Of a stretch of 64,000 nt of DNA, positions 1 through 64,000 are shown one piece after another. The stretch is from Arthrobacter russicus. Lineage in GTDB: Bacteria > Actinomycetota > Actinomycetes > Actinomycetales > Micrococcaceae. The stretch spans positions 2,418,001 to 2,482,000 of the forward strand of contig NZ_JAVDQF010000001.1 of NCBI RefSeq assembly GCF_031454135.1, written 5' to 3'. Below the pieces are notes generated by a model. That model was given only the letters and a program-made list of their open reading frames with translations, ran no database searches and was not told the origin of the DNA. Positions within the stretch are counted from its first letter, which is position 1. Each line of letters starts with the position of its first letter. A program made the translations under genes and the position numbers.

Positions 1-252
1 GGTGTCCCCGATCGCCACCAGATGCGCCGCTGCGCCGTTGATCCCGATCACGCCCGAGCCGCGCTCGCCCAGGATCGTATAGGTCTCCAAGCGCGCGCCA
101 TTGCTGACGTCGACGATCGCGACCAGTTCCCCGGGCAGGATGTCCGCGGCTTCGAGCAAGTCCTGGTCAACGGTGACCGAACCGACGTAATGCAGGTTGG
201 CATGGGTCACCGTGGCGCGGTGGATCTTGGATTTGAACATGGTGCGGATCAT
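1..252 (-). CDS. panD: Aspartate 1-decarboxylase, 3' end cut off by the window edge
   Basis: Makes beta-alanine from L-aspartate for pantothenate and coenzyme A synthesis in the cytoplasm. The first 84 residues are visible, starting [16 protein letters not shown], followed by a HYVGSVT strand. The autocatalytic cleavage motif [17 protein letters not shown] is intact near the end of the visible part. PanD precursors are self-cleaved before a serine of this motif to create the pyruvoyl cofactor. The rest of the gene lies beyond base 1. The ATG is preceded by TAGAGT (a -10-like box) 8 nt upstream and no clear Shine-Dalgarno sequence, so the message may be nearly leaderless. The identification is firm because the motif and the N-terminus are both diagnostic. 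Confidence 0.95.
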
Positions 253-373
253 GATTGCCAACTCTAGTCCGATGTAGTGGTGCCGGGCACCCGCGACGGA
301 CTCGGCCTGGTACTTCGACCGCTGGGTCGGTTCGGCCGCCTTGAGTCCGCCAGCCGCGCCCACTGCGGCCGGC

Positions 374-1231
374 TCAACTTCTGGCCGGGTTGAGTTTGCG
401 GCCCATGATCGCCTGCTCCAAGGCATCGACGACGTCGGTCCTGGCCAGCGGATTGCGCACCAGGGTGAAATCGACCTCGCCCACCGGCGGCAGGTCGAAA
501 CGCCGGGTGATCGAGACCAGGTCGTCCGGGATCAGGGTCGAAGGCATCACCGTGATCCCGATGCCGGCCCGGACCGCCGCGATCACTCCGTTGATCTCCT
601 TGGTGTTGCAGGTGACGCGCCAGGTGCGCCCATTTTTCTCCAGCGCATCGATCGCGAGTTTCCGGCTCAGGCTCGGTGCCGGATAGCTGATCAGCGGCAC
701 CGGAACACCGGGTTCAAGTTGGGTCTGCTCCAGGCCGACCCAGGAGAAGTGGTCATGCCGCACCACGGTGCCTTCTTGGGCGCCGGAGACCCATTTGACG
801 AAAACCAGGTCCAGCTGGCCCGCTTTGACCCGGCGGTAAAGCTGGTCGCTTTGGCTCACCGTGAGTTCCAAATTGATCTGCGGGTAGAGCTGGCGGAAAT
901 CACGCAGGATCGTCGGCAGTCTGGTGTAAGCCAGATCGTCGGCGGTGCCGAAGCGCAGTCGGCCGCGCATCGCGGCACCGGAGAAATAGCGCCCAGCATC
1001 GTCTTGGGCGGCGAGGATGTTGCGGGCGAAGCCGGCCATCGCGTCGCCGTTGTCGGTCAACCGGACCGCCCGGGTGTCCCGGAGCACGAGTTGCCGCCCG
1101 GTGGCCTCCTCGAGTTTCTTGATGTGCTGGCTGACTGTCGGTTGGCTCAAACCCAGCCGCTCAGCCGCCCGGGTGAAGTTCAAAGTCTCCGCGACTGCGA
1201 GGAAGCTGCGCAGCTGATCGTTGTCGTACAC
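374..1231 (-). CDS. LysR-family transcriptional regulator
   Basis: A 285-residue regulator. Residues about 1-60 form the winged helix-turn-helix typical of LysR proteins ([20 protein letters not shown], then [14 protein letters not shown]). The remainder is a periplasmic-binding-like effector domain beginning near residue 90 ([11 protein letters not shown]). The GTG start is supported by a strong GGGAGGG ribosome binding site 5 nt upstream. It is divergent from the MFS exporter at 1360 and is probably its regulator, since LysR proteins usually control the adjacent divergent gene. An inverted repeat suitable as its operator lies between them (1254-1274). The effector cannot be told from the sequence. 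Confidence 0.9.
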
Positions 1232-1253
1232 CAGGCCCTCCCATTGCGTTTTG

Positions 1254-1274
1254 TAATCACAGTTAGAGGGATTA
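1254..1274. promoter_or_regulatory. Candidate LysR operator
   Basis: Inverted repeat TAATC-N11-GATTA in the divergent interval between the LysR gene and the MFS gene. LysR boxes are typically short interrupted dyads of this kind. It overlaps an upstream ATG (1276) of the MFS frame, which supports the downstream GTG at 1360 as the true MFS start. Confidence 0.5.
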
Positions 1275-1359
1275 TATGACTTCAGAATGGGGTTGCACCC
1301 GGATAGCGTTGAACTACGCCCCTTTCCTCACCCTGCGAAGCACTAGTCAAGGATCTACT

Positions 1360-2724
1360 GTGGCATCCCCTGCAACCGCGCAGCTTCCCCTCGTCCACCC
1401 GCAACCGGCAAGCAGAATCCCGAACTCGGCGGTGACTGCGCCGATCAGCATCGTGGCGGCATCGCCGAGCGTCAAAAGCACCTTCGCAGCATTCTCGATC
1501 CGCAACTACCGTTACTTCACCATCGCGCATTTCATCGCGGTGATCGCCCTGTGGATGCAGCGGATCGCCCAGGACTGGATTGTGCTCCAGCTCTCCGGTT
1601 CGGTGACCGCGGTCGGCATCACGGTGGCCCTGCAGTTCGCACCGACGTTGCTTTTGGGCCCCTGGGGCGGCGTGCTGGCCGACCGGTTCTCGAAACGGGC
1701 GTTGTTGATGATCGCCCAATCCGCGGCGGCCCTGCTCGCGGCATTGATGGCGGTTTTGGCGCTCACCGGAACGCTGCAGGTGTGGCATGTCTACCTGGTC
1801 GCACTGGTCCTCGGCCTGGTCACCGTGGTGGACCAGCCGGCGCGGCAGGTTTTCGTGAACGAGCTGGTCGGGCCGGTGCACCTGCGCAATGCGATCAGCA
1901 TCAACTCCTCGATCTTCCAACTCGGCGGAATGATCGGCCCGGCCGTGGCCGGCGTAATGCTGGTGGCAGTGGGCGGCGGCTGGGCGTTCGCCGCGAACGC
2001 CGTGGCCTGCGTTTTCACCGTGACCATGCTCGCCGTGATGCGCAGCTCCGAACTCATCCGTTCGACGCCGGCGCCCCGCAGCAAAGGCATGCTCGCTGAG
2101 GGCGCCAGATACCTGATGCGCAAACCCGCGATCCTGTTTTCCACCATCATGGCTGGGTTCGTGGCGGTTTTCGCAATGAGCCTTCCGGTGGTGATGGCAG
2201 CCTTCGCGGATCACGTGTTCGACGCCGGAGCCGGGGGATACGGGTTGTTGAACACCTTGGTCGCAGTCGGCGCGCTGATCGGCGCACTGGCCTCGACCAG
2301 GCGCAAGGAATTGCGTTTGCGCTCAGTGGTGATCAGTGCCGGGTGTTACGGTCTCTCGCTTGCGGTGGCGGCGTTCATGCCGTCGATGTGGAGTTTCGGT
2401 GCGGTGATGGTGGTCGCCGGATTCGCCTGCCTGCTGTTTCTGACCGGGGCGAACCAGCTGGTGCAGATTTCCACCAACATGCAGATCCGCGGCCGGGTGA
2501 TGAGCCTGTACATCATGGTGCTCATCGGCGGCCAAGCAGTGGGCGGGCTGCTCACCGGGTGGCTGGCCGAGGCGATCGGGCCGCATGCGGCCTTGCTGAT
2601 TGCCGGCGGCGTTCCGGTCCTGGCTGCGGTCGCGGTAGGGCTGATCCTGGCCCGGCGGGGCGAGTTGTTGCTCAAAGTCAATCTGCGCCGGCCCGGCAGA
2701 TTACTGGAGATCAGGCATCGCTGA
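1360..2724 (+). CDS. MFS transporter, drug/siderophore exporter type
   Basis: A 454-residue major facilitator protein with about 12 hydrophobic segments. The N-terminal half carries the MFS loop signature (GGVLADRFSKRALL) after helix 2, and the overall look is that of the EntS-like/transmembrane secretion effector group (MFS_3). The GTG start at 1360 has AAGGATC 6 nt upstream. An in-frame ATG at 1276 would add 28 residues without a ribosome site and overlaps the candidate LysR operator, so I prefer 1360. The divergent LysR gene suggests inducible export. The substrate is unknown. Confidence 0.85.
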   Translation: MASPATAQLPLVHPQPASRIPNSAVTAPISIVAASPSVKSTFAAFSIRNYRYFTIAHFIAVIALWMQRIAQDWIVLQLSGSVTAVGITVALQFAPTLLLGPWGGVLADRFSKRALLMIAQSAAALLAALMAVLALTGTLQVWHVYLVALVLGLVTVVDQPARQVFVNELVGPVHLRNAISINSSIFQLGGMIGPAVAGVMLVAVGGGWAFAANAVACVFTVTMLAVMRSSELIRSTPAPRSKGMLAEGARYLMRKPAILFSTIMAGFVAVFAMSLPVVMAAFADHVFDAGAGGYGLLNTLVAVGALIGALASTRRKELRLRSVVISAGCYGLSLAVAAFMPSMWSFGAVMVVAGFACLLFLTGANQLVQISTNMQIRGRVMSLYIMVLIGGQAVGGLLTGWLAEAIGPHAALLIAGGVPVLAAVAVGLILARRGELLLKVNLRRPGRLLEIRHR

Positions 2725-2738
2725 GCCAGCCGCAGGAT

Positions 2739-3392
2739 TCAACGGCCACGGGCAATCCAGTCGGCCAGCTGCGGAATTTCCCCGCCGATGGTGGTGGAAT
2801 CTCCGTGTCCGGGATACACCACGGTGTCCGGGGGCAGGCTGAACAGCGTGTCTCGGATCGATTCGATGATCGTCGGAAAATCGCTGTAGGACCGGCCGGT
2901 CGCGCCGGGGCCATGCTGGAATAGCGTGTCCCCAGTGAAAACCGCCCCCAGCTCCGCGGAATAGAAACAGCAGGAACCGGGCGAATGCCCTGGCGTGTGC
3001 AGGACGGCCAGCTGACTTGAGCCGGTGCCCAACGCGAAGACATCGCCGTCGGCCAAGGCCAGTGGCAATGCGGCCGCGGGGTAGACGGTTTGCCAGAGCA
3101 TCTGATCCCGAGGATGCAGATGCACCGGTGCACCGGTGAGTTCTTGGAACTCGGCTACGGCACGGATGTGGTCGTCGTGGCCGTGGCTGAGCAGAATCGC
3201 GGAAACTCTTCGACCGGATACGGCAGCGAACACGGCCGAAGCGTCATGCGCGGGGTCTACCACCACGACTTCTGCACCGTCTCCCACGATCCAAACGTTG
3301 TTGTCCACTTCCCAGCTGCCACCGTCCAGTGAAAATGTGCCGTGGGTGACGAGGTGATCCACACGTACCTCGCCCGTGGCTTCGGCACTCAC
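2739..3392 (-). CDS. Metallo-beta-lactamase-fold hydrolase (glyoxalase II-like)
   Basis: A 217-residue MBL-fold enzyme. The binuclear metal motif is complete: HGHDDH at residues 70-75 (first His, SHGHDDH), a further His in HTPGHSPGS, Asp in FTGDTLF and His in VYPGHGD. It overlaps the stop of the mycothiol-dependent formaldehyde dehydrogenase gene by 4 bp (ATGA), so the two are translationally coupled. Because that dehydrogenase yields S-formylmycothiol, this hydrolase probably cleaves the mycothiol thioester. That role is inferred from the pairing, which is common in actinobacteria. Confidence 0.88.
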
Positions 3393-4474
3393 AGCTCTAC
3401 TACCGAGCGCAGCACGGAACCGGTCGCCAACTTCGCGAATGCTGCCTCGACTTGGTCCAAACCGATCCGCTCCGAGACGAAGGCATCCAGATCCAACCGG
3501 CCCAGGCGGTACAGGTCGATCAGCGCCGGGAAGTCCCGACTGGGCAAGCAGTCTCCGTACCAGGAGGATTTAAGCGATCCGCCCCGGCCGAAGACATCGA
3601 GCAGCGGCAACTCCAGGGTGGCCCCGGGCGCGGGCACCCCGACCAGAACTACGGTTCCAGCCAGATCGCGGGCATAAAAGGCTTGTCGATAAGTGTCAGG
3701 CCGACCGACGGCGTCGATCACCACGTCTGCGCCGAAGCCGCCGGTGTGTGCCCGAATTTCCTGAATCGGGTCCTGCACCGACGAGTCGACGACGTGGGTG
3801 GCCCCCATGGTGCGGGCGGCAATAAGTTTCTGCGGATCGATATCCACCGCGATGATCGTGGTCGCGCCGGCCAGCTGGGCCCCGGCGATCGCCGCGCAAC
3901 CAACACCGCCGCAGCCAATTACGGCGACTGATTGCCCTCGTTTCACGGCTCCGGTGTTGATCGCGGCTCCCAAACCTGCCATGATTCCGCAGCCGAGCAA
4001 GCCGATGGCCGCCGGATCGACGTCGTCCCGGACTTTGCTGCATTGGCCGGCGGCCACCAGGGTTTTTTCCGCGAAAGCTCCGATGCCCAGCGCCGGTGCG
4101 AGCTCGGTACCGTCTTCCAACGTCATTTTCTGGGTCGCATTGTGCGTAGCGAAACAATATTCCGGCTCTCCCCGGTCGCAGGCCCGGCATTCTCCGCAGA
4201 CTGCCCGCCAGTTCAAAACCACCCGGTCGCCGGGGGCCACCTCGGTAACGTCCTGGCCTACCGCGGAAACGGTGCCGGATGCTTCGTGCCCCAACAGGAA
4301 GGGGAAATCATCGTTGATCTGACCTTGTTGGTAATGCTGATCGGTGTGGCAGACTCCGCAACTGATGATGTCGATGAGGGCTTCGCCGGGGCCGGGGTCA
4401 GGCACCAGAATGGTTTCGACGGTGACAGGGGAGTTTTTGCTCCGTACGACGGCGCCTCGGACTCGATGGGTCAA
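3389..4474 (-). CDS. mscR: S-(hydroxymethyl)mycothiol dehydrogenase
   Basis: NAD-dependent zinc alcohol dehydrogenase that oxidises the formaldehyde-mycothiol adduct and, in this family, can also reduce S-nitrosomycothiol. The 361-residue length matches the family exactly when the TTG at 4474 is used. That codon has AGGAG 7 nt upstream, whereas the longer in-frame extension to 4585 has no comparable site. Catalytic zinc ligands are visible in SCGVCHTD and LGHEASG. The four structural-zinc cysteines lie in [15 protein letters not shown]. The Rossmann motif is [12 protein letters not shown]. It forms a two-gene operon with the MBL hydrolase. Presence of mycothiol chemistry marks the host as an actinobacterium. 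Confidence 0.93.
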
Positions 4475-4565
4475 CGTATTTCTCCTGCCGTCGGAATGCC
4501 CGGGTAGCTGTTTTTCCATCATAAGGCGCGTCGAATCGACTGGACGTTTCGATGCACCCGTGATG

Positions 4566-4571
4566 GATAAT
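4566..4571 (+). promoter_or_regulatory. -10 box for leaderless M15 peptidase gene
   Basis: GATAAT ends exactly 6 nt before the ATG at 4578. There is no Shine-Dalgarno sequence before either possible ATG (4563 or 4578). The same 6-nt arrangement recurs at many genes in this window and decides for the 4578 start. Confidence 0.5.
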
Positions 4572-4577
4572 ATTCCC

Positions 4578-5297
4578 ATGCCCAACCCCGGATTTCGCTT
4601 GACGCCGTCCTTGGCGCAGCAATACGGGGTGCCGCCCGCCGGGCCGGTGGTGTTCGACAGCCGGCTGAGCTTCGAGCAGGCCTACGGGACGTCGACCGAT
4701 CCGCAACGGGCCAGAGACTTGGCGCTCATGAAGCCGCATATGGCGCTCGTCAATGTGCTCTACTGCGGCTTCGACAATGCGCTGCATTTTGGCCAGATAG
4801 TGGTCAACAAAGCCATCGAAAACGAGACCAAGATCCTTTTCGTCAAGATGTTCCAACTCGGATTCCCGATCAAGTCGGTGATTCCGCAATCGCAGTTCGG
4901 CTACGACGACGAAACGTCGATGCAGGCCAACAACACCAGCAACTTCCGGCCGGACCGGCTGGGCAGCGGCAATCTCAGTGAGCACTTCAAGGGCGCGTCC
5001 TTCGACATCAACCCGTTCGTCAACCCGTTCGACGTGCTCAATGACGATGGCAGCCGGACCATCCAACCAGCGGGTGCCAGCTACGCCCCGCGGGCCAAGG
5101 GCGCGATCGTGAAGGACAGCGATCTGCGCCGGATGTGGTCCGCCGAGGATTACGAATGGGGTGGCAACTGGGGCGATCCGCAGGCGGACCCGCCGATCGA
5201 TTTCTATCAAGTCGGCTACTTCGACTACCAGCACATGCAGTTCAACCAGAAGAAAATGGACACCGTCAAACTGTCCCTGCCGGACGGCTTGGCCTGA
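4578..5297 (+). CDS. M15-family peptidase (D-Ala-D-Ala carboxypeptidase-like core)
   Basis: About 239 residues beginning [17 protein letters not shown]. The zinc-site pattern of the VanY-like M15 group is present as [18 protein letters not shown] (His followed by Gly-x-x-x-Asp), with an upstream region (NTSNFRPD) typical of the same fold and a late His in DYQHMQF. These enzymes cut peptidoglycan cross-links or D-Ala-D-Ala termini. No signal peptide or membrane helix is apparent, which is odd for a wall hydrolase: it could be released by lysis, act on cytoplasmic muropeptides, or derive from phage. It converges on the phosphodiesterase gene, with a shared strong hairpin between them. An alternative ATG at 4563 would add five residues. 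Confidence 0.75.
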
Positions 5298-5377
5298 GCT
5301 TTCCGACCACGTCGGGCCGCCCGGCGCGCGGAACCGGTTGAACCACCCGACACCTTGAGCCCGGCAGGCTGAGCCTG

Positions 5378-5424
5378 CGGAAAACAGTTCCGGGCCCCGT
5401 AGCGGGGCCCGGAACTGTTTTCCG
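5378..5424. terminator. Bidirectional hairpin terminator
   Basis: Perfect 22-bp stem (arms 5378-5399 and 5403-5424) with a TAG loop. A GGAAAACAG stretch in one arm becomes a T-run in the other, so it can terminate both the M15 peptidase gene and the convergent phosphodiesterase gene, whose stop is at 5427. Confidence 0.85.
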
Positions 5425-5426
5425 GT

Positions 5427-7046
5427 TCAGGACTTGGTGACCGAAACCTGGTCCAGTGCCCAGAACCAGTTGTTGGTCCCCGCGTAGCGGAAGCCGAACT
5501 GGACCGAACGCGCCCCGGCAGGCACCTTGACGGAAAGCTTCTCCGGGCCCGCCGTCGTCGTCGAATAGCTCTTCACGATGCTGCTGCTGCCATTGTCCCA
5601 ACGGGCCACTACCTGGGCGACCTGCCCGGACTCGTGCTGGTACTGCGTCTGGTAGTCCAGGGTCACCGAGGCCGAGCCGGCGGCGTCGTAAGTGGGGGTG
5701 TACAGGGTGGAATCGAAGGCCCGGCTGCTCTTGGGCAGATTCAAGTCGTCCCAGGCATCGGAATCGGCGACCGCGATCACGTCCCGGCCGCGGACGAAGT
5801 TCTCCCGGCCCTGATTCTTGTCGTCGGCGGGCGAGCTCCAGAATTCATTCGTGGTGAACGTCCAGCCGTACCATTCCGGGACGCCTCCGGTGGGCATCTT
5901 GCTATTGTCGATGCTCCAGCCGCTGGGCGCCGTCTGGGTGTATCCCTTCAGATCCGCCGGGATCTCCGGCTCGGTCTTTTTGTTCTGCAGGACGCTGCGC
6001 AGCGAATCGAAGGCATCCGGCTGCAACTCGTCCACCGGCTTGCCGTCGAAACCCCAGGCCGGATCGATCGCCACGCCGGCCCGCTTGAGCACGGTCGGCG
6101 CAATGTCCACCGGCTTGAGGTCGTAGCGGACCTGCCCGGTGTTTTTGCCCGGCGTGTAGACCGCGGTGTAGACCGCCCGCTCGTTCAAGGTGGTCCCGTT
6201 CCCGTGGCTGCCGCCGTCGGTCAAGCCGTGGTCATTGGTGAGGATGACCCGCCAGTCTTCCGAACCGAAGCTGGGGCTCGATTCGATGGCGCGCAACATC
6301 GCGCCGACGTTTTTGTCCGTGGCTTCGAGGGCGTTTTTGTACGCCGAGCCGAAAACTCCGCCGGAGACGTTCTCGTCCGGGGCGCCCATGTAGATGAAGC
6401 TGATATCGGTGCGCTTTTCGTAAATCGTCCGTGCGGTGAGATCGGCCTCCCTGGCGTCTTCGCTCAGATACCCGGTGCCCGAGGCCGCACTGCCATAGCG
6501 GTAATCGATGTCCTTGTTGATGATCGGGCCGCCGCCCGCCTCCGTCGCGATCGGCTGCCAATCGGCGGCCGCGAAGGTGCTCAACGCCGGCCTGGCCTGC
6601 TCTGCGCGGATCAGGAAATCCGGGTATTGGTCGAACTTCTTGCCCTTGAAGGAGTTGTCTTTGACCCCGTGTTTGTCCGGCCAGACCCCGGTCAGGATGC
6701 TGCTCCAGCTGGGACCGGACACCGTGGGCGCCAGATTGACGGTGCCGGCGCCATTCGCCGGCGCGAAGGTGTAGCTCAGCGCTGAGGCGCCTTCGTTCAG
6801 GATTTTCTTGATGTTCGGCGTGTTTGCGGCCTGTACCCGGTCCCAACGGATCCCGTCCAGTCCGATGACCAGGGTCTTCTGCTGCGAAGCGGCTGGTTTG
6901 AAATCCGGGACCGGAAGCGGATTGCTGACGTTGAGGCCGGAGTCGAAGGAGTTCGCGGCCGGTGCGGCTTGGGCGGGTGCCGCCGCGGCCGTCATGGCGA
7001 GGACGACGGCGGCCGTCCCGATTCGAGTGCGCAAGGTTGTTTTCAC
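5427..7046 (-). CDS. Secreted alkaline phosphatase-superfamily phosphodiesterase
   Basis: A 539-residue secreted enzyme of the type I phosphodiesterase/nucleotide pyrophosphatase family. A Sec signal peptide (VKTTLRTR, then a hydrophobic stretch ending APAQA) precedes the metal motif VIGLDGIRWDRV, the nucleophile region SGPSWSSILTG, and TNDHGLTDGGSHG with the second metal ligands. From about residue 400 a C-terminal all-beta domain (ending WFWALDQVSVTKS) resembles a substrate- or wall-binding module. The GTG at 7046 has AAAGG 5 nt upstream and gives a normal signal peptide. An ATG at 7103 would place 19 residues ahead of it and has no ribosome site. A shorter cytoplasmic relative is at 53082. 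The substrate is unknown. Confidence 0.85.
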   Translation of the reverse strand: MKTTLRTRIGTAAVVLAMTAAAAPAQAAPAANSFDSGLNVSNPLPVPDFKPAASQQKTLVIGLDGIRWDRVQAANTPNIKKILNEGASALSYTFAPANGAGTVNLAPTVSGPSWSSILTGVWPDKHGVKDNSFKGKKFDQYPDFLIRAEQARPALSTFAAADWQPIATEAGGGPIINKDIDYRYGSAASGTGYLSEDAREADLTARTIYEKRTDISFIYMGAPDENVSGGVFGSAYKNALEATDKNVGAMLRAIESSPSFGSEDWRVILTNDHGLTDGGSHGNGTTLNERAVYTAVYTPGKNTGQVRYDLKPVDIAPTVLKRAGVAIDPAWGFDGKPVDELQPDAFDSLRSVLQNKKTEPEIPADLKGYTQTAPSGWSIDNSKMPTGGVPEWYGWTFTTNEFWSSPADDKNQGRENFVRGRDVIAVADSDAWDDLNLPKSSRAFDSTLYTPTYDAAGSASVTLDYQTQYQHESGQVAQVVARWDNGSSSIVKSYSTTTAGPEKLSVKVPAGARSVQFGFRYAGTNNWFWALDQVSVTKS

Positions 7047-7239
7047 GGTTGCCTTTGCTGCTTGGAGGATAGGCTGCCGGAGCGTGAAGCCCCAATGATT
7101 CATCAGGCCAGCGGACAGCTTGTAAATACAAATACCAGCACTTGGCGGGGGAGCCGTGAATGCCGAGTGAACGCCGGGTGAAGTGTCGCCGAGGCGGTTC
7201 CGCTGGGTCGCCCGGTGGGGCCGCGAAGCGGCAAAACGA

Positions 7240-7277
7240 GTCTGGCCCGCCGAATCGTGCGATTCGGCGGGCCAGAC
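7240..7277 (-). terminator. Rho-independent terminator behind tRNA-Gly
   Basis: Perfect 18-bp inverted repeat (7240-7257 and 7260-7277) with a 2-nt centre, immediately downstream of the tRNA on the minus strand. On that strand it is followed by CGTTTTGC. The interval between it and the phosphodiesterase start (7047-7239) holds only a small GCCGC-GAA-GCGGC hairpin and no gene that I can support. Confidence 0.8.
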
Positions 7278-7298
7278 GCCCGGCCGTGGCCGGTGCGG

Positions 7299-7369
7299 AG
7301 CGGGCGACGGGAATCGAACCCGCGTATCGAGCTTGGGAAGCTAGCGCTCTACCATTGAGCTACGCCCGC
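7299..7369 (-). tRNA. tRNA-Gly (anticodon CCC)
   Basis: A 71-nt cloverleaf on the minus strand: acceptor GCGGGCG pairing with CGCCCGC, D-arm GCTC-AATGGTA-GAGC, anticodon loop TTCCCAA, T-arm GCGGG-TTCGATT-CCCGT, discriminator T, and no encoded CCA. The anticodon stem CTAGC/GCTCG contains one T-C mismatch at its second pair. All other arms pair well. Confidence 0.93.
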
Positions 7370-7464
7370 ATGCTGCGTTTCCGAAACTCGGAAGGCAGCG
7401 GCACTCAGCTTACAGGACGAAGCGATCGCATCGGTATTCTGCGCCGCAACCCGGGCTCGCGGCG

Positions 7465-7470
7465 TACCCT
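7465..7470 (+). promoter_or_regulatory. -10 box of leaderless kynA
   Basis: TACCCT, then GTTCAG, then the GTG start at 7477. The 6-nt gap leaves no room for a Shine-Dalgarno-bearing leader, so the transcript probably begins at or next to the start codon. Confidence 0.5.
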
Positions 7471-7476
7471 GTTCAG

Positions 7477-8337
7477 GTGAGCGTTGAGAAGAACACCCGG
7501 AGCATCGAGGCCGGGATCGAAACCGATTTCCGCGACAAAATGAGTTACGGCGGCTATCTGGCCCTGGACGAGCTGCTCAGTGCACAGCATCCGGTGAGCG
7601 CGCCGGAGCACCACGACGAATTGCTCTTCATCATCCAGCACCAGACCTCTGAGCTCTGGCTCAAGCTGGTGTTGCACGAATTGCGGATGGTGCGCAGCTC
7701 GCTGCAGCGGGACGATCTGCGGATGGCGATGAAGGGCGTCGCCCGGATCAAGCACATCCAGCGCTCGCTGACCGAGCAATGGAGCGTACTTGCTACCCTG
7801 ACCCCCACCGAATATGCGCAGTTCCGCGGCGACTTGGGCTCGTCGTCGGGCTTTCAGTCCTATCAATACCGGGCCGTGGAGTTCCTGCTCGGCAATAAGA
7901 ACGCGGGCATGATCAAGGTTTTCGCGGCCGACCCGGTGGCCCAGGAGTTGCTGGGCGGGCTGCTGGCCGAGACCAGCATCTACGATGAGTTCATCCGGTT
8001 GCTGGCCCGGAGGGGGTTTGCGGTTCCGGTGGATTTGCTGAGTCGGGACGTCAGCCAGGCGCACGTCTTCTCGCCGGGCTTGGTGCAGGTCTATCGCGAG
8101 GTGTACGAGGATACCGGGGCCCATTGGGATCTCTATGAAGCCTGCGAAGAGCTGGTGGATCTGGAAGACAATTTCCAGCTCTGGCGGTTCCGGCATATGA
8201 AAACCGTGATGCGCACCATCGGGATGAAGACCGGTACCGGCGGCTCCTCCGGGGTCGGATTCTTGCAGCGTGCCCTCGAGCTGACCTTTTTCCCCGAGTT
8301 GCTCGCGGTGCGGACCGAAATCGGCGCAGCGCAGTAA
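7477..8337 (+). CDS. kynA: Tryptophan 2,3-dioxygenase
   Basis: Haem enzyme that opens the indole ring of L-tryptophan to N-formylkynurenine, the first step of the kynurenine pathway. The 286-residue length is normal for bacterial forms. Diagnostic stretches include [14 protein letters not shown] near the N-terminus, the active-site helix [20 protein letters not shown], and the C-terminal [20 protein letters not shown] with the haem-ligand histidine and the GTGGSSG loop. No kynureninase or formamidase gene lies beside it in this window, so the rest of the pathway must be elsewhere. It starts with GTG directly behind a TACCCT -10 box. Confidence 0.95.
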
Positions 8338-8379
8338 GCCCGGTCAGTCGGTGCCGGCCAAATAGGCTAATTTGTAATT

Positions 8380-8955
8380 GTGCTGATCTCTGACCGCGAC
8401 ATCCGAGCCCAAATCGACGCCGGGCGAATCGTCCTTGACCCTTTCGAGCCCGCGATGGTGCAGCCGTCGAGCGTCGATGTGCGGATCGACAAGCTGTTCC
8501 GGCTCTTCGACAACCACAAGTACGCGCATATCGATCCGGCCGAAGAGCAGCCCGAGCTGACCCGGTTGGTGGAAGTGGCCGACGACGAACCCTTCATCTT
8601 GCACCCGGGCGAGTTCGTGCTCGGCTCGACCTACGAAACGGTCACCTTGCCGGACGACGTCGCCGCGCGCTTGGAAGGGAAGTCCTCGTTGGGCCGGTTG
8701 GGCCTGCTGACCCACTCCACCGCCGGTTTCATCGATCCGGGATTTTCCGGCCATGTGACGCTGGAACTGTCCAATATGGCAACCTTGCCGATCAAGCTCT
8801 GGCCCGGGTCCAAAATCGGACAGCTGTGCTTCTTCCAACTGTCCTCACCCGCGGAGCACCCTTACGGATCCGGCGAGTACGGCAACCGGTACCAGGGGCA
8901 ACGCGGACCGACGGCGTCCCGGAGCCACCTCAATTTCCACCGCACCAAGATCTAG
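8380..8955 (+). CDS. dcd: dCTP deaminase
   Basis: Converts dCTP toward dUMP/dUTP for thymidylate synthesis. It has 191 residues with the trimeric dUTPase-like fold. Conserved segments are [48 protein letters not shown], the [20 protein letters not shown] block with the catalytic glutamate, and the C-terminal [16 protein letters not shown] motif. Actinobacterial members are often bifunctional, dUMP-forming enzymes. I cannot assign that activity from motifs alone. The start is GTG at 8380, with TAGGCT 11 nt upstream. Confidence 0.95.
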
Positions 8956-8958
8956 CCC

Positions 8959-9027
8959 CTCCGCTGAGCGGCCACATCTGCAGGCTAAAAGCCGCTCCAA
9001 ACGTGTAGATGTGGCCACTCGGCGGAG
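8959..9027. repeat. Intergenic inverted repeat, copy 1
   Basis: Imperfect 27-bp arms. The left arm reads CTCCGCTGAGCGGCCACATC and continues TGCAGG; the right arm is its near-complement, ending GTGGCCACTCGGCGGAG. It sits in the 74-bp gap between the convergent dcd and nuclease-like genes and may also serve as a bidirectional terminator. It shares the core GGCCAnATCTGCAG with copies at 10046 and 29908. Confidence 0.8.
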
Positions 9028-9029
9028 CA

Positions 9030-10028
9030 CTAGCCCGGATTCCACCCGCGTTGGCGGAGGACGTTTCGAATTTGCCGGGCGACACCGGCGTAACCGAGTT
9101 CTTGGATCTGCGCCTTGGTGATTCGCAGGCTGGTCCAGCCGGCCAAGGCGCATTCATTGTCTCGTCTGGCATCCGAACCCTGCTGTTCGGCACTGAGGTG
9201 ATGGGCGCCGTCGTACTGGATGGACACCTGGTACTCGCGGTAAGCCAGATCCGGCCAGGCGACGTCGCGACCGGAGCCGGAGACGATCACCACGTTCAAC
9301 TCCGGTTCGGGCAGGCCGGCCTCTAGCAGGGCCAGGCGCAAAAGCGTCTCAGGAACCGAATCGGAGCCGATCCGGATCAGTTCCAACGCTGCTCGGGCGG
9401 ATCGGATGCCCCGGGCGCCGGAATGCTGATCGAGTACCTGCCGCAGATCGGAAACTGAACCCAGCGCCGGCGCGTTCGGCCCGAAACTACGTTGATGGCT
9501 GCAGACGATCGCGTCGCCTACGGCTACCAGATCCGGGGTGGCGAGGCGGCCGGCCAGATCCAACCAGGTGCGGGCCGGAGAAGTCACGGCCAGGCCGCGG
9601 AGCAAGTGGACATCCTGCGCTTGGAGGTCCAAGCGGTGACCGGTCACGCCGAACCTTCGCGGCCGGTTAGCTCCTTTTGGTGTCGCGAGGTGAATGTTCA
9701 GCCCGGACTGGACGTGGCTTGGCAAGGGCAGATTCCAGAGTCTTGCGGCAGTGCCCCAACAGGCCACGGCACCGGGGGTGCAGGCCAGAATCGGTGCGAT
9801 GATGGCATCGAATTCTTGTGCCACGCCCCAGGGGACCCTGATTCCTCTGCTCGGCGTGAGCAACCCGGGATGTTGCAGTCTGCTACGAGTCACCTCGTTT
9901 CCGGCTTCCAGCAGCGTGAACGAGCGGTTGCGAAGATCGATTGGCAGTTCGCGGGGGCGCTTCATGGAGTCCATGGTTGCGGAGTTGGCAAGACCGCAAG
10001 AGGTTATCCACAGGGTAGAGCTCCCCAT
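9030..10028 (-). CDS. DUF559/AbiEi-like protein with C-terminal nuclease-like domain
   Basis: Up to 332 residues. The N-terminal half contains RGIRVPWGVAQEFDAIIAPI and AVACWGTAARLWNLPLP, resembling the winged-helix/AbiEi-type regions of a large actinobacterial family. The C-terminal part has PDLAYREYQVSIQYDGAHH and RRDNECALAGWTSLRIT, the pattern of a Vsr/DUF559 PD-(D/E)XK-like fold. Members are usually annotated as hypothetical or endonuclease-domain proteins and are scattered in genomes. A start at 9974 or 9965 is also possible, since no site has a good ribosome binding sequence. The gene is bracketed by two copies of the same intergenic repeat, which raises the possibility that it moved as a cassette. 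Confidence 0.6.
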   Translation of the reverse strand: MGSSTLWITSCGLANSATMDSMKRPRELPIDLRNRSFTLLEAGNEVTRSRLQHPGLLTPSRGIRVPWGVAQEFDAIIAPILACTPGAVACWGTAARLWNLPLPSHVQSGLNIHLATPKGANRPRRFGVTGHRLDLQAQDVHLLRGLAVTSPARTWLDLAGRLATPDLVAVGDAIVCSHQRSFGPNAPALGSVSDLRQVLDQHSGARGIRSARAALELIRIGSDSVPETLLRLALLEAGLPEPELNVVIVSGSGRDVAWPDLAYREYQVSIQYDGAHHLSAEQQGSDARRDNECALAGWTSLRITKAQIQELGYAGVARQIRNVLRQRGWNPG

Positions 10029-10045
10029 TCGCCGTTCGCTTCAAT

Positions 10046-10102
10046 CGAGTGGCCAGATCTGCAGGCCAAATGGCGCTCAAAACGTGTAGATGTGGCCACT
10101 CG
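10046..10102. repeat. Intergenic inverted repeat, copy 2
   Basis: Left arm CGAGTGGCCAGATCTGCAGG; right arm, read in reverse complement, CGAGTGGCCACATCTACACG. The core and the spacer (CCAAATGGCGCTCAAAACG) closely match copy 1. It lies just upstream of the nuclease-like gene and 28 bp beyond the stop of the UMF1 transporter gene. Confidence 0.8.
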
Positions 10103-10130
10103 GGAGGGAAGGAAGTGGCGGGGCGAGCGG

Positions 10131-11429
10131 TTAGGTGCGGGCGGGGGATCGGACCGGGAGCAGCAATGCGAGGCCGGCCAGCAGCACGATCATGATGCCC
10201 AGGATGCCCCAGCGTTGCGAGCCGAACCAGGCGATGAAACCGGCGAAGAGCATCGGGGCAATGAACGACGCCGCCCGGCCGGTGGTCGCGTACAAGCCGT
10301 AGAGTTCGCCTTCGCCGCCCACCGGCGCCAACCGGCCTACGAAGGTCCGCGCGGAAGATTGCGCCGGTCCCACGAAAAGGCACAGCAGCAGGCCGAAAAC
10401 CCAGAACACGGTCTTCCCGGAACCGAAGAAAAGCACCGCGCCGGAAATCAGCAATCCGGCCAAAGATGCCACGATCACTGCCTTGGGGCCCCATTTGTCG
10501 TCGAAATACCCGGCTGAAAACGCACCGATCGCGGCCACGACATTGCCGGCGATCGCGAAAATCAGCACATCGCCCTTGGCGAAGCCGAAGGTGCCGACCG
10601 CGATCACCGCGCCGAAGGTGAAGATCGCGGCGAGCCCGTCCCGGAAAACCGCGCTGGAGATCAAGAAGTACAAGGTGTGCCGCTGCGTGCGCCACAGCCG
10701 GGCAATCGTGCGGAACAGGTGCAGGTAGGAGCCGAAAAAGCCGATTTTCGGCTCCGCCGGGTCCCGGGGGTTCTCCGGCACGGCGAACAACACCGGGATC
10801 GAGAAGACCGCAATCCAAGCCGCGGAGATCAAAGCCACGACGCGGTATTTGGTGTTCTCGTCCAAACCGAAGAAGTCCACCCCGGGGGCGAGCATGCCGA
10901 AGTACAGGGCGACCAGCAGCACGATGCCGCCCAGGTAACCCGAAGCCCAACCCACGCCGGAAATTTTCCCGATGGTCTTCGGCGTCGAAATCTGCAGCAG
11001 CATCGCGTTGTAGTTGACCGAGGCCAATTCGGAAAAGACATGCCCCGCGGCCAACAGGGCGCAGCCCAGAATCAGGTAGCCCGGTTCCGGCAGGACGAAG
11101 AAGCAGCTCGCGGTCAGCAGCACCACGAGCAACGTGTTCACCCCGAGCCAGAGCCGACGCCGGCCGCTGTGGTCGGTGCGCTGGCCGGCCACCGGCGCCA
11201 ACAGCGCGATCAGCAGGCCGGCGATGCCCAAGGCCAGGCCAAGCACCTGCGAGGTGTAGTCCGCGCCGCCGAAAATATCCGTGGTGAGATAGAACGCGGT
11301 GAAGATGAAGGTGGTCATCACGGCATTGAAAGCCGCCGAACCCCAATCCCAGGCCGCCCAGGCGACAATCTGTCGCTTGGTGGCCGGACTGGTCGCGGTC
11401 GGCTCCGGTGTCGCCGTGATTTCGGTCAT
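10131..11429 (-). CDS. MFS transporter, UMF1/Atg22-like
   Basis: A 432-residue integral membrane protein with about 12 helices. The N-terminal signature AWAAWDWGSAAFNAVMTTFI and the motif FSELASVNYNAMLLQISTP are characteristic of the UMF1 family, related to the yeast vacuolar effluxer Atg22. HSGRRRLWL is the MFS intracellular loop. The substrate is not established for bacterial members. The ATG is directly preceded by TAGCAT plus 6 nt, so the transcript is probably leaderless. It is divergent from the Mrp antiporter operon with about 100 bp between starts. Confidence 0.85.
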   Translation of the reverse strand: MTEITATPEPTATSPATKRQIVAWAAWDWGSAAFNAVMTTFIFTAFYLTTDIFGGADYTSQVLGLALGIAGLLIALLAPVAGQRTDHSGRRRLWLGVNTLLVVLLTASCFFVLPEPGYLILGCALLAAGHVFSELASVNYNAMLLQISTPKTIGKISGVGWASGYLGGIVLLVALYFGMLAPGVDFFGLDENTKYRVVALISAAWIAVFSIPVLFAVPENPRDPAEPKIGFFGSYLHLFRTIARLWRTQRHTLYFLISSAVFRDGLAAIFTFGAVIAVGTFGFAKGDVLIFAIAGNVVAAIGAFSAGYFDDKWGPKAVIVASLAGLLISGAVLFFGSGKTVFWVFGLLLCLFVGPAQSSARTFVGRLAPVGGEGELYGLYATTGRAASFIAPMLFAGFIAWFGSQRWGILGIMIVLLAGLALLLPVRSPART

Positions 11430-11435
11430 AGCTGA

Positions 11436-11441
11436 ATGCTA
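11436..11441 (-). promoter_or_regulatory. -10 box of leaderless UMF1 gene
   Basis: TAGCAT on the minus strand, then TCAGCT, then ATG at 11429. There is no Shine-Dalgarno sequence. It has the same geometry as the other leaderless starts in this window. Confidence 0.45.
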
Positions 11442-11528
11442 CCGGGCGGTGCGGTTGGCAGGAGTGCGGCTCAGCAATTGATAGACTGGATCACCGAACC
11501 CGACCGAATCCAAAAGACGGAGCCGATC

Positions 11529-14444
11529 GTGCTGACTATCCTCGCCGTCCACTTTGTGGTGGCGTTGATAGCGCCATTTTTCTTCCGCTTCCTGGGCCGC
11601 AACGCGTTCTATGTGCTCGCAGCGGTGCCCGCGGGGTCCTTCATTTGGCTGATCGCCCAGGAAGCCGCGATCGATGCCGGCAATCCACCCGTCGAAGTCC
11701 TGCCATGGATTCCGGATTTCGGCCTGCAGCTTTCCTTCCAGCTCGACGACTTGGCCTGGCTGCTGTCCCTGTTGATCCTCGGCGTGGGTGCCCTGGTGCT
11801 GGCCTATTGTGCGCGCTACTTCAAAGCGAACGACGGCGCCTTCCAGGCGCACGGGGCCGGTTTCGGCGCCCAGTTGCTGGCCTTCGCCGGCGTGATGTTC
11901 GGCCTGGTCACCGCCGACGATCTGATCCTGCTTTTCATTTTCTGGGAGCTGACCACAGTCCTCTCCTACTTGCTGATCGGGTATTCGCGGACCCGGCTGG
12001 CGGCTCGTCGGGCCGCCTTGCAGGCGCTCATTGTGACCACCTTCGGCGGGCTGACCATGCTCGTGGGCATCATCATGGTCAGCCAGGTGGCCGGCACGTT
12101 CCAGATTTCCGAGATCCTCGACAATGTGCCCAGCGGGACCCAGGTGGACATCGGAGTCCTGCTGATCCTGATCGGAGCATTCAGCAAGTCCGCGCTGATC
12201 CCGTTCCATTTCTGGCTTCCCGGCGCGATGGCCGCGCCCACCCCGGTCAGCGCCTACTTGCATGCGGCGGCCATGGTCAAGGCCGGAATTTTCCTGGTCG
12301 CGATGTTGGCGCCGGCGTTCGCGGACACCCCGTTCTGGAAACCCACGGTGATCGTGCTCGGCCTGGGCACCATGCTGGTGGGCGGATGGCGGGCCCTTCG
12401 CCAATACGACCTGAAGCTGATCCTGGCCTACGGAACGGTGAGCCAGCTGGGCTTCCTCACCCTGGTGGTCGGCCTGGGCACGCCGGCCGGGGCCTTGGCC
12501 GGAATGGCCTTGCTGCTGGCCCACGGATTGTTCAAGGCTACGCTGTTCCTGGTGGTCGGCATCATCGACCACCAGACCGGAACCCGGGACATCCGGAAGC
12601 TTTCCGGCGTGTTCCGGTCCTCGCCTGCGCTGGGCGTGATCGCGGCGATCGGCGCGGCCTCGATGGCCGGGGTCCCGCTGATGGCCGGTTTCGTGGCCAA
12701 GGAAGCGGTCTACGAGGCGCTGATCGACTTCGAAAACCCCTGGGTGCTGGCCGGCGGCGTGCTCGGGTCGATGCTCACGGTGGCCTACAGCGCCCGATTC
12801 TGGTGGGGCGGCTTCGCGCGGAAAGCGAAAGGCATGCCGATCGCCTTCGGCCAGGTTTCCGGCGAATTCCTGGCCGCGCCGGCGATCCTGGCCGCACTGA
12901 CGGTGCTGACCGGGGTCTGGTTCGTGCCGTTGCAGAGCTGGATCGAACCGTACAGCAACAAATTCCTGCAGTCCGGGGACAAGGCCCCTTACCTGTCGCT
13001 GTTCTCCGGCTTCAATCTGGCGCTCGGCTTGAGCGCCCTGACCTTGGCCGTCGGCTTCTTGCTGTTCTACTTCCGGGACCGGGTGGAACGGGCGCAGGAC
13101 AAGCTCTACCCGTTGCTCGACGCCGAAAAGAGCTACAAAAAGGTCATCGACGCCTTGGACCACACTGCGGTCTGGGTGACCGGCCGCACCCAGCGTGGTT
13201 CGCTCTACTTCTACCTCGCGGTGATCCTGTCCACCACCATCGTGGTCAACATCGTCGCCGTCGTGATGAGCGGCCGCCCGCTGCCGGAAATGTATTTGAT
13301 CGATCCCGGATCGCCGGCGCAGACCGTGGCCGCGGCCGCGATCATCATTGGCGCGATCGCTGCGGCCCGGGCCAACAAACGTTTCCTCGCGGTACTCATG
13401 GTTTCGGTCACCGGTTACGGCATCGCCTTGATCTTCGCGTTCCAGGGTGCACCCGATCTGGCGCTGACCCAGATGTTCGTGGAGTCGATCATCCTGGTGG
13501 CCTTCGTGCTGGCGATGCGCTCGCTGCCCCAGGAATTGCGCGACCGGACCACGGGTTCGCACCGCTTGATGCGGATGCTGATCGGCATCGCCTTCGGCGC
13601 CACGATGGTCGTGGTGGCCTTGATCGCGCTCGGTTCCCGGGTCGATTCGCCGGTTTCCCTGGACTTCCCGGCGCTGGCCTATGACATCGGCGGCGGTTTG
13701 AACACGGTCAATGTGACCTTGGTGGACATCCGGGCCTGGGACACCTTCGGCGAGGTCTCGGTGCTCGCAATCGCAGCGACCGGCGTCGCCAGCTTGATCT
13801 TCGTGCGCAACCGGGGCCAAGCCCTGCCCCGCGCGGTAACTATCGAAACCGGAAGCGTGGGCCGCCGCCACCAGAACTCCATGGACGGCGCGCGCGGAGC
13901 CGCAGTGCTGCGGTTAGCCAGGCAGTTCGCCACCGCCAGCCGGGACGCCTGGTTGGTGGCCGGCCGCACGCTGGCCCCGGAACGCCGTTCGATCATCTTC
14001 GAAGTGATCACCCGGCTGATCTTCCACTCGATGGTGATCTTCTCGGTCTACCTGCTGCTGGCCGGGCACAATTTCCCGGGCGGCGGCTTCGCCGGCGGGC
14101 TGATGGCCGGTTTGGCCTTGACTCTGCGCTATTTGGCCGGCGGCCGCGCGGAGCTCGCCGAGGCCACTCCGATCAGTGCCGGGACGCTGCTCGGGGTGGG
14201 CCTGGGCACTGCGTCGTTGTCCGGTTTGGCCCCGCTGTTCTTCGGCGGCCAGGTGTTCCAGACCGCGATCATCGAGTTCTTCCTGCCGGTGTTCGGCGAC
14301 GTCAAGTTCGTCACCTCGACGGTCTTCGACATCGGCGTCTACCTCATCGTGGTCGGTCTGGTGCTGGACGTGCTGCGTAGCCTGGGCGCCGAAATCGACG
14401 AGCGTGAAGAAGAGCGCCGGGAGGATTTGGTGGTGGCCGAATGA
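11529..14444 (+). CDS. mrpA: Na+/H+ antiporter subunit A (MrpA fused to MrpB)
   Basis: Largest subunit of the Mrp (Mnh/Sha) cation/proton antiporter, a complex I-related membrane machine for sodium and alkali resistance and pH homeostasis. It has 971 residues from the GTG at 11529 (GGAG 6 nt upstream); an upstream ATG at 11436 is less likely. The proton-translocating NADH-dehydrogenase-like core is seen in DDLILLFIFWELTTVLSYLLIG, SKSALIPFHFWLPGAMAAPTP and HAAAMVKAGIF. From about residue 830 there is an MrpB-type module (FHSMVIFSVYLLLAGHNFPG), so A and B are one polypeptide, as in many actinobacteria. It is the first gene of a six-gene operon with 4-bp overlaps. Confidence 0.92.
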   Translation: MLTILAVHFVVALIAPFFFRFLGRNAFYVLAAVPAGSFIWLIAQEAAIDAGNPPVEVLPWIPDFGLQLSFQLDDLAWLLSLLILGVGALVLAYCARYFKANDGAFQAHGAGFGAQLLAFAGVMFGLVTADDLILLFIFWELTTVLSYLLIGYSRTRLAARRAALQALIVTTFGGLTMLVGIIMVSQVAGTFQISEILDNVPSGTQVDIGVLLILIGAFSKSALIPFHFWLPGAMAAPTPVSAYLHAAAMVKAGIFLVAMLAPAFADTPFWKPTVIVLGLGTMLVGGWRALRQYDLKLILAYGTVSQLGFLTLVVGLGTPAGALAGMALLLAHGLFKATLFLVVGIIDHQTGTRDIRKLSGVFRSSPALGVIAAIGAASMAGVPLMAGFVAKEAVYEALIDFENPWVLAGGVLGSMLTVAYSARFWWGGFARKAKGMPIAFGQVSGEFLAAPAILAALTVLTGVWFVPLQSWIEPYSNKFLQSGDKAPYLSLFSGFNLALGLSALTLAVGFLLFYFRDRVERAQDKLYPLLDAEKSYKKVIDALDHTAVWVTGRTQRGSLYFYLAVILSTTIVVNIVAVVMSGRPLPEMYLIDPGSPAQTVAAAAIIIGAIAAARANKRFLAVLMVSVTGYGIALIFAFQGAPDLALTQMFVESIILVAFVLAMRSLPQELRDRTTGSHRLMRMLIGIAFGATMVVVALIALGSRVDSPVSLDFPALAYDIGGGLNTVNVTLVDIRAWDTFGEVSVLAIAATGVASLIFVRNRGQALPRAVTIETGSVGRRHQNSMDGARGAAVLRLARQFATASRDAWLVAGRTLAPERRSIIFEVITRLIFHSMVIFSVYLLLAGHNFPGGGFAGGLMAGLALTLRYLAGGRAELAEATPISAGTLLGVGLGTASLSGLAPLFFGGQVFQTAIIEFFLPVFGDVKFVTSTVFDIGVYLIVVGLVLDVLRSLGAEIDEREEERREDLVVAE

Positions 14445-14896
14445 GCGTCAACCTGACCTTGCTGATCGTGATGGGCGTGCTCTACGCGGTCGGCATCTAC
14501 CTGTTGCTCGAACGCAGTCTGACCCGGGTGCTGATGGGCTTGATGCTTTTGGCCAACGGGACCAACATCCTGTTGCTGACCACCGGCGGCTATGCCGGCT
14601 TGGCTCCCTTGCTCGGCAAAGCAGTGCCGCCGGGGGAATACAACGACCCCTTGCCGCAGGCTCTGATCCTGACCTCGATCGTGATTTCGTTCGCGGTGAC
14701 CGCGTTCATGCTGGGCATCATCTACCGGACCTGGGTGCTGGCCCGCCAGGATGAAGTCCAGGACGACGCCGAAGACCGCAGAGTGGCGACCCAGCCGATG
14801 TTCGACGCCGAAGAAGATGTGGAAATCCCCTTGGAAACCACCGAGTTCGACGACCCAGCCGCCGGCAAAAGCGCCAAAAAGGGAGGCAAGCCGTGA
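14441..14896 (+). CDS. mrpC: Na+/H+ antiporter subunit C (MrpC)
   Basis: A 151-residue membrane subunit related to NuoK. The signature region GIYLLLERSLTRVLMGLMLL and NGTNILLLTTGG matches the family, with three hydrophobic segments. The charged tail (residues about 100-151) is longer than in the shortest MrpC proteins. The start ATG overlaps the mrpA stop (ATGA), indicating translational coupling, and its own stop overlaps the mrpD start. Confidence 0.93.
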   Translation: MSVNLTLLIVMGVLYAVGIYLLLERSLTRVLMGLMLLANGTNILLLTTGGYAGLAPLLGKAVPPGEYNDPLPQALILTSIVISFAVTAFMLGIIYRTWVLARQDEVQDDAEDRRVATQPMFDAEEDVEIPLETTEFDDPAAGKSAKKGGKP

Positions 14897-16554
14897 ATCT
14901 CACCCTGGCTTCGCTCACCCCGCTGGCGATCATCCTGCCGTTCCTCGGCGCCGCGGTCGCGTTTTTGCTGATCCGGCATCCCAAGGCGCAGCAGGCGGTG
15001 AGCATTTCGGTGCTCAGCGTGACCCTGCTCCTGGAAGTCGGATTGCTCGCCCAAGTCTGGAACGGCGGCACGGTCGCGGTGAACCTGGGCGGCTGGTTGC
15101 CGCCCTGGGGCGTGGTGCTGGTGGTCGACCAGTTCTCCTCGCTGATGCTCGTGGTGTCCTCCGTGGTGGGGCTCGCGGTGCTCATTTATGCGACCGGGCA
15201 GGGTGCTGCGGACGGCGATGCCGAAGGCCCGGTGTCGATTTTCCACCCGACCTATTTGATCCTGATGGCCGGGGTATCCAACGCTTTCCTTTCCGGCGAC
15301 CTGTTCAACCTGTATGTGGGATTCGAGATCCTGCTGACCGCCAGTTATGTGCTCATGACTTTGGGCGGCACCGGTCCGCGGATCCGGGCCGGGGTGACCT
15401 ATGTGGTGGTCAGCGTGGTCTCTTCGATGCTGTTCCTGATCGCGATCGCGATGATCTACGGTGCCACCGGCACGATCAACATGGCAGATCTGGCGGTGAA
15501 GCTGGCCAATTTGGACCAAGGCACGCAGACCCTGCTGCACTTGATGCTGTTGATCGCCTTCGGGATCAAGGCGGCGGTCTTCCCGCTCAGTTTCTGGTTG
15601 CCGGACTCCTATCCGACCGCCCCGGCACCGGTCACCGCGGTGTTCGCCGGGTTGTTGACCAAAGTCGGCGTCTACGCGATCGTGCGGACCGAAACGCTGC
15701 TCTTCCCGGGGGACAGTCTCAATGACTTCTTAATGGTGGTGGCACTGCTGACCATGGTGGTGGGCATTCTGGGTGCAATAGCGCAGTCGGATATCAAACG
15801 TATGCTCTCTTTCACCCTGGTTAGCCATATCGGTTACATGGTCTTCGGCTTGGCCATGTCCTCGGTGCTCGGACTGGGAGCGGCAGTCTATTACGTGGTG
15901 CACCACATCACGATCCAGACCAGTTTGTTCCTGACCACCGGACTGATCGAACGCCGTGGCGGTTCGACGTCGATGCACCGCCTGGGCGGCTTGGCGAAGC
16001 TTTCGCCGATCCTCGGCATCCTGTTCTTCATCCCGGCGATGAATTTGGCCGGAATTCCGCCGTTCTCCGGTTTCCTGGGCAAGCTCGGCCTGCTGCAGGC
16101 CGGCGCGGCTTTGGACACCCCGCTGGCCTGGGTGCTGGTCGCCGGCAGCGTCGCGGTTTCGCTGCTGACCTTGTTGGCGATCGCCAGGGTCTGGAACCGG
16201 GTGTTCTGGCGCAGCCCGCAGGACACCGAAGAAGCGCCGGAGCCGGCATTGCTCGAAGGCTTGCCGGAGGCCGACCCGTCGGCCGGTGCCGGTACCGCCG
16301 CGGTGAAGGTCAAGGCCCGGCCGTTGCCGCGGATGATGGTCGGCCCGACCGCCGGACTGGTCGGCGTGGGTTTACTGCTCACCGTCTTCGCCGGACCGTT
16401 GGTGCAGCTCGCCGACAACGCGGCCCGGGAAATGCTGGACCGCCGGCCCTATGTGCAAGCAGTGCTCGGCGATGCCGGGGTCAAAGCCTTGGAAGCGAGC
16501 CGGCCTGAACTGGTGAAGAAACCGGAACCGAGCCAAGGGACGGTGAAGCCATGA
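14893..16554 (+). CDS. mrpD: Na+/H+ antiporter subunit D (MrpD)
   Basis: A 553-residue proton-pumping-type subunit homologous to NuoM/N. Conserved features are LFNLYVGFEILLTASYVLMTL with the helix-5 glutamate, AFGIKAAVFPLSFWLPDSYP with the key lysine, LTKVGVYAIVRTETL, and SDIKRMLSFTLVSHIGYM. The GTG start overlaps the mrpC stop by 4 bp, and the stop overlaps mrpE by 4 bp. The C-terminal 110 residues include a linker rich in Ala, Pro and Glu before a last membrane helix. Confidence 0.93.
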   Translation: MNLTLASLTPLAIILPFLGAAVAFLLIRHPKAQQAVSISVLSVTLLLEVGLLAQVWNGGTVAVNLGGWLPPWGVVLVVDQFSSLMLVVSSVVGLAVLIYATGQGAADGDAEGPVSIFHPTYLILMAGVSNAFLSGDLFNLYVGFEILLTASYVLMTLGGTGPRIRAGVTYVVVSVVSSMLFLIAIAMIYGATGTINMADLAVKLANLDQGTQTLLHLMLLIAFGIKAAVFPLSFWLPDSYPTAPAPVTAVFAGLLTKVGVYAIVRTETLLFPGDSLNDFLMVVALLTMVVGILGAIAQSDIKRMLSFTLVSHIGYMVFGLAMSSVLGLGAAVYYVVHHITIQTSLFLTTGLIERRGGSTSMHRLGGLAKLSPILGILFFIPAMNLAGIPPFSGFLGKLGLLQAGAALDTPLAWVLVAGSVAVSLLTLLAIARVWNRVFWRSPQDTEEAPEPALLEGLPEADPSAGAGTAAVKVKARPLPRMMVGPTAGLVGVGLLLTVFAGPLVQLADNAAREMLDRRPYVQAVLGDAGVKALEASRPELVKKPEPSQGTVKP

Positions 16555-17114
16555 CCAAACAACGGATTTCGCTCAAACAGGAGTTGCCGCTGCTGATTTG
16601 GCTGGTCCTGGTCTGGGGTGCCCTGTGGCGTGATTTCAGTCCGGGCAATCTGGTCTTCGGCGCGATCATCGCCTTGCTGGTCACCCGGGTGTTCTACCTG
16701 CCTCCGGTGGAGCTCAGCGGCCGGTTCAATGTCTTCTACTTCCTGGAATACGCCGGGGTGTTCCTCTGGCACGTCGCAGTGGCCAGTGTGCAGGTCAGCT
16801 ATCTGCTGCTGGCGCAGGGGCCGCGGATCAAAAACGCCGTGGTGGCAGTGCCGCTGCGCAGCCACTCGGATCTGATGGTGACCGCGACCGGGCACGTGAT
16901 CTCGCTCATCCCGGGCTCCTTGGTGATCGAAGTGGACCGCTCCACTTCGACGCTGTATCTGCACACCATGGACGTGAAGAACGACGACGACGTGCGCAAG
17001 ATCCGCGCCGACGTCCGCGACGTGGAAGCCTGGCTGATCCGGGTGATGGGCAGCAAAGCCGAACTCGCCGCTTTGCGAGCGGAACAGCCCGCGGCGGACG
17101 AGGTGAAGTCATGA
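16551..17114 (+). CDS. mrpE: Na+/H+ antiporter subunit E (MrpE)
   Basis: A 187-residue membrane subunit. It shows family hallmarks: LVLVWGALWRDFSPGNLVFG at the N-terminus, FLEYAGVFLWHVAVASVQVS, and the conserved cytoplasmic stretch TATGHVISLIPGSLVIEVD followed by STLYLHTMDVKN. It is required for assembly of the Mrp complex in characterised systems. It overlaps both mrpD and mrpF by 4 bp. Confidence 0.92.
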   Translation: MTKQRISLKQELPLLIWLVLVWGALWRDFSPGNLVFGAIIALLVTRVFYLPPVELSGRFNVFYFLEYAGVFLWHVAVASVQVSYLLLAQGPRIKNAVVAVPLRSHSDLMVTATGHVISLIPGSLVIEVDRSTSTLYLHTMDVKNDDDVRKIRADVRDVEAWLIRVMGSKAELAALRAEQPAADEVKS

Positions 17115-17398
17115 CTGTTTTCGGCGCCCCGTTGATGACCATGACCCTGATCGTGGTGGGGGTGATCCTCAGTGCTGCGGCGCTCGGTGCGATTTACCGC
17201 ATCGCGGTTGGCCCGTCCTTGTTGGACCGGGTGCTGGCCGCCGATGTGCTGCTCGCGATCTTCTCCGCAGCCCTGGCCACCGATATGGCGGTCAACCGGC
17301 ATTTGAACAACCTGCCGCTGCTGGTGGGGCTCACGATCATCGGCTTCATCGGCTCGGTCACGGTAGCCCGCTACGTCGCGGAACGGAGGCCGCAATGA
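17111..17398 (+). CDS. mrpF: Na+/H+ antiporter subunit F (MrpF)
   Basis: A small 95-residue subunit with three predicted membrane helices. The conserved motif AIYRIAVGPSLLDRVLAADV identifies the MrpF/PhaF family. It overlaps mrpE and mrpG by ATGA junctions, consistent with fixed stoichiometric synthesis in the operon. A second in-frame ATG lies nine codons further in, but the overlapping first one fits the operon pattern. Confidence 0.92.
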   Translation: MTVFGAPLMTMTLIVVGVILSAAALGAIYRIAVGPSLLDRVLAADVLLAIFSAALATDMAVNRHLNNLPLLVGLTIIGFIGSVTVARYVAERRPQ

Positions 17399-17763
17399 AC
17401 CTCGATTCCGTCATCGACCTGCTGACCGCGATCTGTCTGATCCTCGGTTCCGCACTGTCGCTCGCCGCAGCGGTGGGCTTGCTGCGCTTCCCGGATTTGA
17501 TGAGCCGGATGCACGCGGCGACCAAACCGCAGGTGCTCGGCCTGTTTTTGCTGCTCCTGGCCATGGCCCTGCAACTGCGCAGTTGGGCGGTGCTGCCGAT
17601 CCTGCTGATTGCCTGGATCTTCCAGTTGCTGACCGTCCCGGTGTCCGCCCATATGATCGGCCGGGCCGGCTACCGGACCAAGCACTTGCGCAAAGACACG
17701 CTCAGTCAGGACGACTTGAACGACGTCGTGGAGGCCGCCGCGAACCGGGAAGAGCCCCGCTGA
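17395..17763 (+). CDS. mrpG: Na+/H+ antiporter subunit G (MrpG)
   Basis: Last subunit of the Mrp operon, 122 residues. The family motif is AVGLLRFPDLMSRMHAATKP, followed by hydrophobic segments (VLGLFLLLLAMALQLRSWAV). The C-terminal 35 residues are charged and probably cytoplasmic. A weak hairpin (GAACCC-TTAC-GGGTTC, 17784-17799) without a T-run follows the stop and may mark the end of the operon. Confidence 0.92.
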   Translation: MNLDSVIDLLTAICLILGSALSLAAAVGLLRFPDLMSRMHAATKPQVLGLFLLLLAMALQLRSWAVLPILLIAWIFQLLTVPVSAHMIGRAGYRTKHLRKDTLSQDDLNDVVEAAANREEPR

Positions 17764-17970
17764 TCGCTTTTGGTTGACTCGGCGAACCCTTACGGGTTCC
17801 AGCTGAGATTCTGCTGTGGCTACTTTCCCGCCCGACAGGCCGGTAACATCAGGGATTACGGGTAATTATCCCTGGCAACGACGGCGGAATTCAGCGAAGC
17901 TGCTGAGCCGCCGTCATTGGTGAGGAATCGACGAGAACCGTCCGAGCAGCCGGACGGTGACGGGGGCACG
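17764..17970 (+). other. Intergenic leader region before the giant adhesin gene
   Basis: No gene is supported. The region contains the weak hairpin at 17784-17799, an A+T-richer patch GGGTAATTATCCC (17859-17871) that is nearly palindromic and could contain the promoter, and a hairpin with 8-bp GACGGCGG/CCGCCGTC arms (about 17879-17915) that would sit in the 5' untranslated region. I found no riboswitch signature. Confidence 0.4.
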
Positions 17971-20900
17971 ATGTTCCGCAGTGTAAGCGTTCTGACCGGC
18001 CGGCACCTCAAAGGTGCTGCCTTGCGCCGTCGTCGGACGTTCCGAAAGGCAGCCCACGGTGCGGTGGCTGCCTCCGCTTCGCTGGCCCTGGTGGCCTCCG
18101 GCATGGTTGCCGGCTTGGTGGGCGGCACGGCTCCAGCGCAGGCCGATTACGCCACCGCTGGTTCCGGCCCCTACCAATCCCGGATCTACTGGTTCGACAT
18201 GACGAACTTCCCGCTGAACACCGTGGGCGGCACCCAGACCTTCTCGCCTGCTCCGGGCGTGTCCGCAACCGTGACGATGACTGCGAAGAGCGCGTTGTCC
18301 GGCACGAATATCGGCCTAACCGCCCAATCGTTGAATTCCTACTCCCGCAGCCCCGCTGGTCAAGCTTATGCGCCCGCGGGAAACGTGGCGATCGCCAATA
18401 GCGTCGCGGGGGCCAAGATCGGCGCTACCTTCACGTTTTCGATGACCGTCAATGGCCGCTCGATCACGCCGCGGGTAGTTGCGACCGACGGCGAAGCTAC
18501 TGCGGCAAATGGCTCGGAAGCCCTGCAGTACAACACCACCGGAACCGATTGGGTGGATTTTCAGGATTACCGCAGCGGCACTGCGATGTGGGCCGGCACG
18601 CTTTCCGGCAAGCAGCTACGGATTACAAATTCGGAGGGAACACAATCGACGCCCTTCGTGTTCAGCGACACCACCCAGGTCAGCACCCGGATCGAGGGCG
18701 GCGGCACCCAGGCGGCGGCGTTCGGCTTGATGCTTCCCTTCGATTACGGCGATGCGCCAGCCAGCTACGGCATCGCCCAGCACCTAGTGCCGCAGACCGC
18801 GTCCGGAACCGCGCAGAGCACCAGCAGCCCGCCGGCGCTGAACGAATCCGCGGGCGTGTACCTGGGCCGGGTGGCCCCGGATTCCGAAGCCCGGACCGGC
18901 GCGACCCTCACCACTGACGACACCACCGGCGCTGCTGATGAGGGCGTGTCGCAACTCCTCGCCAACGGCGCGGGCAGCTTCCCGCCGTACAGCCCCGGAC
19001 AGCGGAATTACTCGGTCCAAGTGGTCTGTACTGGCCCGGGAGCCACGGTCAAAGCCTGGTTGGACACCAGCAAGAACGGTGCGTTCGAGGACAATGAGGC
19101 GGCGACCACCACCTGCCAGAACGGCTCCGCCACACTGAATTGGAGCAACCTGCCCGCCGCGAGCGGCTCGGCGCCGGACCTGGTCGCCCGGTTCCGGATC
19201 GCCAGCGCCGCCGCCGATGTGGCCACCCCCGCCGGCAGTGCTGCAGACGGCGAAGTGGAAGATTACGAGGTCGCAGCTCCGGTGCAGACCGCGTGCCCGG
19301 CTCCGGTGAACATCGTCAACGGCGGCTTCGAACAGCCGGTGATGACGGGTAACTTCCAGAACTACAACCAGAGCCAGGTCCCCGGCTGGCGCACCACGGC
19401 CAGCGACGGTCTGATCGAGTACTGGAAGAATGGTTTCAACGGGGTGCCCTCGGCCGAAGGCAATCAATTCGTCGAAATCAATGCGACCCAAGTCTCCGCG
19501 CTCTATCAGGACATCGCGACCACGCCGGGCCAGACCATCCGCTGGTCGCTGGCGCACCGCGGCCGGCAGGGAACCGACGTGATGAAGGTCGTCACCGGCC
19601 CGCCCGGCGGCACGATGGTGCAGCAAGGACCGAACATCAGCGATGGGAACACCGCCTGGGGCCGGTATAGCGGGACGTATACGATTCCGGCCGGGCAGAC
19701 CACAACCCGCTTCCAATTCGAATCGGTGAGCTCCACCGGCGCGGCCAGCATCGGCAACTTCCTGGACGACGTCACGTTCAGCAACTCGCCCTGTCTGACC
19801 GCGCAGAAGTCGGTGACCAATGTCAGCGGCAACAACCCGGCCCGGATCGGCGATACCCTCGAGTACTCGGTGGACGTCACGAACGCCGGCGGTTCCGATT
19901 CACCGTTGAGCGTGCTCGCCGACCAGATCCCGACCGGCACCACCTATGTGCCGGGCTCGCTGAAAATCACCGCCGGGACCGGCGCCGGCAACCTCACCGA
20001 CGCCGCCGGCGACGACCGCGGCGATTACAGCGCCGCGCAGGACCAAGTAACCGTGCGATTGGGCACCGGCGCCACGCCGACCGCCGGTGGCACCCTGGCT
20101 CCCGGGGCCAAAGCCACGGTGACCTTCCGGGTCACCGTGAACCCCGAATCCGCGGACAGTACGGTGCACAATGTCGCCACCGTCTCCTACCAGGATCCGA
20201 TCCTGAACAATGCGGTCAAGACGTCGTATTCCAATACCGTGAGCACCCCGGTCGCTTCCGCCGCGGATCTGCAGATCACCAAGGAGCAGGTCACGCAATA
20301 CCCCTTGGCCGGGCAACCGATCGAGTACCGGCTCACGGTCAAGAACAATGGCCCGCGCCCGGCCACCGGGGTCACCGCGCAGGACACGTTGCCCGCCGCG
20401 ATCACCGGGGGCACCGGCCAGGTCGACGGCGGAAGCGCCTGCACGGTCAGCGGGCAGAACCTCAGCTGCGCGATCGGCAATCTCGCCGTAGGCGCCACCC
20501 GGACCATCACGGTCAAGGGCACCGTGGCGGCGAATGCGGTTCCGGGCAGCAGCTTCACCAACACCGCGACGGTCTCCGGCAACGAGTACGACCAGGTGCC
20601 GGGCAACAATTCCTCCAGCGTCACCACTACGTTGCTCAAGCCCGGGATCACGGTGACCAAGTCCGCCGGGGCCATCCAGGACACCAACAGCAACAGCCGG
20701 CTCGACGCCGGCGATACCGTTCCGTACAGCTTCGTGGTCAAGAACACTGGTGACACCACGCTCACATCGGTCAAGGTCACTGACGCCAAGGTGCCGAACA
20801 TCAGCTGCCCGGCGACCACGCTCGCCCCGAATGCTTCCACCACGTGCACCGGCAGTTATGTGCTGACCCAGGCGGACATCGACGCCGGGAAAGTTGACAA

Positions 20901-23900
20901 TTCGGCCACCGCGACCGGCACCCCGCCGGTCGGCGATCCGATCACCTCGCAGCCCAGCGCGGTCACCACGCCGGTGAACGCGCCGAATTCGATGACGATC
21001 ACCAAATCCGCCGGTGCCGTCCAGGACAAGAACGGCAATGGCCGCACCGATGCCGGCGACACCATCGACTACAGCTTCGTGGTCAAGAACACCGGAACCA
21101 CCACGCTGAACAGCCTGGCGCTCTCCGATCCGAAGATCGCCGGCGTCAGCTGCCCCACCGCCACCTTGGCGCCGGGGGCCTCGACCACTTGCGTCAAGAC
21201 CTACCAGATCACGCAGGCCGATATGGATGCCGGCAAGATCGTCAACCAGGCCACTGGAACCGCCAAGGGCAGTGCCGGCAGCGACGTCAATGCGACCTCC
21301 AACGAAGTCACCACTCCGCTGACCCAGACCAATAGCTTCGACTTCACCAAGAGCGCAGCGGCGCCGGTGGATTCGAACAAGAACGGCCGGATCGACGCCG
21401 GGGACACCATCGGCTATTCGTTCAAGTTCACCAATACCGGCAGTACCACGCTGAAGAACCTCAGCGTGACCGACAGCCTGGTGCCCAATGTGGTCTGCTC
21501 GACCACTACGTTGGCCCCGGGCGAATCGGTAACCTGCACCGGCAGCTACACCATCACCCAGGCGGACATGAACGCCGGCAAGGTGGACAACAGCGCCACC
21601 GGTACGGTGACCCAGCCGGACGGCAGCACGGCGAACAAGACCTCCACGACGTCCACGCCGTTGACCGGCGTCGGCTCCTTGACCTTCGACAAGCAGCAGG
21701 GCACGCCGACCGACGCGGACGGCAACCCGATCACCGGGCGCGAAGTGGGCAAGGGTGACAAAATCCCCTACACCTTCCTGGTGACCAACACCGGTTCGGT
21801 CACGGTCAGCAGCGTCACCGTGGTGGATTCAAAGGTTTCCGGCATCAACTGCGGCGGCGTAACCAGTCTGGAACCGGGCAAGTCGGTGACTTGCTCCGGC
21901 GTGTACACGATCACCCAGGCCGACGTCGATGCCGGTGCGGTGACGAATACCGCGAATGCGAACGGCAAAGACCCCAAGGGCGGAAGCGTCGATTCGGCGA
22001 ATGATTCCACCACGCTCCAACTGACCCAGACGCCCAAGATCAGCCTGAGCAAAGCGGCCGGCGAGATCACGGACACCAACAACAACGGCAAGAACGATCC
22101 CGATGACACCTTGGCCTACACCTTCACGGTGAAGAACGAAGGCAATGTCACGGTGAACACGATTTCGGTGAGCGATCCGAAGGTCGCTGAGATCTCCTGC
22201 CCCAGCAGCTCGCTGGCCCCCGGCGAGTCGGTGACCTGCACCGGAGCCTACCGGCTCACCCAGGCGGATTTCGACGCCGGCAAGGTGGACAACGAAGCCA
22301 CCGCCAAGGCCAAGGCCGGAAACACCGAAGTGAGCTCGGAGAAAGCCACCGCCACGAAGCCGTTGCCCCTGGTGGACGCGGTCACCGTGAAAAAGACCGC
22401 GGGCACCCCGGTGGATGCGAACAACAACGGCCGCACCGACGCCGGGGACACGATCAGCTATACGTTCCTGGTGACCAACACCGGAAACACCACGCTGAGC
22501 AATGTCACGGTGAATGATCCGAAGGTCAGCGCGGTGAACTGCCCGGTGACCTCGTTGGCCGCCGGGAAGTCGGTCACCTGCACCGGCACGCACACGATCA
22601 CCCAGGCCGAGGTGGACGCCGGCAAGGCGGACAACACGGCCACCGCGGTGGGCACGCCGCCGGGCCGCCCGCAGATCAGCTCCAATGAATCCAGCACCAG
22701 TACGCCGATCGCGCCGGTCGACGCTTTGACCGTGGTCAAGGATTCCACCGGGCCGGTCGACGGCAACCAGGACGGCCGGATCACCGCGGGGGAGAAGATC
22801 CCCTACACCTTCAAAGTGACCAACACCGGCAGCAGCACGCTGACCGGGGTGCGGATCGCCGACGCCAAAGTGGCCGCGACCTGCGATCCGACCACGCTGG
22901 CACCGGGCGCTTCGGTGACCTGCACCGGCGAATACACGATCAGCCAAGCCGATATCGACGCGGGCAAGGTGGACAACACCGCCACCGCCTTCGGCACCCC
23001 GCCGGGCGGCCGGGACGAAAAGGAATCCGGCCCGTCGTCCAAGACCGTCACGATCGCCCAGGTGAAGTCGCTGGAGCTGGTCAAGGACGTCGCGGGCATC
23101 GACGACAACAACAAGAACACCCGGACCGATTACGGCGACTACATCCGCTACACCTTCAAGGTGACGAACACCGGAACCGTGAGCCTGGACAACCTGGTGA
23201 TCAACGATCCGAAGGTCGGCACGGTGAGCTGCCCCAGCGCGGCACTGGCACCCGGAGCCTCGGTCACCTGCACCGCGACCTACGAGATCAACCAGCCCGA
23301 CGTCGATGCCGGCCAAGTGGTCAACAAGGCCACCGCCACGGCGAACGACAAGTCCGGGACCGCGGTGACCTCGAACGAGTCCACCAAGACCGTGCCGACC
23401 AGCAGCTTGGCGCAAATCGCCTTGAAGAAAACCGCAGCGGCGCCCAAAGACGTCAACAACAATGACACGATCGACGCCGGCGACACCGTCGACTACACCT
23501 TCGAGGTGCGGAACACCGGCGATGTGAGTATCGACGGGTCGACGGTCAAGGACCCGTTGATCCCGGGATTGACCTGCCCGGCGGGAGTAATCGCGCCAGG
23601 CCAGGTCAAGGTCTGCCGCGCCACCTACACGATCACCCAGGCCGACGTCGACGCCGGCAAGATCGTGAATACCGCCACCGCGAGCGGCACCGATCCCAAG
23701 GGCAATCAAGTGACCGCGACGGACTCGGTCACCGTGACCATCCCGGCGGACAGCAACTTGGACATCGTCAAGACTGCGAGCGAGCCCAGGCTGGCCGATG
23801 GCCAGACCCAGCTCGGCGCGGGGTCGCTCATCGACTACAGCTTCAAAGTCACCAACGATTCCAATGTGACGGTCAGCGACGTCGCAATCGTGGACGACAG

Positions 23901-26900
23901 GCTCAAGGGCCCGATCACGTGCGAGAAGACCACGCTGGCGCCGAATGAATCGACGACGTGCACGGGCACCTACACCATGACCACCGAAGACTACGACGCC
24001 GGATACGTGCTCAACACGGCGGAAGCCACCGCCAAGGACCCGTCTGGCGCAACCGTGGATTCCTGGGATGACTCGGCGCTCGTCGAGCTCAAGCAGATCT
24101 CCAATATGACCATGAAGAAGACTGCGGGTGCGATCCAGCACCAGCCTGGCAGCGACAAAACGCAAGCCGGAGACACGGTCGAGTACACCTTCGAGGTGAA
24201 GAACACCGGAAACACCACGCTCTACTTGGTGGGCGTCCGGGACAGCCTGGTCGGCACGGTCAAGTGCCCGGTCGCCACCTTGGCACCGGGGGCATCCACT
24301 ACCTGTGAAGCCAGCTACAGCATCACCCAGGCCGATATCGACCGGGGCACCCTGGAGAACAAGGCCACCGGCGTGGCCACCCCGCCGTCGGGCGAGGAAA
24401 TCACCTCGCCCGAAGACAAAGCGACCGTGGACACCAAGGGCGAGTCCGCCTTGTCCTTGCAGAAGCAGGCTGCTGCGCCCAAGGACGCGAACGGCAACGG
24501 CCGGATCGACCCCGGGGACACCGTGGACTACACCTTCACGCTGACCAACACCGGCCAAGTCACGCTCAAAGACCTCTCGGTCACGGACAACCAGGTCGCC
24601 ACGGTGACCTGCCCCACCGGATCCTTGGCGCCGGGTGCTTCGGCGACCTGCACCGCAACCCGGGTCCTGACCCAAGCGGACATCGACGCGGGCAAGGTGG
24701 ACAATACCGCGACCGGCTCGTCCACCGACGCCTACGGCACCACGGTGACCAGCAAAGAAGCCACCGCAACCATCGCGATCCCGCGGCAGGATGCGCTGAC
24801 CATCAAGAAGTCGGCCGGCACCTGGAACGACGCCAATGGCAATGGAATGATGGATCCGGGCGAGACCATCCCGTACAGCTTCCTGGTGACCAACACCGGG
24901 ACCACCACGCTGACCGGGATCAAGGTCAACGACGCGCTGGTCGCCCCGATCACCTGCGCCAAGACCACGCTTGCTCCGGGTGAATCCGTCACCTGCACCG
25001 GCAGCTACACGCTGACCCAAGAAGACGTGGACCGCGGTGATGTGCTGAATTCCGCCACTGCCACCGGGACCACGCCCGACGGCGGCACCACGACCTCGCC
25101 GGGTTCCGAAGTGGATACGCTGATCCCGCGCACCGCGAAGCTGAGTTTCGACAAGCAGGCCGGGCAGATCACGCACACTTCGGGGAATACCCGGACCCAG
25201 GCCGGGGACACCATCAGCTACACCTTCGTGGTGAAGAACGAGGGCAACGTCTCGATCGACTTCCTGCAGATCCGGGATCCCAAGGTCGGCATGATCGACT
25301 GCAGTAAAGACGTGCTCAAGGCCGCTGAATCGATGACCTGCACAAAGGTGTACACGATCACCGCGGCGGACATGGACTCCGGTTCGGTGAAGAACACCGC
25401 CTTCGCCGAAGGCGAAGACCCGGACGGCAACAAAGTCGACTCGAACACCGACGAGACCAGCACCACGCTCGACGCGACCACCGAATTGGCGATCAAGAAG
25501 AGCGCCGCCGCACCCAAGGACGTGAACGGCAACGGGCTGACCGACGCCGGGGACACGATCGACTACTCCTTCGCGGTGACCAACAACGGCACGGTGACCA
25601 TGGACAACCTCAAGGTCAACGACGCGAAGCTGCCCGGTGGCGCGATCAGCTGCCCGGCGACGTCGCTCGCGGCCGGCCAAACGATGACCTGCACCGGGAC
25701 CTACACGATCACCCAGGCGGACGTCGACGGCGGCAAGGCGGACAATACCGCGACGGTTTCCGGAACGCCGCCCGGCAGCACGGTGCCGGTGACCTCGGAA
25801 CCGAGCGGAACCAGCACCCCGATCTCCGGCAGCAGCTCGTTGACCATCGCCAAAGACGGTGCCGCACCGAAGGACGTCAACGGCAACGGTCTGGTCGATG
25901 CCGACGACACCATCGATTACACCTTCACGGTGACCAACACTGGCACCACCACCCTGCGGAATCTGGTGATCAACGATCCGCTCATCCCGAGCGCGAACAT
26001 CACCTGCACGGCCACCGAATTGGCGCCCAAAGCGGTCACCACGTGCCGGGGCAGCTACACGATCACGCAGAGCGACGCGGATGCCGGCAAGGTGCTGAAC
26101 ACCGCGACCGCGACCGGAAAGCCGGATCAGGGCGATCCGACCACCTCGCCCGGCGCGGAGAAGGAGACCGAGATCCCGGCCGTGGACCGGTTGGAGATCA
26201 CCAAGTCGGTGGTGCCGAACAACGGCAAGGCCTACAACGATGCGAACGGCAACGGCCGCCCTGATGCCGGAGAGCGGATCGAATACCAGTTCGTGGTCAA
26301 GAACACCGGAAACACCACGCAGCACGACCTGAGGGTCGCCGATCCGAAGATCGCGAATGTCTCCTGCCCGGTCACCGAGTTGGCAGCCGGCGCCTCGACC
26401 ACCTGCACCGCGAGCTACCCGATCAGCCAAGCGGATCTCGACGCCGGCACGGTGGACAACACCGCGACGGTGACCGGAACCCCGCCGGCCGGTCGGCCGG
26501 ACACCGCAGTCGACAGCAACAAGGTCACCACGCCGCTGGAGCGCGGGAACAGCCTCACGGTGGCCAAAGCGGTCAGCAGCGTCGACGACGTGAACGGCAA
26601 CCAACGCACCGACGTGCCGGACGTGGTCAACTACACCTTCACCGTGACCAACAACGGCAACACCACGGTCAAGGAGATCGCGGTCCAGGACGCCAAGATC
26701 CCCGCGGTGAGCTGCGCTCCGACCGAACTCGCACCGGGCGCGGTTGCCACTTGCACCGGGAGCTACACGATCACCCAGGCGGAAGTGGACAACGGCAAGG
26801 TCAGCAATACCGCCACCGCGGTAGGGACCGGGCCGGACGGCAAACAGACCACCTCGGAGCCGTCCACGGCGGAACAGCCGACCACTGCGGTGGCCGCGAT

Positions 26901-29142
26901 GTCCTTGGTCAAAAAAGTCGACCCCGCGGCGCCGAAGGCCAGCAAGGCCGGTGACAAGATTGCCTACGTCTTCACCCTGGCGAACACCGGTACCTTGACC
27001 CTTTCGGACGTTTCGGTGGCCGAGCAGCTGCCCGGCGTCACGGTCAGCTGCCCCGCCGGACCGCTGCTGCCCGGCAAGAGCGTCGATTGCACTGGAAGCT
27101 ACACCGTCACGCAGGCCGACATCGACAACGGCAAGGTCACCAACCGGGCCACCGGCAATGCCACCGCGCCGGTTCCGGGCAGCACCGGAACCCAGCCGGT
27201 GAGCACCGACCAGGCGAGTGTGGACGAGATCCTTACCCGTAACAACCAGTTGGACCTGAGCAAGACGGTCAAGCAGATCATCACCGAGCAGCCCTCCGGC
27301 CGGCCCGTGGCCGGGGACCAGATCGTGTACGCGCTCAAGGCGACGAACCGGGGCAACACCACGTTGACCGACGTCGTGATCACGGACAGCAAACTGCCCG
27401 GACTCAGCTGCACTGTGGCATCGTTGGCCCCGGGCACCGAGCTGAACTGTGAAGGCACCTACACCTTGACCCAGGCCGACGCCGATGCACCCACCGTGGA
27501 CAACACCGCGACCGCCAAGGCCACCGGCCCGGGCGGTACCGCGGTGGACGGCGGCAAGCAGTCCACGTCGACGCCGACCTCGCAAGAAGCGGCATTGCAG
27601 ATCAAGAAGTCCTACCAGCCGCTCACCGACACCAACGGCGACGGCGTGGTCGGCGCCGGCGACAAGGTCACCTTCACCTTCGTGGTGACCAACTCGGGTA
27701 CGGTGACGCTGCGCGCGGTCGAGATCGATGACCAATTGGCGCTCGACGGGGAGCCGGTGTGCGAAGCGACCAGCCTGGCGCCCAAGGCTTCGACCAATTG
27801 CACAGCGACCTACACCTTGACTCAAGCCGATGTCGAAGCCGGCAGCGTGCGGAACTCGGCCACGGCGATCGCGGCCAAGCCGGACGGCGGCGATATCGAG
27901 TCGCCGGCGAGCGAAGTCACGGTCGCGATCGACCGGACGCCCGGTCTGGCCTTCGAGAAGAAGATCGCCGGGACCAAGGACCTGAACAACGACGGCCGAC
28001 TCGCCGCCGGGGACGAGATCGATTACGTGTTCACGGTCAAGAACACCGGCAACGTGAAGTTGAGCGGGGTCGCGGTGGTGGACCGGAAGCTCGCCGACGC
28101 CGGGGTGTCGATCAGCTGCCCGAGCACGGATCTCGATCCGGGACAGAGCATCGATTGCACCGCGACGTACCGGATCAGCCAAAGCGACGCCAATGCCGGA
28201 AGCGTGAAGAACACCGCGCACGCCGAAGCGAAGCAAGGCGAAACTCCGGTAACCTCGGTGGAATCCTCGAAAGAGCAGCCGCTCACCGTGCTGGACGAAC
28301 TTTCCGTGGACAAGAAAGTCACCAAGACCAATGACGTCAACGGCAACGGCAAGTTGGACGCCGGCGACACTATCGAGTACCAGTTCCTGGTGACCAATTC
28401 CGGCACCCGGGACGCGAGCGGGGTCAGCGTCAACGATCCGCGGGTCAAGGTCGAATGCCCGGCCAGCGTGGTCGGCGCCGGGACCAGTATGACCTGTACC
28501 GCGGTCTACACGGTGACCCAGGCCGATGTGGACGCCGGCAGTCTGCAGAACACCGCGACCGCTACCGGGAGCACCCCGGACGGCAAGCCGAACACCAGCG
28601 AGCCGGATTCGGTCACCACGCCGTTGGACGGGGCGCCCGGAGTGAAGCTGCTCAAGCAGGCCGGTCCGGTGACCGATGCCAACGGGAACGGCCGGAAAGA
28701 CGCCGGGGACAGCATCGTCTACACGTTCACGGTGACCAATACCGGGAACACCACGCTGTTCGGCATCGTGGTCCAGGACGAGAAACTGGCTGCTGCCGGA
28801 ATCTCGGTCGACTGCCCGGTCAGCCAGTTGGCTCCGGGACAGTCCACGACCTGTACTTCGGCGCCGTACCAGGTGACTGCGGCCGACGTCGACGCCGGTG
28901 CGGTGTCGAACGTCGCCACGGCCAGGGTGAGCAGCGGCAGCAGCGGCGGGCAGAAGCTCACGTCGGATCCGGCCTCGGTGAAAACCGGACTGGACCCGAA
29001 ACCGACTCCGCCCACACCGCCGGTGGAACCATTGCCGAATACCGGCGTCAGCAACCTCTGGATCATCGGGTTGGGAGCGTTGATCATCGTGATCGGTGCG
29101 ATCCTGCTGTTCCTGGGAGCGCGCCGGCGCCGTAGGAACTGA
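17971..29142 (+). CDS. Giant LPxTG-anchored surface adhesin with about 24 tandem beta-sandwich repeats
   Basis: A 3723-residue wall-anchored fibrillar protein. The signal peptide ends APAQA at residue 57. Residues about 60-290 (IYWFDMTNFPLNTVGG; FDYGDAPASYG near 257) resemble a CshA-type adhesin head. GEVEDYEV near residue 427 is a known module end. A DUF642-like carbohydrate-binding region (NGGFEQPV) follows at about 450, then two DUF11 domains from about 608. From about residue 891 come roughly 24 DUF7507-like repeats of about 116 residues, each with an early Lys, two Cys 11-15 residues apart, and usually a D-x-N-x-N-G calcium-type loop. The end is proline-rich, then LPNTG, a membrane helix and ARRRRRN. 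The ATG at 17971 is preceded by GGGGG; a TTG at 17917 is less likely. No sortase gene lies in the window. Confidence 0.9.
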   Translation: MFRSVSVLTGRHLKGAALRRRRTFRKAAHGAVAASASLALVASGMVAGLVGGTAPAQADYATAGSGPYQSRIYWFDMTNFPLNTVGGTQTFSPAPGVSATVTMTAKSALSGTNIGLTAQSLNSYSRSPAGQAYAPAGNVAIANSVAGAKIGATFTFSMTVNGRSITPRVVATDGEATAANGSEALQYNTTGTDWVDFQDYRSGTAMWAGTLSGKQLRITNSEGTQSTPFVFSDTTQVSTRIEGGGTQAAAFGLMLPFDYGDAPASYGIAQHLVPQTASGTAQSTSSPPALNESAGVYLGRVAPDSEARTGATLTTDDTTGAADEGVSQLLANGAGSFPPYSPGQRNYSVQVVCTGPGATVKAWLDTSKNGAFEDNEAATTTCQNGSATLNWSNLPAASGSAPDLVARFRIASAAADVATPAGSAADGEVEDYEVAAPVQTACPAPVNIVNGGFEQPVMTGNFQNYNQSQVPGWRTTASDGLIEYWKNGFNGVPSAEGNQFVEINATQVSALYQDIATTPGQTIRWSLAHRGRQGTDVMKVVTGPPGGTMVQQGPNISDGNTAWGRYSGTYTIPAGQTTTRFQFESVSSTGAASIGNFLDDVTFSNSPCLTAQKSVTNVSGNNPARIGDTLEYSVDVTNAGGSDSPLSVLADQIPTGTTYVPGSLKITAGTGAGNLTDAAGDDRGDYSAAQDQVTVRLGTGATPTAGGTLAPGAKATVTFRVTVNPESADSTVHNVATVSYQDPILNNAVKTSYSNTVSTPVASAADLQITKEQVTQYPLAGQPIEYRLTVKNNGPRPATGVTAQDTLPAAITGGTGQVDGGSACTVSGQNLSCAIGNLAVGATRTITVKGTVAANAVPGSSFTNTATVSGNEYDQVPGNNSSSVTTTLLKPGITVTKSAGAIQDTNSNSRLDAGDTVPYSFVVKNTGDTTLTSVKVTDAKVPNISCPATTLAPNASTTCTGSYVLTQADIDAGKVDNSATATGTPPVGDPITSQPSAVTTPVNAPNSMTITKSAGAVQDKNGNGRTDAGDTIDYSFVVKNTGTTTLNSLALSDPKIAGVSCPTATLAPGASTTCVKTYQITQADMDAGKIVNQATGTAKGSAGSDVNATSNEVTTPLTQTNSFDFTKSAAAPVDSNKNGRIDAGDTIGYSFKFTNTGSTTLKNLSVTDSLVPNVVCSTTTLAPGESVTCTGSYTITQADMNAGKVDNSATGTVTQPDGSTANKTSTTSTPLTGVGSLTFDKQQGTPTDADGNPITGREVGKGDKIPYTFLVTNTGSVTVSSVTVVDSKVSGINCGGVTSLEPGKSVTCSGVYTITQADVDAGAVTNTANANGKDPKGGSVDSANDSTTLQLTQTPKISLSKAAGEITDTNNNGKNDPDDTLAYTFTVKNEGNVTVNTISVSDPKVAEISCPSSSLAPGESVTCTGAYRLTQADFDAGKVDNEATAKAKAGNTEVSSEKATATKPLPLVDAVTVKKTAGTPVDANNNGRTDAGDTISYTFLVTNTGNTTLSNVTVNDPKVSAVNCPVTSLAAGKSVTCTGTHTITQAEVDAGKADNTATAVGTPPGRPQISSNESSTSTPIAPVDALTVVKDSTGPVDGNQDGRITAGEKIPYTFKVTNTGSSTLTGVRIADAKVAATCDPTTLAPGASVTCTGEYTISQADIDAGKVDNTATAFGTPPGGRDEKESGPSSKTVTIAQVKSLELVKDVAGIDDNNKNTRTDYGDYIRYTFKVTNTGTVSLDNLVINDPKVGTVSCPSAALAPGASVTCTATYEINQPDVDAGQVVNKATATANDKSGTAVTSNESTKTVPTSSLAQIALKKTAAAPKDVNNNDTIDAGDTVDYTFEVRNTGDVSIDGSTVKDPLIPGLTCPAGVIAPGQVKVCRATYTITQADVDAGKIVNTATASGTDPKGNQVTATDSVTVTIPADSNLDIVKTASEPRLADGQTQLGAGSLIDYSFKVTNDSNVTVSDVAIVDDRLKGPITCEKTTLAPNESTTCTGTYTMTTEDYDAGYVLNTAEATAKDPSGATVDSWDDSALVELKQISNMTMKKTAGAIQHQPGSDKTQAGDTVEYTFEVKNTGNTTLYLVGVRDSLVGTVKCPVATLAPGASTTCEASYSITQADIDRGTLENKATGVATPPSGEEITSPEDKATVDTKGESALSLQKQAAAPKDANGNGRIDPGDTVDYTFTLTNTGQVTLKDLSVTDNQVATVTCPTGSLAPGASATCTATRVLTQADIDAGKVDNTATGSSTDAYGTTVTSKEATATIAIPRQDALTIKKSAGTWNDANGNGMMDPGETIPYSFLVTNTGTTTLTGIKVNDALVAPITCAKTTLAPGESVTCTGSYTLTQEDVDRGDVLNSATATGTTPDGGTTTSPGSEVDTLIPRTAKLSFDKQAGQITHTSGNTRTQAGDTISYTFVVKNEGNVSIDFLQIRDPKVGMIDCSKDVLKAAESMTCTKVYTITAADMDSGSVKNTAFAEGEDPDGNKVDSNTDETSTTLDATTELAIKKSAAAPKDVNGNGLTDAGDTIDYSFAVTNNGTVTMDNLKVNDAKLPGGAISCPATSLAAGQTMTCTGTYTITQADVDGGKADNTATVSGTPPGSTVPVTSEPSGTSTPISGSSSLTIAKDGAAPKDVNGNGLVDADDTIDYTFTVTNTGTTTLRNLVINDPLIPSANITCTATELAPKAVTTCRGSYTITQSDADAGKVLNTATATGKPDQGDPTTSPGAEKETEIPAVDRLEITKSVVPNNGKAYNDANGNGRPDAGERIEYQFVVKNTGNTTQHDLRVADPKIANVSCPVTELAAGASTTCTASYPISQADLDAGTVDNTATVTGTPPAGRPDTAVDSNKVTTPLERGNSLTVAKAVSSVDDVNGNQRTDVPDVVNYTFTVTNNGNTTVKEIAVQDAKIPAVSCAPTELAPGAVATCTGSYTITQAEVDNGKVSNTATAVGTGPDGKQTTSEPSTAEQPTTAVAAMSLVKKVDPAAPKASKAGDKIAYVFTLANTGTLTLSDVSVAEQLPGVTVSCPAGPLLPGKSVDCTGSYTVTQADIDNGKVTNRATGNATAPVPGSTGTQPVSTDQASVDEILTRNNQLDLSKTVKQIITEQPSGRPVAGDQIVYALKATNRGNTTLTDVVITDSKLPGLSCTVASLAPGTELNCEGTYTLTQADADAPTVDNTATAKATGPGGTAVDGGKQSTSTPTSQEAALQIKKSYQPLTDTNGDGVVGAGDKVTFTFVVTNSGTVTLRAVEIDDQLALDGEPVCEATSLAPKASTNCTATYTLTQADVEAGSVRNSATAIAAKPDGGDIESPASEVTVAIDRTPGLAFEKKIAGTKDLNNDGRLAAGDEIDYVFTVKNTGNVKLSGVAVVDRKLADAGVSISCPSTDLDPGQSIDCTATYRISQSDANAGSVKNTAHAEAKQGETPVTSVESSKEQPLTVLDELSVDKKVTKTNDVNGNGKLDAGDTIEYQFLVTNSGTRDASGVSVNDPRVKVECPASVVGAGTSMTCTAVYTVTQADVDAGSLQNTATATGSTPDGKPNTSEPDSVTTPLDGAPGVKLLKQAGPVTDANGNGRKDAGDSIVYTFTVTNTGNTTLFGIVVQDEKLAAAGISVDCPVSQLAPGQSTTCTSAPYQVTAADVDAGAVSNVATARVSSGSSGGQKLTSDPASVKTGLDPKPTPPTPPVEPLPNTGVSNLWIIGLGALIIVIGAILLFLGARRRRRN
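20641..29010 (+). repeat. Tandem ~350-bp coding repeats in the adhesin gene
   Basis: About 24 direct repeats averaging 348 bp, each encoding one domain of the form K-x(n)-DxNxNGRxDAGDTIxYxF-...-SCPxxxLAPGxSxTCTG-...-TQADxDAGKVxNxAT. Units have diverged enough to be told apart. Several (units 10, 11, 14, 19 and 20 by my count) lack the Asp/Asn loop. Repeat number is prone to change by recombination and to misassembly with short reads. Confidence 0.85.
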
Positions 29143-29154
29143 ACCAAGGGGAAT

Positions 29155-29625
29155 ATGAACAAGCACCGCAAACCGTCTCTGCTCATCGCCGCCGTGGCTG
29201 CGGCCGGTCTGGCCTTGGCCGGCTGCACGCCGTCGTCGGACGGGTCTTCTGACGGGTCCTCCTCGGCGCTCGCCCCGGCGCCGAGCACGCAAGCCAGCCA
29301 AGGCGTGATCTCGCCGGTGCTGCCGCCGGTGCCGGAGCTGGACGGGGCGCAGGGCATCCGCTCCAGCATCACTTTGGACCAATGCGGGATGGCAGCGGGC
29401 CCGGTGACAGCCGCCGGCCAAGCGACCAATGGCGCCGGCTCGGCGACCGACATCGTGATCGCGGTGGATTGGGCCACGGCCAGTTCGGACGTGGTGGCGC
29501 GCGGCGTCGCCGTGCTCAAAGCGGTGGCTCCCGGGGCCACCGTGCCGTGGAGCGTCAAAGCCCAACTGGATTACCAGGGCGCCGTGAATTGCATCCCCAA
29601 CGCGCAGGCCGGAAAGCTCAAGTAG
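29155..29625 (+). CDS. Small secreted lipoprotein
   Basis: A 156-residue protein with a lipoprotein signal: MNKHRKPSLL, a hydrophobic core, then the lipobox ALAGC. It is followed by a Ser/Gly/Asp linker and a compact domain with the ALQ-free core ITLDQCGMAAGPVTAAGQAT, which contains a further Cys. The second half (IVIAVDWATASSDVVARGVAV) looks like a FxLYD- or DUF-type beta domain that I cannot name. It starts 12 bp after the adhesin stop with AAGGGGAAT ahead of the ATG, so it is probably co-transcribed with the adhesin and may help its export or anchoring. That is inference from position only. Confidence 0.7.
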   Translation: MNKHRKPSLLIAAVAAAGLALAGCTPSSDGSSDGSSSALAPAPSTQASQGVISPVLPPVPELDGAQGIRSSITLDQCGMAAGPVTAAGQATNGAGSATDIVIAVDWATASSDVVARGVAVLKAVAPGATVPWSVKAQLDYQGAVNCIPNAQAGKLK

Positions 29626-29628
29626 GCT
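29623..29628 (+). promoter_or_regulatory. -10 box of leaderless DUF4235 gene
   Basis: TAGGCT overlaps the TAG stop of the lipoprotein gene and is followed by AGGGAC and the ATG at 29635. The AGGGA could alternatively be a closely placed ribosome site, so both internal promoter and read-through are possible. Confidence 0.4.
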
Positions 29629-29634
29629 AGGGAC

Positions 29635-29895
29635 ATGAATCTGATCTTCAAGCTTCTGGCCGCCGGAATCAGCTTCGGCGCGGGGTTCGCCGCCAACAAG
29701 GTCGTGGACACGGTGTGGACCAAAACCACCGGAAACCCTCCGCCCAAAGACGGCGAGAACCTGGAGCACAGCCTCCGCTCGGCGTTGATTTTCGCGGTGG
29801 TTTCCGCGACCGTGGCCGCGATCATCCAAACCCTGACCGGGCGCGGGGCGCAGCGGGCCATCGCCAGATTCAACCAGTCCCGCGACCTGACCTGA
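29635..29895 (+). CDS. DUF4235 membrane protein
   Basis: An 86-residue protein with two hydrophobic segments (KLLAAGISFGAGFAANKVVD and SALIFAVVSATVAAIIQTL), a short polar loop containing WTKTTGNPPPKDGENLEHSL, and a basic C-terminus. This is the standard layout of the actinobacterial DUF4235 family, whose function is unknown. It lies 9 bp behind the lipoprotein gene. Confidence 0.82.
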   Translation: MNLIFKLLAAGISFGAGFAANKVVDTVWTKTTGNPPPKDGENLEHSLRSALIFAVVSATVAAIIQTLTGRGAQRAIARFNQSRDLT

Positions 29896-29907
29896 ACGCC
29901 TCCCACC

Positions 29908-29963
29908 GGGCGGCCAGATCTGCAGGCCAAATCGGCTTTATAAGCTGCAGAGCTGGCCACTCA
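29908..29963. repeat. Intergenic inverted repeat, copy 3
   Basis: Left arm GGGCGGCCAGATCTGCAGG, spacer CCAAATCGGCTTTATAAG, right arm CTGCAGAGCTGGCCACTC. It has the same core as the copies at 8959 and 10046. It lies between the DUF4235 gene and the TPP riboswitch and could terminate the upstream transcript. Confidence 0.75.
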
Positions 29964-30005
29964 ACGTTGGGTGCGACGCGGGTGTAAACTTGCACAGCAA
30001 TCAAA

Positions 30006-30098
30006 CGACAGGGGAGCGCCGCCGCAAGGCGGGCGCTGAGAGTGCGGATAGCCGCAGACCCTCGAACCTGATCCGGTTAGTACCGGCGAAGGGAGTCG
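30006..30098 (+). promoter_or_regulatory. TPP riboswitch (THI element)
   Basis: Contains the conserved thi-box parts in order: ACAGGGGAGCGCC, the variable stem CGCAAGGCG, GCTGAGAGTGCGG, CCGCAGACCCTCGAACCTG, ATCCGGTTAGTACCGGCG, and AAGGGAG. These are the pyrimidine- and pyrophosphate-sensing arms of the TPP aptamer. It precedes ykoE by about 55 bp. With thiamine pyrophosphate bound, expression of the thiamine-precursor transporter should be shut down. Confidence 0.95.
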
Positions 30099-30107
30099 AG
30101 TGCTCTT

Positions 30108-30147
30108 CGGCGTGTCACCGTACACGCCGCCCCTCCTGAAAAGGAGG
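30108..30147 (+). promoter_or_regulatory. Expression platform: hairpin and SD-sequestering stem
   Basis: An 8-bp hairpin CGGCGTGT/ACACGCCG (30108-30129) is followed by CCTCC-TGAAAA-GGAGG (30132-30147). The right arm is the ribosome binding site of ykoE, 5 nt before its ATG. GGGAG at the 3' end of the aptamer (30091-30095) could compete for CTCC, suggesting translational control. Confidence 0.6.
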
Positions 30148-30152
30148 ACAGT

Positions 30153-30815
30153 ATGGCGAACGAGCAATCCGGGGCGGCCAATACCGCAAACAATTCCGCC
30201 GGTCCGCAGTCTTCTGCGCAGAAATCCCTTGCCCAGCGCAGCCGTTGGCGAGTGGTGGACATCGTGGTTGCGGCGGTGCTGGGCGTCGCCGTCGGAGTGG
30301 TCTTCTGGGCCTGGTCGGCGCTCTACGGCCCGGTTTCGATCGCCTTCGCGGCGTTCCCGCCGCTGGGCGGGCTCTACGGCGGCGGTTGGCTGATCGCGGG
30401 CGTGATCGGCGGGCTGGTGATTCGCAAACCGGGCGCCGCATTGTTCTGCGAACTGATCGCGGCCGCCGTCGAAGGCGTTCTGGGCACGCATTTCGGCATG
30501 ACTGTGCTGCTTTCCGGACTGGTCCAAGGACTCGGCGCCGAGTTCGGCTTCGCGCTGTTTCGCTACCGCCGGTTCAATCTGCCGCCGGCTCTGCTCGCCG
30601 GGGCTCTGGCCGGCGCGGCGATGGGCCTCAACGACAACCTGATTTCCAATGTGGCGTGGGAGTTCAGCTGGAAAGTCCTCTACTTCGGCTTTGCCGTGGT
30701 CTCCGGCATGGTCATCGCCGGCCTGGTTTCCTGGCTGATCACCCGGGGGCTGGCCCGCACCGGCGCGTTGGCCAATCTGGCGTCGCGGCGGGCCGCCGGC
30801 GAACCAGCGTTCTGA
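30153..30815 (+). CDS. ykoE: ECF transporter S component, HMP/thiamine-specific
   Basis: A 220-residue integral membrane substrate-binding subunit of the YkoE family, which takes up hydroxymethylpyrimidine or thiamine. After a polar N-terminus (residues 1-33) come five or six helices. VVFWAWSALYGPVSIAFAAF and PLGGLYGGGWLIAGVIGGLV match the family, as does LIAAAVEGVLGTHFGM. It is the first gene of ykoEDC, placed directly under the TPP riboswitch, which agrees with the proposed substrate. The GGAGG ribosome site is subject to hairpin occlusion. Confidence 0.92.
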   Translation: MANEQSGAANTANNSAGPQSSAQKSLAQRSRWRVVDIVVAAVLGVAVGVVFWAWSALYGPVSIAFAAFPPLGGLYGGGWLIAGVIGGLVIRKPGAALFCELIAAAVEGVLGTHFGMTVLLSGLVQGLGAEFGFALFRYRRFNLPPALLAGALAGAAMGLNDNLISNVAWEFSWKVLYFGFAVVSGMVIAGLVSWLITRGLARTGALANLASRRAAGEPAF

Positions 30816-30817
30816 GT

Positions 30818-32410
30818 ATGCCGAAGCGCCCGTCCGCACGGACGGCTGCCTCGGTGGCCCCGCTGGGGCTCCGGGCCGAAGGGTGGGGCTGGCAGCACGC
30901 CGACCGGTCGCAGCCGGCGGTGCGCGGCCTTGACTTGCAGATCGACCCCGGCGAGCGGGTTTTGCTGCTCGGACCCTCCGGTGCCGGGAAGTCCACTTTC
31001 CTGCATGCTGCTGCGGGGCTGCTCGGCGACGAACTGGATGCCGAAGAGTTCGGATCCTTGCTGCTGGACGGCGCGGCGCCGGCCCGGCAGCGGGGTCGGG
31101 TGGGGCTCATGCAGCAGGACCCGGATGCCCAGGTGGTGCTGTCCCGGATCGGCGACGATGTGGCATTCGGGGCAGAAAACCTGGCGGTTCCCCGCGAGCT
31201 GATCTGGCCGCGGGTGCGGGCCGCGCTGGATGCGGTGGGCCTGGAACTGCCCTTGGACCAGGCCACGGGGAAGCTCTCCGGCGGTCAGAAGCAACGATTG
31301 GGCCTGGCCGGTCTGCTCGCGATGCAGCCCGGTCTGTTGCTGTTGGACGAGCCGACGGCGAATCTCGATCCGGCCGGTGTGCTCGACGTGCGCGATGCGG
31401 TGCTCCGCTCGGTGGAACGCAGCGGAGCCACTTTGGTCGTGGTCGAACACCGGGTCGCCGTGTGGTTGGAAGTCGTCGACCGCATCGTGGTGCTGGGCGG
31501 TCCGGGGCAAGGCGTGCTGTTCGACGGCGCGCCGGAAAAAATCCTGGACGACCGGTTCCAGGCGCGTGCCTCACTGCGTGCGGCGGGAGTCTGGTTGCCC
31601 GGCGAAGTGCCGGCCACCCGGCCGGTGCAGGATACCCAGTCCGGCCCTCCGGCCGAAGCCCTGATGCAAGCGGCCGGCCTCGCGGTGTCCCGGCAGGGTG
31701 CTACCGCATCGCGGCGCGGCCGACGCCGCGGGAAGGCCAGCCGGGCCGTCGCGCCGGCCGCGGCGCAGATCGACCTGGCGATCCACGCCGGTCAGTCCTT
31801 GACGATCACCGGCCGCAACGGATCTGGGAAATCCACCCTTGCCCTGACCCTGGGCGGACTGCTGTCCCCGGCCGCAGGGACGTTGCAGGCCGGGCCCGGT
31901 CTGGCCGCTGGCGCCGGGCCGGACCCGATCGACTGGAGCGGCGCCGAACTGATCGAACGGATCGGCACGGTCTTCCAAGAGCCGGAGCACCAATTCGTCA
32001 CCGGGACGGTGGCCGAGGAACTGGCTTTCGGCCCGCGGCTGCTGGGCCGTGGCGCCGAGCGGGTGGATGAACTCCTGGAGCGGCTGCGCTTGACCGGGCT
32101 CCGCGATGCCAACCCCTATACCCTGTCCGGCGGCGAGAAGCGCCGGCTTTCGGTGGCGACCGTGCTCGCCGCGAGTCCGCAGCTGCTGATCCTGGACGAA
32201 CCGACATTCGGCCAAGACGCGAATACCTGGACCGAGCTGGCGGATCTGCTGATCGAGTTACTCGAGCAGGGTACTGCGGTCGTTTCGGTAACCCACGACG
32301 CCGCCTTCAGCGCCGCGATCGGCGGCCACAGTTTGCGGTTGGACGGGGCTGATCGGTTGGACGGGGCTGACCGGTTGGCGGCAACCGAGCGGCTGGAGGG
32401 CACCGGATGA
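30818..32410 (+). CDS. ykoD: ECF transporter ATPase with two ABC domains
   Basis: A 530-residue double-ATPase component that powers the thiamine-precursor ECF transporter. Domain 1 has Walker A GPSGAGKST, signature LSGGQKQRLGLAGL and Walker B LLLLDEPTANLDP. Domain 2 has GRNGSGKST, LSGGEKRRLSVA and LILDEPTFGQD. Both Q-loops are visible (LMQQDPDAQ, VFQEPEHQ). The ATG at 30818 lies 2 bp after the ykoE stop, and the stop overlaps ykoC by 4 bp. The last 20 residues include a short tandem LDGADR duplication coded by an 18-bp direct repeat. Confidence 0.92.
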   Translation: MPKRPSARTAASVAPLGLRAEGWGWQHADRSQPAVRGLDLQIDPGERVLLLGPSGAGKSTFLHAAAGLLGDELDAEEFGSLLLDGAAPARQRGRVGLMQQDPDAQVVLSRIGDDVAFGAENLAVPRELIWPRVRAALDAVGLELPLDQATGKLSGGQKQRLGLAGLLAMQPGLLLLDEPTANLDPAGVLDVRDAVLRSVERSGATLVVVEHRVAVWLEVVDRIVVLGGPGQGVLFDGAPEKILDDRFQARASLRAAGVWLPGEVPATRPVQDTQSGPPAEALMQAAGLAVSRQGATASRRGRRRGKASRAVAPAAAQIDLAIHAGQSLTITGRNGSGKSTLALTLGGLLSPAAGTLQAGPGLAAGAGPDPIDWSGAELIERIGTVFQEPEHQFVTGTVAEELAFGPRLLGRGAERVDELLERLRLTGLRDANPYTLSGGEKRRLSVATVLAASPQLLILDEPTFGQDANTWTELADLLIELLEQGTAVVSVTHDAAFSAAIGGHSLRLDGADRLDGADRLAATERLEGTG

Positions 32411-33219
32411 GCATCGCCGAAGCCGTTCCGACGTCGGCTCCGGATTCGTCCGGAGCGCCGGTCTTGGCCGGCGCGAACCCGCTCAGCAAGCTGCTGGCTG
32501 CCTTGGCGATCGCGATTGCCCTGATTCTGAGTTTGGACGTGGTTTCCGCCGGCACCGCATTGATTCTGGAGTTGGCCGTGCTGCCGCTCGCCGGTTTGTC
32601 CTTCCGGATGCTGCTCAGCAGGGGCTGGCCGTTGCTCTTGGCCGCAATCGGCGGCGGGTATGGAACTGCCCTTCTGGCGGCGAAAACCGGAACGGTGGTT
32701 TTGGACTGGGGACCGTTCCTGCTCACTACCGGGTCTTTGGATTCGGCCTTGGCCGTGGTTCTGCGGAGCATGGCGATCGCACTGCCCGGGATCTTGCTTC
32801 TGGTCTGCACCGATCCCACGGATCTGGCCGATTCTCTGGCCCAGCGGGCCAAGCTGCCGGCCAGGTTCGTGCTCGGCGCACTCGCCGCGATGCGCCTGGT
32901 GGGTTTGTTGATCGAAGAATGGCAGACGCTGGGAATGGCGCGCCGGGCGCGGGGAGTGGGCAGCAACGCCGGGTTCTTCGGCCGGCTCAAAGCCTCCTGG
33001 GGGCAGGCCATGGCGCTTCTGGTGCAGGCGCTTCGCCGGGCCGGACGCTTGGCCGTGACCATGGAGGCCAAGGGCTTCGGTTCCGGGCCGCGGACCTGGG
33101 CGCGCGACTCGACCTTCGGCTGGTTGGATCTCTGGGTGGCGCTGGGCGCCCTGGCGGTGATCGGGCTTTCGATCGGTTTGGCGATTGCTGCAGGGCGGTG
33201 GAACCCGGTCTTCTGGTAA
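32407..33219 (+). CDS. ykoC: ECF transporter transmembrane (T) component
   Basis: A 270-residue EcfT-type coupling protein. Several hydrophobic helices are followed by the cytoplasmic coupling region with the two Ala-Arg-Gly-type motifs: MARRARGVG and MEAKGFGSGPRTWA. It links the YkoE substrate subunit to the YkoD ATPase. The ATGA overlap with ykoD indicates a single transcriptional and translational unit. After its stop there are about 105 bp containing the promoter of the next gene. Confidence 0.92.
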   Translation: MSIAEAVPTSAPDSSGAPVLAGANPLSKLLAALAIAIALILSLDVVSAGTALILELAVLPLAGLSFRMLLSRGWPLLLAAIGGGYGTALLAAKTGTVVLDWGPFLLTTGSLDSALAVVLRSMAIALPGILLLVCTDPTDLADSLAQRAKLPARFVLGALAAMRLVGLLIEEWQTLGMARRARGVGSNAGFFGRLKASWGQAMALLVQALRRAGRLAVTMEAKGFGSGPRTWARDSTFGWLDLWVALGALAVIGLSIGLAIAAGRWNPVFW

Positions 33220-33288
33220 TCGACCGAGCGCCAAAATATCGCATGTAACGAATAGATCACGACTCGCTGCGGTCGGCTGCGTGTTCAA

Positions 33289-33318
33289 TTGTTGCATTTA
33301 TGCTTCCTGTGATATTTT
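33289..33318 (+). promoter_or_regulatory. Promoter of the HTH-MurA gene, leaderless
   Basis: A TTGTTG -35-like element at 33289, then TATTTT at 33313-33318, followed by TTAGAC and the GTG start at 33325. The patch is much richer in A+T than its surroundings. No Shine-Dalgarno sequence is present. Confidence 0.5.
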
Positions 33319-33324
33319 TTAGAC

Positions 33325-34866
33325 GTGACGACCGATGTGCAAGAAACCGCAGAAACCGTAGCCCAGATCCTCCGCGACGCCCGTCTGGGCAAAGGCTGGA
33401 CGCAAGGGAAGCTCGCTGCCGAGCTGGGGACCAGCCAGAGCGCAGTCGCCCGGATGGAACAGGGCAAGCAGAATCTGAGCCTGAAGATGATCCAGCGGAT
33501 GGAGACGATCTTCGGGCACAGCATTGTCAATGTCGGAGGCTCGATGAAATCCAAAATGACCCACCTGCGGGTCACCGGCGGGCACACCCTCTCCGGCGTC
33601 GTCGACGTCAACTCGTCGAAAAACGCGGGCGTGGCCCTGTTGTGCGCTTCGCTGCTCAACCGGGGGACCACCACCTTGCGCCGGTTGGCCCGGATCGAGG
33701 AAGTCAACCGGATCGTCGAGGTGCTGACGTCGATCGGCGTGGAATGCACCTGGCTCAACGCCAATGACTTGCAGATCCGCAGGCCCGCGGTGCTGGACCT
33801 CGACTCGATGGATGTCGAGGCTGCCCGGCGGACCCGCAGCGTGATCATGCTCCTCGGACCGTTGCTGGACCAGGAAGAGACCTACCGGCTGCCCTACGCC
33901 GGCGGCTGCGATCTGGGCACCCGGACGGTCGAGCCGCATATGCAGGCATTGCGCCAGTTCGGTCTTTCGGTCGAAGCGCACCAGGGTTTTTACGGCGTGC
34001 AGACTCCGCCGGCCGATGCCGAGGACCGGATCTTCGTGCTCACCGAACGCGGCGATACGGTCACCGAAAACGCCATCATGGCGGCCGCGCACCGGGTGGG
34101 CAAGACCGTGATCCGCAATGCGAGCCCCAACTACATGGTCCAGGACCTCTGCTTCTACCTGCAGGAATTGGGCGTATCCGTGGAAGGGATCGGCTCCACG
34201 ACCTTGACCATCCGGGGCAAGGCGCTGATCGACCTGGACATCGAATACGCCCCTTCGGAAGATCCGATCGAGGCGATGAGCCTGATCACCGCGGGCATCG
34301 TCACCGGTTCCGAAGTGACGATCCGCCGGGTGCCGATCGAGTTCATGGAAATCGAGCTTTCGGTGTTGGAGCAGATGGGCTTCAAATACCGCAAAACCGA
34401 GGAATACACGGCCCGGAACGGGCATACCCGGTTGGTCGACATCACCACCTTGCCGTCCGAGTTGAAGGCCGCGCCGGACAAGATCCACCCGATGCCGTTC
34501 CCCGGCTTGAACATCGACAATCTGCCGTTCTTCGCAGTGATCGCCTCCTGCGCCGAGGGCACCACGCTGATCCACGACTGGGTCTACGAGAACCGGGCGA
34601 TCTACCTGACCGAGCTCAACAAGCTCGGCGCACGGGTGCGCTTGCTCGATCCGCACCGGATCGACGTCGAAGGCCCTACCCGTTGGCGTGCCGCGGAGAT
34701 CGGCTGCCCGCCGGCATTGCGGCCGGCCGCGTGCATCCTGTTGGCGATGCTGGCAGCCCGGGGCACCTCGGAATTGCGGAACATCTACGTGATCGAGCGC
34801 GGTTACGAAGACCTCGCCGAGCGGTTGAACACCCTCGGCGCCGAGATCGAATACTTCCAGGACTGA
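33325..34866 (+). CDS. UDP-N-acetylglucosamine 1-carboxyvinyltransferase paralogue with N-terminal XRE-type HTH
   Basis: A 513-residue fusion. Residues about 12-65 are a Cro/C1-type helix-turn-helix (KGWTQGKLAAELGTSQSAVA, then MEQGKQN). From about residue 78 it is a complete MurA fold. MurA transfers enolpyruvate from PEP to UDP-GlcNAc, the first committed step of peptidoglycan synthesis. Catalytic positions appear kept: Lys99-Asn100 in NSSKNA, Cys195 in AGGCDLG, Arg200, Asp398 in GLNID and Arg424 in YENR. The loop AGGCDLGTR differs from the usual PGGCAIGAR. It stands alone, not in a division/cell-wall cluster, so it is probably a second MurA or a UDP-sugar-sensing regulator. Both are inference. 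Its promoter reads straight into a GTG start. Confidence 0.85.
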   Translation: MTTDVQETAETVAQILRDARLGKGWTQGKLAAELGTSQSAVARMEQGKQNLSLKMIQRMETIFGHSIVNVGGSMKSKMTHLRVTGGHTLSGVVDVNSSKNAGVALLCASLLNRGTTTLRRLARIEEVNRIVEVLTSIGVECTWLNANDLQIRRPAVLDLDSMDVEAARRTRSVIMLLGPLLDQEETYRLPYAGGCDLGTRTVEPHMQALRQFGLSVEAHQGFYGVQTPPADAEDRIFVLTERGDTVTENAIMAAAHRVGKTVIRNASPNYMVQDLCFYLQELGVSVEGIGSTTLTIRGKALIDLDIEYAPSEDPIEAMSLITAGIVTGSEVTIRRVPIEFMEIELSVLEQMGFKYRKTEEYTARNGHTRLVDITTLPSELKAAPDKIHPMPFPGLNIDNLPFFAVIASCAEGTTLIHDWVYENRAIYLTELNKLGARVRLLDPHRIDVEGPTRWRAAEIGCPPALRPAACILLAMLAARGTSELRNIYVIERGYEDLAERLNTLGAEIEYFQD

Positions 34867-34874
34867 CCGTTTCA

Positions 34875-34943
34875 GATAGCCTTCTGCGTCTCGGATAGCC
34901 GTTTGCGCGTCAAACCGCTATCTCATGCGCAAGCGACTATCCG
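34875..34943. repeat. Clustered inverted repeats with GATAGC core
   Basis: Four related units in 69 bp: GATAGCCTTCTGCG and GATAGCCGTTTGCGCG in the forward direction, then GATAGCGGTTTGACGCG and GATAGTCGCTTGCGCA in reverse. They can form alternative hairpins, either GATAGCCGTTTG with its near-complement or the outer CGGATAG/CTATCCG pair (34892-34943). The cluster lies between the convergent murA-like and metZ stops. Confidence 0.7.
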
Positions 34944-34952
34944 AAACAGGGC

Positions 34953-36161
34953 TTAGCGTGCAGCGAGGGCTTGGGCCAGGTCGCCGCGCAAATCCTCGAG
35001 GTCTTCCAGTCCTACGGACAGCCGGACCACGCCGTCGCCCAGCCCGATCGCGGCGCGGCCTTCCGGGCCCATCGCGCGGTGCGTGGTGGTCGCCGGGTGT
35101 GTGATCAGGGATTTCGAATCGCCCAGGTTGTTCGAAATGTCGATGACTTTGAGCGCATTGAGCAGCGAAAACGCTTCGGCCTTGCCGCCGCCTGCTCCCG
35201 TAGCGCGCAGCGCGAAGGTCAACACGGTGCCGCCCGCGGACATCTGCGCCGCGGCCAGTTCATACTGCGGGTGCGATTTCAGCAGCGGGTACTTCACCCA
35301 TTCGACCTCGGGCTGCTGTTCCAGGAACTCGGCCAGGGCCAGCGCCGAGGCCGAAGAGTGGTTCACCCGCAGCGCCAGGGTCTCCAGGCCCTTGGTCAAA
35401 ACCCAGGCATTGAAGGACGACAACGACGGCCCGGTGTGCCGCATCAGTTGTTTGACCGGTCCGTCGATGAATTCCTTGCTGCCCAGGATCGCGCCGCCCA
35501 TCACCCGGCCCTGGCCGTCGATGTGCTTGGTCCCGGAATAGACCACGACGTCGGCGCCGAGCTCGGTGCAGCGCTGCAGCAACGGGGTGGCGAAGACATT
35601 GTCGGCGACCACGGTGGCGCCGGCCGCATGCGCCAAATCGCAGACCGCCCGGATGTCGACGATTTCCTGCATCGGGTTGGACGGCGACTCGAAGAACACC
35701 GCAGTGGTCGGCGCCGACAGGGCTTCGCGCCATTGCGCCAGGTCCGGCCCGTCGACGAACACCGTTTCGACTCCCCATCGCGGCAGGATCTCGTTCAGAA
35801 TCACGAAACACGATCCGAAGAGCGACCGCGAGGCGACCACCCGGTCACCGGCTGCGAGCAGCGCACCCAAAGCCACGAACACTGCGGACATCCCGGAGGC
35901 CGTGGCGAAGCAGGCTTCGGTGCCTTCGAGCAGCCGGAGCCGTTCCTGGAAGGTCGCCACGGTCGGATTGCCGTAGCGCGAGTAGACGAATCGTTCGTCC
36001 TCCCCGGTGAAGGCGCGTTCGGCGGCTTCGGCGGAGTCGTAGACGAAACCGGAGTTGGTGAATATCGCCTCCGAGGTTTCGAAGAAGCCGGTCCGGTCCA
36101 AGCCGCCGCGCACCGCCTGGGTGTCCGCGGCCCATTCGGCAGCCAAGGGGTTGAAAGCCAT
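34953..36161 (-). CDS. metZ: O-succinylhomoserine sulfhydrylase
   Basis: PLP enzyme of the Cys/Met-metabolism family that makes homocysteine directly from O-succinyl- or O-acetylhomoserine and sulfide. It has 402 residues. RYGNPTVATFQERL, SGMSAVFVAL and the PLP-lysine motif VVYSGTKHIDGQGRVMGG are plain, as is TTTHRAMG near the C-terminus. The start lies 4 bp after the rhodanese stop, with GGAGG within the end of that gene. The operon is headed by a SAM-IV-type riboswitch, which fits control of methionine supply. O-acetylhomoserine use cannot be excluded. Confidence 0.92.
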   Translation of the reverse strand: MAFNPLAAEWAADTQAVRGGLDRTGFFETSEAIFTNSGFVYDSAEAAERAFTGEDERFVYSRYGNPTVATFQERLRLLEGTEACFATASGMSAVFVALGALLAAGDRVVASRSLFGSCFVILNEILPRWGVETVFVDGPDLAQWREALSAPTTAVFFESPSNPMQEIVDIRAVCDLAHAAGATVVADNVFATPLLQRCTELGADVVVYSGTKHIDGQGRVMGGAILGSKEFIDGPVKQLMRHTGPSLSSFNAWVLTKGLETLALRVNHSSASALALAEFLEQQPEVEWVKYPLLKSHPQYELAAAQMSAGGTVLTFALRATGAGGGKAEAFSLLNALKVIDISNNLGDSKSLITHPATTTHRAMGPEGRAAIGLGDGVVRLSVGLEDLEDLRGDLAQALAAR

Positions 36162-36165
36162 CGCT

Positions 36166-36588
36166 TTATGCCTCCAGGCGGTTCTGGTCGGCGAGCGTTT
36201 TCCAGGGCAGTTTGCGGTTCTTCCAGCCGTTCACGGTGCGGTCGCCATAGGAGTTCGGTACGCCTTCGAACCCTTCGAGCACGTTGTAGGCGGTGAACCC
36301 GGCCTCGGTTGCGGCTTCGGCGGCGGAAATCGATCTGGCTCCGGAGCGGCACAGGAAGACCAGGTCTGCCCCGGCCGGAACCGCTTCCGCCAGTTGCGCC
36401 AGGAATTCGGAATTCCAGACGTTTCCGGCCAGGTTCCACTGCACGAACACCGGTTCGACGGCGATCGAACCGGTGTCCGGCACTCCGATCACCTGCCATT
36501 CGGCTTCGGTTCGCACATCGACCAGGGTCGCGCCGTCGGCGACCTTCTGCCAGGCTGCCTCCGGGCTGAGGTCTCCCGCGTAGCTCAT
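36166..36588 (-). CDS. Rhodanese-domain sulfurtransferase
   Basis: A 140-residue single-domain rhodanese. The start of the fold is DLSPEAAWQKVADGATLVDV, and the active-site loop is CRSGARS with the persulfide-carrying cysteine. It lies directly upstream of metZ and overlaps the small DUF1737 gene by 4 bp. This position suggests that it delivers or handles sulfane sulfur for homocysteine formation, which is inference from operon membership. The product KLPWKTLADQNRLEA at the end is typical of the copies found with metZ. Confidence 0.9.
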   Translation of the reverse strand: MSYAGDLSPEAAWQKVADGATLVDVRTEAEWQVIGVPDTGSIAVEPVFVQWNLAGNVWNSEFLAQLAEAVPAGADLVFLCRSGARSISAAEAATEAGFTAYNVLEGFEGVPNSYGDRTVNGWKNRKLPWKTLADQNRLEA

Positions 36589-36776
36589 CGGGCGTCGGCC
36601 GGATCGAAGCTGGGCAGGATCACGGCTTGTGCCACCACGATTTTGCCGCCATTCGCGGTGATCGCCGGGCTGCCGTGGAGCACATAGCCCTCGGCGATCG
36701 CATCGGACACCCGATGACAGAACGATGAATCGTCGGGACCGGTCAGTAGCCGGTAGGTCAGGCGGTTTTCAGCCAT
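36585..36776 (-). CDS. DUF1737 small protein
   Basis: 63 residues: MAENRLTYRLLTGPDDSSFC and then AIAEGYVLHGSPAI, the full pattern of the DUF1737 family (function unknown). The ATG has an excellent AAAAGGAG ribosome site 6 nt upstream, and that site forms one arm of a hairpin (36783-36809). It is the first gene of the operon with the rhodanese and metZ genes, overlapping the rhodanese gene by ATGA, so blocking its ribosome site would silence the whole operon. Confidence 0.82.
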   Translation of the reverse strand: MAENRLTYRLLTGPDDSSFCHRVSDAIAEGYVLHGSPAITANGGKIVVAQAVILPSFDPADAR

Positions 36777-36782
36777 CGGAAA

Positions 36783-36809
36783 CTCCTTTTGCAGTGGGTG
36801 CAAAAGGGA
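36783..36809 (-). promoter_or_regulatory. SD-sequestering hairpin of the metZ operon
   Basis: On the minus strand CTCCCTTTTGCA pairs with TGCAAAAGGAG across a CCCAC loop, with a single bulged C. The right arm contains the AAAAGGAG ribosome site of the DUF1737 gene. It lies between the riboswitch aptamer and the first start codon, so it is the likely expression platform. Confidence 0.7.
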
Positions 36810-36840
36810 GCGAACCCGCTTGCAACCCGTTGACGTTGCC

Positions 36841-36954
36841 GAGTATTCACCTGAGGCACCCCGCCGGAAGAGAGGGTTGCCGGCCAGCAAGTCAGGGCGG
36901 TGCGACGGAAGCCTCCCCTGGGGGAATTCCGGAGCGTGCTGGCGCTCGTTACTC
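36841..36954 (-). promoter_or_regulatory. SAM-IV-type riboswitch
   Basis: Minus strand, in order: GAGTAACGAGCGCCAGC, a variable stem, CTTGCTGGCCGGCAACCCTC, GGCGGGGTGCC, and GGTGAATACTC closing the basal GAGTA/TACTC stem. These are the conserved blocks of the S-adenosylmethionine-binding SAM-IV class of actinobacteria. It heads the DUF1737-rhodanese-metZ operon, a sulfur-metabolism target expected for this class. The 5' flank (36955-37000) holds an A+T-richer patch likely to contain the promoter. Confidence 0.85.
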
Positions 36955-37251
36955 GAGAGCAAAATTAGCACAATCCGCCCGGCCGGGTGGCATGGGCGTG
37001 ACTTTGTTTCGCGCTCAGATTGTGACGCCCGAAAATCGCAGCGAGCCGCCTGGTGCGGTCTGCGCTCCGAGGTGCAGTGATGCGTTTGAACTATTCATTC
37101 CCGAATCATTGACGGGAAGGGTGCCGTGCCTGAAAATTTGATTCGGGCGGTTTAGGCGCCCGAACCCTTGGCAGCTTCGGCGGGAACGTCGAGCGGCTAT
37201 CAATTATCCATTACATCGATTTATTGGGGGAGAATTTATGGAGTAATTTCG
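36955..37251. other. Divergent intergenic region, A+T-richer
   Basis: Separates the minus-strand metZ operon from the plus-strand secreted protein. Its right half (about 37080-37250) is visibly richer in A+T than the flanks. It holds GGGGGAG followed by ATGGAGTAA (37238-37246), a two-codon reading frame just before the real start. No other gene is supported here. Confidence 0.4.
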
Positions 37252-39633
37252 ATGAACCCGATCATTCGGCGAGCCAAAAAACTGGCCACATATACGGCGG
37301 TCATATGTTTGCTTCTGGCGTCGGCATCGACGCCCCTGCCGGCCATTGCAGCCGGAAATGCCGGGGAGCTGGTGATCGACGCCCCGGAATCCGCGCCAAT
37401 CTCCGGTCCGAGCAATCCGAACTCGCTGAGCTACTCGTTCGGCAGCCGATGGAACTCGTTGACCGGCTCCGTCCAGCAACTCGGAGTCACCATGCCGATG
37501 AGCGCGAACGGTATGGTGAACGTCGTCGACGTCGACATCGACACGAGCCGACTAGGCGCCGCGGACCGCAGCCAAAGCATCCTTTCACGGGAGATCTTCA
37601 ACGACGAACTCGAACGTGCGGGGGAATCAACCCTGACGCTGCAAGGCGGCCAACAGGTGATGATTGGCACTACCTTGGGCGAATTGGTCAATGTCAGCCT
37701 GGCCGATTTGCAAACTACTGCGGTCGGCATTCCTGCCGGAACCGCTTCGTCGATCCTCAATATGTACGATGACGGCCCGAATGTCCTCCTGGGCACCCGT
37801 TCTGCGACCTACCGGCAATCCGCCGATCGGGGCAGCGGACAGGTGTTGAAATTGAAATACTCCTGTGTTTATGCGCAATGCAATGAGACCGAACGGTGGA
37901 CCCGATACGGTGCTCCGGTAGCTGGGAATACCCATGTTTATGGGGTGAGTTCGTGGCGGGGGGCGGTCATTGCCGCAAGCGGCGACCAGCGAGCGGTATT
38001 GAGCATCTACCAGAATGGCGAGTGGCAAGAACTGGACACGGTCCCGGCATCCGGAGCCGGCCAAGCCGAGCGCTTCACTCAAGCACGCGTCATGGGGGAT
38101 TACCTCTACGCGTCCTACCAAGGCACGAATACGACGAAATACGGGACTCATGTGTACCGGCTGAGCCAGGACGCCAATGGCCTGGTCGCCGCAACCTGGG
38201 TGCGAAACCTCGGCGCGACGGCCTGGATCGTCAGCCCCGTGGCGCCAGGCATGGGGTACAGCGAATCCAGCATTTTGTACCGCGGTCCGGGGGATTCATT
38301 GACCATTTTCGACCCGCTGGCCCCACCAACCGGCGCCAACACGGTTTGGGGCGTATTCAAGCCGCAGCAAATGCCCGAGGGAAGCGGCCTCGGGGCATTG
38401 CCGACTTCTTCCTGCTGGATGACTCCGGCGAAGATGTGCGCCACCTGGAACCCCGGGGGCAGCGACATCGTACTTGCCACGAAAGCCGGAGGCTCCGGCT
38501 CCGAGACCATCAAGCAGGTCCGTTCGATCTCTGCCGGGGACGCAGTGGTCATCAATGGCGGACGCCGCAGCATTTCGAGGCTTGCTGCCGGGCCGGGCAA
38601 CTCCGGACTATTTGCCAGCACTTCCTATTTCGGCCATTACGTGCGCCAGATCAACCCCAATACTGGTCAGACGAAAGATCGACCACTGCGCTCCAACCGT
38701 GACAGTCTTGGCGGTGCGCCGCAAGTGGAGGGGTTGGGCGCGGTGGGCGATCAACTTCTTGCCGGCATCTATCCGCAAGGCGGCACGATATCCCAGATCG
38801 ACCCGGCGAAGCCGGTGACCTGTGAGAACCAGATTGACCGAAGCGGCGATGATTGCAACCCTACGATCACCACCGGCGACCGGATCATCGGCTTCGGGCA
38901 GGCGCGACCAGTGGCGATTGCGGACCTCGGCGGCGGCCGCGCGGCGATTGCCTCTTATGGTGCCCGGAACAATGCAGCCGGGGCGTTGACTCTTTACAAC
39001 ACGACGACGAAGAAAATCACCGACCGCATCCCACTCCAAGACGCCAACGGAATCAAGCTCAGTGAAATGGGCCTGTCCACCGTCGCCGACCGGGACCTCG
39101 CCGCGACCGGTGGCTGGATTTACGCCGGAACCAACGCTGCGCCACCGGACAACACCTCCACCCAGCCGCGGGCAGCGGTCATCAGATACAACGTCACGAC
39201 GAAAGTCACCGAAGCGATTGAGGTTTCTCGCAAGCTCGTCAGCGCGCTCAAATTCGGCGCCGACGGGCGGCTGTATGCGATGACTGGTTATAGCTTCCTC
39301 ACCATCGATCCGGGCCTTGACGGTCGGCCGTTCGCTGTAGTCGACAGCATCAACATCGGTACGCGGTGGTCGGCTCCGGGCGCCTCGATGGCGGCCCTGG
39401 CAGATGGAACTTTCGCGGTCGTGGCGGGTTCTGGGGATACCTATCCTGGTCCGCTATACCTGGTCGATCCGCGCGGTGCAGGCAAGGCCCGGGCTACCTC
39501 GCTCGGCGGCGAGGAAGCTTACGGAGTCGTGGTCGTCAGTGCTCCCTCAGGGCTTGGCTCTCGTTGGTATTACACCCGGGGATTCGGCATCTTCTACCAG
39601 GACCAGCCCCAGATCGCTGGACCGTTGCGTTGA
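37252..39633 (+). CDS. Large secreted protein of unknown function, beta-propeller-like
   Basis: 793 residues, not recognised. A signal peptide is clear (MNPIIRRAKKLATYTAVICL, ending PLPAIAAG). The mature part has repeated short strands ending in aromatic or Gly-rich turns (GSSWRGAVIAAS-like blocks, VRQINPNTGQTKD, LTLYNTTTKKITDRI, VIRYNVTTKVTEAIEVS, LYLVDPRGAGKARATSLGG). These resemble PQQ/NHL-type beta-propeller blades. No anchor or catalytic motif is apparent. The ATG at 37252 follows GGAG by 9 nt. The base composition is slightly less G+C-rich than its neighbours and it stands alone between operons, consistent with an accessory, perhaps acquired, gene. Confidence 0.7.
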   Translation: MNPIIRRAKKLATYTAVICLLLASASTPLPAIAAGNAGELVIDAPESAPISGPSNPNSLSYSFGSRWNSLTGSVQQLGVTMPMSANGMVNVVDVDIDTSRLGAADRSQSILSREIFNDELERAGESTLTLQGGQQVMIGTTLGELVNVSLADLQTTAVGIPAGTASSILNMYDDGPNVLLGTRSATYRQSADRGSGQVLKLKYSCVYAQCNETERWTRYGAPVAGNTHVYGVSSWRGAVIAASGDQRAVLSIYQNGEWQELDTVPASGAGQAERFTQARVMGDYLYASYQGTNTTKYGTHVYRLSQDANGLVAATWVRNLGATAWIVSPVAPGMGYSESSILYRGPGDSLTIFDPLAPPTGANTVWGVFKPQQMPEGSGLGALPTSSCWMTPAKMCATWNPGGSDIVLATKAGGSGSETIKQVRSISAGDAVVINGGRRSISRLAAGPGNSGLFASTSYFGHYVRQINPNTGQTKDRPLRSNRDSLGGAPQVEGLGAVGDQLLAGIYPQGGTISQIDPAKPVTCENQIDRSGDDCNPTITTGDRIIGFGQARPVAIADLGGGRAAIASYGARNNAAGALTLYNTTTKKITDRIPLQDANGIKLSEMGLSTVADRDLAATGGWIYAGTNAAPPDNTSTQPRAAVIRYNVTTKVTEAIEVSRKLVSALKFGADGRLYAMTGYSFLTIDPGLDGRPFAVVDSINIGTRWSAPGASMAALADGTFAVVAGSGDTYPGPLYLVDPRGAGKARATSLGGEEAYGVVVVSAPSGLGSRWYYTRGFGIFYQDQPQIAGPLR

Positions 39634-39687
39634 CGCAGTTTGCCAAGGCTCAGCGGTTTCCAGGGTACGGTGCGGCCGACTCCACGC

Positions 39688-41568
39688 TCAGGCCGGAGTC
39701 TGCGGTAGCGCGGAATTGACTTGTTCCGCATACAGGGCGGCATAGCGCCCGTTGAGCGCCAGCAACTCGTGGTGCGTGCCGCGTTCCACGATCCGGCCCT
39801 GTTCGACGACGAAAATCACGTCTGCGGCGACCACGGTGGACAACCGGTGCGCGATGGCCACCGTGGTCCGCCCATGCGCCGCGGTCTCCAGCGCGGACTG
39901 GACCACGCGCTCGGAGATCGAGTCCAGCGCGCTCGTGGCTTCGTCCAAGACCAATACCGCGGGATCCTTCAACAACACTCGGGCAATGGCGATCCGTTGC
40001 TTTTCGCCGCCGGACAGCCGGTACCCGCGTTCGCCGACCAAGGTGCCGAACCCGTCTGGAAAGCTCATGATGGTTTGGTGGATATTGGCCCGGCGGGTGG
40101 CTTCTTCCAGTTCGGCCTGGCTGGCGTCCGGCTTCGCATAGCGCAAATTGTCGGCGATCGTGGCGTGGAAAAGGTAGGTTTCCTGGCTCACGATGCCGAT
40201 GTGGGCTACCAGGGATTCCTGCAAAAGATCCTTGACGTCGCTTCCGCTGAACTCGATCCGGCCGGAACTGGCCTCGTAGAGCCGTGGGATCAGATAGGAA
40301 ATCGTGGTTTTCCCGGCTCCGGACGATCCGACGAAGGCCGCGAATTGCCCCGGCTCGATCCGGAACGAAACTCCGTCCAGAGTGGGACGTTCCCCAGGTT
40401 GGGCATCCGGATAGGCGAAGCTCACCCCGTCGAACTCGATCCGGCCCAGCTGGCCCAGGTCGCGGAGCGGTCCGGCGCCGGACCGGTCGGCGATGGCCGG
40501 TTTCAGGTCGAGGTATTCGAAGATCCGGGCGAACAGCGCGCCGGAGGTCTGCACGTCCAGCGCCACCCGCATCAGGCTGGTCAGCGGGAACAGCAACCGC
40601 GCCTGGACCGTGGTGAACGCGACGATGGTTCCGGCCGTGATCGCCTGCGCGCCGCCGTCGACCAGCAAACCGGCCACGAAGTAGACGATCGCCGGAATCG
40701 AGGACAAGAAGATCGTGACGATCGCGAAGAACCATTGGCCGCTCATCGCCTGGCTCAGCTGCAGCCGGATCTGGTTCTTGTTCTCCGCGGAATAGCGTTG
40801 CACCTCAGCGCCCTGCATGTTGAAGCTCTTGGCGAGGAGGATTCCGGAGACGCTCAAGGTCTCCTGGGTGATCGCGGACATCTCGGAGAGCGATTCCTGG
40901 GTCTTGGTCGCGATCCGGGCCCTTACCCGGCCGACCCGGCGCTGCGCGATCACCAGAATCGGCATCAGCACCACCGCGACCACGGTCAATTGCCAGTTCA
41001 ATAGCAGCATCGCGACGAAAGCCGCGATCACGGTGACGGTATTGCCCAGGATCGAGGAAACGGTATTGGTCAGCACACTCGCCACGCCGCCGACGTCGTT
41101 CTGCAAGCGGGATTGGATCACCCCGGTTTTGGTCCGGGTGAAGAAACTCAAATCCATGGCCTGCAGATGCCCGAACAATCGCACGCGGAGCGCGCCCATC
41201 ACCTGGTTGCCCACCGAAGCGGTGAGATAGGTCTGCCAGACGCCGAGCAGCGCGGAACCAATGTAGACCAGGATCATCAGGCCCACGATCAGGCTCAGCA
41301 CTGGAAGGTCCGGCCGGCCGGCGGCTGGGAAGAGGCCGTCGTCGAAGGCCCGTTGGGTGAGCAGCGGCGGTACTACGGAGAGCGCGGCACCGATCAGAAC
41401 CAGGATCGCAGTGCCGATCAGTGCCCGGCGGTGCGGCGCGAAAAGGCCGTAGACCCGGCGGAACAAATGCTCGATCACCGGGGCCTGGGCATTCGCCGCG
41501 CGTTGTGCCTCTTCGTCGCTGCCGCTGAGCCGTCCCCGGCCGCCGGCTGCTGCTCGCATCCCGCTCAT
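39688..41568 (-). CDS. ABC exporter, fused permease and ATPase
   Basis: 626-residue half-transporter of the MsbA/MDR type, probably acting as a homodimer. Six membrane helices occupy residues about 60-350 (ALIGTAILVLIGAALSVVPP onward), followed by the ATPase domain with Walker A VGSSGAGKTT, Q-loop VSQETYLFHATI, signature YRLSGGEKQRIAIARVLL and Walker B AVLVLDEATSALD. The H-loop is AIAHRLST. The ATG at 41568 lies 7 nt behind TAGGCT (41576-41581), a leaderless-type start. A longer in-frame extension has no support. The substrate is unknown; drugs or lipids are typical. Confidence 0.88.
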   Translation of the reverse strand: MSGMRAAAGGRGRLSGSDEEAQRAANAQAPVIEHLFRRVYGLFAPHRRALIGTAILVLIGAALSVVPPLLTQRAFDDGLFPAAGRPDLPVLSLIVGLMILVYIGSALLGVWQTYLTASVGNQVMGALRVRLFGHLQAMDLSFFTRTKTGVIQSRLQNDVGGVASVLTNTVSSILGNTVTVIAAFVAMLLLNWQLTVVAVVLMPILVIAQRRVGRVRARIATKTQESLSEMSAITQETLSVSGILLAKSFNMQGAEVQRYSAENKNQIRLQLSQAMSGQWFFAIVTIFLSSIPAIVYFVAGLLVDGGAQAITAGTIVAFTTVQARLLFPLTSLMRVALDVQTSGALFARIFEYLDLKPAIADRSGAGPLRDLGQLGRIEFDGVSFAYPDAQPGERPTLDGVSFRIEPGQFAAFVGSSGAGKTTISYLIPRLYEASSGRIEFSGSDVKDLLQESLVAHIGIVSQETYLFHATIADNLRYAKPDASQAELEEATRRANIHQTIMSFPDGFGTLVGERGYRLSGGEKQRIAIARVLLKDPAVLVLDEATSALDSISERVVQSALETAAHGRTTVAIAHRLSTVVAADVIFVVEQGRIVERGTHHELLALNGRYAALYAEQVNSALPQTPA

Positions 41569-41575
41569 GGTGCTG

Positions 41576-41581
41576 AGCCTA
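41576..41581 (-). promoter_or_regulatory. -10 box of the ABC exporter gene
   Basis: TAGGCT on the minus strand, then CAGCACC, then ATG at 41568. The gap is 7 nt rather than 6. Confidence 0.4.
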
Positions 41582-41748
41582 TCCTGCAGAGCGGAACCGG
41601 CGGTGCCCAGGCGTGGCACTTTGAGTTGCCTGAAAGTCCCTGGCCGCAACATCCCCGGATGCATAGGATTTTGAGCATCGCTGCTCGCGTGGCCCGACGC
41701 CGCACAGCACCGGCCTCTTGCTTCCCGATTCGCTAAGGACCCCCACCC

Positions 41749-42420
41749 GTGAAGACGCTGTCCCTGTGGCGCTCCGTCGCCACCGCAACCGCACTGTCCG
41801 TTTCGCTCCTGACCGGCGGTGCCGCTGCGCAGGCTGCACCCGCGCCCGCTTTTGCGCCGGTGGCGCAGACGCCTGCCGCCAATGCTGCAGCGCACCGGGA
41901 TTACATCGCCGATTGGCTCAGGGGCCGGATCACGGCTGCCAAGGACCCGAATTCACCCGCAGTCGACCCCTTGCGGGCAGCGCTCTACCAATGGCTGAAG
42001 ATCCAAGCCGGTCCGGACCAGCACGCGACCATCGAAGCGGTGGTCAAGACCATGCGTGAGCCGGACGGCGGATTCACCTGGAGCCCGGTGACCGGAATCG
42101 TGCCGACCCTGGGTTTCGCGGTTTCGCCGTTCCCGAAGCGTTCGAAGACCGTCGACCTGGCCGGGATGAGCGACGTCCAGATCATTGCCGCGGTGCGTGA
42201 CTACGCCACGCAGAACAACGATTTGCTGGCCAAGCCGGGATACTACTTGGGTGGCTGGAACGATCCGGCCACCGGAATCGTCTACCTGGACGTGTCCACG
42301 GTCCTGGACAATCCGTTCCAAGCGCGCAAACTCTGCTTGACCTCGGCGCAAATCGCCTTCTTCGACCTGCAGACGATGTCCAGCGTGACCGCCAAACCGG
42401 CTTTGCTGCCGGTGGGCTGA
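41749..42420 (+). CDS. Small secreted protein, unknown function
   Basis: 223 residues with a Sec signal peptide (MKTLSLWRSVATATALSVSL through GAAAQA|APAP). The mature region is helical at first (YIADWLRGRITAAK, RAALYQWLKIQAG) and then contains DGGFTWSPVTGIVPTLGFAV and GGWNDPATGIVYLDVS. I do not recognise the family. The Gly/Trp/Asp-rich second half resembles a toxin-like or lysozyme-like secreted domain without an obvious active site. The GTG start has AAGGA about 9 nt upstream. It ends at a perfect palindromic terminator. Confidence 0.65.
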   Translation: MKTLSLWRSVATATALSVSLLTGGAAAQAAPAPAFAPVAQTPAANAAAHRDYIADWLRGRITAAKDPNSPAVDPLRAALYQWLKIQAGPDQHATIEAVVKTMREPDGGFTWSPVTGIVPTLGFAVSPFPKRSKTVDLAGMSDVQIIAAVRDYATQNNDLLAKPGYYLGGWNDPATGIVYLDVSTVLDNPFQARKLCLTSAQIAFFDLQTMSSVTAKPALLPVG

Positions 42421-42448
42421 CGCGCCCGGGCTTCTACTGCCCAGCTCG

Positions 42449-42511
42449 GCAGGTTCAACGGGGTAAACAGGTTCACATGTGAACCTGTTTACCCCGTTGA
42501 ACCTGCTTTTT
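42449..42511 (+). terminator. Perfect 58-nt palindrome with T-run
   Basis: Positions 42449-42506 are a perfect palindrome (29-nt arms meeting at ACATGT) followed by a run of five T residues. It would form an unusually long stem (about 27 bp once the loop is opened) just behind the small secreted protein gene. The position and T-run fit a Rho-independent terminator. Confidence 0.85.
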
Positions 42512-42534
42512 GTTCGTCCGGAAGCCGGCCCGTG

Positions 42535-42553
42535 CTAACTTAGGTTTACCTAA
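42535..42553 (+). promoter_or_regulatory. DtxR/IdeR-like iron box
   Basis: CTAACTTAGGTTTACCTAA matches the 19-bp IdeR/DtxR consensus at 14 of 19 positions by my alignment and contains the dyad TTAGGT-TT-ACCTAA. It ends 15 bp before the start of the siderophore-interacting protein gene, where a bound repressor would block expression under iron sufficiency. Confidence 0.7.
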
Positions 42554-42568
42554 CTCAGGAGGGCTTCG

Positions 42569-43288
42569 GTGGGCGAACGATTGGAGCGGGCACTGCTGCG
42601 TGCCTTCCGGGCGCCGAGTTTCGAGCTCCGGGTGGTCGGCACCGAGCATCTGGCGCCGAGATTGCTGAAGCTGGACGTCGACTGCCCGGATTTCATCGAA
42701 GCCGCGGAGATCCATCCCGGGCTCTGGCTCCGGTTGTGGATTCCGGGCCCGCAAGGGAAATTCCAGCGCGCCTATACCGTGATCGGGGCCGACCGCGAGG
42801 CCGGGACGTTCAGTCTGGAGTTCTACTTGCACGGCGGCGGCGGAGTGGCGGAGACGTGGGCCCGCGCTGCCCGGCCCGGTATGCGGATCGAGGCGGCGCT
42901 CTACGAAGGCAAAAGCGTTTTCGATCCGGGTGAGGCTGCGGAAGTGCTCCTGGTCGGGGATCTGACGTCCCTGCCGGCGATCAATGAGATCTGTGCGAGC
43001 ACCGAGTTGCCGAAGACCGTGATCCTCGAGGCCACGGCTCCCGGAGACGAATCGTTCCCCACCGAGGTGGACCGTCCGCTGTGGCTGGAGCAGCGCGTCG
43101 ACAGCGCCAACACCTTGGCCGCGTTGCCGAAACGGGACCTGTCCGGATGCGCCTGCTTCATCGCCGGAGAAACCTCGATGGTGCGATCGGTGCGCAAGGA
43201 GCTGCTGGCACGCGGGGCGCAAAAGCGGTTGCTGAAAAGCCAAGGCTATTGGATTCGCGGGCGTTCGATGGGCACTGCGGTGAAATGA
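42569..43288 (+). CDS. Siderophore-interacting protein (FAD-dependent ferric-siderophore reductase)
   Basis: 239 residues of the SIP/ViuB-like flavoprotein family, which reduces ferric siderophores in the cytoplasm to release iron. The FAD-binding motif FQRAYTVIGADREAGTF is present, with GGGGVAETWARAARPG behind it and the NAD(P)H-domain pieces VLLVGDLTSLPAINEI and FIAGETSMVRSVRKEL. The GTG start has AGGAGGG 5 nt upstream. The iron box just upstream implies derepression in iron starvation. No siderophore biosynthesis or uptake gene lies beside it. Confidence 0.92.
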   Translation: MGERLERALLRAFRAPSFELRVVGTEHLAPRLLKLDVDCPDFIEAAEIHPGLWLRLWIPGPQGKFQRAYTVIGADREAGTFSLEFYLHGGGGVAETWARAARPGMRIEAALYEGKSVFDPGEAAEVLLVGDLTSLPAINEICASTELPKTVILEATAPGDESFPTEVDRPLWLEQRVDSANTLAALPKRDLSGCACFIAGETSMVRSVRKELLARGAQKRLLKSQGYWIRGRSMGTAVK

Positions 43289-43291
43289 GCC

Positions 43292-44134
43292 TCAGTCCAG
43301 CAGCGGGCCCAGGGTTTTCGCCCAGATCGACTCGTTGCCGGCCCGGAAGAAACCGAAGTGGCCGATCCGGGAAACGCCCAGGTCCGCCGGGGCATAGCGC
43401 AGCATCCGCCGGTTCCGGAGCGGATACAGATCGTGCAGCGTGCTGATGCTCGCACCGGAGAGCAATTCGTCGTCGGTGAAAGAAATCGAGGTCAGCGGTG
43501 TCTGGAACTCGGCGAACCTGGCCCGCAACTCCGGGAACTCGCCGATCAGGTAATCCGGGTGCATGCACCAGCGGGACCATTGCCGCATCACATTCGGCGG
43601 CAGGTCGCCGAGCAGCTTCAGCTTGGCCCCCGGGTAGTAGCCGGTCAGTCTGATCGCAGCCGGGCCGATGCCTTTCCACAGCAGCGGCGCGATGAACCGC
43701 AGAGCGCCCGGATTGCTCCGCCAGTACCCGCTGCCGGATGCCACCGTGATCGCGGAGGCCAAGCGCCGGTGCTCCGCCAAGGGGAGCACTAGGCCGCCCA
43801 GGCTGTGGCCCAGCCAGGTGACCGGCACGCCGTCGGCGCCGTCGAGCAGCCAATCCAGAGTGTCCGCCGCGTCCTGCGCCCAGCGCATCAGGTCATTGCG
43901 CACTTTGCGCAGGTCGCCGTCGCCGGAATCGCCGTAGCCGCGGTAATCGAAGACCAGTGCTGCGATGCCCTGCCCGCTGAGCCATTCGGCCAACGGCGTG
44001 TAAAAACGGGCCTTGGTTGCCATCGCCGCGGCGATCAGCACGATCCGGCGCGGTGGCCCGTCCGGCCGGAACCAACGTCCGTTCAGGGTGACGCCGTCGT
44101 CGGTGGGGATCTGCACGGACTCGGTTCCGGGCAT
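43292..44134 (-). CDS. Alpha/beta hydrolase
   Basis: 280 residues with the serine-hydrolase fold. The oxyanion/early region is LIAAAMATKARFYTPLAEWL and DYRGYGDSG; the nucleophile elbow is GHSLGG; a late SFTDDELLSG probably carries the acid and RIGHFGFFR the histidine. The length and the PDDGVTLNGRWFRP-like N-terminus suit the esterase/lipase-like subgroup. It is tightly linked to the upstream SDR gene (stop and start overlap by 1 bp), so they may act in one pathway. The substrate is unknown. Confidence 0.85.
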   Translation of the reverse strand: MPGTESVQIPTDDGVTLNGRWFRPDGPPRRIVLIAAAMATKARFYTPLAEWLSGQGIAALVFDYRGYGDSGDGDLRKVRNDLMRWAQDAADTLDWLLDGADGVPVTWLGHSLGGLVLPLAEHRRLASAITVASGSGYWRSNPGALRFIAPLLWKGIGPAAIRLTGYYPGAKLKLLGDLPPNVMRQWSRWCMHPDYLIGEFPELRARFAEFQTPLTSISFTDDELLSGASISTLHDLYPLRNRRMLRYAPADLGVSRIGHFGFFRAGNESIWAKTLGPLLD

Positions 44135-45063
44135 CAGGCGACCGCGGGCAGATCAGGGTAGCCGACGCCGGTCAGCTCCTCGCTCGCGGACCAGAGCCGA
44201 GCCGCTACGCCGCGGTCCGAGACGTAGCCGCGGACTCTGGCCCGGGCCACATTGCCGCGCATCTCGAAGAGCCCCCCGGGGCCGAAGTACTCGCCACCGG
44301 AGAGCTCCGGATCGGTGGCCGCGAAAAGCTGCGGCAACGCGCCCGCCGCGTCGCTCTGGAAGAAGACCCGCAAAGCCTTGCCGCCGATTCGGACCACTGG
44401 CCCGGCCGCCATTCCGGCCATCAGATTGGTCTTGGCGATACCGGGATGCGCCGCGACTACCGCCAGCCGTTCGCCGCGCGCTTTGAGCCGGCGGTCGAAT
44501 TCCCGGGCAAAGAAGAGATTGGCCAGTTTGCTCTGCGAATACGCGGTGCTGGCGCGGTAGGACCGTTCGCCGTGCAGATTCGCGAAGTCGACCTTGCCGC
44601 GCAAATGCGCCAAGGAGGAAACCACGACGATGCGCGGGCCCAAAGCGTGGTTGCTCTGCCGAAGCCGGGGCAGCAGCAGCCCGTTGAGCGCGAAGTGGCC
44701 GAGGTGGTTGATCCCGAGTTGCTGCTCGAAGCCGTCTTTGGTCCGGCTGAAGGGGGTCGCCATGACGCCGGCATTGTTGATCACCAGATCCAGCGGCCGA
44801 TCCCACCGTTCGGCGAAATCCCGGACGCTCGCCAAATCCGCCAGGTCCAGCGGCTCGAATCGGGTCGCGTGGTTCCCGGAAAGCTCCCGCACCCGGGACT
44901 GCGCCGCCAAGCCGCGTTCCCGGTCCCTGCAAGCCAGGGTGACCACTGCACCACGCTGCGCCAAGGCGACCGCGGTGCGGAAGCCGAGGCCGATGTTGGC
45001 GCCGGTCACGATCACCTGACGGCCTTGTTGGTCGCCGATCGATTCGGCGGAAAACGGAGTCAT
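44134..45063 (-). CDS. SDR-family oxidoreductase
   Basis: 309-residue short-chain dehydrogenase of the retinol dehydrogenase/protochlorophyllide reductase-like group. The cofactor motif is VTGANIGLGFRTA, then NNAGVMATP and the active-site YSQSKLAN (Tyr-x-x-x-Lys). The Arg in ACRDRERG after strand 2 suggests NADP preference. The ATG has GGAGAGG about 9 nt upstream. It shares a transcript with the alpha/beta hydrolase. The substrate is unknown. Confidence 0.87.
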   Translation of the reverse strand: MTPFSAESIGDQQGRQVIVTGANIGLGFRTAVALAQRGAVVTLACRDRERGLAAQSRVRELSGNHATRFEPLDLADLASVRDFAERWDRPLDLVINNAGVMATPFSRTKDGFEQQLGINHLGHFALNGLLLPRLRQSNHALGPRIVVVSSLAHLRGKVDFANLHGERSYRASTAYSQSKLANLFFAREFDRRLKARGERLAVVAAHPGIAKTNLMAGMAAGPVVRIGGKALRVFFQSDAAGALPQLFAATDPELSGGEYFGPGGLFEMRGNVARARVRGYVSDRGVAARLWSASEELTGVGYPDLPAVA

Positions 45064-45142
45064 CTGCTTGGCCTCTCCGGGAGCTGGAGGATCTAACCTG
45101 TCCAGCGTAGTCGCAGCGAGATGCGAATGGCGAGGAGTTGTT

Positions 45143-46012
45143 TCAGCGAATGGTGGCGAGCAGGGCGTTCAGTTCCGCAGTCAATTCCGCATCGTGGTTG
45201 ATTTCGGTGCCATCGATCCGGTTGACCGGGGCCAGCAGGCGGATGCTGGAGACCAGCCAGACCGCGTCCGCGTCGAACAGGTCTGCCGGGACCAGTGGGC
45301 CGTAGCCCAATTCCCAACCGGCATCCTTCGCCGCCGCGAACAAGGCGCCCTGAGTGGTGCCGGGCAGGATGCCGGAATCCAGTTGGGTGGTGATCAACCG
45401 CTTCACGGCACCGTCGCGGTGCGCGATCAGCACCGAGGAGGTCGGGCCCTCCAGGACCCGGCCGTCGGCACTGGTGAAGATCACGTCGTCGGCGTCGTGC
45501 TGGTGGGCATAGCGCAAGGCCGCCATGTTCACCGCGTAGGAGAGCGTCTTCGCGCCCAGCAGCAGCCAGGGCGCGCGTTCGGCCAGGCCGGAATCGTAGC
45601 CGCGGTCCAGGAGCAGCACGTCCAGGCCTTTTTCGCGCAGGGCTTTGCTGCTTTCCGGCAGTGCCGCAACCTGGACCCAGGCGGTGGGCTGCCCGGCATC
45701 TTCGACGCCACGGGTGACCAGGAGCTTCACAATGGCTTCGGGTTGCGCGAACTCGGCCAGTCCGGTCTGGATTGCGGCCAGCCAGGCAGCTGCCGCCGGA
45801 AGCTCGAGTTCGAGCAGTTCCGCCGAGGAGGCCAGGCGGTCCAGATGCGCCTGGACCTTGCGCGGCCGGCCGTCCAAAGCCAGCAGGGATTCGAAGATCC
45901 CGTCGCCGCGGGTCGCGCCCAGATCGGTGGCGAAGAGCTGCGGTTGCCGGGAGTCGGCCAACCGGCCGGCGGGGTGGGCGGGGTCGAGGAACACCAGGAT
46001 GGTCTGAGGCAT
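45143..46012 (-). CDS. pabC: Aminodeoxychorismate lyase
   Basis: PLP fold-type IV enzyme that cleaves 4-amino-4-deoxychorismate to p-aminobenzoate and pyruvate for folate synthesis. 289 residues. The PLP lysine is in GAKTLSYAVNMAALRYA, and the cofactor/product-binding region is SADGRVLEGPTSSVLI. The start at 46012 is supported by a TATTCT -10 box exactly 6 nt upstream. A longer reading from 46045 is less likely. The partner enzyme gene pabB lies 3.5 kb away on the same strand, beyond the GmrSD gene. A branched-chain aminotransferase-type activity cannot be fully excluded on motifs alone. Confidence 0.82.
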   Translation of the reverse strand: MPQTILVFLDPAHPAGRLADSRQPQLFATDLGATRGDGIFESLLALDGRPRKVQAHLDRLASSAELLELELPAAAAWLAAIQTGLAEFAQPEAIVKLLVTRGVEDAGQPTAWVQVAALPESSKALREKGLDVLLLDRGYDSGLAERAPWLLLGAKTLSYAVNMAALRYAHQHDADDVIFTSADGRVLEGPTSSVLIAHRDGAVKRLITTQLDSGILPGTTQGALFAAAKDAGWELGYGPLVPADLFDADAVWLVSSIRLLAPVNRIDGTEINHDAELTAELNALLATIR

Positions 46013-46018
46013 GAGTTC

Positions 46019-46024
46019 AGAATA
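46019..46024 (-). promoter_or_regulatory. -10 box of leaderless pabC
   Basis: TATTCT on the minus strand, then GAACTC, then the ATG at 46012. There is no Shine-Dalgarno sequence. Confidence 0.45.
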
Positions 46025-46026
46025 AT

Positions 46027-46066
46027 GCCCCAGCCCAACTTCCACGCCGCAAAGCGGGGCTGGGGC
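46027..46066 (-). terminator. Hairpin between GNAT gene and pabC
   Basis: Perfect 10-bp arms GCCCCAGCCC and GGGCTGGGGC with a 20-nt loop, behind the GNAT gene and immediately upstream of the pabC promoter. There is no clear T-run, so it is a weak terminator candidate. Confidence 0.4.
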
Positions 46067-46106
46067 GCTTCTGCCCCGGAACCGGGGGTGGATCTTGGGC
46101 TGGAGC

Positions 46107-46526
46107 CTAGTCGGCGATCAGCCGTTTGCCGAGGTCGACCGTGTCGTCGATGGTGTAACCCAGGTGCCGGTAGAAGTCGACCGCGTCCTGGTTGCCGGCT
46201 CGGACCTGGAGGGAGACTTTGGGGCAGCCGAGCCCGTGCAAGGCTTGCTCGGCATGTTCGACGAGCGCCCGGCCGACCCCGAGGCCACGGGCGCCGGGAC
46301 TGGCCGCGAGATAATTCAGCCAGCCGCGGTGCCCGTCGTAGCCCGCCATGACCGAGCCGACGAGGTTTCCCGAGTCGTCCTCGGCAACCACGAAAAGCTC
46401 CGGCTGCACCGAAGCCTTCCGCGCGATGTCCTTGCGCGGATCGTTCCACGGCCGGGTCAGCCCGGCGGCCGTCCAGAGTGCGACGACCGCATCGGTGTCT
46501 TCGGGGCGGAATCGCCGGATGCGCAT
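46107..46526 (-). CDS. GNAT-family N-acetyltransferase (YpeA-like)
   Basis: 139 residues. The acetyl-CoA-binding P-loop is seen as GARGLGVGRALVEHAEQAL after the strand WLNYLAASP. The N-terminal MRIRRFRPEDTDAVVALWTA and the final VDFYRHLGYTIDDTVDLGKR are typical of the YpeA-type group. The acceptor is unknown. It stands between the pabC and LLM oxidoreductase genes with its own gaps. Confidence 0.88.
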   Translation of the reverse strand: MRIRRFRPEDTDAVVALWTAAGLTRPWNDPRKDIARKASVQPELFVVAEDDSGNLVGSVMAGYDGHRGWLNYLAASPGARGLGVGRALVEHAEQALHGLGCPKVSLQVRAGNQDAVDFYRHLGYTIDDTVDLGKRLIAD

Positions 46527-46575
46527 GGCACCAGTGTTCCAGACCGGGCGGACCCCTGGTGAAGCGGCGCCCGGA

Positions 46576-47622
46576 TCAGGCGATCGGGTACCCTTCGACG
46601 CGTCCGGCGGTGTTCGGCTGCCAACCCAGCTCCGGGGCCACGTGTTCGGCGAAGGCGGAGAGCACGTGCATGTTGTACTCCACGCCCAGCTGGGTCGGGA
46701 TGGTCAGCATCAGGGTGTCGGCGGACATCACTGCCGAGTCGTTGCGCAGTTCCTGCACCAATTGGTCCGGTTCGCCCGCGTAGGTCTTGCCGAAAGTGGA
46801 GCGGAATCCGTCGATCATGCCGACCTGGTCTGCGTCGCTGCGGCCGAAATACCTGCGGTCCAAATCGTTCATGATCGGGAACACGCTGCGGCTCACCGAG
46901 ACCCGCGGGGTGCCTGCATGCCCGGCTGCGGTCCAGGCCACCCGGTAGCGCTGGATCTGTTCCGCCTGCAGCTCGTGGAACGGGACGCCGGCGTCTTCGG
47001 TGAGCAGCGTCGAGGACATCATGTTGACGCCCATCGTGCCGGCCCATTCCGCGGTGTCCCGGCTGCCGGAGCCCCACCAGATCCGTTGCCGCAGTCCTGG
47101 TGCGTGCGGCTCGACGCGGAGCAGGCCGTTCTGCCCGGTCATCCGCGGGTCCGCCGGGGCGACGCCCTCGCCATCGATCGCCCGCAGGAACAGCTCGAAC
47201 TTCTGCCGGGCGATGTCACCGCCGCGCGGGTCCTCGCTACCGGTGTAGCCGAAGGATTCGTAACCGCGCAATGCGGTCTCGGGCGATCCCCGGCTCATGC
47301 CCAACGCCAGCCGGCCGTCGCTGATCAGATCCAGCGAGGCGGTTTCCTCGGCCAAATACAGCGGGTTTTCGTAGCGCAGATCGATCACCCCGGTGCCCAC
47401 CTCGATGTGCTTGGTGCGGGCGGCGATCGCGCTCAGCAGCGGAAACGGTGCGGATTGCTGGGTGGCGAAGTGGTGGACCCGGAAATAGGCCCCGTTCACG
47501 CCGATCCGGTCAGCTTCGACGGAGAGCTCGATGGCCTGCTGCAATGAATCTTTCGCGGTCACGGTCTGCGATCCGCGGCCTGGTCCGTAGTGTCCGAATG
47601 ATAAGAATCCAAAACCTTTCAT
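46576..47622 (-). CDS. LLM-class F420- or flavin-dependent oxidoreductase
   Basis: 348-residue luciferase-like TIM-barrel monooxygenase. The N-terminus MKGFGFLSFGHYGPG, the VEADRIGVNGAYFRVHHFA block, and ISDGRLALGMSRGSPETA with VEPHAPGLRQRIWWGSG are typical of the family. The cofactor (FMN or F420) cannot be decided by eye. The substrate is unknown. Its start faces the A+T-rich GmrSD gene, and the LLM gene is the last host-like gene before that island. Confidence 0.85.
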   Translation of the reverse strand: MKGFGFLSFGHYGPGRGSQTVTAKDSLQQAIELSVEADRIGVNGAYFRVHHFATQQSAPFPLLSAIAARTKHIEVGTGVIDLRYENPLYLAEETASLDLISDGRLALGMSRGSPETALRGYESFGYTGSEDPRGGDIARQKFELFLRAIDGEGVAPADPRMTGQNGLLRVEPHAPGLRQRIWWGSGSRDTAEWAGTMGVNMMSSTLLTEDAGVPFHELQAEQIQRYRVAWTAAGHAGTPRVSVSRSVFPIMNDLDRRYFGRSDADQVGMIDGFRSTFGKTYAGEPDQLVQELRNDSAVMSADTLMLTIPTQLGVEYNMHVLSAFAEHVAPELGWQPNTAGRVEGYPIA

Positions 47623-47834
47623 GCCGGCTAGAACTATGCGTTTGCATGTATTATTCCCGGCCGGCCGCCGCTGAGGAAGCGGGGGAGCGACTCACCTTGT
47701 GGTTGGGACATTCAGAGGCACGAATAACTCACCGGGAACGGCAGCTTACACGAGACATCTATTCCGGTAAGCCACGATCTATGAAAGAATACTTTTCAAA
47801 CGGTCTCGTCCAGTCTGCGTGTTTGGGGAACTGA
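47623..47834. other. Junction region before the GmrSD gene
   Basis: Composition changes from G+C-rich to A+T-rich at about 47700. It contains AAGAATACTTTTC and similar patches suitable for a promoter, and GGGGAA just before the GTG start at 47835. I see no integrase, no perfect terminal repeat and no convincing gene. A plus-strand frame ending at 47834 includes LWLGHSEARIT, faintly like a recombinase C-terminus, but cannot be supported. Confidence 0.35.
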
Positions 47835-49535
47835 GTGAAAATTGAATCAGAAGACATCGATTTAGAGTCGCTTTTATCTAGCAATTATTTCAGCATTCCA
47901 CGATTTCAACGCCCCTACTCTTGGACGGATGAAAACATTCAGGATCTTTGGGACGATGTGGTTTCCTCAGAGAATGACGATTATTTTATTGGATCGATGG
48001 TTGCGTATAGGCGTGAGAAGCAATCATTCGCAATTGTTGATGGACAGCAGCGTCTGACAACATTAACTGTTTTTCTTTGCATCCTTCGGGACGAGCTTAA
48101 ACGTCTTGACGAAGAGGATTTGGCCGCTGGTATTCATCAGCTTGTCGAGAGAAAAGACAGGAACAATAGAAATCAGTATGTTCTTCAAACTCAAACATCT
48201 TTCCCGTTTCTACAAGAAAAAATTCTTCGATTCGGAGATCCGGAACTCAGCGACATAGTTGAGATGGCCGAAGAGCAATCACTTAGAGCAGCGTATCAAT
48301 CGTTGTCCAAGAAAATCAATTCGATGCTAGAGGCGGTTGATCAGGATGCATCAATTTTGGAAAATGAAAAAAGGGGAATAAAAGTTGATCGTGTTGTAAA
48401 GATTCGTGATGCAGTTCTCAATTTGAAGCTAATTTTTGTAAAGCTTGAGAACGAAGAAGATGCCTATTTGATATTCGAGACACTTAATACTCGTGGAAAA
48501 GACCTAGCTCTATCAGATTTGGTAAAGACACACTTCACGAAGAATCTCAGGATCACAAATACGATCGATGCCGTTAAGGAAAAGTGGAGCTCGTTGATGG
48601 AGACTATTCACAATTCATCAGCAGATATCACACCCGATTCCTTCATATACCACTTCTGGGCCTCGCGCAATGAGGCGGTTCCGCAAAAGAAACTCTATCC
48701 GATTATTAAAAAGCAGATCGGTGAGAATAATGCGAGAAGTCACTTGGATTCTTTGGTTCAAGATTCCGTTTATTATCGCGCAATCCATGAGCCTGGATAT
48801 TTTTGGGGGGTGAACGAGGCAAGAGTTGCTCGCTCTCTTGCGGCGATTCAATTATTTAGACTAGTGCAACCCACGCCGGCGCTACTCTCGTTGGTTCGTT
48901 CATATAAGAATGGAACAATTAAACTTGGAAAACTTGTTGAGGCGCTTGAGGCGATTGAGAAATTTCACTTTGCCTTTACGGCGGTGACATCATCTCGATC
49001 TTCAGGTGGAATATCTGGAATGTATTCTGCGTTTGCTCGACGACTTTTTGAATGCGATGATTCTCAGGCTGCTGCATTAGAGATAAAGAGTCTCGTTGGA
49101 AAACTTCGCGAGAGAGTTCCCCCATATGATGAATTTCTGGCAAGTTTTCGTCAAATTAATTTTACCAACTCCAATTCTAAACAGAAGAATTTGGTAAGAT
49201 ATATTTTGAGAAAATTTTCAATTGAATCAAATCTCAAATTTTCTGCAGATTTCGACGAACTCACAATTGAACATTTTTCACCGCAAGCAAATATTGGTTC
49301 AAACGGCTGGGACTCTGGAGTCATTGGGCAATTAGGAAACCTGTTTTTTCTCGAACCTTCGATGAACGAGATGTTGGGTTCAAAGTCCTTCGATAAGAAA
49401 ATGGAATTAATTAAGTCGAAAAATCTGAATGTCCCTCTCGATGTTTTGAGTGCCGAAAAATGGGATCCGGCAGATGTTCTAGCGCACACTGATCGGCTGG
49501 CGCATGTGGCCTATACGAAGATTTGGAAGGTCTAG
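47835..49535 (+). CDS. GmrSD-type restriction endonuclease (DUF262 and DUF1524 domains)
   Basis: 566 residues in one chain. The N-terminal DUF262/ParB-like GmrS domain has IPRFQRPYSW at residues 21-30 and the nucleotide-binding motif VDGQQRLTTL at 68-77, followed by YLIFETLNTRGKDLALSDLV. The C-terminal DUF1524 (GmrD, HNH/His-Me type) region has TIEHFSPQ (His near residue 480) and GQLGNLFFL, then NEMLGSKSFDKKM. Such proteins are type IV restriction enzymes cutting modified phage DNA. The gene is strikingly A+T-rich with matching codon use, unlike every neighbour, so it was acquired. It begins with GTG at 47835 behind GGGGAA. No methylase or partner gene accompanies it. Confidence 0.88.
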   Translation: MKIESEDIDLESLLSSNYFSIPRFQRPYSWTDENIQDLWDDVVSSENDDYFIGSMVAYRREKQSFAIVDGQQRLTTLTVFLCILRDELKRLDEEDLAAGIHQLVERKDRNNRNQYVLQTQTSFPFLQEKILRFGDPELSDIVEMAEEQSLRAAYQSLSKKINSMLEAVDQDASILENEKRGIKVDRVVKIRDAVLNLKLIFVKLENEEDAYLIFETLNTRGKDLALSDLVKTHFTKNLRITNTIDAVKEKWSSLMETIHNSSADITPDSFIYHFWASRNEAVPQKKLYPIIKKQIGENNARSHLDSLVQDSVYYRAIHEPGYFWGVNEARVARSLAAIQLFRLVQPTPALLSLVRSYKNGTIKLGKLVEALEAIEKFHFAFTAVTSSRSSGGISGMYSAFARRLFECDDSQAAALEIKSLVGKLRERVPPYDEFLASFRQINFTNSNSKQKNLVRYILRKFSIESNLKFSADFDELTIEHFSPQANIGSNGWDSGVIGQLGNLFFLEPSMNEMLGSKSFDKKMELIKSKNLNVPLDVLSAEKWDPADVLAHTDRLAHVAYTKIWKV

Positions 49536-49554
49536 ATTCATCCAGTGTCTCGGT

Positions 49555-51570
49555 TCAGTCGTCGGGGAAGGCCAGGCCGAGCGCGTCCAGCACGCCGAAG
49601 GCCTTGGCCCGGACTTCCTGCCATTCCTCCTCCGGAGCCGAATCCGCGGTGATCGCGCCGCCCACGCCCAGGGTCGCCTGCCCGTGGTCCAGGACCAGCG
49701 TGCGGATCAACACGGACAAATCGCTGCCGCCGTCCCGGGAGAAGTAGCCGATGGCTCCGGAGTAGGCGCCCCGGGGCGCCGCTTCGAGCTGGTCCAGGAT
49801 CCGCATGGTGCTGATTTTCGGCGCCCCGGTCATCGAGCCGGCCGGGAAGGCCGCAGCGATCGCTTCCGACCGGGACGTGCCGGGCCGCAGCCGGGCTTCC
49901 ACGGTGCTGACCATCTGGTGCACTGTGGCATAGCTTTCGATGGCGCACAGCCGACTCACCCGGACGCTGCCGGGTAGGGCGAAATGCGAGAGGTCGTTGC
50001 GCATCAAGTCCACGATCATCAGGTTTTCCGCCCGGTCTTTGACCGAAGCCGCCAGCTCGGACCGCAACTCCGCATCCTTGCCCGGATCCGGATCCCGGCG
50101 GCGGGTTCCTTTGATCGGCTCGGCGGTGAGCGCGCCGCCGGGGCTCATCCGGAGCAGGCGTTCCGGCGAAGTGCTCAAAATGCTCAGTCCGCCGAAAGCC
50201 AGAAAGGCCGCGAAGGGCGCGGGATTCGCCTGCCGGAGCGTGCGGTAGAGCCCGAGCGGGTCCGCATCGGTGCGGAAGGCGAGGCAGGTGGTGAGGCAGA
50301 TTTCGTAACTGTTGCCTTCGAAGATCTGCGCTTGGGCCAGACCGATTTTGGTTTTGTAAGCAGAACGGTCGTCGCGGACCGAGACCGTGGTCGGGTCGGG
50401 CCTGGCCGCCGTCCCGGGCGCGTGCTTGGCGGCGGCCCGGGTAACGGTTTCCGGCCATCCGTCGTCGGCCAGGCTGAGCGCCCAGGCCAGCTGCTCCTGA
50501 TGGTCGACGACGACGGCCCGCCCGGCATGCAGCAGGCCGGCGTCAGGGGTGTCCGGGCTTTGCCGGCTGCCGCCGGTTTCCCGCTTGAGTTCATAACCCA
50601 GATACCCGATCCAGCCCAGGCTGAACGGCAGTCCTCCGGCGATCGGCGCGGAGGTTCCCGGCCATTGCGCGTCGAGCCAACGGAAGAACGGTCCCGGGAC
50701 CTCGACCGTGATCCCGCGGAAGCTGTGCCGCGTCATGCCGTCGCGGTGCCAGGCGATCTGGCCGAAGTCGCCGCCGTCATCGGCCATGATGGAGAACCGG
50801 CTGCGCTCGCCGCGCTGCTGGGCATCCGAACTGTCCAGCCAGACCGCGTTCTCCGAATGGCCGAAAAGCGCCTCGAAAAGCCCTGCCGGATCACCGGTGA
50901 ACGGGACCGGGGCGGCCAGCGTGGCACGGGCGTGCTCGCGTTGCAACTCCGGGGCCAGCAGGTTCTTCAGCTGCGGCAACAGGCCCAGCGCCTGCAGCAC
51001 GTCGGACGGCAGCACCGGTGAGTCCAACCGCAGGTCCGCATGTTCTGCAGGGTGGTCGGCAGCCAGCAACTCGGCTTCCTGAGCGGCCCAAAGATCCCAG
51101 TAGGGGGCGTAGGTCTCGCCGTCCCGGGCCAGCGCCCGCTCCTTGCGCAGGGCCTCGGCGGCTTCCACCCAGATCACCGCGTCCAGCATCGGCCGGGCCG
51201 GAGCCTGCGCGGCACCGACGCCTTCGACGATGACCACGTCCGAGGCCGTGGTCTGCCGGGCCTCCCCGTCGAAGTGCGCGGACCAATCCCAACTGGTCCA
51301 CTGGGCATCCACCCCGCGGTGCAGCGGGTTGAGCACGGTTTGCAGATAGCGGTCGACTCCGGCAGACAAGCCGTTCCATCCGGGGTAGACATCCTCCAGG
51401 TGGAAAACCGAGACTTTGCGGTGCTCCCGCAGCAGCGAGGCCAGTTCCAACGCCAAGGAGGTCTTGCCGCTTCCGGACCGGCCGTCGACGGCGATGATCA
51501 CCGGCCGGCGGGCGGCTCCGCCGCCCGATGCTCCAGATACTGCTGGTTCTGCCGGAATGGCTTCAGACAT
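49555..51570 (-). CDS. pabB: P-loop kinase-like domain fused to aminodeoxychorismate synthase component I
   Basis: 671 residues. Residues about 23-200 are a P-loop NTPase of uridine-kinase type: Walker A DGRSGSGKTS (residues 29-38), then VVIVEGVGAAQAPARPMLDA. Residues about 225-671 are the chorismate-utilising PabB domain: PIKGTRRR with the PabB-type Lys (anthranilate synthases have Ala there), VDLMRNDLSHF, YATVHQMVSTVEA, and FPAGSMTGAPKISTMRILD. PabB plus glutamine-derived ammonia makes aminodeoxychorismate, the substrate of PabC (45143). No PabA glutaminase is in the window. The role of the kinase-like domain is unknown. The start overlaps the phosphatase stop by 8 bp. Confidence 0.87.
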   Translation of the reverse strand: MSEAIPAEPAVSGASGGGAARRPVIIAVDGRSGSGKTSLALELASLLREHRKVSVFHLEDVYPGWNGLSAGVDRYLQTVLNPLHRGVDAQWTSWDWSAHFDGEARQTTASDVVIVEGVGAAQAPARPMLDAVIWVEAAEALRKERALARDGETYAPYWDLWAAQEAELLAADHPAEHADLRLDSPVLPSDVLQALGLLPQLKNLLAPELQREHARATLAAPVPFTGDPAGLFEALFGHSENAVWLDSSDAQQRGERSRFSIMADDGGDFGQIAWHRDGMTRHSFRGITVEVPGPFFRWLDAQWPGTSAPIAGGLPFSLGWIGYLGYELKRETGGSRQSPDTPDAGLLHAGRAVVVDHQEQLAWALSLADDGWPETVTRAAAKHAPGTAARPDPTTVSVRDDRSAYKTKIGLAQAQIFEGNSYEICLTTCLAFRTDADPLGLYRTLRQANPAPFAAFLAFGGLSILSTSPERLLRMSPGGALTAEPIKGTRRRDPDPGKDAELRSELAASVKDRAENLMIVDLMRNDLSHFALPGSVRVSRLCAIESYATVHQMVSTVEARLRPGTSRSEAIAAAFPAGSMTGAPKISTMRILDQLEAAPRGAYSGAIGYFSRDGGSDLSVLIRTLVLDHGQATLGVGGAITADSAPEEEWQEVRAKAFGVLDALGLAFPDD

Positions 51571-52081
51571 GGTGCCGCGGATCAGCGGCGCCTATGTGTT
51601 CGAGGATTCCGGGGATGGCCGCATCAATGAGCCGGTAAGCCTCTTCGAAGTCTTCACTGCCGCCGTACCAGGGGTCGGCGATGCCCAGTTCGCCGGGTTC
51701 GGCGGCCGGATCGAACTCGCGGATCAACTGGACCTTCGCCCGGGCCGCCGGGGTCGGTGCGTGCTCGCGCAGCCAATCGAAATGATCGGTGTCCATGGCC
51801 AGGATCAAATCGTTGTCGATGAAGTCGGCGGCCGCGATTTTCCGGGCCCGGTGCAGGCCGGACGACGACTGTGCCTCAGTGCCGTCGGGGATGCCGCGCT
51901 CGCGAAGCACCGCAGCGGCTCGGGGATCGATCGGGTTCCCCTCCTCCCACTGCGTGGTGCCCGCAGAGTCGATGCGGATGCCTTCGTTTCCGGCAACCGC
52001 ATGCCGCAGCATCAGCTCGGCCATCGGGGATCGGCAGATGTTTCCGGTGCATACGGTAATGATCCGATAAGGCAGGGTCAT
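51563..52081 (-). CDS. Low-molecular-weight protein-tyrosine phosphatase
   Basis: 172 residues. The P-loop C-x5-R is CTGNICRS at residues 11-18, and the general acid motif ADPWYGGSEDF is near residue 130. This family removes phosphate from phosphotyrosine and related substrates. The ATG lies 6 nt behind TAAGCT, a leaderless-type start, so this gene probably heads a transcript that runs on into the kinase-PabB gene through an 8-bp overlap. Confidence 0.93.
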   Translation of the reverse strand: MTLPYRIITVCTGNICRSPMAELMLRHAVAGNEGIRIDSAGTTQWEEGNPIDPRAAAVLRERGIPDGTEAQSSSGLHRARKIAAADFIDNDLILAMDTDHFDWLREHAPTPAARAKVQLIREFDPAAEPGELGIADPWYGGSEDFEEAYRLIDAAIPGILEHIGAADPRHHV

Positions 52082-52087
52082 ATTGTC

Positions 52088-52093
52088 AGCTTA
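52088..52093 (-). promoter_or_regulatory. -10 box of leaderless phosphatase gene
   Basis: TAAGCT on the minus strand, then GACAAT, then ATG at 52081. The remaining gap to the VapC stop at 52273 (about 180 bp) holds no supported gene. Confidence 0.45.
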
Positions 52094-52272
52094 CCCAGAT
52101 CACCCCGGACCGGCCGGGCCCTCGACAAGTGTTTCCGAGAGTTAAGCCCGGTGTTAAGCTGCTCCGGGTCAATTGTTCATCGCGCAACTGCCGGAGCCGG
52201 CGGGTTGGTAACGGAGACGCGCGGACTTGCAGTGCATCCGTTCTCGCCGGCCGGGTCAGATCGGCTCCGCGG

Positions 52273-52665
52273 TCACCAGAACGTGTTCAGCGGGGCGAAG
52301 TCACGCAGGGTGTCATCCGCGGTGATCAGAGTGAGGCCTTCGATCGTCGCCTGGGCCAGGAGGATCCGGTCGAAGGGGTCCCGATGCTGCCAATCCAGAC
52401 GCCCGGCTTCGATGGCATGGGTCGAATCGACGGCCAGTTCCGAGGCCCGCAGGTTTGCCACCTGCCGGGAAAACGACGAGATCAACGGCTCCACCGCCGG
52501 GAGTTTCCCCACTTGGTATTTGAAGGCGATCTCGTAAGCGCTGGCCGCGGAAACCCAGATTTCGTGGTCCGCTTTGAGAATCGCATTGCGGGCTTTGACG
52601 GAGAGCAGCTTGGGCGAGGTCAATGCCCAGATCAGGACCTGGGTGTCACAGAGATAGCTTGTCAT
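52273..52665 (-). CDS. PIN-domain toxin (VapC-type)
   Basis: 130-residue PIN nuclease. The acidic site is complete: Asp in SYLCDTQVLIWAL, Glu in SAASAYEIAFKY, Asp in HRDPFDRILLAQA, and Asp in LITADDTLRDF. VapC toxins are RNases, often cutting tRNA. It overlaps the antitoxin gene by 20 bp, so production is coupled to it. The sequence GLTLITADDTLRDFAPLNTFW is typical of the COG3744-like branch paired with Phd/YefM antitoxins. Confidence 0.9.
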   Translation of the reverse strand: MTSYLCDTQVLIWALTSPKLLSVKARNAILKADHEIWVSAASAYEIAFKYQVGKLPAVEPLISSFSRQVANLRASELAVDSTHAIEAGRLDWQHRDPFDRILLAQATIEGLTLITADDTLRDFAPLNTFW

Positions 52666-52885
52666 CTGACAGCCCCAGCTCGTCGGCGGTCCACGGATCG
52701 CGGAAAGCGTCGTCCGGGATGTCCAGTTTCAGGAACCCGAGCCTGCGCTTGGCCGGCGGTGCAATCGGAACGATCCGGGCCACCGGGCGGCCGGCCTTCG
52801 CGATGACGACGTCTTCGCCGTTCGCCACCAGGCTGAGCAACTCGGAAAGCCGGGTCTTGGTCTCCTGAACGTTGTATTGGCCCAT
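52646..52885 (-). CDS. Phd/YefM-type antitoxin
   Basis: 79 residues from the ATG at 52885: MGQYNVQETKTRLSELLSLV then GEDVVIAKAGRPVARIVPI, the Phd/YefM fold, ending DPWTADELGLSDDKLSL, which probably wraps the toxin. A start at 52957 would add 24 unrelated residues across the operator. A perfect inverted repeat (TTGACCAA/TTGGTCAA) lies 1 bp before the ATG with a TAGACT -10 box inside it. This indicates leaderless transcription and autorepression of the pair. Confidence 0.87.
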   Translation of the reverse strand: MGQYNVQETKTRLSELLSLVANGEDVVIAKAGRPVARIVPIAPPAKRRLGFLKLDIPDDAFRDPWTADELGLSDDKLSL

Positions 52886-52886
52886 G

Positions 52887-52908
52887 TTGACCAAGTCTAG
52901 TTGGTCAA
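52887..52908 (-). promoter_or_regulatory. Autoregulatory operator and promoter of the toxin-antitoxin operon
   Basis: Perfect 8-bp arms TTGACCAA-GTCTAG-TTGGTCAA, 1 bp upstream of the antitoxin ATG. On the minus strand TAGACT lies inside it, 8 nt from the ATG. A Phd-type antitoxin dimer bound here would cover the -10 box. Confidence 0.65.
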
Positions 52909-53081
52909 CTTCGAATTCGATCGGTTCTACCCAGTAGTTGGGCGGGTGATTTGTCATGTGAACATGGTGGCCGGGATGATCGGCCGGACGCCAGGAGAGT
53001 CGGCTGAATGTGTGGAAAGCAGCAGATCCCCCGGCCTGTTGCGGAGGAGTGCGACCGGCGGTGCGAGACGCGGACGGTGGC

Positions 53082-53924
53082 TCAGACGGCGTCGAAAACC
53101 CGACCCGACGCCGCCGGGTGGGCTACCCCGAAACTCGCCAGCACCTGGACCGGGATGTCCGCGTGGCTCAGTTCCCGGGCCGGCCCGTTGAGGCCCGGCC
53201 CGGAAGCTGCAAGCCATGCAGTCCGTTCTTCGGCGGAATCGCCGCCATGGCCGCCGTCGGCCAAGTGGCCGTGGTCGGTGACCACGAAGACGGTCCAGGC
53301 TTCGCGCGACCGGTTGGGCCGCGCGGCGACCGCATCCAGCAACTGGCCCAATCTGGCATCGCTGGATTCGATCGCCCGCTGGTAATCCACGCCGGTGCCC
53401 ACGTCGTGGCACACCACATCGGGGACCCCGAAATAGACGAAGGCCAGATCGACCGGTTCGGCCCGCAACCGTTGGGCCGCGTACTCGGCCACCTCGGCGT
53501 CGGCGGCATAGGCGTCCGCCACCGATCCGGAAGCATCCGGATCGGTGGGCGATGCCCATCCGCCCGAGGAGAAGAGCGGTCCGTTCCCGGAGCTCCGGAC
53601 CAGTGGGTGCCAGGAAGCGGCGATCAAGGCCGTGCTGCCGGGGCGGGCCCGTTGCAGCACGGCGGCAAAGTCGTCGAACCGGTCCAGGGCGGCCGGTCGT
53701 CCGGAGTTGTCCAGAACCCCGTGCTGATCGGCATCGACGCCGGTGGCCACACTGGACCACACCGGTGCCGAAATCGTGGGATTGGCGCCGGCCACTTGGA
53801 TCGGGGTCAGGAAACCGGCAGCGGCAACCAGATCGAGGTTCGGGGTCTCCGCTTCTTGCAGGGAATCGAAGCGGACTCCGTCGATTCCGACCACCAGGAC
53901 ATGGGTCGAACGCTCAGCAGGCAT
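53082..53924 (-). CDS. Alkaline phosphatase-superfamily phosphodiesterase, cytoplasmic
   Basis: 280 residues of the type I phosphodiesterase/nucleotide pyrophosphatase family. The metal motif is VLVVGIDGVRFDSL, the nucleophile region is ISAPVWSSVATG, and the second metal site is VVTDHGHLADGGHGG. It has no signal peptide and no C-terminal beta domain, unlike the secreted relative at 5427, and may be its ancestor or act on internal nucleotides. ATG at 53924. It faces the IclR gene divergently. Confidence 0.85.
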   Translation of the reverse strand: MPAERSTHVLVVGIDGVRFDSLQEAETPNLDLVAAAGFLTPIQVAGANPTISAPVWSSVATGVDADQHGVLDNSGRPAALDRFDDFAAVLQRARPGSTALIAASWHPLVRSSGNGPLFSSGGWASPTDPDASGSVADAYAADAEVAEYAAQRLRAEPVDLAFVYFGVPDVVCHDVGTGVDYQRAIESSDARLGQLLDAVAARPNRSREAWTVFVVTDHGHLADGGHGGDSAEERTAWLAASGPGLNGPARELSHADIPVQVLASFGVAHPAASGRVFDAV

Positions 53925-54006
53925 GGCCTCCAGGGTAGTCCGGCGGAATCGATTGCACCATGCCCGGAAGCCTGTCCGGGCTGGCTGTCGGATGCGCTAT
54001 CGAATC

Positions 54007-54026
54007 CCGTTCACTATGCTGAACGG
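54007..54026 (+). promoter_or_regulatory. IclR-type operator, copy A (perfect dyad)
   Basis: CCGTTCA-CTATGC-TGAACGG, a perfect 7-bp inverted repeat with a 6-bp spacer, 54 bp upstream of the IclR gene start. It matches copies B and C and contains a TATGCT -10-like box, so it probably serves autoregulation. Confidence 0.6.
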
Positions 54027-54079
54027 AACTGCGGACCGAACGGAATCGCAGACTGAGCGACCTTGAATGTGAGGCTTCC

Positions 54080-54850
54080 GTGAGCACACTCTCTCCGGCC
54101 CCGGCGGTGACCCGGGCCGCAGCCGCCCTCGACGCCTTGGCGGCCTCGGCTAGCGGCGTGATGACTTTGAGCGATCTGGCCCGCGAGCTGGACATTCCGA
54201 AGTCATCGGCGTCGAACCTGCTGCAGGCGCTCGAGGAAGCGAACCTGGTCCGCAAACAGGGGGCCGGCTACGGCCTGGGCCGCAAACTCGTGGAACTCGG
54301 CGCGGCCTATCTGGACCGGCAGGACGACGTCCGGGAGTTCTACCGGTTCTGCGAGGAGTCGCCCGCCTTGGTCAACGAAACCGTCCGGATCGCCATGCTG
54401 GACGGTGAAAACGTGATTTATCTGGCGCGTTATGAGGGGCATCCGGCGGTTCGGTTCACCTCGAACATCGGCGACAAAATGCCGGCCTCGCTCTGCGCCG
54501 TCGGCAAGGCCCTGCTCGCGCGGTTGCACGCCAAAGACCTCGAGGCGATGTTCCCGGACGGCAAGCAGCTCCCGGCCCTGACCCCGCATTCGATCACCGA
54601 CCCGGTGACGCTGCGGGCTGCCCTGGCCGAAGCGCAGCAGCGCGGCTATGCCTTCGAAGACGAAGAATCCACGTTGGGCGTGGTCTGCGTCGGCGTCGCG
54701 ATTCCCACCAGGGGCACGCACGGCCCCAGCCTGGGCCTCTCGGTGACCGCATTGAAGGCCACCTTCACCCGTGAGCTGGAGCGGAAATTGGTGACCGAGC
54801 TGCAGGAGCTCGCCCGTTCGCTCGGCGCGCCAATGTCGTTGGTCCGTTAG
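54080..54850 (+). CDS. IclR-family transcriptional regulator
   Basis: 256 residues. The winged HTH lies at residues about 10-70 (AAAALDALAASASGVMTLSD, then IPKSSASNLLQALEEANLVR), followed by the IclR effector domain (VRIAMLDGENVIYLARYEGH, PASLCAVGKALLAR, AQQRGYAFEDEESTLGVVCV). GTG start with GTGAGG upstream. The downstream transporter and sugar-acid oxidoreductases share the operator motif found upstream of this gene, so it is probably the local regulator. Effector is inferred to be a sugar acid or its breakdown product. Confidence 0.9.
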   Translation: MSTLSPAPAVTRAAAALDALAASASGVMTLSDLARELDIPKSSASNLLQALEEANLVRKQGAGYGLGRKLVELGAAYLDRQDDVREFYRFCEESPALVNETVRIAMLDGENVIYLARYEGHPAVRFTSNIGDKMPASLCAVGKALLARLHAKDLEAMFPDGKQLPALTPHSITDPVTLRAALAEAQQRGYAFEDEESTLGVVCVGVAIPTRGTHGPSLGLSVTALKATFTRELERKLVTELQELARSLGAPMSLVR

Positions 54851-54885
54851 CCAGCGGCTTTCCCGCACTTTGGCCTCTTCCGCCT

Positions 54886-54905
54886 TTGTTCAACATGCTG
54901 TACGG
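54886..54905 (+). promoter_or_regulatory. IclR-type operator, copy B
   Basis: TTGTTCA-ACATGC-TGTACGG, the same layout as copy A with a few mismatches, 90-110 bp upstream of the MHS transporter start. Confidence 0.55.
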
Positions 54906-54995
54906 TGTGCAATAGGGTGATCAAGCTCGCACTGATCGCCGCTTTCCAGGCCAAGGGGGTCCCGGAATGGAACAAGGGGGCAGGTGCACACCGGC

Positions 54996-56351
54996 ATGAA
55001 CACCGAACAACCGGCAGCGGCGCAGCAGGCCGCAGGAACCGCGCATGACGAGGCTCCGGTCGAACCGGAGCAGTTGCGCCGCGCCACGCTCGCCAGCTCC
55101 ATCGGCTCGGCCCTGGAGTATTACGACTTCTACATCTTCGGCCTCGCCACGGCGCTGATCTTCGGCCCGTTGTTCTTCGAGCCGTTCGGCGACGCGAAGG
55201 TCATCGCATCCTTCGCGACGTTCGGCATCGCCTATATCGCGCGCCCGCTCGGCGGCGTGCTCTTCGGCTTCATTGGGGACCGCTACGGGCGCAAGGTAGT
55301 GCTGCTCAGCACCGTGGCGCTGATGGGCGCGGCAAGTTTCCTGATCGGATTGCTGCCCACCTACGAATCGATCGGGGCTGCTGCGCCGATCATGCTCGTG
55401 GCGCTGCGCATCCTGCAAGGGCTCGGTGCCGGGGCGGAGCAGGCCGGTGCGACTACGTTGATTTCGGAATTCGCCCCGCCCAAGCGCCGCGGCTTCTTCG
55501 CGGCCCTGCCTTTCGTCGGCATCCAGCTCGGCACCTTGCTGGGCGCCGGGACCTTCGCGATCCTCGGCCTAGTGGACCGGACGGCCCTGACCACCTGGGT
55601 CTGGCGGGTACCGTTCCTGGCGAGCTTCATCCTGATCATCGTCGCCGTGGTGATCCGGCTCAAACTCAAGGAAACCCCGGTCTTCCGAGAAATGGAAGCG
55701 CACAAGACCGTGGTCAAGAACCCGGTGAGCGCGGTATGGCGGACCTCGCGTTGGAACATCCTCAAGGGGATCGGCATCCGGATGGCCGAAAACGGCAACT
55801 CCAGTCTGTATTCGGCGGTCATGGTCAGCTTCATCGGGGGGATCGCCGCGTATCAGAGCAACAACAGCCTGGGCCCGACGGCGTTGCTGGTCGCGGCCGG
55901 CGCGGCTGCCGTGATGGTGGTCTTCTTCGGCTGGCTCTCCGATCGGGTCGGCCGGGTTCCGGTGTACAAATGGGGTGCGTTGTTCCAGGCGGTGGTGGCG
56001 GTTCCGGCGTTCTATCTGATGACCCTTGGCCAGCCCTGGCTGGTGATCGTGGTCGTCGTGGTCGGCGTCGCCCTCGGGGTGCAATCCATGCTGGGCCCGC
56101 AGTGCGCCTTGCTGCCGGAACTCTTCGGTTCCACGCACCGCTTCACCGGGGTGGCGTTGAGCCGGGAGATCTCCGCGATGCTGGCCAGCGGCCTGATCCC
56201 GGTGCTGGTGGCGGCACTGCTCGCGGCGACCGGAAACTCCTGGCTCGTGATGGCCGGCGCTTCGCTGATCCTGTCCTTGATCAGCTTCGCGACGACGTTC
56301 GTGCTGCCGGAGACCGCGGGGCGGGATCTGCGCAGCACCCAGGACGCCTGA
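54996..56351 (+). CDS. MFS metabolite:H+ symporter (MHS family)
   Basis: 451-residue transporter of the sugar porter-like MHS family (related to ProP, KgtP and CitA). The conserved opening LASSIGSALEYYDFYIFGLA with EYYDF, the loop FGFIGDRYGRKVVLLSTVALMG region, and FFGWLSDRVGRVP are characteristic. It probably imports an organic or sugar acid consumed by the following oxidoreductases. An alternative GTG at 54984 is possible. Neither start has a strong ribosome site, the best being AGGTG 9 nt before 54996. The IclR operator copy B lies upstream. Confidence 0.85.
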   Translation: MNTEQPAAAQQAAGTAHDEAPVEPEQLRRATLASSIGSALEYYDFYIFGLATALIFGPLFFEPFGDAKVIASFATFGIAYIARPLGGVLFGFIGDRYGRKVVLLSTVALMGAASFLIGLLPTYESIGAAAPIMLVALRILQGLGAGAEQAGATTLISEFAPPKRRGFFAALPFVGIQLGTLLGAGTFAILGLVDRTALTTWVWRVPFLASFILIIVAVVIRLKLKETPVFREMEAHKTVVKNPVSAVWRTSRWNILKGIGIRMAENGNSSLYSAVMVSFIGGIAAYQSNNSLGPTALLVAAGAAAVMVVFFGWLSDRVGRVPVYKWGALFQAVVAVPAFYLMTLGQPWLVIVVVVVGVALGVQSMLGPQCALLPELFGSTHRFTGVALSREISAMLASGLIPVLVAALLAATGNSWLVMAGASLILSLISFATTFVLPETAGRDLRSTQDA

Positions 56352-56371
56352 GCGGGAGCGCGGCAACGGGG

Positions 56372-56377
56372 TACCCT
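56372..56377 (+). promoter_or_regulatory. -10 box of leaderless SDR gene
   Basis: TACCCT, then GGGGCA, then ATG at 56384. The GGGG could also act as a ribosome site, so both readings are possible. Confidence 0.4.
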
Positions 56378-56383
56378 GGGGCA

Positions 56384-57049
56384 ATGCCTCTCGTTTTAGT
56401 CACCGGGGCCGCCCGTGCCAACAGTATTGCGGCCGGCATCGTGCCGCGCCTCGCCGCGGACGGCTGGGACGTGGTCACCAGCGATCTGCAGGGCGCGGAC
56501 TATCCCTGCGATTTGGCCGCGCCGACCGGTCCGGAAGCCCTGATCGGAGCCGTCGCGGCGGACCGCGGCCCGATCGACGCGCTCGTGCTCAGCCATGCCC
56601 ACGACGTCGAGTCCGGGATCTTGGACACCACCGCGGAAAGTTTCGACCGGCACATCGCGGTGAACGCGCGGGCCAGCCTTTTGCTGATCGCGGCCTTCGC
56701 CCGGCAAGTCCCGGACGGTGGCGGAGCGATCGTCGCGCTCACCAGCGACCATACGACTGGGAATCTGCCCTATGGCGCTTCGAAGGGCGCCTTGGACCGG
56801 ATGGTGATTTCCGCGGCCCGGGAGCTCGGCCCGCTCGGGGTGTCCGCGAATGTGCTCAATCCCGGCCCGATCGACACCGGCTGGATGGACGACGAAGTGC
56901 GGGAAACGCTGACCGCCGGATACCCCTTGGGCCGGATGGGTCTGCCCCGGGACATCGCCGGAGTCGTGGCCTTCCTGCTCTCCACGGAAGGGCGCTGGAT
57001 CTCGGGCCAGTTGCTCAACGTGGACGGCGGATTCTCCGCGCGGTTCTGA
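56384..57049 (+). CDS. SDR-family oxidoreductase
   Basis: 221-residue short-chain dehydrogenase. The cofactor loop is VTGAARANSIAAGIV, unusual in lacking the normal Gly-x-Gly spacing, which resembles enoyl-reductase-like SDRs. The active site is YGASKGAL (Tyr and Lys), preceded by IVALTSDHTT, and the C-terminal GQLLNVDGGFSARF is classical. It lies 32 bp after the MHS transporter gene in the same direction, so it belongs to the sugar-acid cluster. Its substrate is not visible in the sequence. Confidence 0.85.
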   Translation: MPLVLVTGAARANSIAAGIVPRLAADGWDVVTSDLQGADYPCDLAAPTGPEALIGAVAADRGPIDALVLSHAHDVESGILDTTAESFDRHIAVNARASLLLIAAFARQVPDGGGAIVALTSDHTTGNLPYGASKGALDRMVISAARELGPLGVSANVLNPGPIDTGWMDDEVRETLTAGYPLGRMGLPRDIAGVVAFLLSTEGRWISGQLLNVDGGFSARF

Positions 57050-57159
57050 GCACCCGCGGAACTGTCCGTTCCCGGGCGCTTCGTTCCCGGGCCGACCGGC
57101 CCGCAGGTGGTCGCCGGTGGGCACTCAGCCCGGCAGACGTTGGAAAGCCCGGCAGGCAC

Positions 57160-58230
57160 TCAGTAGAAGTGCACCGGATCGACAGTGTGCGGCATCGCTT
57201 CGTCGGCCCGGAACCGGGCGAGGTTCGCGATGAACCGCTCCGCGATGAGTTTGTTCTCCGCCGCGCTCAAGGCGGCCGAATGCGGCGAAACCAGGACCCG
57301 CGGGTGCGTCCAGAGCGGGCTCGCGGCCGGCAGCGGTTCCTGTTCGAAGACGTCCAGGCAGGCATAGGAAACTGTGCCGTCGGCCAGCGCGGCCAAGAGC
57401 GCGGACTCGTCGACGACGGAGCCGCGGCCGACATTGACGAAGATGGTTCCCGGTGCGAACGCAGCGAACATTTCGGCGTCGAAGAGGTGCTCGGTCTGCG
57501 GTGTGCCGGGCAGCGTGTTGACCACCGCGTCGGCGCCGGCCAGCAGTCCGGGCAGGCCGCTGTTGTCGACCACCGATTCGATCCCGTCGATCGGGGCCAC
57601 CTCGCGTTTGCTGCCGCTGACCGTCATGCCCAGCGCTTTGGCCAGCCGTGCGGTTTCCAGGCCGATTTCGCCCAGTCCAGAGATCACCAGCCGGGAGCCG
57701 GCAAGCAGCCGGGTCGGCACGCGGAGCGTGGGCCAGTGCTTGGCTTGCTGGTCGGCTTGCATCTCGGCCACCCGTTTGAAACCGCTCAGCAGTCCCAGCA
57801 GGGCGAATTCGGCCAGGGGCAGGGCATGCACCCCGGCCGAGGTGGTCACCTGCACCCGGGACAGCTCAGCGGAGCTCAGCCCGGCGGCGCGGACCGCTCC
57901 GCCGGCTCCGGCCGCCATCGCGTGCACCCAGCGCAGTCGGGGATTTTCCCGGATCGCCCGGGCCAGATCGGCCGGTGATTCGTTGGGGATCCCGTACAGC
58001 ACGTCGGCGGCGAGGATGTTGGCCCAATAGCGGGCTTCCTGTTCCGGACTGCGCCGGAAATCCGGATCGCCGTGGTGATCGGCCGGGTAGCGCTCCGGGG
58101 GCAGCAACCCGGCGTCGTACAACACGGTCGCCCCGGGTGCCGATCGCTGGATCTGCGCCACGAGTTCCGCCTCCAGAGGCACGCAGATGGCGATCGTGGG
58201 GTCGGTGGGCGCGGTGCTGAAAGTCGACAT
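57160..58230 (-). CDS. D-isomer-specific 2-hydroxyacid dehydrogenase
   Basis: 356 residues. The NAD-binding Rossmann motif is ISGLGEIGLETARLAKALGM, and the catalytic region shows NVGRGSVVDESALLAAL and PRVLVSPHSAALS (catalytic His). It reduces 2-keto acids or oxidises D-2-hydroxyacids. Start at the ATG 58230, with TATGAT 6 nt upstream inside IclR operator copy C. It is the only minus-strand gene of the sugar-acid cluster and diverges from the reductase at 58271. Confidence 0.87.
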   Translation of the reverse strand: MSTFSTAPTDPTIAICVPLEAELVAQIQRSAPGATVLYDAGLLPPERYPADHHGDPDFRRSPEQEARYWANILAADVLYGIPNESPADLARAIRENPRLRWVHAMAAGAGGAVRAAGLSSAELSRVQVTTSAGVHALPLAEFALLGLLSGFKRVAEMQADQQAKHWPTLRVPTRLLAGSRLVISGLGEIGLETARLAKALGMTVSGSKREVAPIDGIESVVDNSGLPGLLAGADAVVNTLPGTPQTEHLFDAEMFAAFAPGTIFVNVGRGSVVDESALLAALADGTVSYACLDVFEQEPLPAASPLWTHPRVLVSPHSAALSAAENKLIAERFIANLARFRADEAMPHTVDPVHFY

Positions 58231-58250
58231 CTGTTCATCATACTGAAAGG
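58231..58250. promoter_or_regulatory. IclR-type operator, copy C, in the divergent promoter
   Basis: CTGTTCA-TCATAC-TGAAAGG, the same spacing as copies A and B. It overlaps the TATGAT -10 box (58237-58242, minus strand) of the dehydrogenase gene and lies just before TAGTAT (58254-58259), the likely -10 box of the plus-strand reductase gene. Confidence 0.6.
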
Positions 58251-58270
58251 TGGCTAGTATGTTGGACATT

Positions 58271-59155
58271 ATGGATGCATCGGAGCAACGACCACGGATC
58301 GCCTTCTTCGGCCTTGGCAAAATGGGCGAACCGATGGCGCGGAACCTGCTGCGGGCCGGGTTCGAAACCTCGGTGTGGAACCGGTCCCGGCCGGCTGCCG
58401 AGCGGTTGCGGGAGGCAGGTGCCCAGCTGCTCGGGGATCCTGCGGAAGCGGCCGACGCCGACGTCGTGATCGCGATGCTGCCGGATTTGCCGCAGATCGA
58501 GGAGCTGCTCGCCCCGCTGATCGTCCGCTGGGGCGGGGCGCCGGTGGCCCGGCCACGCACCCTCGTGGTGATGAGCACCGTCTCGCCGGCCGCCGTGGTC
58601 CGGTTCGGCGCGCGGCTCGAGGGGCTCGCGGAACTGATCGATGCTCCGGTCAGCGGCGGTACCGAAGGCGCCGAACAGGGCACGCTCGCGATCATGGCCG
58701 GTGGTTCTGAAGCAGCGTTCCAGCGGGTCAAACAGGTCTTCGACGCAATGGGCAGGGCGCAACGGCTCGGCGGACTCGGCGCCGGTTCGCTGGCCAAAGC
58801 CTGCAACCAAGTGCTGGTCGGATTGACCGCAGCGGCGCTCGCCGAAGCCGTGGTGGTCGCCGAACGCTCCGGCCTGGACGGCCAGCAGCTGCTCGAGGTC
58901 CTCTCCGGAGGTTTGGCGGATTCTGCAGTGCTGCGCCAGATCGGGCCGCGGATCGCAGCCCGGGATTTCCGGGTCCGCGGTGCTGCGCAATTCATGCTCA
59001 AGGACCTTGGCTTCTTCCTGGACGCCGCGGAACAGAGCGGAACCGACGCTGCACTGAGCCGTGCCGCCCGCGACCGGTATGCAGCGCTGGTGGAGCAGGG
59101 GCTCGGGGGCCAGGACCTCGCAGTGGTGCGGACTGTCGTGGAAGGACGGGAATGA
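58271..59155 (+). CDS. NAD(P)-dependent 3-hydroxyacid reductase (GarR/HIBADH-like)
   Basis: 294-residue beta-hydroxyacid dehydrogenase. Dinucleotide motif FFGLGKMGEPMARNLLRAG, substrate loop DAPVSGGTEGAEQGTLAIMA, and the catalytic Lys in SLAKACNQVLVG. Family members act on tartronate semialdehyde, 3-hydroxyisobutyrate or similar compounds. The ATG at 58271 is preferred; a GTG at 58250 and an ATG at 58259 are in frame. Its stop overlaps the next SDR gene by 4 bp (ATGA), so the three plus-strand genes form one operon. Confidence 0.87.
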   Translation: MDASEQRPRIAFFGLGKMGEPMARNLLRAGFETSVWNRSRPAAERLREAGAQLLGDPAEAADADVVIAMLPDLPQIEELLAPLIVRWGGAPVARPRTLVVMSTVSPAAVVRFGARLEGLAELIDAPVSGGTEGAEQGTLAIMAGGSEAAFQRVKQVFDAMGRAQRLGGLGAGSLAKACNQVLVGLTAAALAEAVVVAERSGLDGQQLLEVLSGGLADSAVLRQIGPRIAARDFRVRGAAQFMLKDLGFFLDAAEQSGTDAALSRAARDRYAALVEQGLGGQDLAVVRTVVEGRE

Positions 59156-59916
59156 TGTTCGATCTGACCGGCAAAATGGCCCTGGTCACCGGATCCAGCC
59201 GGGGCATCGGCCGCGCGATCGCGGAAGGGCTGGCCGAGGCCGGTGCCACGGTGGTGCTGCACGGCCGGCAGGCCGAGCGGGTCGAGGCTGCGGCGGCGGA
59301 GTTCCGGGCCAGATTCGGTGCCGGTCGAGTCCACACCAGTGCCTTCGACATCACCGATCCGGAGCAGGTTTCAGCCGGGATCGCCGCAATCATGGCGGCG
59401 GCCGGCGTACCGGACGTCTTGGTCAACAACGCGGGCCTGCAGCACCGGGTGCCGTTGTTGGAGTTGGAATTCGCGGATTGGGAACGCGTGTTGAAAACCG
59501 ATTTGAGCAGCCTGTTCCTGATCGGCAAAGCGCTGGCCGCGCCGATGATCGACCGCGGCAGTGGGAAGATCATCAACATCGGCTCGGTGCAGAGCGAATT
59601 GGCCAGACCGACGATTGCGGCCTACACCGCGGCCAAGGGCGGGGTGCGGAACCTGACCCGGGCGATGGCCGCGGAATGGGCCAAGCACGGCTTGCAGATC
59701 AATTCTCTGGCCCCCGGTTACATCCACACCGAAATGACCCAGAGCCTGGTCGACGACGCCGCGTTCAATTCCTGGGTGTTGGGCCGGACCCCTGCCGCCC
59801 GCTGGGGGACCGTGCAGGATTTGGTCGGGCCGGCCGTATGGCTTGCCTCGGACGCCTCGGATTTCGTCAACGGGCAAACCATTTTCATCGACGGCGGCAT
59901 GACCGCCGTCGTCTGA
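59152..59916 (+). CDS. SDR oxidoreductase, gluconate 5-dehydrogenase-like
   Basis: 254 residues. The motif is ALVTGSSRGIGRAIAEGL, then NNAGLQHRVPLLELE and the active site YTAAKGGVRNLTRAMAAEWA. The NNAGLQHR stretch and the general layout resemble IdnO, which reduces 5-ketogluconate to D-gluconate. It sits directly before an L-idonate 5-dehydrogenase-like gene, an arrangement that recreates the idonate pathway. The naming by pathway is inference. Confidence 0.83.
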   Translation: MMFDLTGKMALVTGSSRGIGRAIAEGLAEAGATVVLHGRQAERVEAAAAEFRARFGAGRVHTSAFDITDPEQVSAGIAAIMAAAGVPDVLVNNAGLQHRVPLLELEFADWERVLKTDLSSLFLIGKALAAPMIDRGSGKIINIGSVQSELARPTIAAYTAAKGGVRNLTRAMAAEWAKHGLQINSLAPGYIHTEMTQSLVDDAAFNSWVLGRTPAARWGTVQDLVGPAVWLASDASDFVNGQTIFIDGGMTAVV

Positions 59917-59957
59917 ATCGGTCGGCCGAGCGGCCGCCGGAACCATCGGGAGCAACC

Positions 59958-61013
59958 ATGGACGCAAACCTCGCAGTGCAGATCCACGCCAAGGGCGATC
60001 TGCGTTTGGTCGAATTGCCGATGCCGGAACCCGGCCCGGACGAGGCCTTGCTGCAGATCGCCTACGGCGGGATTTGCGGGTCCGATCTGCATTATTGGCG
60101 GCACGGCGCGGCGGGCCAGTCGATTCTCCGCGAGCCGATGCTGCTGGGCCACGAAGTGGTGGGCACCGTGCTGGAAGCCGCCGCGGACGGCAGCTCGCCC
60201 GCGGCCGGCACCCAGGTTGCAATCCACCCCGCGACGCCGCGTGCCGATGCCGACGGCACCCCGTACCCGGCTGGCCGGCCGAACCTGGCGCCCGGCGGGA
60301 CTTACCTGGGCAGTGCCGCCCGTTTCCCGCACACCCAGGGCGCCTTCGCCCGTTATGTCGCGCTGCCCGGGCGGATGCTGCGCCGGTTGCCGGACGGCCT
60401 GCCGCTGCGTTCGGCGGCGATTGCCGAGCCGGCTTCAGTGGCCTGGCACGCCGTGGAGCAGGCCGGACTCCGGCCCGACGGCGGCAGTGTGCTCGGCGGG
60501 GCCAAGGTGTTGGTGATCGGGGCCGGGCCGATCGGTTCGCTCGTCGTCGCGGTAGCCAGGACGCTGGGTGCACGGGAGTTGATAGCCGTCGATTTGCAGG
60601 CCAAGCCGCTGCAGATCGCGCGCGAGCTCGGCGCCACCGGGACCTTGCAGGCCGCGACTGAGGATCAGATCAGCGCGATCCATGCCGACGTGGTTTTCGA
60701 ATCCTCCGGGCATCACAGCGGACTGGACCTGGCGCTGCGCGGCGCAACCCGCGGCGGGAAAGTGGTGATGGTGGGTTTGCTGCCGGCCGGTCCGCAACCG
60801 GTGGATATTTCACTCGCGGTGAGCCGGGAATTGCAGTTGGCCGGTTCGTTCCGGTTCAACGGCGAACTGGACCGTGTGCTCGGCGCGCTGGCCGACGGCT
60901 CGTTGCGGGCGGATCCGGTGGTGACCCAGGTCTTTCCGGTCGCGCAGATGCTGGAGGCGTTCGAGCTAGCTGGTGATCCGTCCCGCTCGGGCAAGGTCCT
61001 GCTGGAGTTCTGA
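59958..61013 (+). CDS. Zinc-type alcohol dehydrogenase, L-idonate 5-dehydrogenase-like
   Basis: 351 residues. The catalytic zinc site GGICGSDLHYWRHG and LLGHEVVGTV is intact, and the Rossmann motif is VLVIGAGPIGSLVVAVA. The DLHYWRHG block, the spacing and the RFPHTQGAFARYVALP segment match IdnD. However, the lobe that normally carries four cysteines for the structural zinc (between PATPRADADG and NLAPGGTYLG) has none, so that zinc is predicted to be absent. ATG at 59958 with CGGGAG upstream. It is the last gene of the operon, 41 bp behind the IdnO-like gene. Confidence 0.85.
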   Translation: MDANLAVQIHAKGDLRLVELPMPEPGPDEALLQIAYGGICGSDLHYWRHGAAGQSILREPMLLGHEVVGTVLEAAADGSSPAAGTQVAIHPATPRADADGTPYPAGRPNLAPGGTYLGSAARFPHTQGAFARYVALPGRMLRRLPDGLPLRSAAIAEPASVAWHAVEQAGLRPDGGSVLGGAKVLVIGAGPIGSLVVAVARTLGARELIAVDLQAKPLQIARELGATGTLQAATEDQISAIHADVVFESSGHHSGLDLALRGATRGGKVVMVGLLPAGPQPVDISLAVSRELQLAGSFRFNGELDRVLGALADGSLRADPVVTQVFPVAQMLEAFELAGDPSRSGKVLLEF

Positions 61014-61039
61014 GCCGGGCCGCCGGGCCCGTCCGCTGT

Positions 61040-61660
61040 TCAAGCCACGGCGAGCAGCACCCCGACGCCGATGAACAGTCCGCCGAAGACCCGGTTGAGC
61101 ATGATTTCGCCTTGCCGGCTCGTGGTGAATCGCCGCAGTGAACGGGCCGCTGCGGCGAAGAACAGCCACATCACCGCGATGTCCACCAAGACCACGGTGG
61201 CCGCCAAGACCAGATATTGCGGCAGCAACGCCGCGTCCGGCCGGATGAACTGCGGTACGAAGGCCAGGAAGAACACGATTGCCTTCGGGTTGAGCAAGTT
61301 CACCCAGAAACCCCGGCGGAACATCGAGAAGGCGCTTTCCCGTGCTGCCGATGCCGCCTCCGGGGCAGGCTCAACGGGCCGGCTGAAGATCTTGCGCACG
61401 CCGAGATAGACCAGATACGCCGCCCCTGCATAGCGGATCAGGTGGAAGGCGATCGGCGAGGAGGCGACCAGGAGCCCGACGCCGGCGGCGACGATGGCGA
61501 TTTGCAGCAGCAGAGCGGCCTGCTGGCCCAGAATGCCCCACAAAGCACGGCGGAATCCGGAGCTGAGCGCGTTGCTCATGGTGTTGATCGCGCCGGCGCC
61601 GGGCGTGAAGCTGATCAGCAGGCAGGCGGCCAACAAGGCCAGCCACAGGGATGGTTGCAC
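61040..61660 (-). CDS. LysE-family amino acid exporter
   Basis: 206-residue membrane protein with about six helices. It has the LysE/RhtB opening LLISFTPGAGAINTMSNAL, GFRRALWGILGQQAALLLQIA, and the conserved NLLNPKAIVFFLAFVPQFI. It exports amino acids or derivatives. GTG start with TAGTAT 6 nt upstream (leaderless type). It converges with the IdnD-like gene across a short GC hairpin. Confidence 0.9.
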   Translation of the reverse strand: MQPSLWLALLAACLLISFTPGAGAINTMSNALSSGFRRALWGILGQQAALLLQIAIVAAGVGLLVASSPIAFHLIRYAGAAYLVYLGVRKIFSRPVEPAPEAASAARESAFSMFRRGFWVNLLNPKAIVFFLAFVPQFIRPDAALLPQYLVLAATVVLVDIAVMWLFFAAAARSLRRFTTSRQGEIMLNRVFGGLFIGVGVLLAVA

Positions 61661-61666
61661 CTGGAA

Positions 61667-61672
61667 ATACTA
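61667..61672 (-). promoter_or_regulatory. -10 box of leaderless lysE-type gene
   Basis: TAGTAT on the minus strand, then TTCCAG, then the GTG start at 61660. Confidence 0.45.
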
Positions 61673-61725
61673 GACGATCGCCGATGTGCGTGGTGTGACG
61701 CAGGCCGGCTGGCTTCCACTCCGGA

Positions 61726-63111
61726 TCAGACGCCGAATTCGGCCGGCATCCGGCCGGTTTTCACTGCCGACTGCAAGGCGGCGTAGTCCTTTTCGCACTG
61801 GTCGGCGTAACTGGCCGACCAAGCCACGATCGCTTCGTCGAACCGCTCGCTGCGCCCCAGATAGCCGGCCGCGACCGCGCCGGCCCCGGTCTGGCTGTGC
61901 GCCCGGGCCAGGAGCCGGGCGCACCACTCGACGTAGCTGGTGAAGTTGGCGGCGGACAAGCCGTTGGTCTCCACCGAACCCTTCATATCGCGGAACTGGC
62001 GCCAGTAGTAATCGACCCGGCGGCGATCGTCGTCGTCGCCGGCGAATCCTTGGATCCAACCGAGGAAGGGGTCTGAGGAGGCCTGCAGGATCTTCTGGTT
62101 GGCGACCACCCGGTGGCCCTCCGAGCCGCCCCGGTGCGGATCCACTCCGGGCGGCAGTCCGTTGGGCATTCCGCCGTAAACCTGCAGCACCGAGGGCGGG
62201 GCCTCCTTGGCCTGCAGGAACAACGGTTCGCCCGCGGGCCCTTCGAGCAGCATCACATAGCAGCGGGTGCCCACCGAGCCGACGCCGACCACCCGCAGCA
62301 CGTAGTCCACCAGAGTGAATTGCTGCAGGAGCACCGCGATGTCCGAGCGCACCGTGCTGCTGTACTCCTGGAACAGCCGGGCGAATTCGTGCGGCTCGGC
62401 ATGCGGCACATGGCGCATGATCGGCGGTTGGTCGACGATTCGGGAGACGCCGTCCTCATGCCGGGCAACGATTTTGCCGAGTACCTGTTCCGACGTGCGT
62501 CCACGGGCTTTTTGGCTGGCCTTGCGCAACAGCTTCTGTTCGTCGGAGTTGAGCTGGTCCTGGACCCCGTCGGTGTTGACTTGGAAGTAATAGCGTTCCA
62601 GGGCGGTCAAAGCCATCAGCCGCAGCAGTGTCTGCCGATAGCCGGCTACCGCGGACCGGGTGGCGCTGGTGGCCTGCTGCTCGCTCATCGAGTTGTCCCG
62701 GGCGCCGACCATGACGCTCGCAGCGAGTCGTTTCAGGTCCCATTCCCAAGGCGCCAAACCGGCTTCGTCGAAGTCATTGAGGTCGAAAATCAACTGCCGC
62801 TCGGCCGATGCGAAAAGCCCGAAATTGGAAATGTGCGCATCGCCGCAGGAAGGCAGCAATACTCCAGTGTGCTGGTTCTGCGCCAAATCCGCGGCCATCA
62901 CCGAGGCGGTGCCCCGGTAGTAGGCGAACGGCGACTGCAGCATCCGGCCGATCCGCACTGGCACCAGCTCGGGCAGCCGGCTGCGGTTCTGGTCCTGCAG
63001 GATGCTCACCGGGTCCCGGTCCAAGGCGGCGAAATCAGCCTGCGCCGCACGTGGCAGGCTGCCGCGTAGTTTCTTTCCTTGTCCAGTCAGCTCCGCAATG
63101 CTCGGCGACAT
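61726..63111 (-). CDS. DUF2252 protein
   Basis: 461 residues of the DUF2252 family, function unknown. It contains PSCGDAHISNFGLFASAERQ followed by DLNDFDEAGLAPWEWDLKRL, which resembles the catalytic and metal-binding loops of the aminoglycoside-phosphotransferase/kinase-like fold (HGDxHxxN ... DFD). It therefore may be a small-molecule kinase-like enzyme, which is inference. Start at the ATG 63111 with GGGGGAA 5 nt upstream; the extension to 63177 has no support. Confidence 0.85.
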   Translation of the reverse strand: MSPSIAELTGQGKKLRGSLPRAAQADFAALDRDPVSILQDQNRSRLPELVPVRIGRMLQSPFAYYRGTASVMAADLAQNQHTGVLLPSCGDAHISNFGLFASAERQLIFDLNDFDEAGLAPWEWDLKRLAASVMVGARDNSMSEQQATSATRSAVAGYRQTLLRLMALTALERYYFQVNTDGVQDQLNSDEQKLLRKASQKARGRTSEQVLGKIVARHEDGVSRIVDQPPIMRHVPHAEPHEFARLFQEYSSTVRSDIAVLLQQFTLVDYVLRVVGVGSVGTRCYVMLLEGPAGEPLFLQAKEAPPSVLQVYGGMPNGLPPGVDPHRGGSEGHRVVANQKILQASSDPFLGWIQGFAGDDDDRRRVDYYWRQFRDMKGSVETNGLSAANFTSYVEWCARLLARAHSQTGAGAVAAGYLGRSERFDEAIVAWSASYADQCEKDYAALQSAVKTGRMPAEFGV

Positions 63112-63152
63112 GAATTCCCCCAATATTGTGTTGTGCTTTTGGTCCGCCAAGT

Positions 63153-63758
63153 CTAGGCCGCAGTGCCCCTGGTCCACACTTCATCCCAGGGCCGGTAGCC
63201 GATGGCCACTGAAGTCCGGGCTGCGATCTCGGCCCCGGCGAACCGGTCGGTGATCCACAACGCCAGGTCCAGACTCGAGGTGAGTCCGGCTGCGGTAATT
63301 CGGTCCCCGTCGTCGGCCACTTTCTGCGGGACCACAAAACTTCCGGCCGCCCGCAACTCCTCCAGGACGCCTTGGCTCGCGGTGGCCGCCCGGCCGTGCA
63401 GCATGCCCGCGGCCGCCAGCACCATCGCGCCGGTGCTCACCGATCCGGCCCACTGCAGGCCGGGTGCGATTTCGGCGAGTTTCCGGGGCAGGAATCCATC
63501 CTGCACCTGGGCCCAGGTGCCGTGGGCGGGTTTGGCCACCCAGCCGCCGCCGGGGATGATCACCGCGTCCGGCTTGCCGAGCACGTTTTCCACGAAGATC
63601 TGGGTCTTCCAGGCGGATTGAACCAGGCCCGGGCTGCGCACACCGACCAACTCGACGTCGAAGGGGGCGCCCTCCCTGGCTGCGATGTTCAAAACCTCGG
63701 CCGGGGCCAGCGCGTCCAGATCGTCGAATCCGTCGAAAATCACGATTTCAATGCGCAT
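63153..63758 (-). CDS. DJ-1/PfpI-family protein with the active-site Cys replaced by Ser
   Basis: 201 residues. The early EIVIFDGFDDLDALAPAEVL matches the family, whose nucleophile elbow normally reads SVCTGA. Here it is GSVSTGAMVLAAAGML, so the cysteine nucleophile is a serine. The catalytic activity of the typical members (isonitrile hydratase, glyoxalase or protease) should therefore be lost or altered. The other fold elements (AVIIPGGGWVA) are intact. ATG at 63758. Confidence 0.85.
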   Translation of the reverse strand: MRIEIVIFDGFDDLDALAPAEVLNIAAREGAPFDVELVGVRSPGLVQSAWKTQIFVENVLGKPDAVIIPGGGWVAKPAHGTWAQVQDGFLPRKLAEIAPGLQWAGSVSTGAMVLAAAGMLHGRAATASQGVLEELRAAGSFVVPQKVADDGDRITAAGLTSSLDLALWITDRFAGAEIAARTSVAIGYRPWDEVWTRGTAA

Positions 63759-63874
63759 GCATCTATCGTCCCTGGTGGGCGGAGCCGGGCGGAAGGAAAG
63801 TTACCGGAGAGTAATCGGTCTTTGCGAAATCTTTACATTCCCGGATTTCCGTGCCGCCCGGCTCCGGCCGCGGT

Positions 63875-64000
63875 TCAGGCGTTTTCCAGCTCGGCCAACA
63901 GGCCTTCCAGCTGGTTGAGCGTCATGGTCATGCCTTCGATCATGCCCATCGCGACGATCTGATCGCGCTCTTCATTGCTGGTGAAAGCGACCTCGTTGCG
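63875..64000 (-). CDS. SRPBCC/AHSA1-like protein, 3' end only
   Basis: Only the last 41 residues are visible: RNEVAFTSNEERDQIVAMGM followed by IEGMTMTLNQLEGLLAELEN and Ala-stop. The EERDQIVAMGMIEGM pattern is typical of the C-terminal helix of AHSA1/SRPBCC-domain proteins. The gene continues beyond the right edge of the window. Confidence 0.6.
   Translation of the reverse strand, partial: RNEVAFTSNEERDQIVAMGMIEGMTMTLNQLEGLLAELENA

Follow-up and report, generated by a model that had tools for sequence, protein, structure and literature searches.

On the plus strand of the window, a stretch of 64,000 nucleotides from Arthrobacter russicus, the coding sequence at 17971–29142 specifies a protein of 3723 amino acids that we consider highly likely to be a fibrillar adhesin: a head on a cross-linked stalk, attached by sortase, with a lipoprotein encoded directly downstream that probably serves the same system.

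In the working proposed for this protein, a signal peptide would export the chain and sortase would attach its C-terminus to the wall via LPNTG. A stalk of 26 Ig-like domains (2 DUF11 and 24 DUF7507) would carry a head composed of CshA_NR2, GEVED, and DUF642-like domains. Each stalk domain would close an internal Lys-Asn amide bond, with a nearby Asp catalysing the reaction, each DUF7507 repeat would add a Cys-Cys hairpin bond, and approximately three quarters of these repeats would hold a calcium ion in the loop past the first strand. The product would be a stiff rod, resistant to pulling and to proteases, on which the head stands off from the cell; because an Ig-like domain is ~4 nm long, 26 of them would extend very roughly 100 nm. 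The head would change fast and the stalk length would be kept, and the co-located membrane lipoprotein would serve the adhesin system.

Domain order and predicted cross-links of the adhesin

The reading frame is open from an ATG at 17971 (a TTG at 17917 is a possible alternative start) through 29142, and the domains described below lie on the same strand. A putative signal peptide, read by eye from the translation, occupies approximately residues 1–59 (17971–18147) and ends in APAQA, before DYAT. It is followed by a CshA_NR2 domain at aa 71–254 (18181–18732; Pfam PF18651, E 1.7e-19), a GEVED domain at aa 360–434 (19048–19272; Pfam PF20009, E 1.3e-8), and two DUF11 (CLIPPER) domains at aa 610–740 (19798–20190) and aa 766–885 (20266–20625), so that the CshA-like head, the GEVED domain, and the two DUF11 regions of the first-pass annotation are each matched by curated profiles. 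Pfam recognizes both DUF11 domains, and the first also scores 56.5 bits, against a cut-off of 30, with NCBIfam RrgB_K2N_iso_D2, a model of isopeptide-forming fimbrial domains. The DUF642-like region named in the same annotation (approximately aa 441–607, 19291–19791) stands in part: its homologs in two relatives, G005 and G001, match Pfam PF04862 over cut-off, and the Pfam scan of the window protein itself gave no match to this family over cut-off (E up to 1).

Our own profile search counted 24 DUF7507 (CLIPPER_2) repeats, R01–R24, at aa 890–3672 (20638–28986), in agreement with the roughly 24 first estimated. The Pfam scan returned DUF7507 with E=0 in 25 stretches and DUF11 in 4 stretches; because the DUF7507 model also matches the second DUF11 domain, the twenty-fifth stretch is most simply that domain. 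The LPNTG motif, membrane segment, and basic tail recognized earlier at the C-terminus (aa 3688–3721, 29032–29133) match the LPXTG_anchor model over cut-off (NCBIfam TIGR01167). This model is loose, with 16 matches over cut-off in the genome and matches over cut-off in 9 of 14 control genomes as well, and the anchor call therefore leans also on the LPNTG-membrane-basic layout. The ten flanking ORFs scanned include no sortase; three sortase genes were found elsewhere in the genome, one of them of class E over cut-off, and one of these may be the enzyme used. A predicted N-terminal CshA_NR2 domain, a stalk of 24 DUF7507 and 2 DUF11 domains, and a C-terminal anchor together have the form of a fibrillar adhesin, and the succession of CshA_NR2 and GEVED (Pfam) is that of the CshA type; this domain order and the three sortase genes support the original proposal of a sortase-anchored fibrillar adhesin.

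Between 16900 and 30300, a downstream TPP riboswitch was the only RNA element at gathering threshold. In consensus scans, the upstream flank of the gene yielded one site resembling a promoter and one resembling a terminator, and the downstream flank a further terminator-like site, the terminator numbers being near chance. An antisense ORF of 2666 aa on the minus strand (21829–29829) was rejected as a gene, since no such frame is open in G005; it reads as a shadow of codon bias, with only 5 of the 3724 sense codons being of the kinds (TTA, CTA, TCA) that give antisense stops.

The AlphaFold model of R12-R13 (mean pLDDT 95.9, pTM 0.83) consists of β-strands and one short helix per domain, with Lys8 in the first strand and Asn88 in the strand following the short helix. 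Top rows of the Foldseek and VIA-align searches were integrin and transglutaminase domains at 7–14% identity, which are general Ig-like folds, and an isopeptide domain is therefore not specifically indicated by the fold search on its own. Antigen I/II C-terminal domains are also among the Foldseek rows, one of them being 2wza, the title of which names two intramolecular isopeptide bonds. The published CLIPPER structure 9IFR is absent among the Foldseek and VIA rows listed, which is not evidence against the fold. PDB sequence searches returned no row with the repeats and, with the second DUF11 domain, one chance row only (a thiolase, E 0.22).

According to the available text of Costa et al. (2025; PMC12617251), DUF11 and DUF7507 correspond to CLIPPER and CLIPPER_2, for both of which an intramolecular, Asp-catalysed Lys-Asn bond is predicted, and the one DUF11 domain solved contains the bond. 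The DUF7507 reference triad given there is Lys72/Asp112/Asn152, with spacings of 40 and 80; the triad of R12 is Lys8/Asp49/Asn88, with spacings of 41 and 80. Across the array, Lys-Asp/Glu-Asn occupies aligned columns in 23 of 24 repeats: Asn is present in all 24, the middle residue is Asp in 23 and Glu in 1, and Lys is aligned in 23, that of R17 being displaced 5 residues earlier (by eye) because of a loop insertion. This agreement in spacing strongly supports, as a prediction, the isopeptide bonds hinted at in the first-pass annotation, and each stalk domain probably contains such a Lys-Asn bond.

The two spaced Cys residues that had been described in every repeat, along with the early Lys and late Asn, are likewise present in 24 of 24, with 12 residues between them (13 in R04), and the repeats thus hold 48 of the 54 Cys of the whole protein, an even number. 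Among 309 repeats from 61 loci of the window and its relatives (a count from which L129–L136, longer or additional arrays of the sampled genomes, and the same-species MAG L146 were left out), 201 have both Cys, 101 have neither, and 7 have one only. The covariation of the two columns has a Fisher p of 2e-72, which for related sequences is not a true probability. Disulfides in the DUF7507 repeats, suggested at the outset, are likely because the pair is found throughout the array and because both Cys are gained or lost together across relatives. Of 302 repeats with both Cys or neither, 112 are aligned across the Lys column as well as the Asn column; among these, the triad is conserved in 78 of 79 repeats with Cys and in 32 of 33 without. 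The isopeptide triad is therefore the constant part, and the predicted disulfide an optional extra.

Loops of the form D-x-[DN]-x-[DNS]-x6-[DE] occur 21 times in the protein, whereas 200 shuffles gave 0.66 on average and 4 at most. By eye, 18 of these EF-hand-like loops stand at the expected place in 18 of the 24 repeats, in line with the D-x-N-x-N-G-type loop reported as usual, and the strict loop is absent in the other 6. Calcium binding by the repeats is plausible, and their loops presumably resemble the calcium loops of SdrD B-repeats.

The companion lipoprotein

A gene of 156 codons at 29155–29625 (plus strand) begins 12 bp past the adhesin stop and specifies a putative lipoprotein with an LAGC lipobox (by eye). 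Its copy in G005, another species of the genus, is 53% identical and again lies directly behind the adhesin. A plain search of 59 relatives found eight genomes with lipoprotein matches, of which the five best (E 1e-8 or better) all adjoin the adhesin or a remnant of it, the remaining three being weak hits (E 4e-4 to 1e-3). A search with a four-row profile covered 295 genomes of the family and 394 of the class, 47 and 60 of which gave matches with E <= 0.001. Full-length matches were defined as those covering at least 115 of 156 positions (a threshold set in the script), and pairing as a same-strand DUF7507 frame ending within ~0.3 kb upstream. At 59 loci among the matches listed, 15 of 21 full-length matches lie directly behind a DUF7507 frame, vs. 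1 of 38 partial matches, most of which cover only the signal and lipobox; the single paired partial match is the decayed G003 locus, where pieces of head, repeat, and lipoprotein persist within one short frame. A second lipoprotein copy in G004, directly behind a 15-repeat array, brings the total to 16 of 22 full-length matches among those listed. These 16 array-paired lipoproteins span 11 genera and 6 families, and, as judged by eye, the frame upstream of them carries a sortase-type anchor at its end in 14 cases, the exceptions being G118 and G472. With the profile members and the same-species copy removed, the proportions at the 59 loci are 10 of 16 vs. 1 of 38 (Fisher p 3e-6, indicative only, the genomes being related).

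The lipoprotein could instead be an unrelated neighbour hitch-hiking in synteny, which we regard as quite possible, if somewhat short of an even chance. Most arrays are without it: the idea that a lipoprotein stands behind every array was rejected when only 4 of 33 complete array 3' ends (from 40 regions looked at, 7 of which end inside the array) proved to have one, three of these being known beforehand. Five full-length matches (G458, G631, G369, G423, G412) lack a directly preceding array within ~8 kb, and covariation of lipoprotein and repeat sequences was not supported, with a rho of 0.09 over 120 comparisons among 16 pairs and of 0.04 within the family (Mantel p 0.33), although small clusters agree by eye. 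Against passive linkage stand the 16 of 22 full-length vs. 1 of 38 partial matches, the fact that the large ORF following further downstream is not the same everywhere (by eye, the window has a transporter there and G013 an L3-like ribosomal protein), and the two arrays of G004, each followed by its own divergent lipoprotein copy. The full-length match in G041 is an unrelated longer protein. In G412, a DUF7507 gene lies 0.9 kb downstream of the lipoprotein.

Lipoprotein genes follow arrays whose sampled C-terminal repeats are Cys-free (the first array of G004 and those of G006, G118, G173, G266, and G684) as well as Cys-bearing arrays, and the product is therefore not simply a disulfide helper. 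The members scanned matched no Pfam or NCBIfam family over cut-off. By fold-like pattern, the FxLYD-domain proteins (NF038353) come nearest, a weak likeness below cut-off: the best member, that of G427, reached 19.4 bits vs. 23 (E 7e-4), and the window lipoprotein gave no row with this model. Titles and abstract starts of the open-licence PMC papers listed in the searches yielded no description of an adhesin-lipoprotein pairing.

Returning to a lipoprotein that serves the adhesin, we propose that it helps to export or anchor the stalk. A fuller version, in which the two genes form a dedicated unit and the lipoprotein, fixed to the outer side of the membrane, would receive the giant chain on its exit from the secretion channel and hold it during the formation of isopeptide bonds and disulfides, one domain after another, or would hand it to sortase, is tentative and, in that form, rather doubtful. 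If it were true, the task of the lipoprotein would not be disulfide formation alone, and it would be, to our knowledge, the first accessory factor to be linked with stalks of the CLIPPER type. Stalks locked by isopeptide bonds attract study as single-chain protein fibres of great toughness, and a small lipoprotein that recurs directly behind stalk genes in 11 genera is a testable candidate for a role in exporting a chain of ~3700 residues, folding it, and handing it over to sortase.

Array length and head divergence

Pairwise protein identity between repeats averages 42% (range 28–59%), and TRF found no tandem array on the DNA; assembly collapse is therefore unlikely. In Renibacterium sp. RGIG571, an independent MAG from cattle duodenum that belongs to the same species, the gene is covered from end to end; this assembly is 97.9% identical to the window in DNA over 21 kb and has the 24 repeats in identical order, so that the repeat count, which the first-pass annotation had named as a point on which its reading could fail, is the same in another assembly. 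Gene-wide dN/dS between the window and RGIG571 is 0.13, as under purifying selection. Exactly 24 repeats are also found in G005, where the best partner of 19 of the 24 window repeats is the same-numbered repeat (the exceptions are R02, R10, R16, R17, and R21); 0 of 100000 permutations of the register reached 19, the maximum being 7. The array looks frozen in length and order as judged from these genomes. Arrays of G004 and G006 differ, their most alike repeats being 96–100% identical, and the relative in G001 has 2 repeats and an LASTG anchor. In G002 the gene is reduced to a broken remnant interrupted by an in-frame stop, and DUF7507 has no match there. Intact copies of the gene are present in the window species.

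The first nine arrays suggested that Cys-bearing arrays are more diverged than Cys-free ones, an idea that a larger test did not support (Spearman -0.28, p 0.078; Mann-Whitney p 0.15, 30 vs. 10 arrays). The 41 array samples in this test each had 4 repeats or more; L129–L136 were left out, and the window and same-species MAG were both kept.

The head behaves differently from the stalk in the two assemblies of the window species. Synonymous divergence (dS) is 0.39 in CshA_NR2, 0.19–0.24 in the GEVED and DUF642-like parts, 0.09 in the two DUF11 domains, and 0.041 in the DUF7507 repeats, such that CshA_NR2 exceeds the repeats by approximately ten times between these two strains. Binned DNA divergence peaks in a head segment at 18251–19500 (plus strand), with bins of 15.3% and 11.3% in 18251–18750 and of 12.8% in 19251–19500, separated by two bins of 4.4% and 6.0%; it is 0–3.6% upstream of the gene and 0–3% in the stalk, save for one bin of 6.0%. 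The 24-repeat protein of G005 has neither CshA_NR2 nor GEVED and starts with a DUF642 domain. Because head dS is some ten times that of the repeats and because this G005 protein is without CshA_NR2, the simplest interpretation is that recombination has exchanged head alleles.

These observations also bear on whether the protein adheres at all. A surface scaffold, S-layer-like or part of the biofilm matrix, in which the repeats serve as coat or spacer and the head binds no ligand, would be consistent with the retention of the 24-repeat stalk in G005 without CshA_NR2 and GEVED, which implies that the stalk is useful without that head. We consider it improbable, in that CshA_NR2 is known to be adhesive, the tip of repeat-stalk proteins is the predominant place of NR2-like and GEVED-like domains in the accessible part of a 2023 survey (PMC10952558), the head diverges fastest in the window species, as expected of a contact surface, and the tip of the G005 protein still has a DUF642 domain. 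A variable-length "Periscope" protein, in which repeat number would raise or lower the head, resembles this one in its long single-domain tandem array with head and LPXTG anchor, as in Sgo_0707 (available text of PMC8201768), and G001 has a 2-repeat relative, yet this reading is very improbable given that the highly similar DNA repeats of such proteins are lacking here (no TRF array and a mean identity of 42%, where adjacent Sgo_0707 repeats share 82–100%; PMC8201768, same part) and that both assemblies, representing two strains of the species, and G005 all have 24 repeats, 19 of them in a register unmatched by permutation.

The two-species comparison, in which 24 repeats recur in one order and the head is missing from one species and fast-changing in the other, contrasts with length-variable adhesins. 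It is in keeping with the idea that a stalk is locked in length once its neighbouring repeats have diverged.

Distribution and comparison with known systems

Counting the window genome in each case, DUF7507 is found in at least 27 of 59 relatives (at least 21 over cut-off), at least 99 of 295 family genomes (at least 91 over cut-off), and at least 154 of 394 class genomes (at least 127 over cut-off). Among the matches listed, DUF7507 frames of 3150 to 5401 aa occur in G004, G006, G013, and G040, and frames of 6440, 8199, and 8489 aa occur in the class (G427, G580, and G412, respectively). A protein of this size had been called exceptional for an environmental actinobacterium. That view is not upheld, as several relatives have arrays as long or longer and class frames reach at least 8489 aa, and size as a mark of rarity was rejected on the DUF7507 frames in relatives, family, and class. 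The word "environmental" is itself unproven because the named nearest relative is a cattle-duodenum MAG.

With CLIPPER_2/DUF7507 (PF24346) and CLIPPER/DUF11 (PF01345), as presented in the accessible sections of PMC12617251, the window protein shares the Pfam match, the Lys-Asp-Asn triad and its spacing, tandem use in long surface proteins, and frequent disulfides. Those sections report a disulfide with an isopeptide bond in 34.9% of CLIPPER_2 domains, whereas the window protein has the Cys pair in 24 of 24 repeats and EF-hand-like loops in 18 of 24; PMC12617251 mentions calcium a single time, in the title of a cited work. The Acinetobacter silvestris protein B9T28_05395, a crystal structure of one DUF11 domain of which shows the bond, is alike in its CshA_NR2 head, GEVED domain, and CLIPPER stalk, and its 2129-aa length, Gram-negative host, OmpA-like anchor, and cadherin-like domains are its own (same sections of PMC12617251); the window adhesin, unlike it, has a DUF642-like domain, a DUF7507 stalk, and LPNTG.

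In Streptococcus gordonii CshA, too, CshA_NR2 followed by GEVED tips a repeat stalk, one that consists of 17 repeats of its own type, and the predominant actinobacterial stalk partners are CshA-, SpaA-, and SdrD_B-like, as far as the available portion of PMC10952558 goes. The Periscope protein Sgo_0707 likewise has a tip domain on a tandem-domain rod and an LPXTG anchor. Its repeats are near-identical and vary in number, and the near identity is proposed in the part of PMC8201768 at hand to be the source of length variation, whereas the window repeats are diverged and constant in number as far as seen. As a fibrillar adhesin on a CLIPPER_2 stalk, the window protein belongs to a kind already published; the pairing of its gene with that of the lipoprotein and the frozen array of 24 repeats look to be the new part.

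Long DUF7507 genes and an adhesin remnant in related genomes

The genome of one relative, G004, carries four long DUF7507 genes, which encode proteins of 3676, 3228 and 5401 aa and one of at least 1916 aa; three of the genes lie on contig C2 (626000-817500; loci L131-L133) and one on contig C1 (locus L288). Two of the four are directly successive, and the most alike repeats of the three C2 genes share 96-100% identity. A broken remnant of the adhesin head is present in another relative, G002 (C1:1949836-1951654; loci L121 and L125), and no DUF7507 match was found in that genome.

DUF7507-like frames and sortases in the Arthrobacter russicus genome

Three further frames on contig C1 of the genome that contains the adhesin, of 2154, 2220 and 637 aa, match DUF7507 weakly (at 3168069-3170591, 2725560-2725841 and 2799411-2799680); among them, only the 2220-aa frame, with its neighbours, passes the DUF7507 cut-off. 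The same genome encodes a class E sortase (2179654) and, on C1, a pair of divergent sortase-like genes separated by 2.6 kb (1141746-1144737), neither of which reaches the cut-off of any sortase class.

Surroundings of the adhesin gene

Mrp-type Na+/H+ antiporter genes on the forward strand (11436-17114), with matches for subunits A/B, C, D and E, directly adjoin the adhesin on its 5' side. The stalk is spanned by a 2666-aa open frame on the reverse strand (21829-29829), which is open because TTA, CTA and TCA codons are nearly absent; it was rejected as a gene, its counterpart in G005, another species of the genus, not being open. Downstream, a forward-strand TPP riboswitch (30000-30111; Rfam RF00059, over the gathering score) lies just 5' of a forward-strand gene (30245-32410) whose product has two cbiO/energy-coupling-factor-type ABC ATPase domains and is probably a thiamine-precursor importer.
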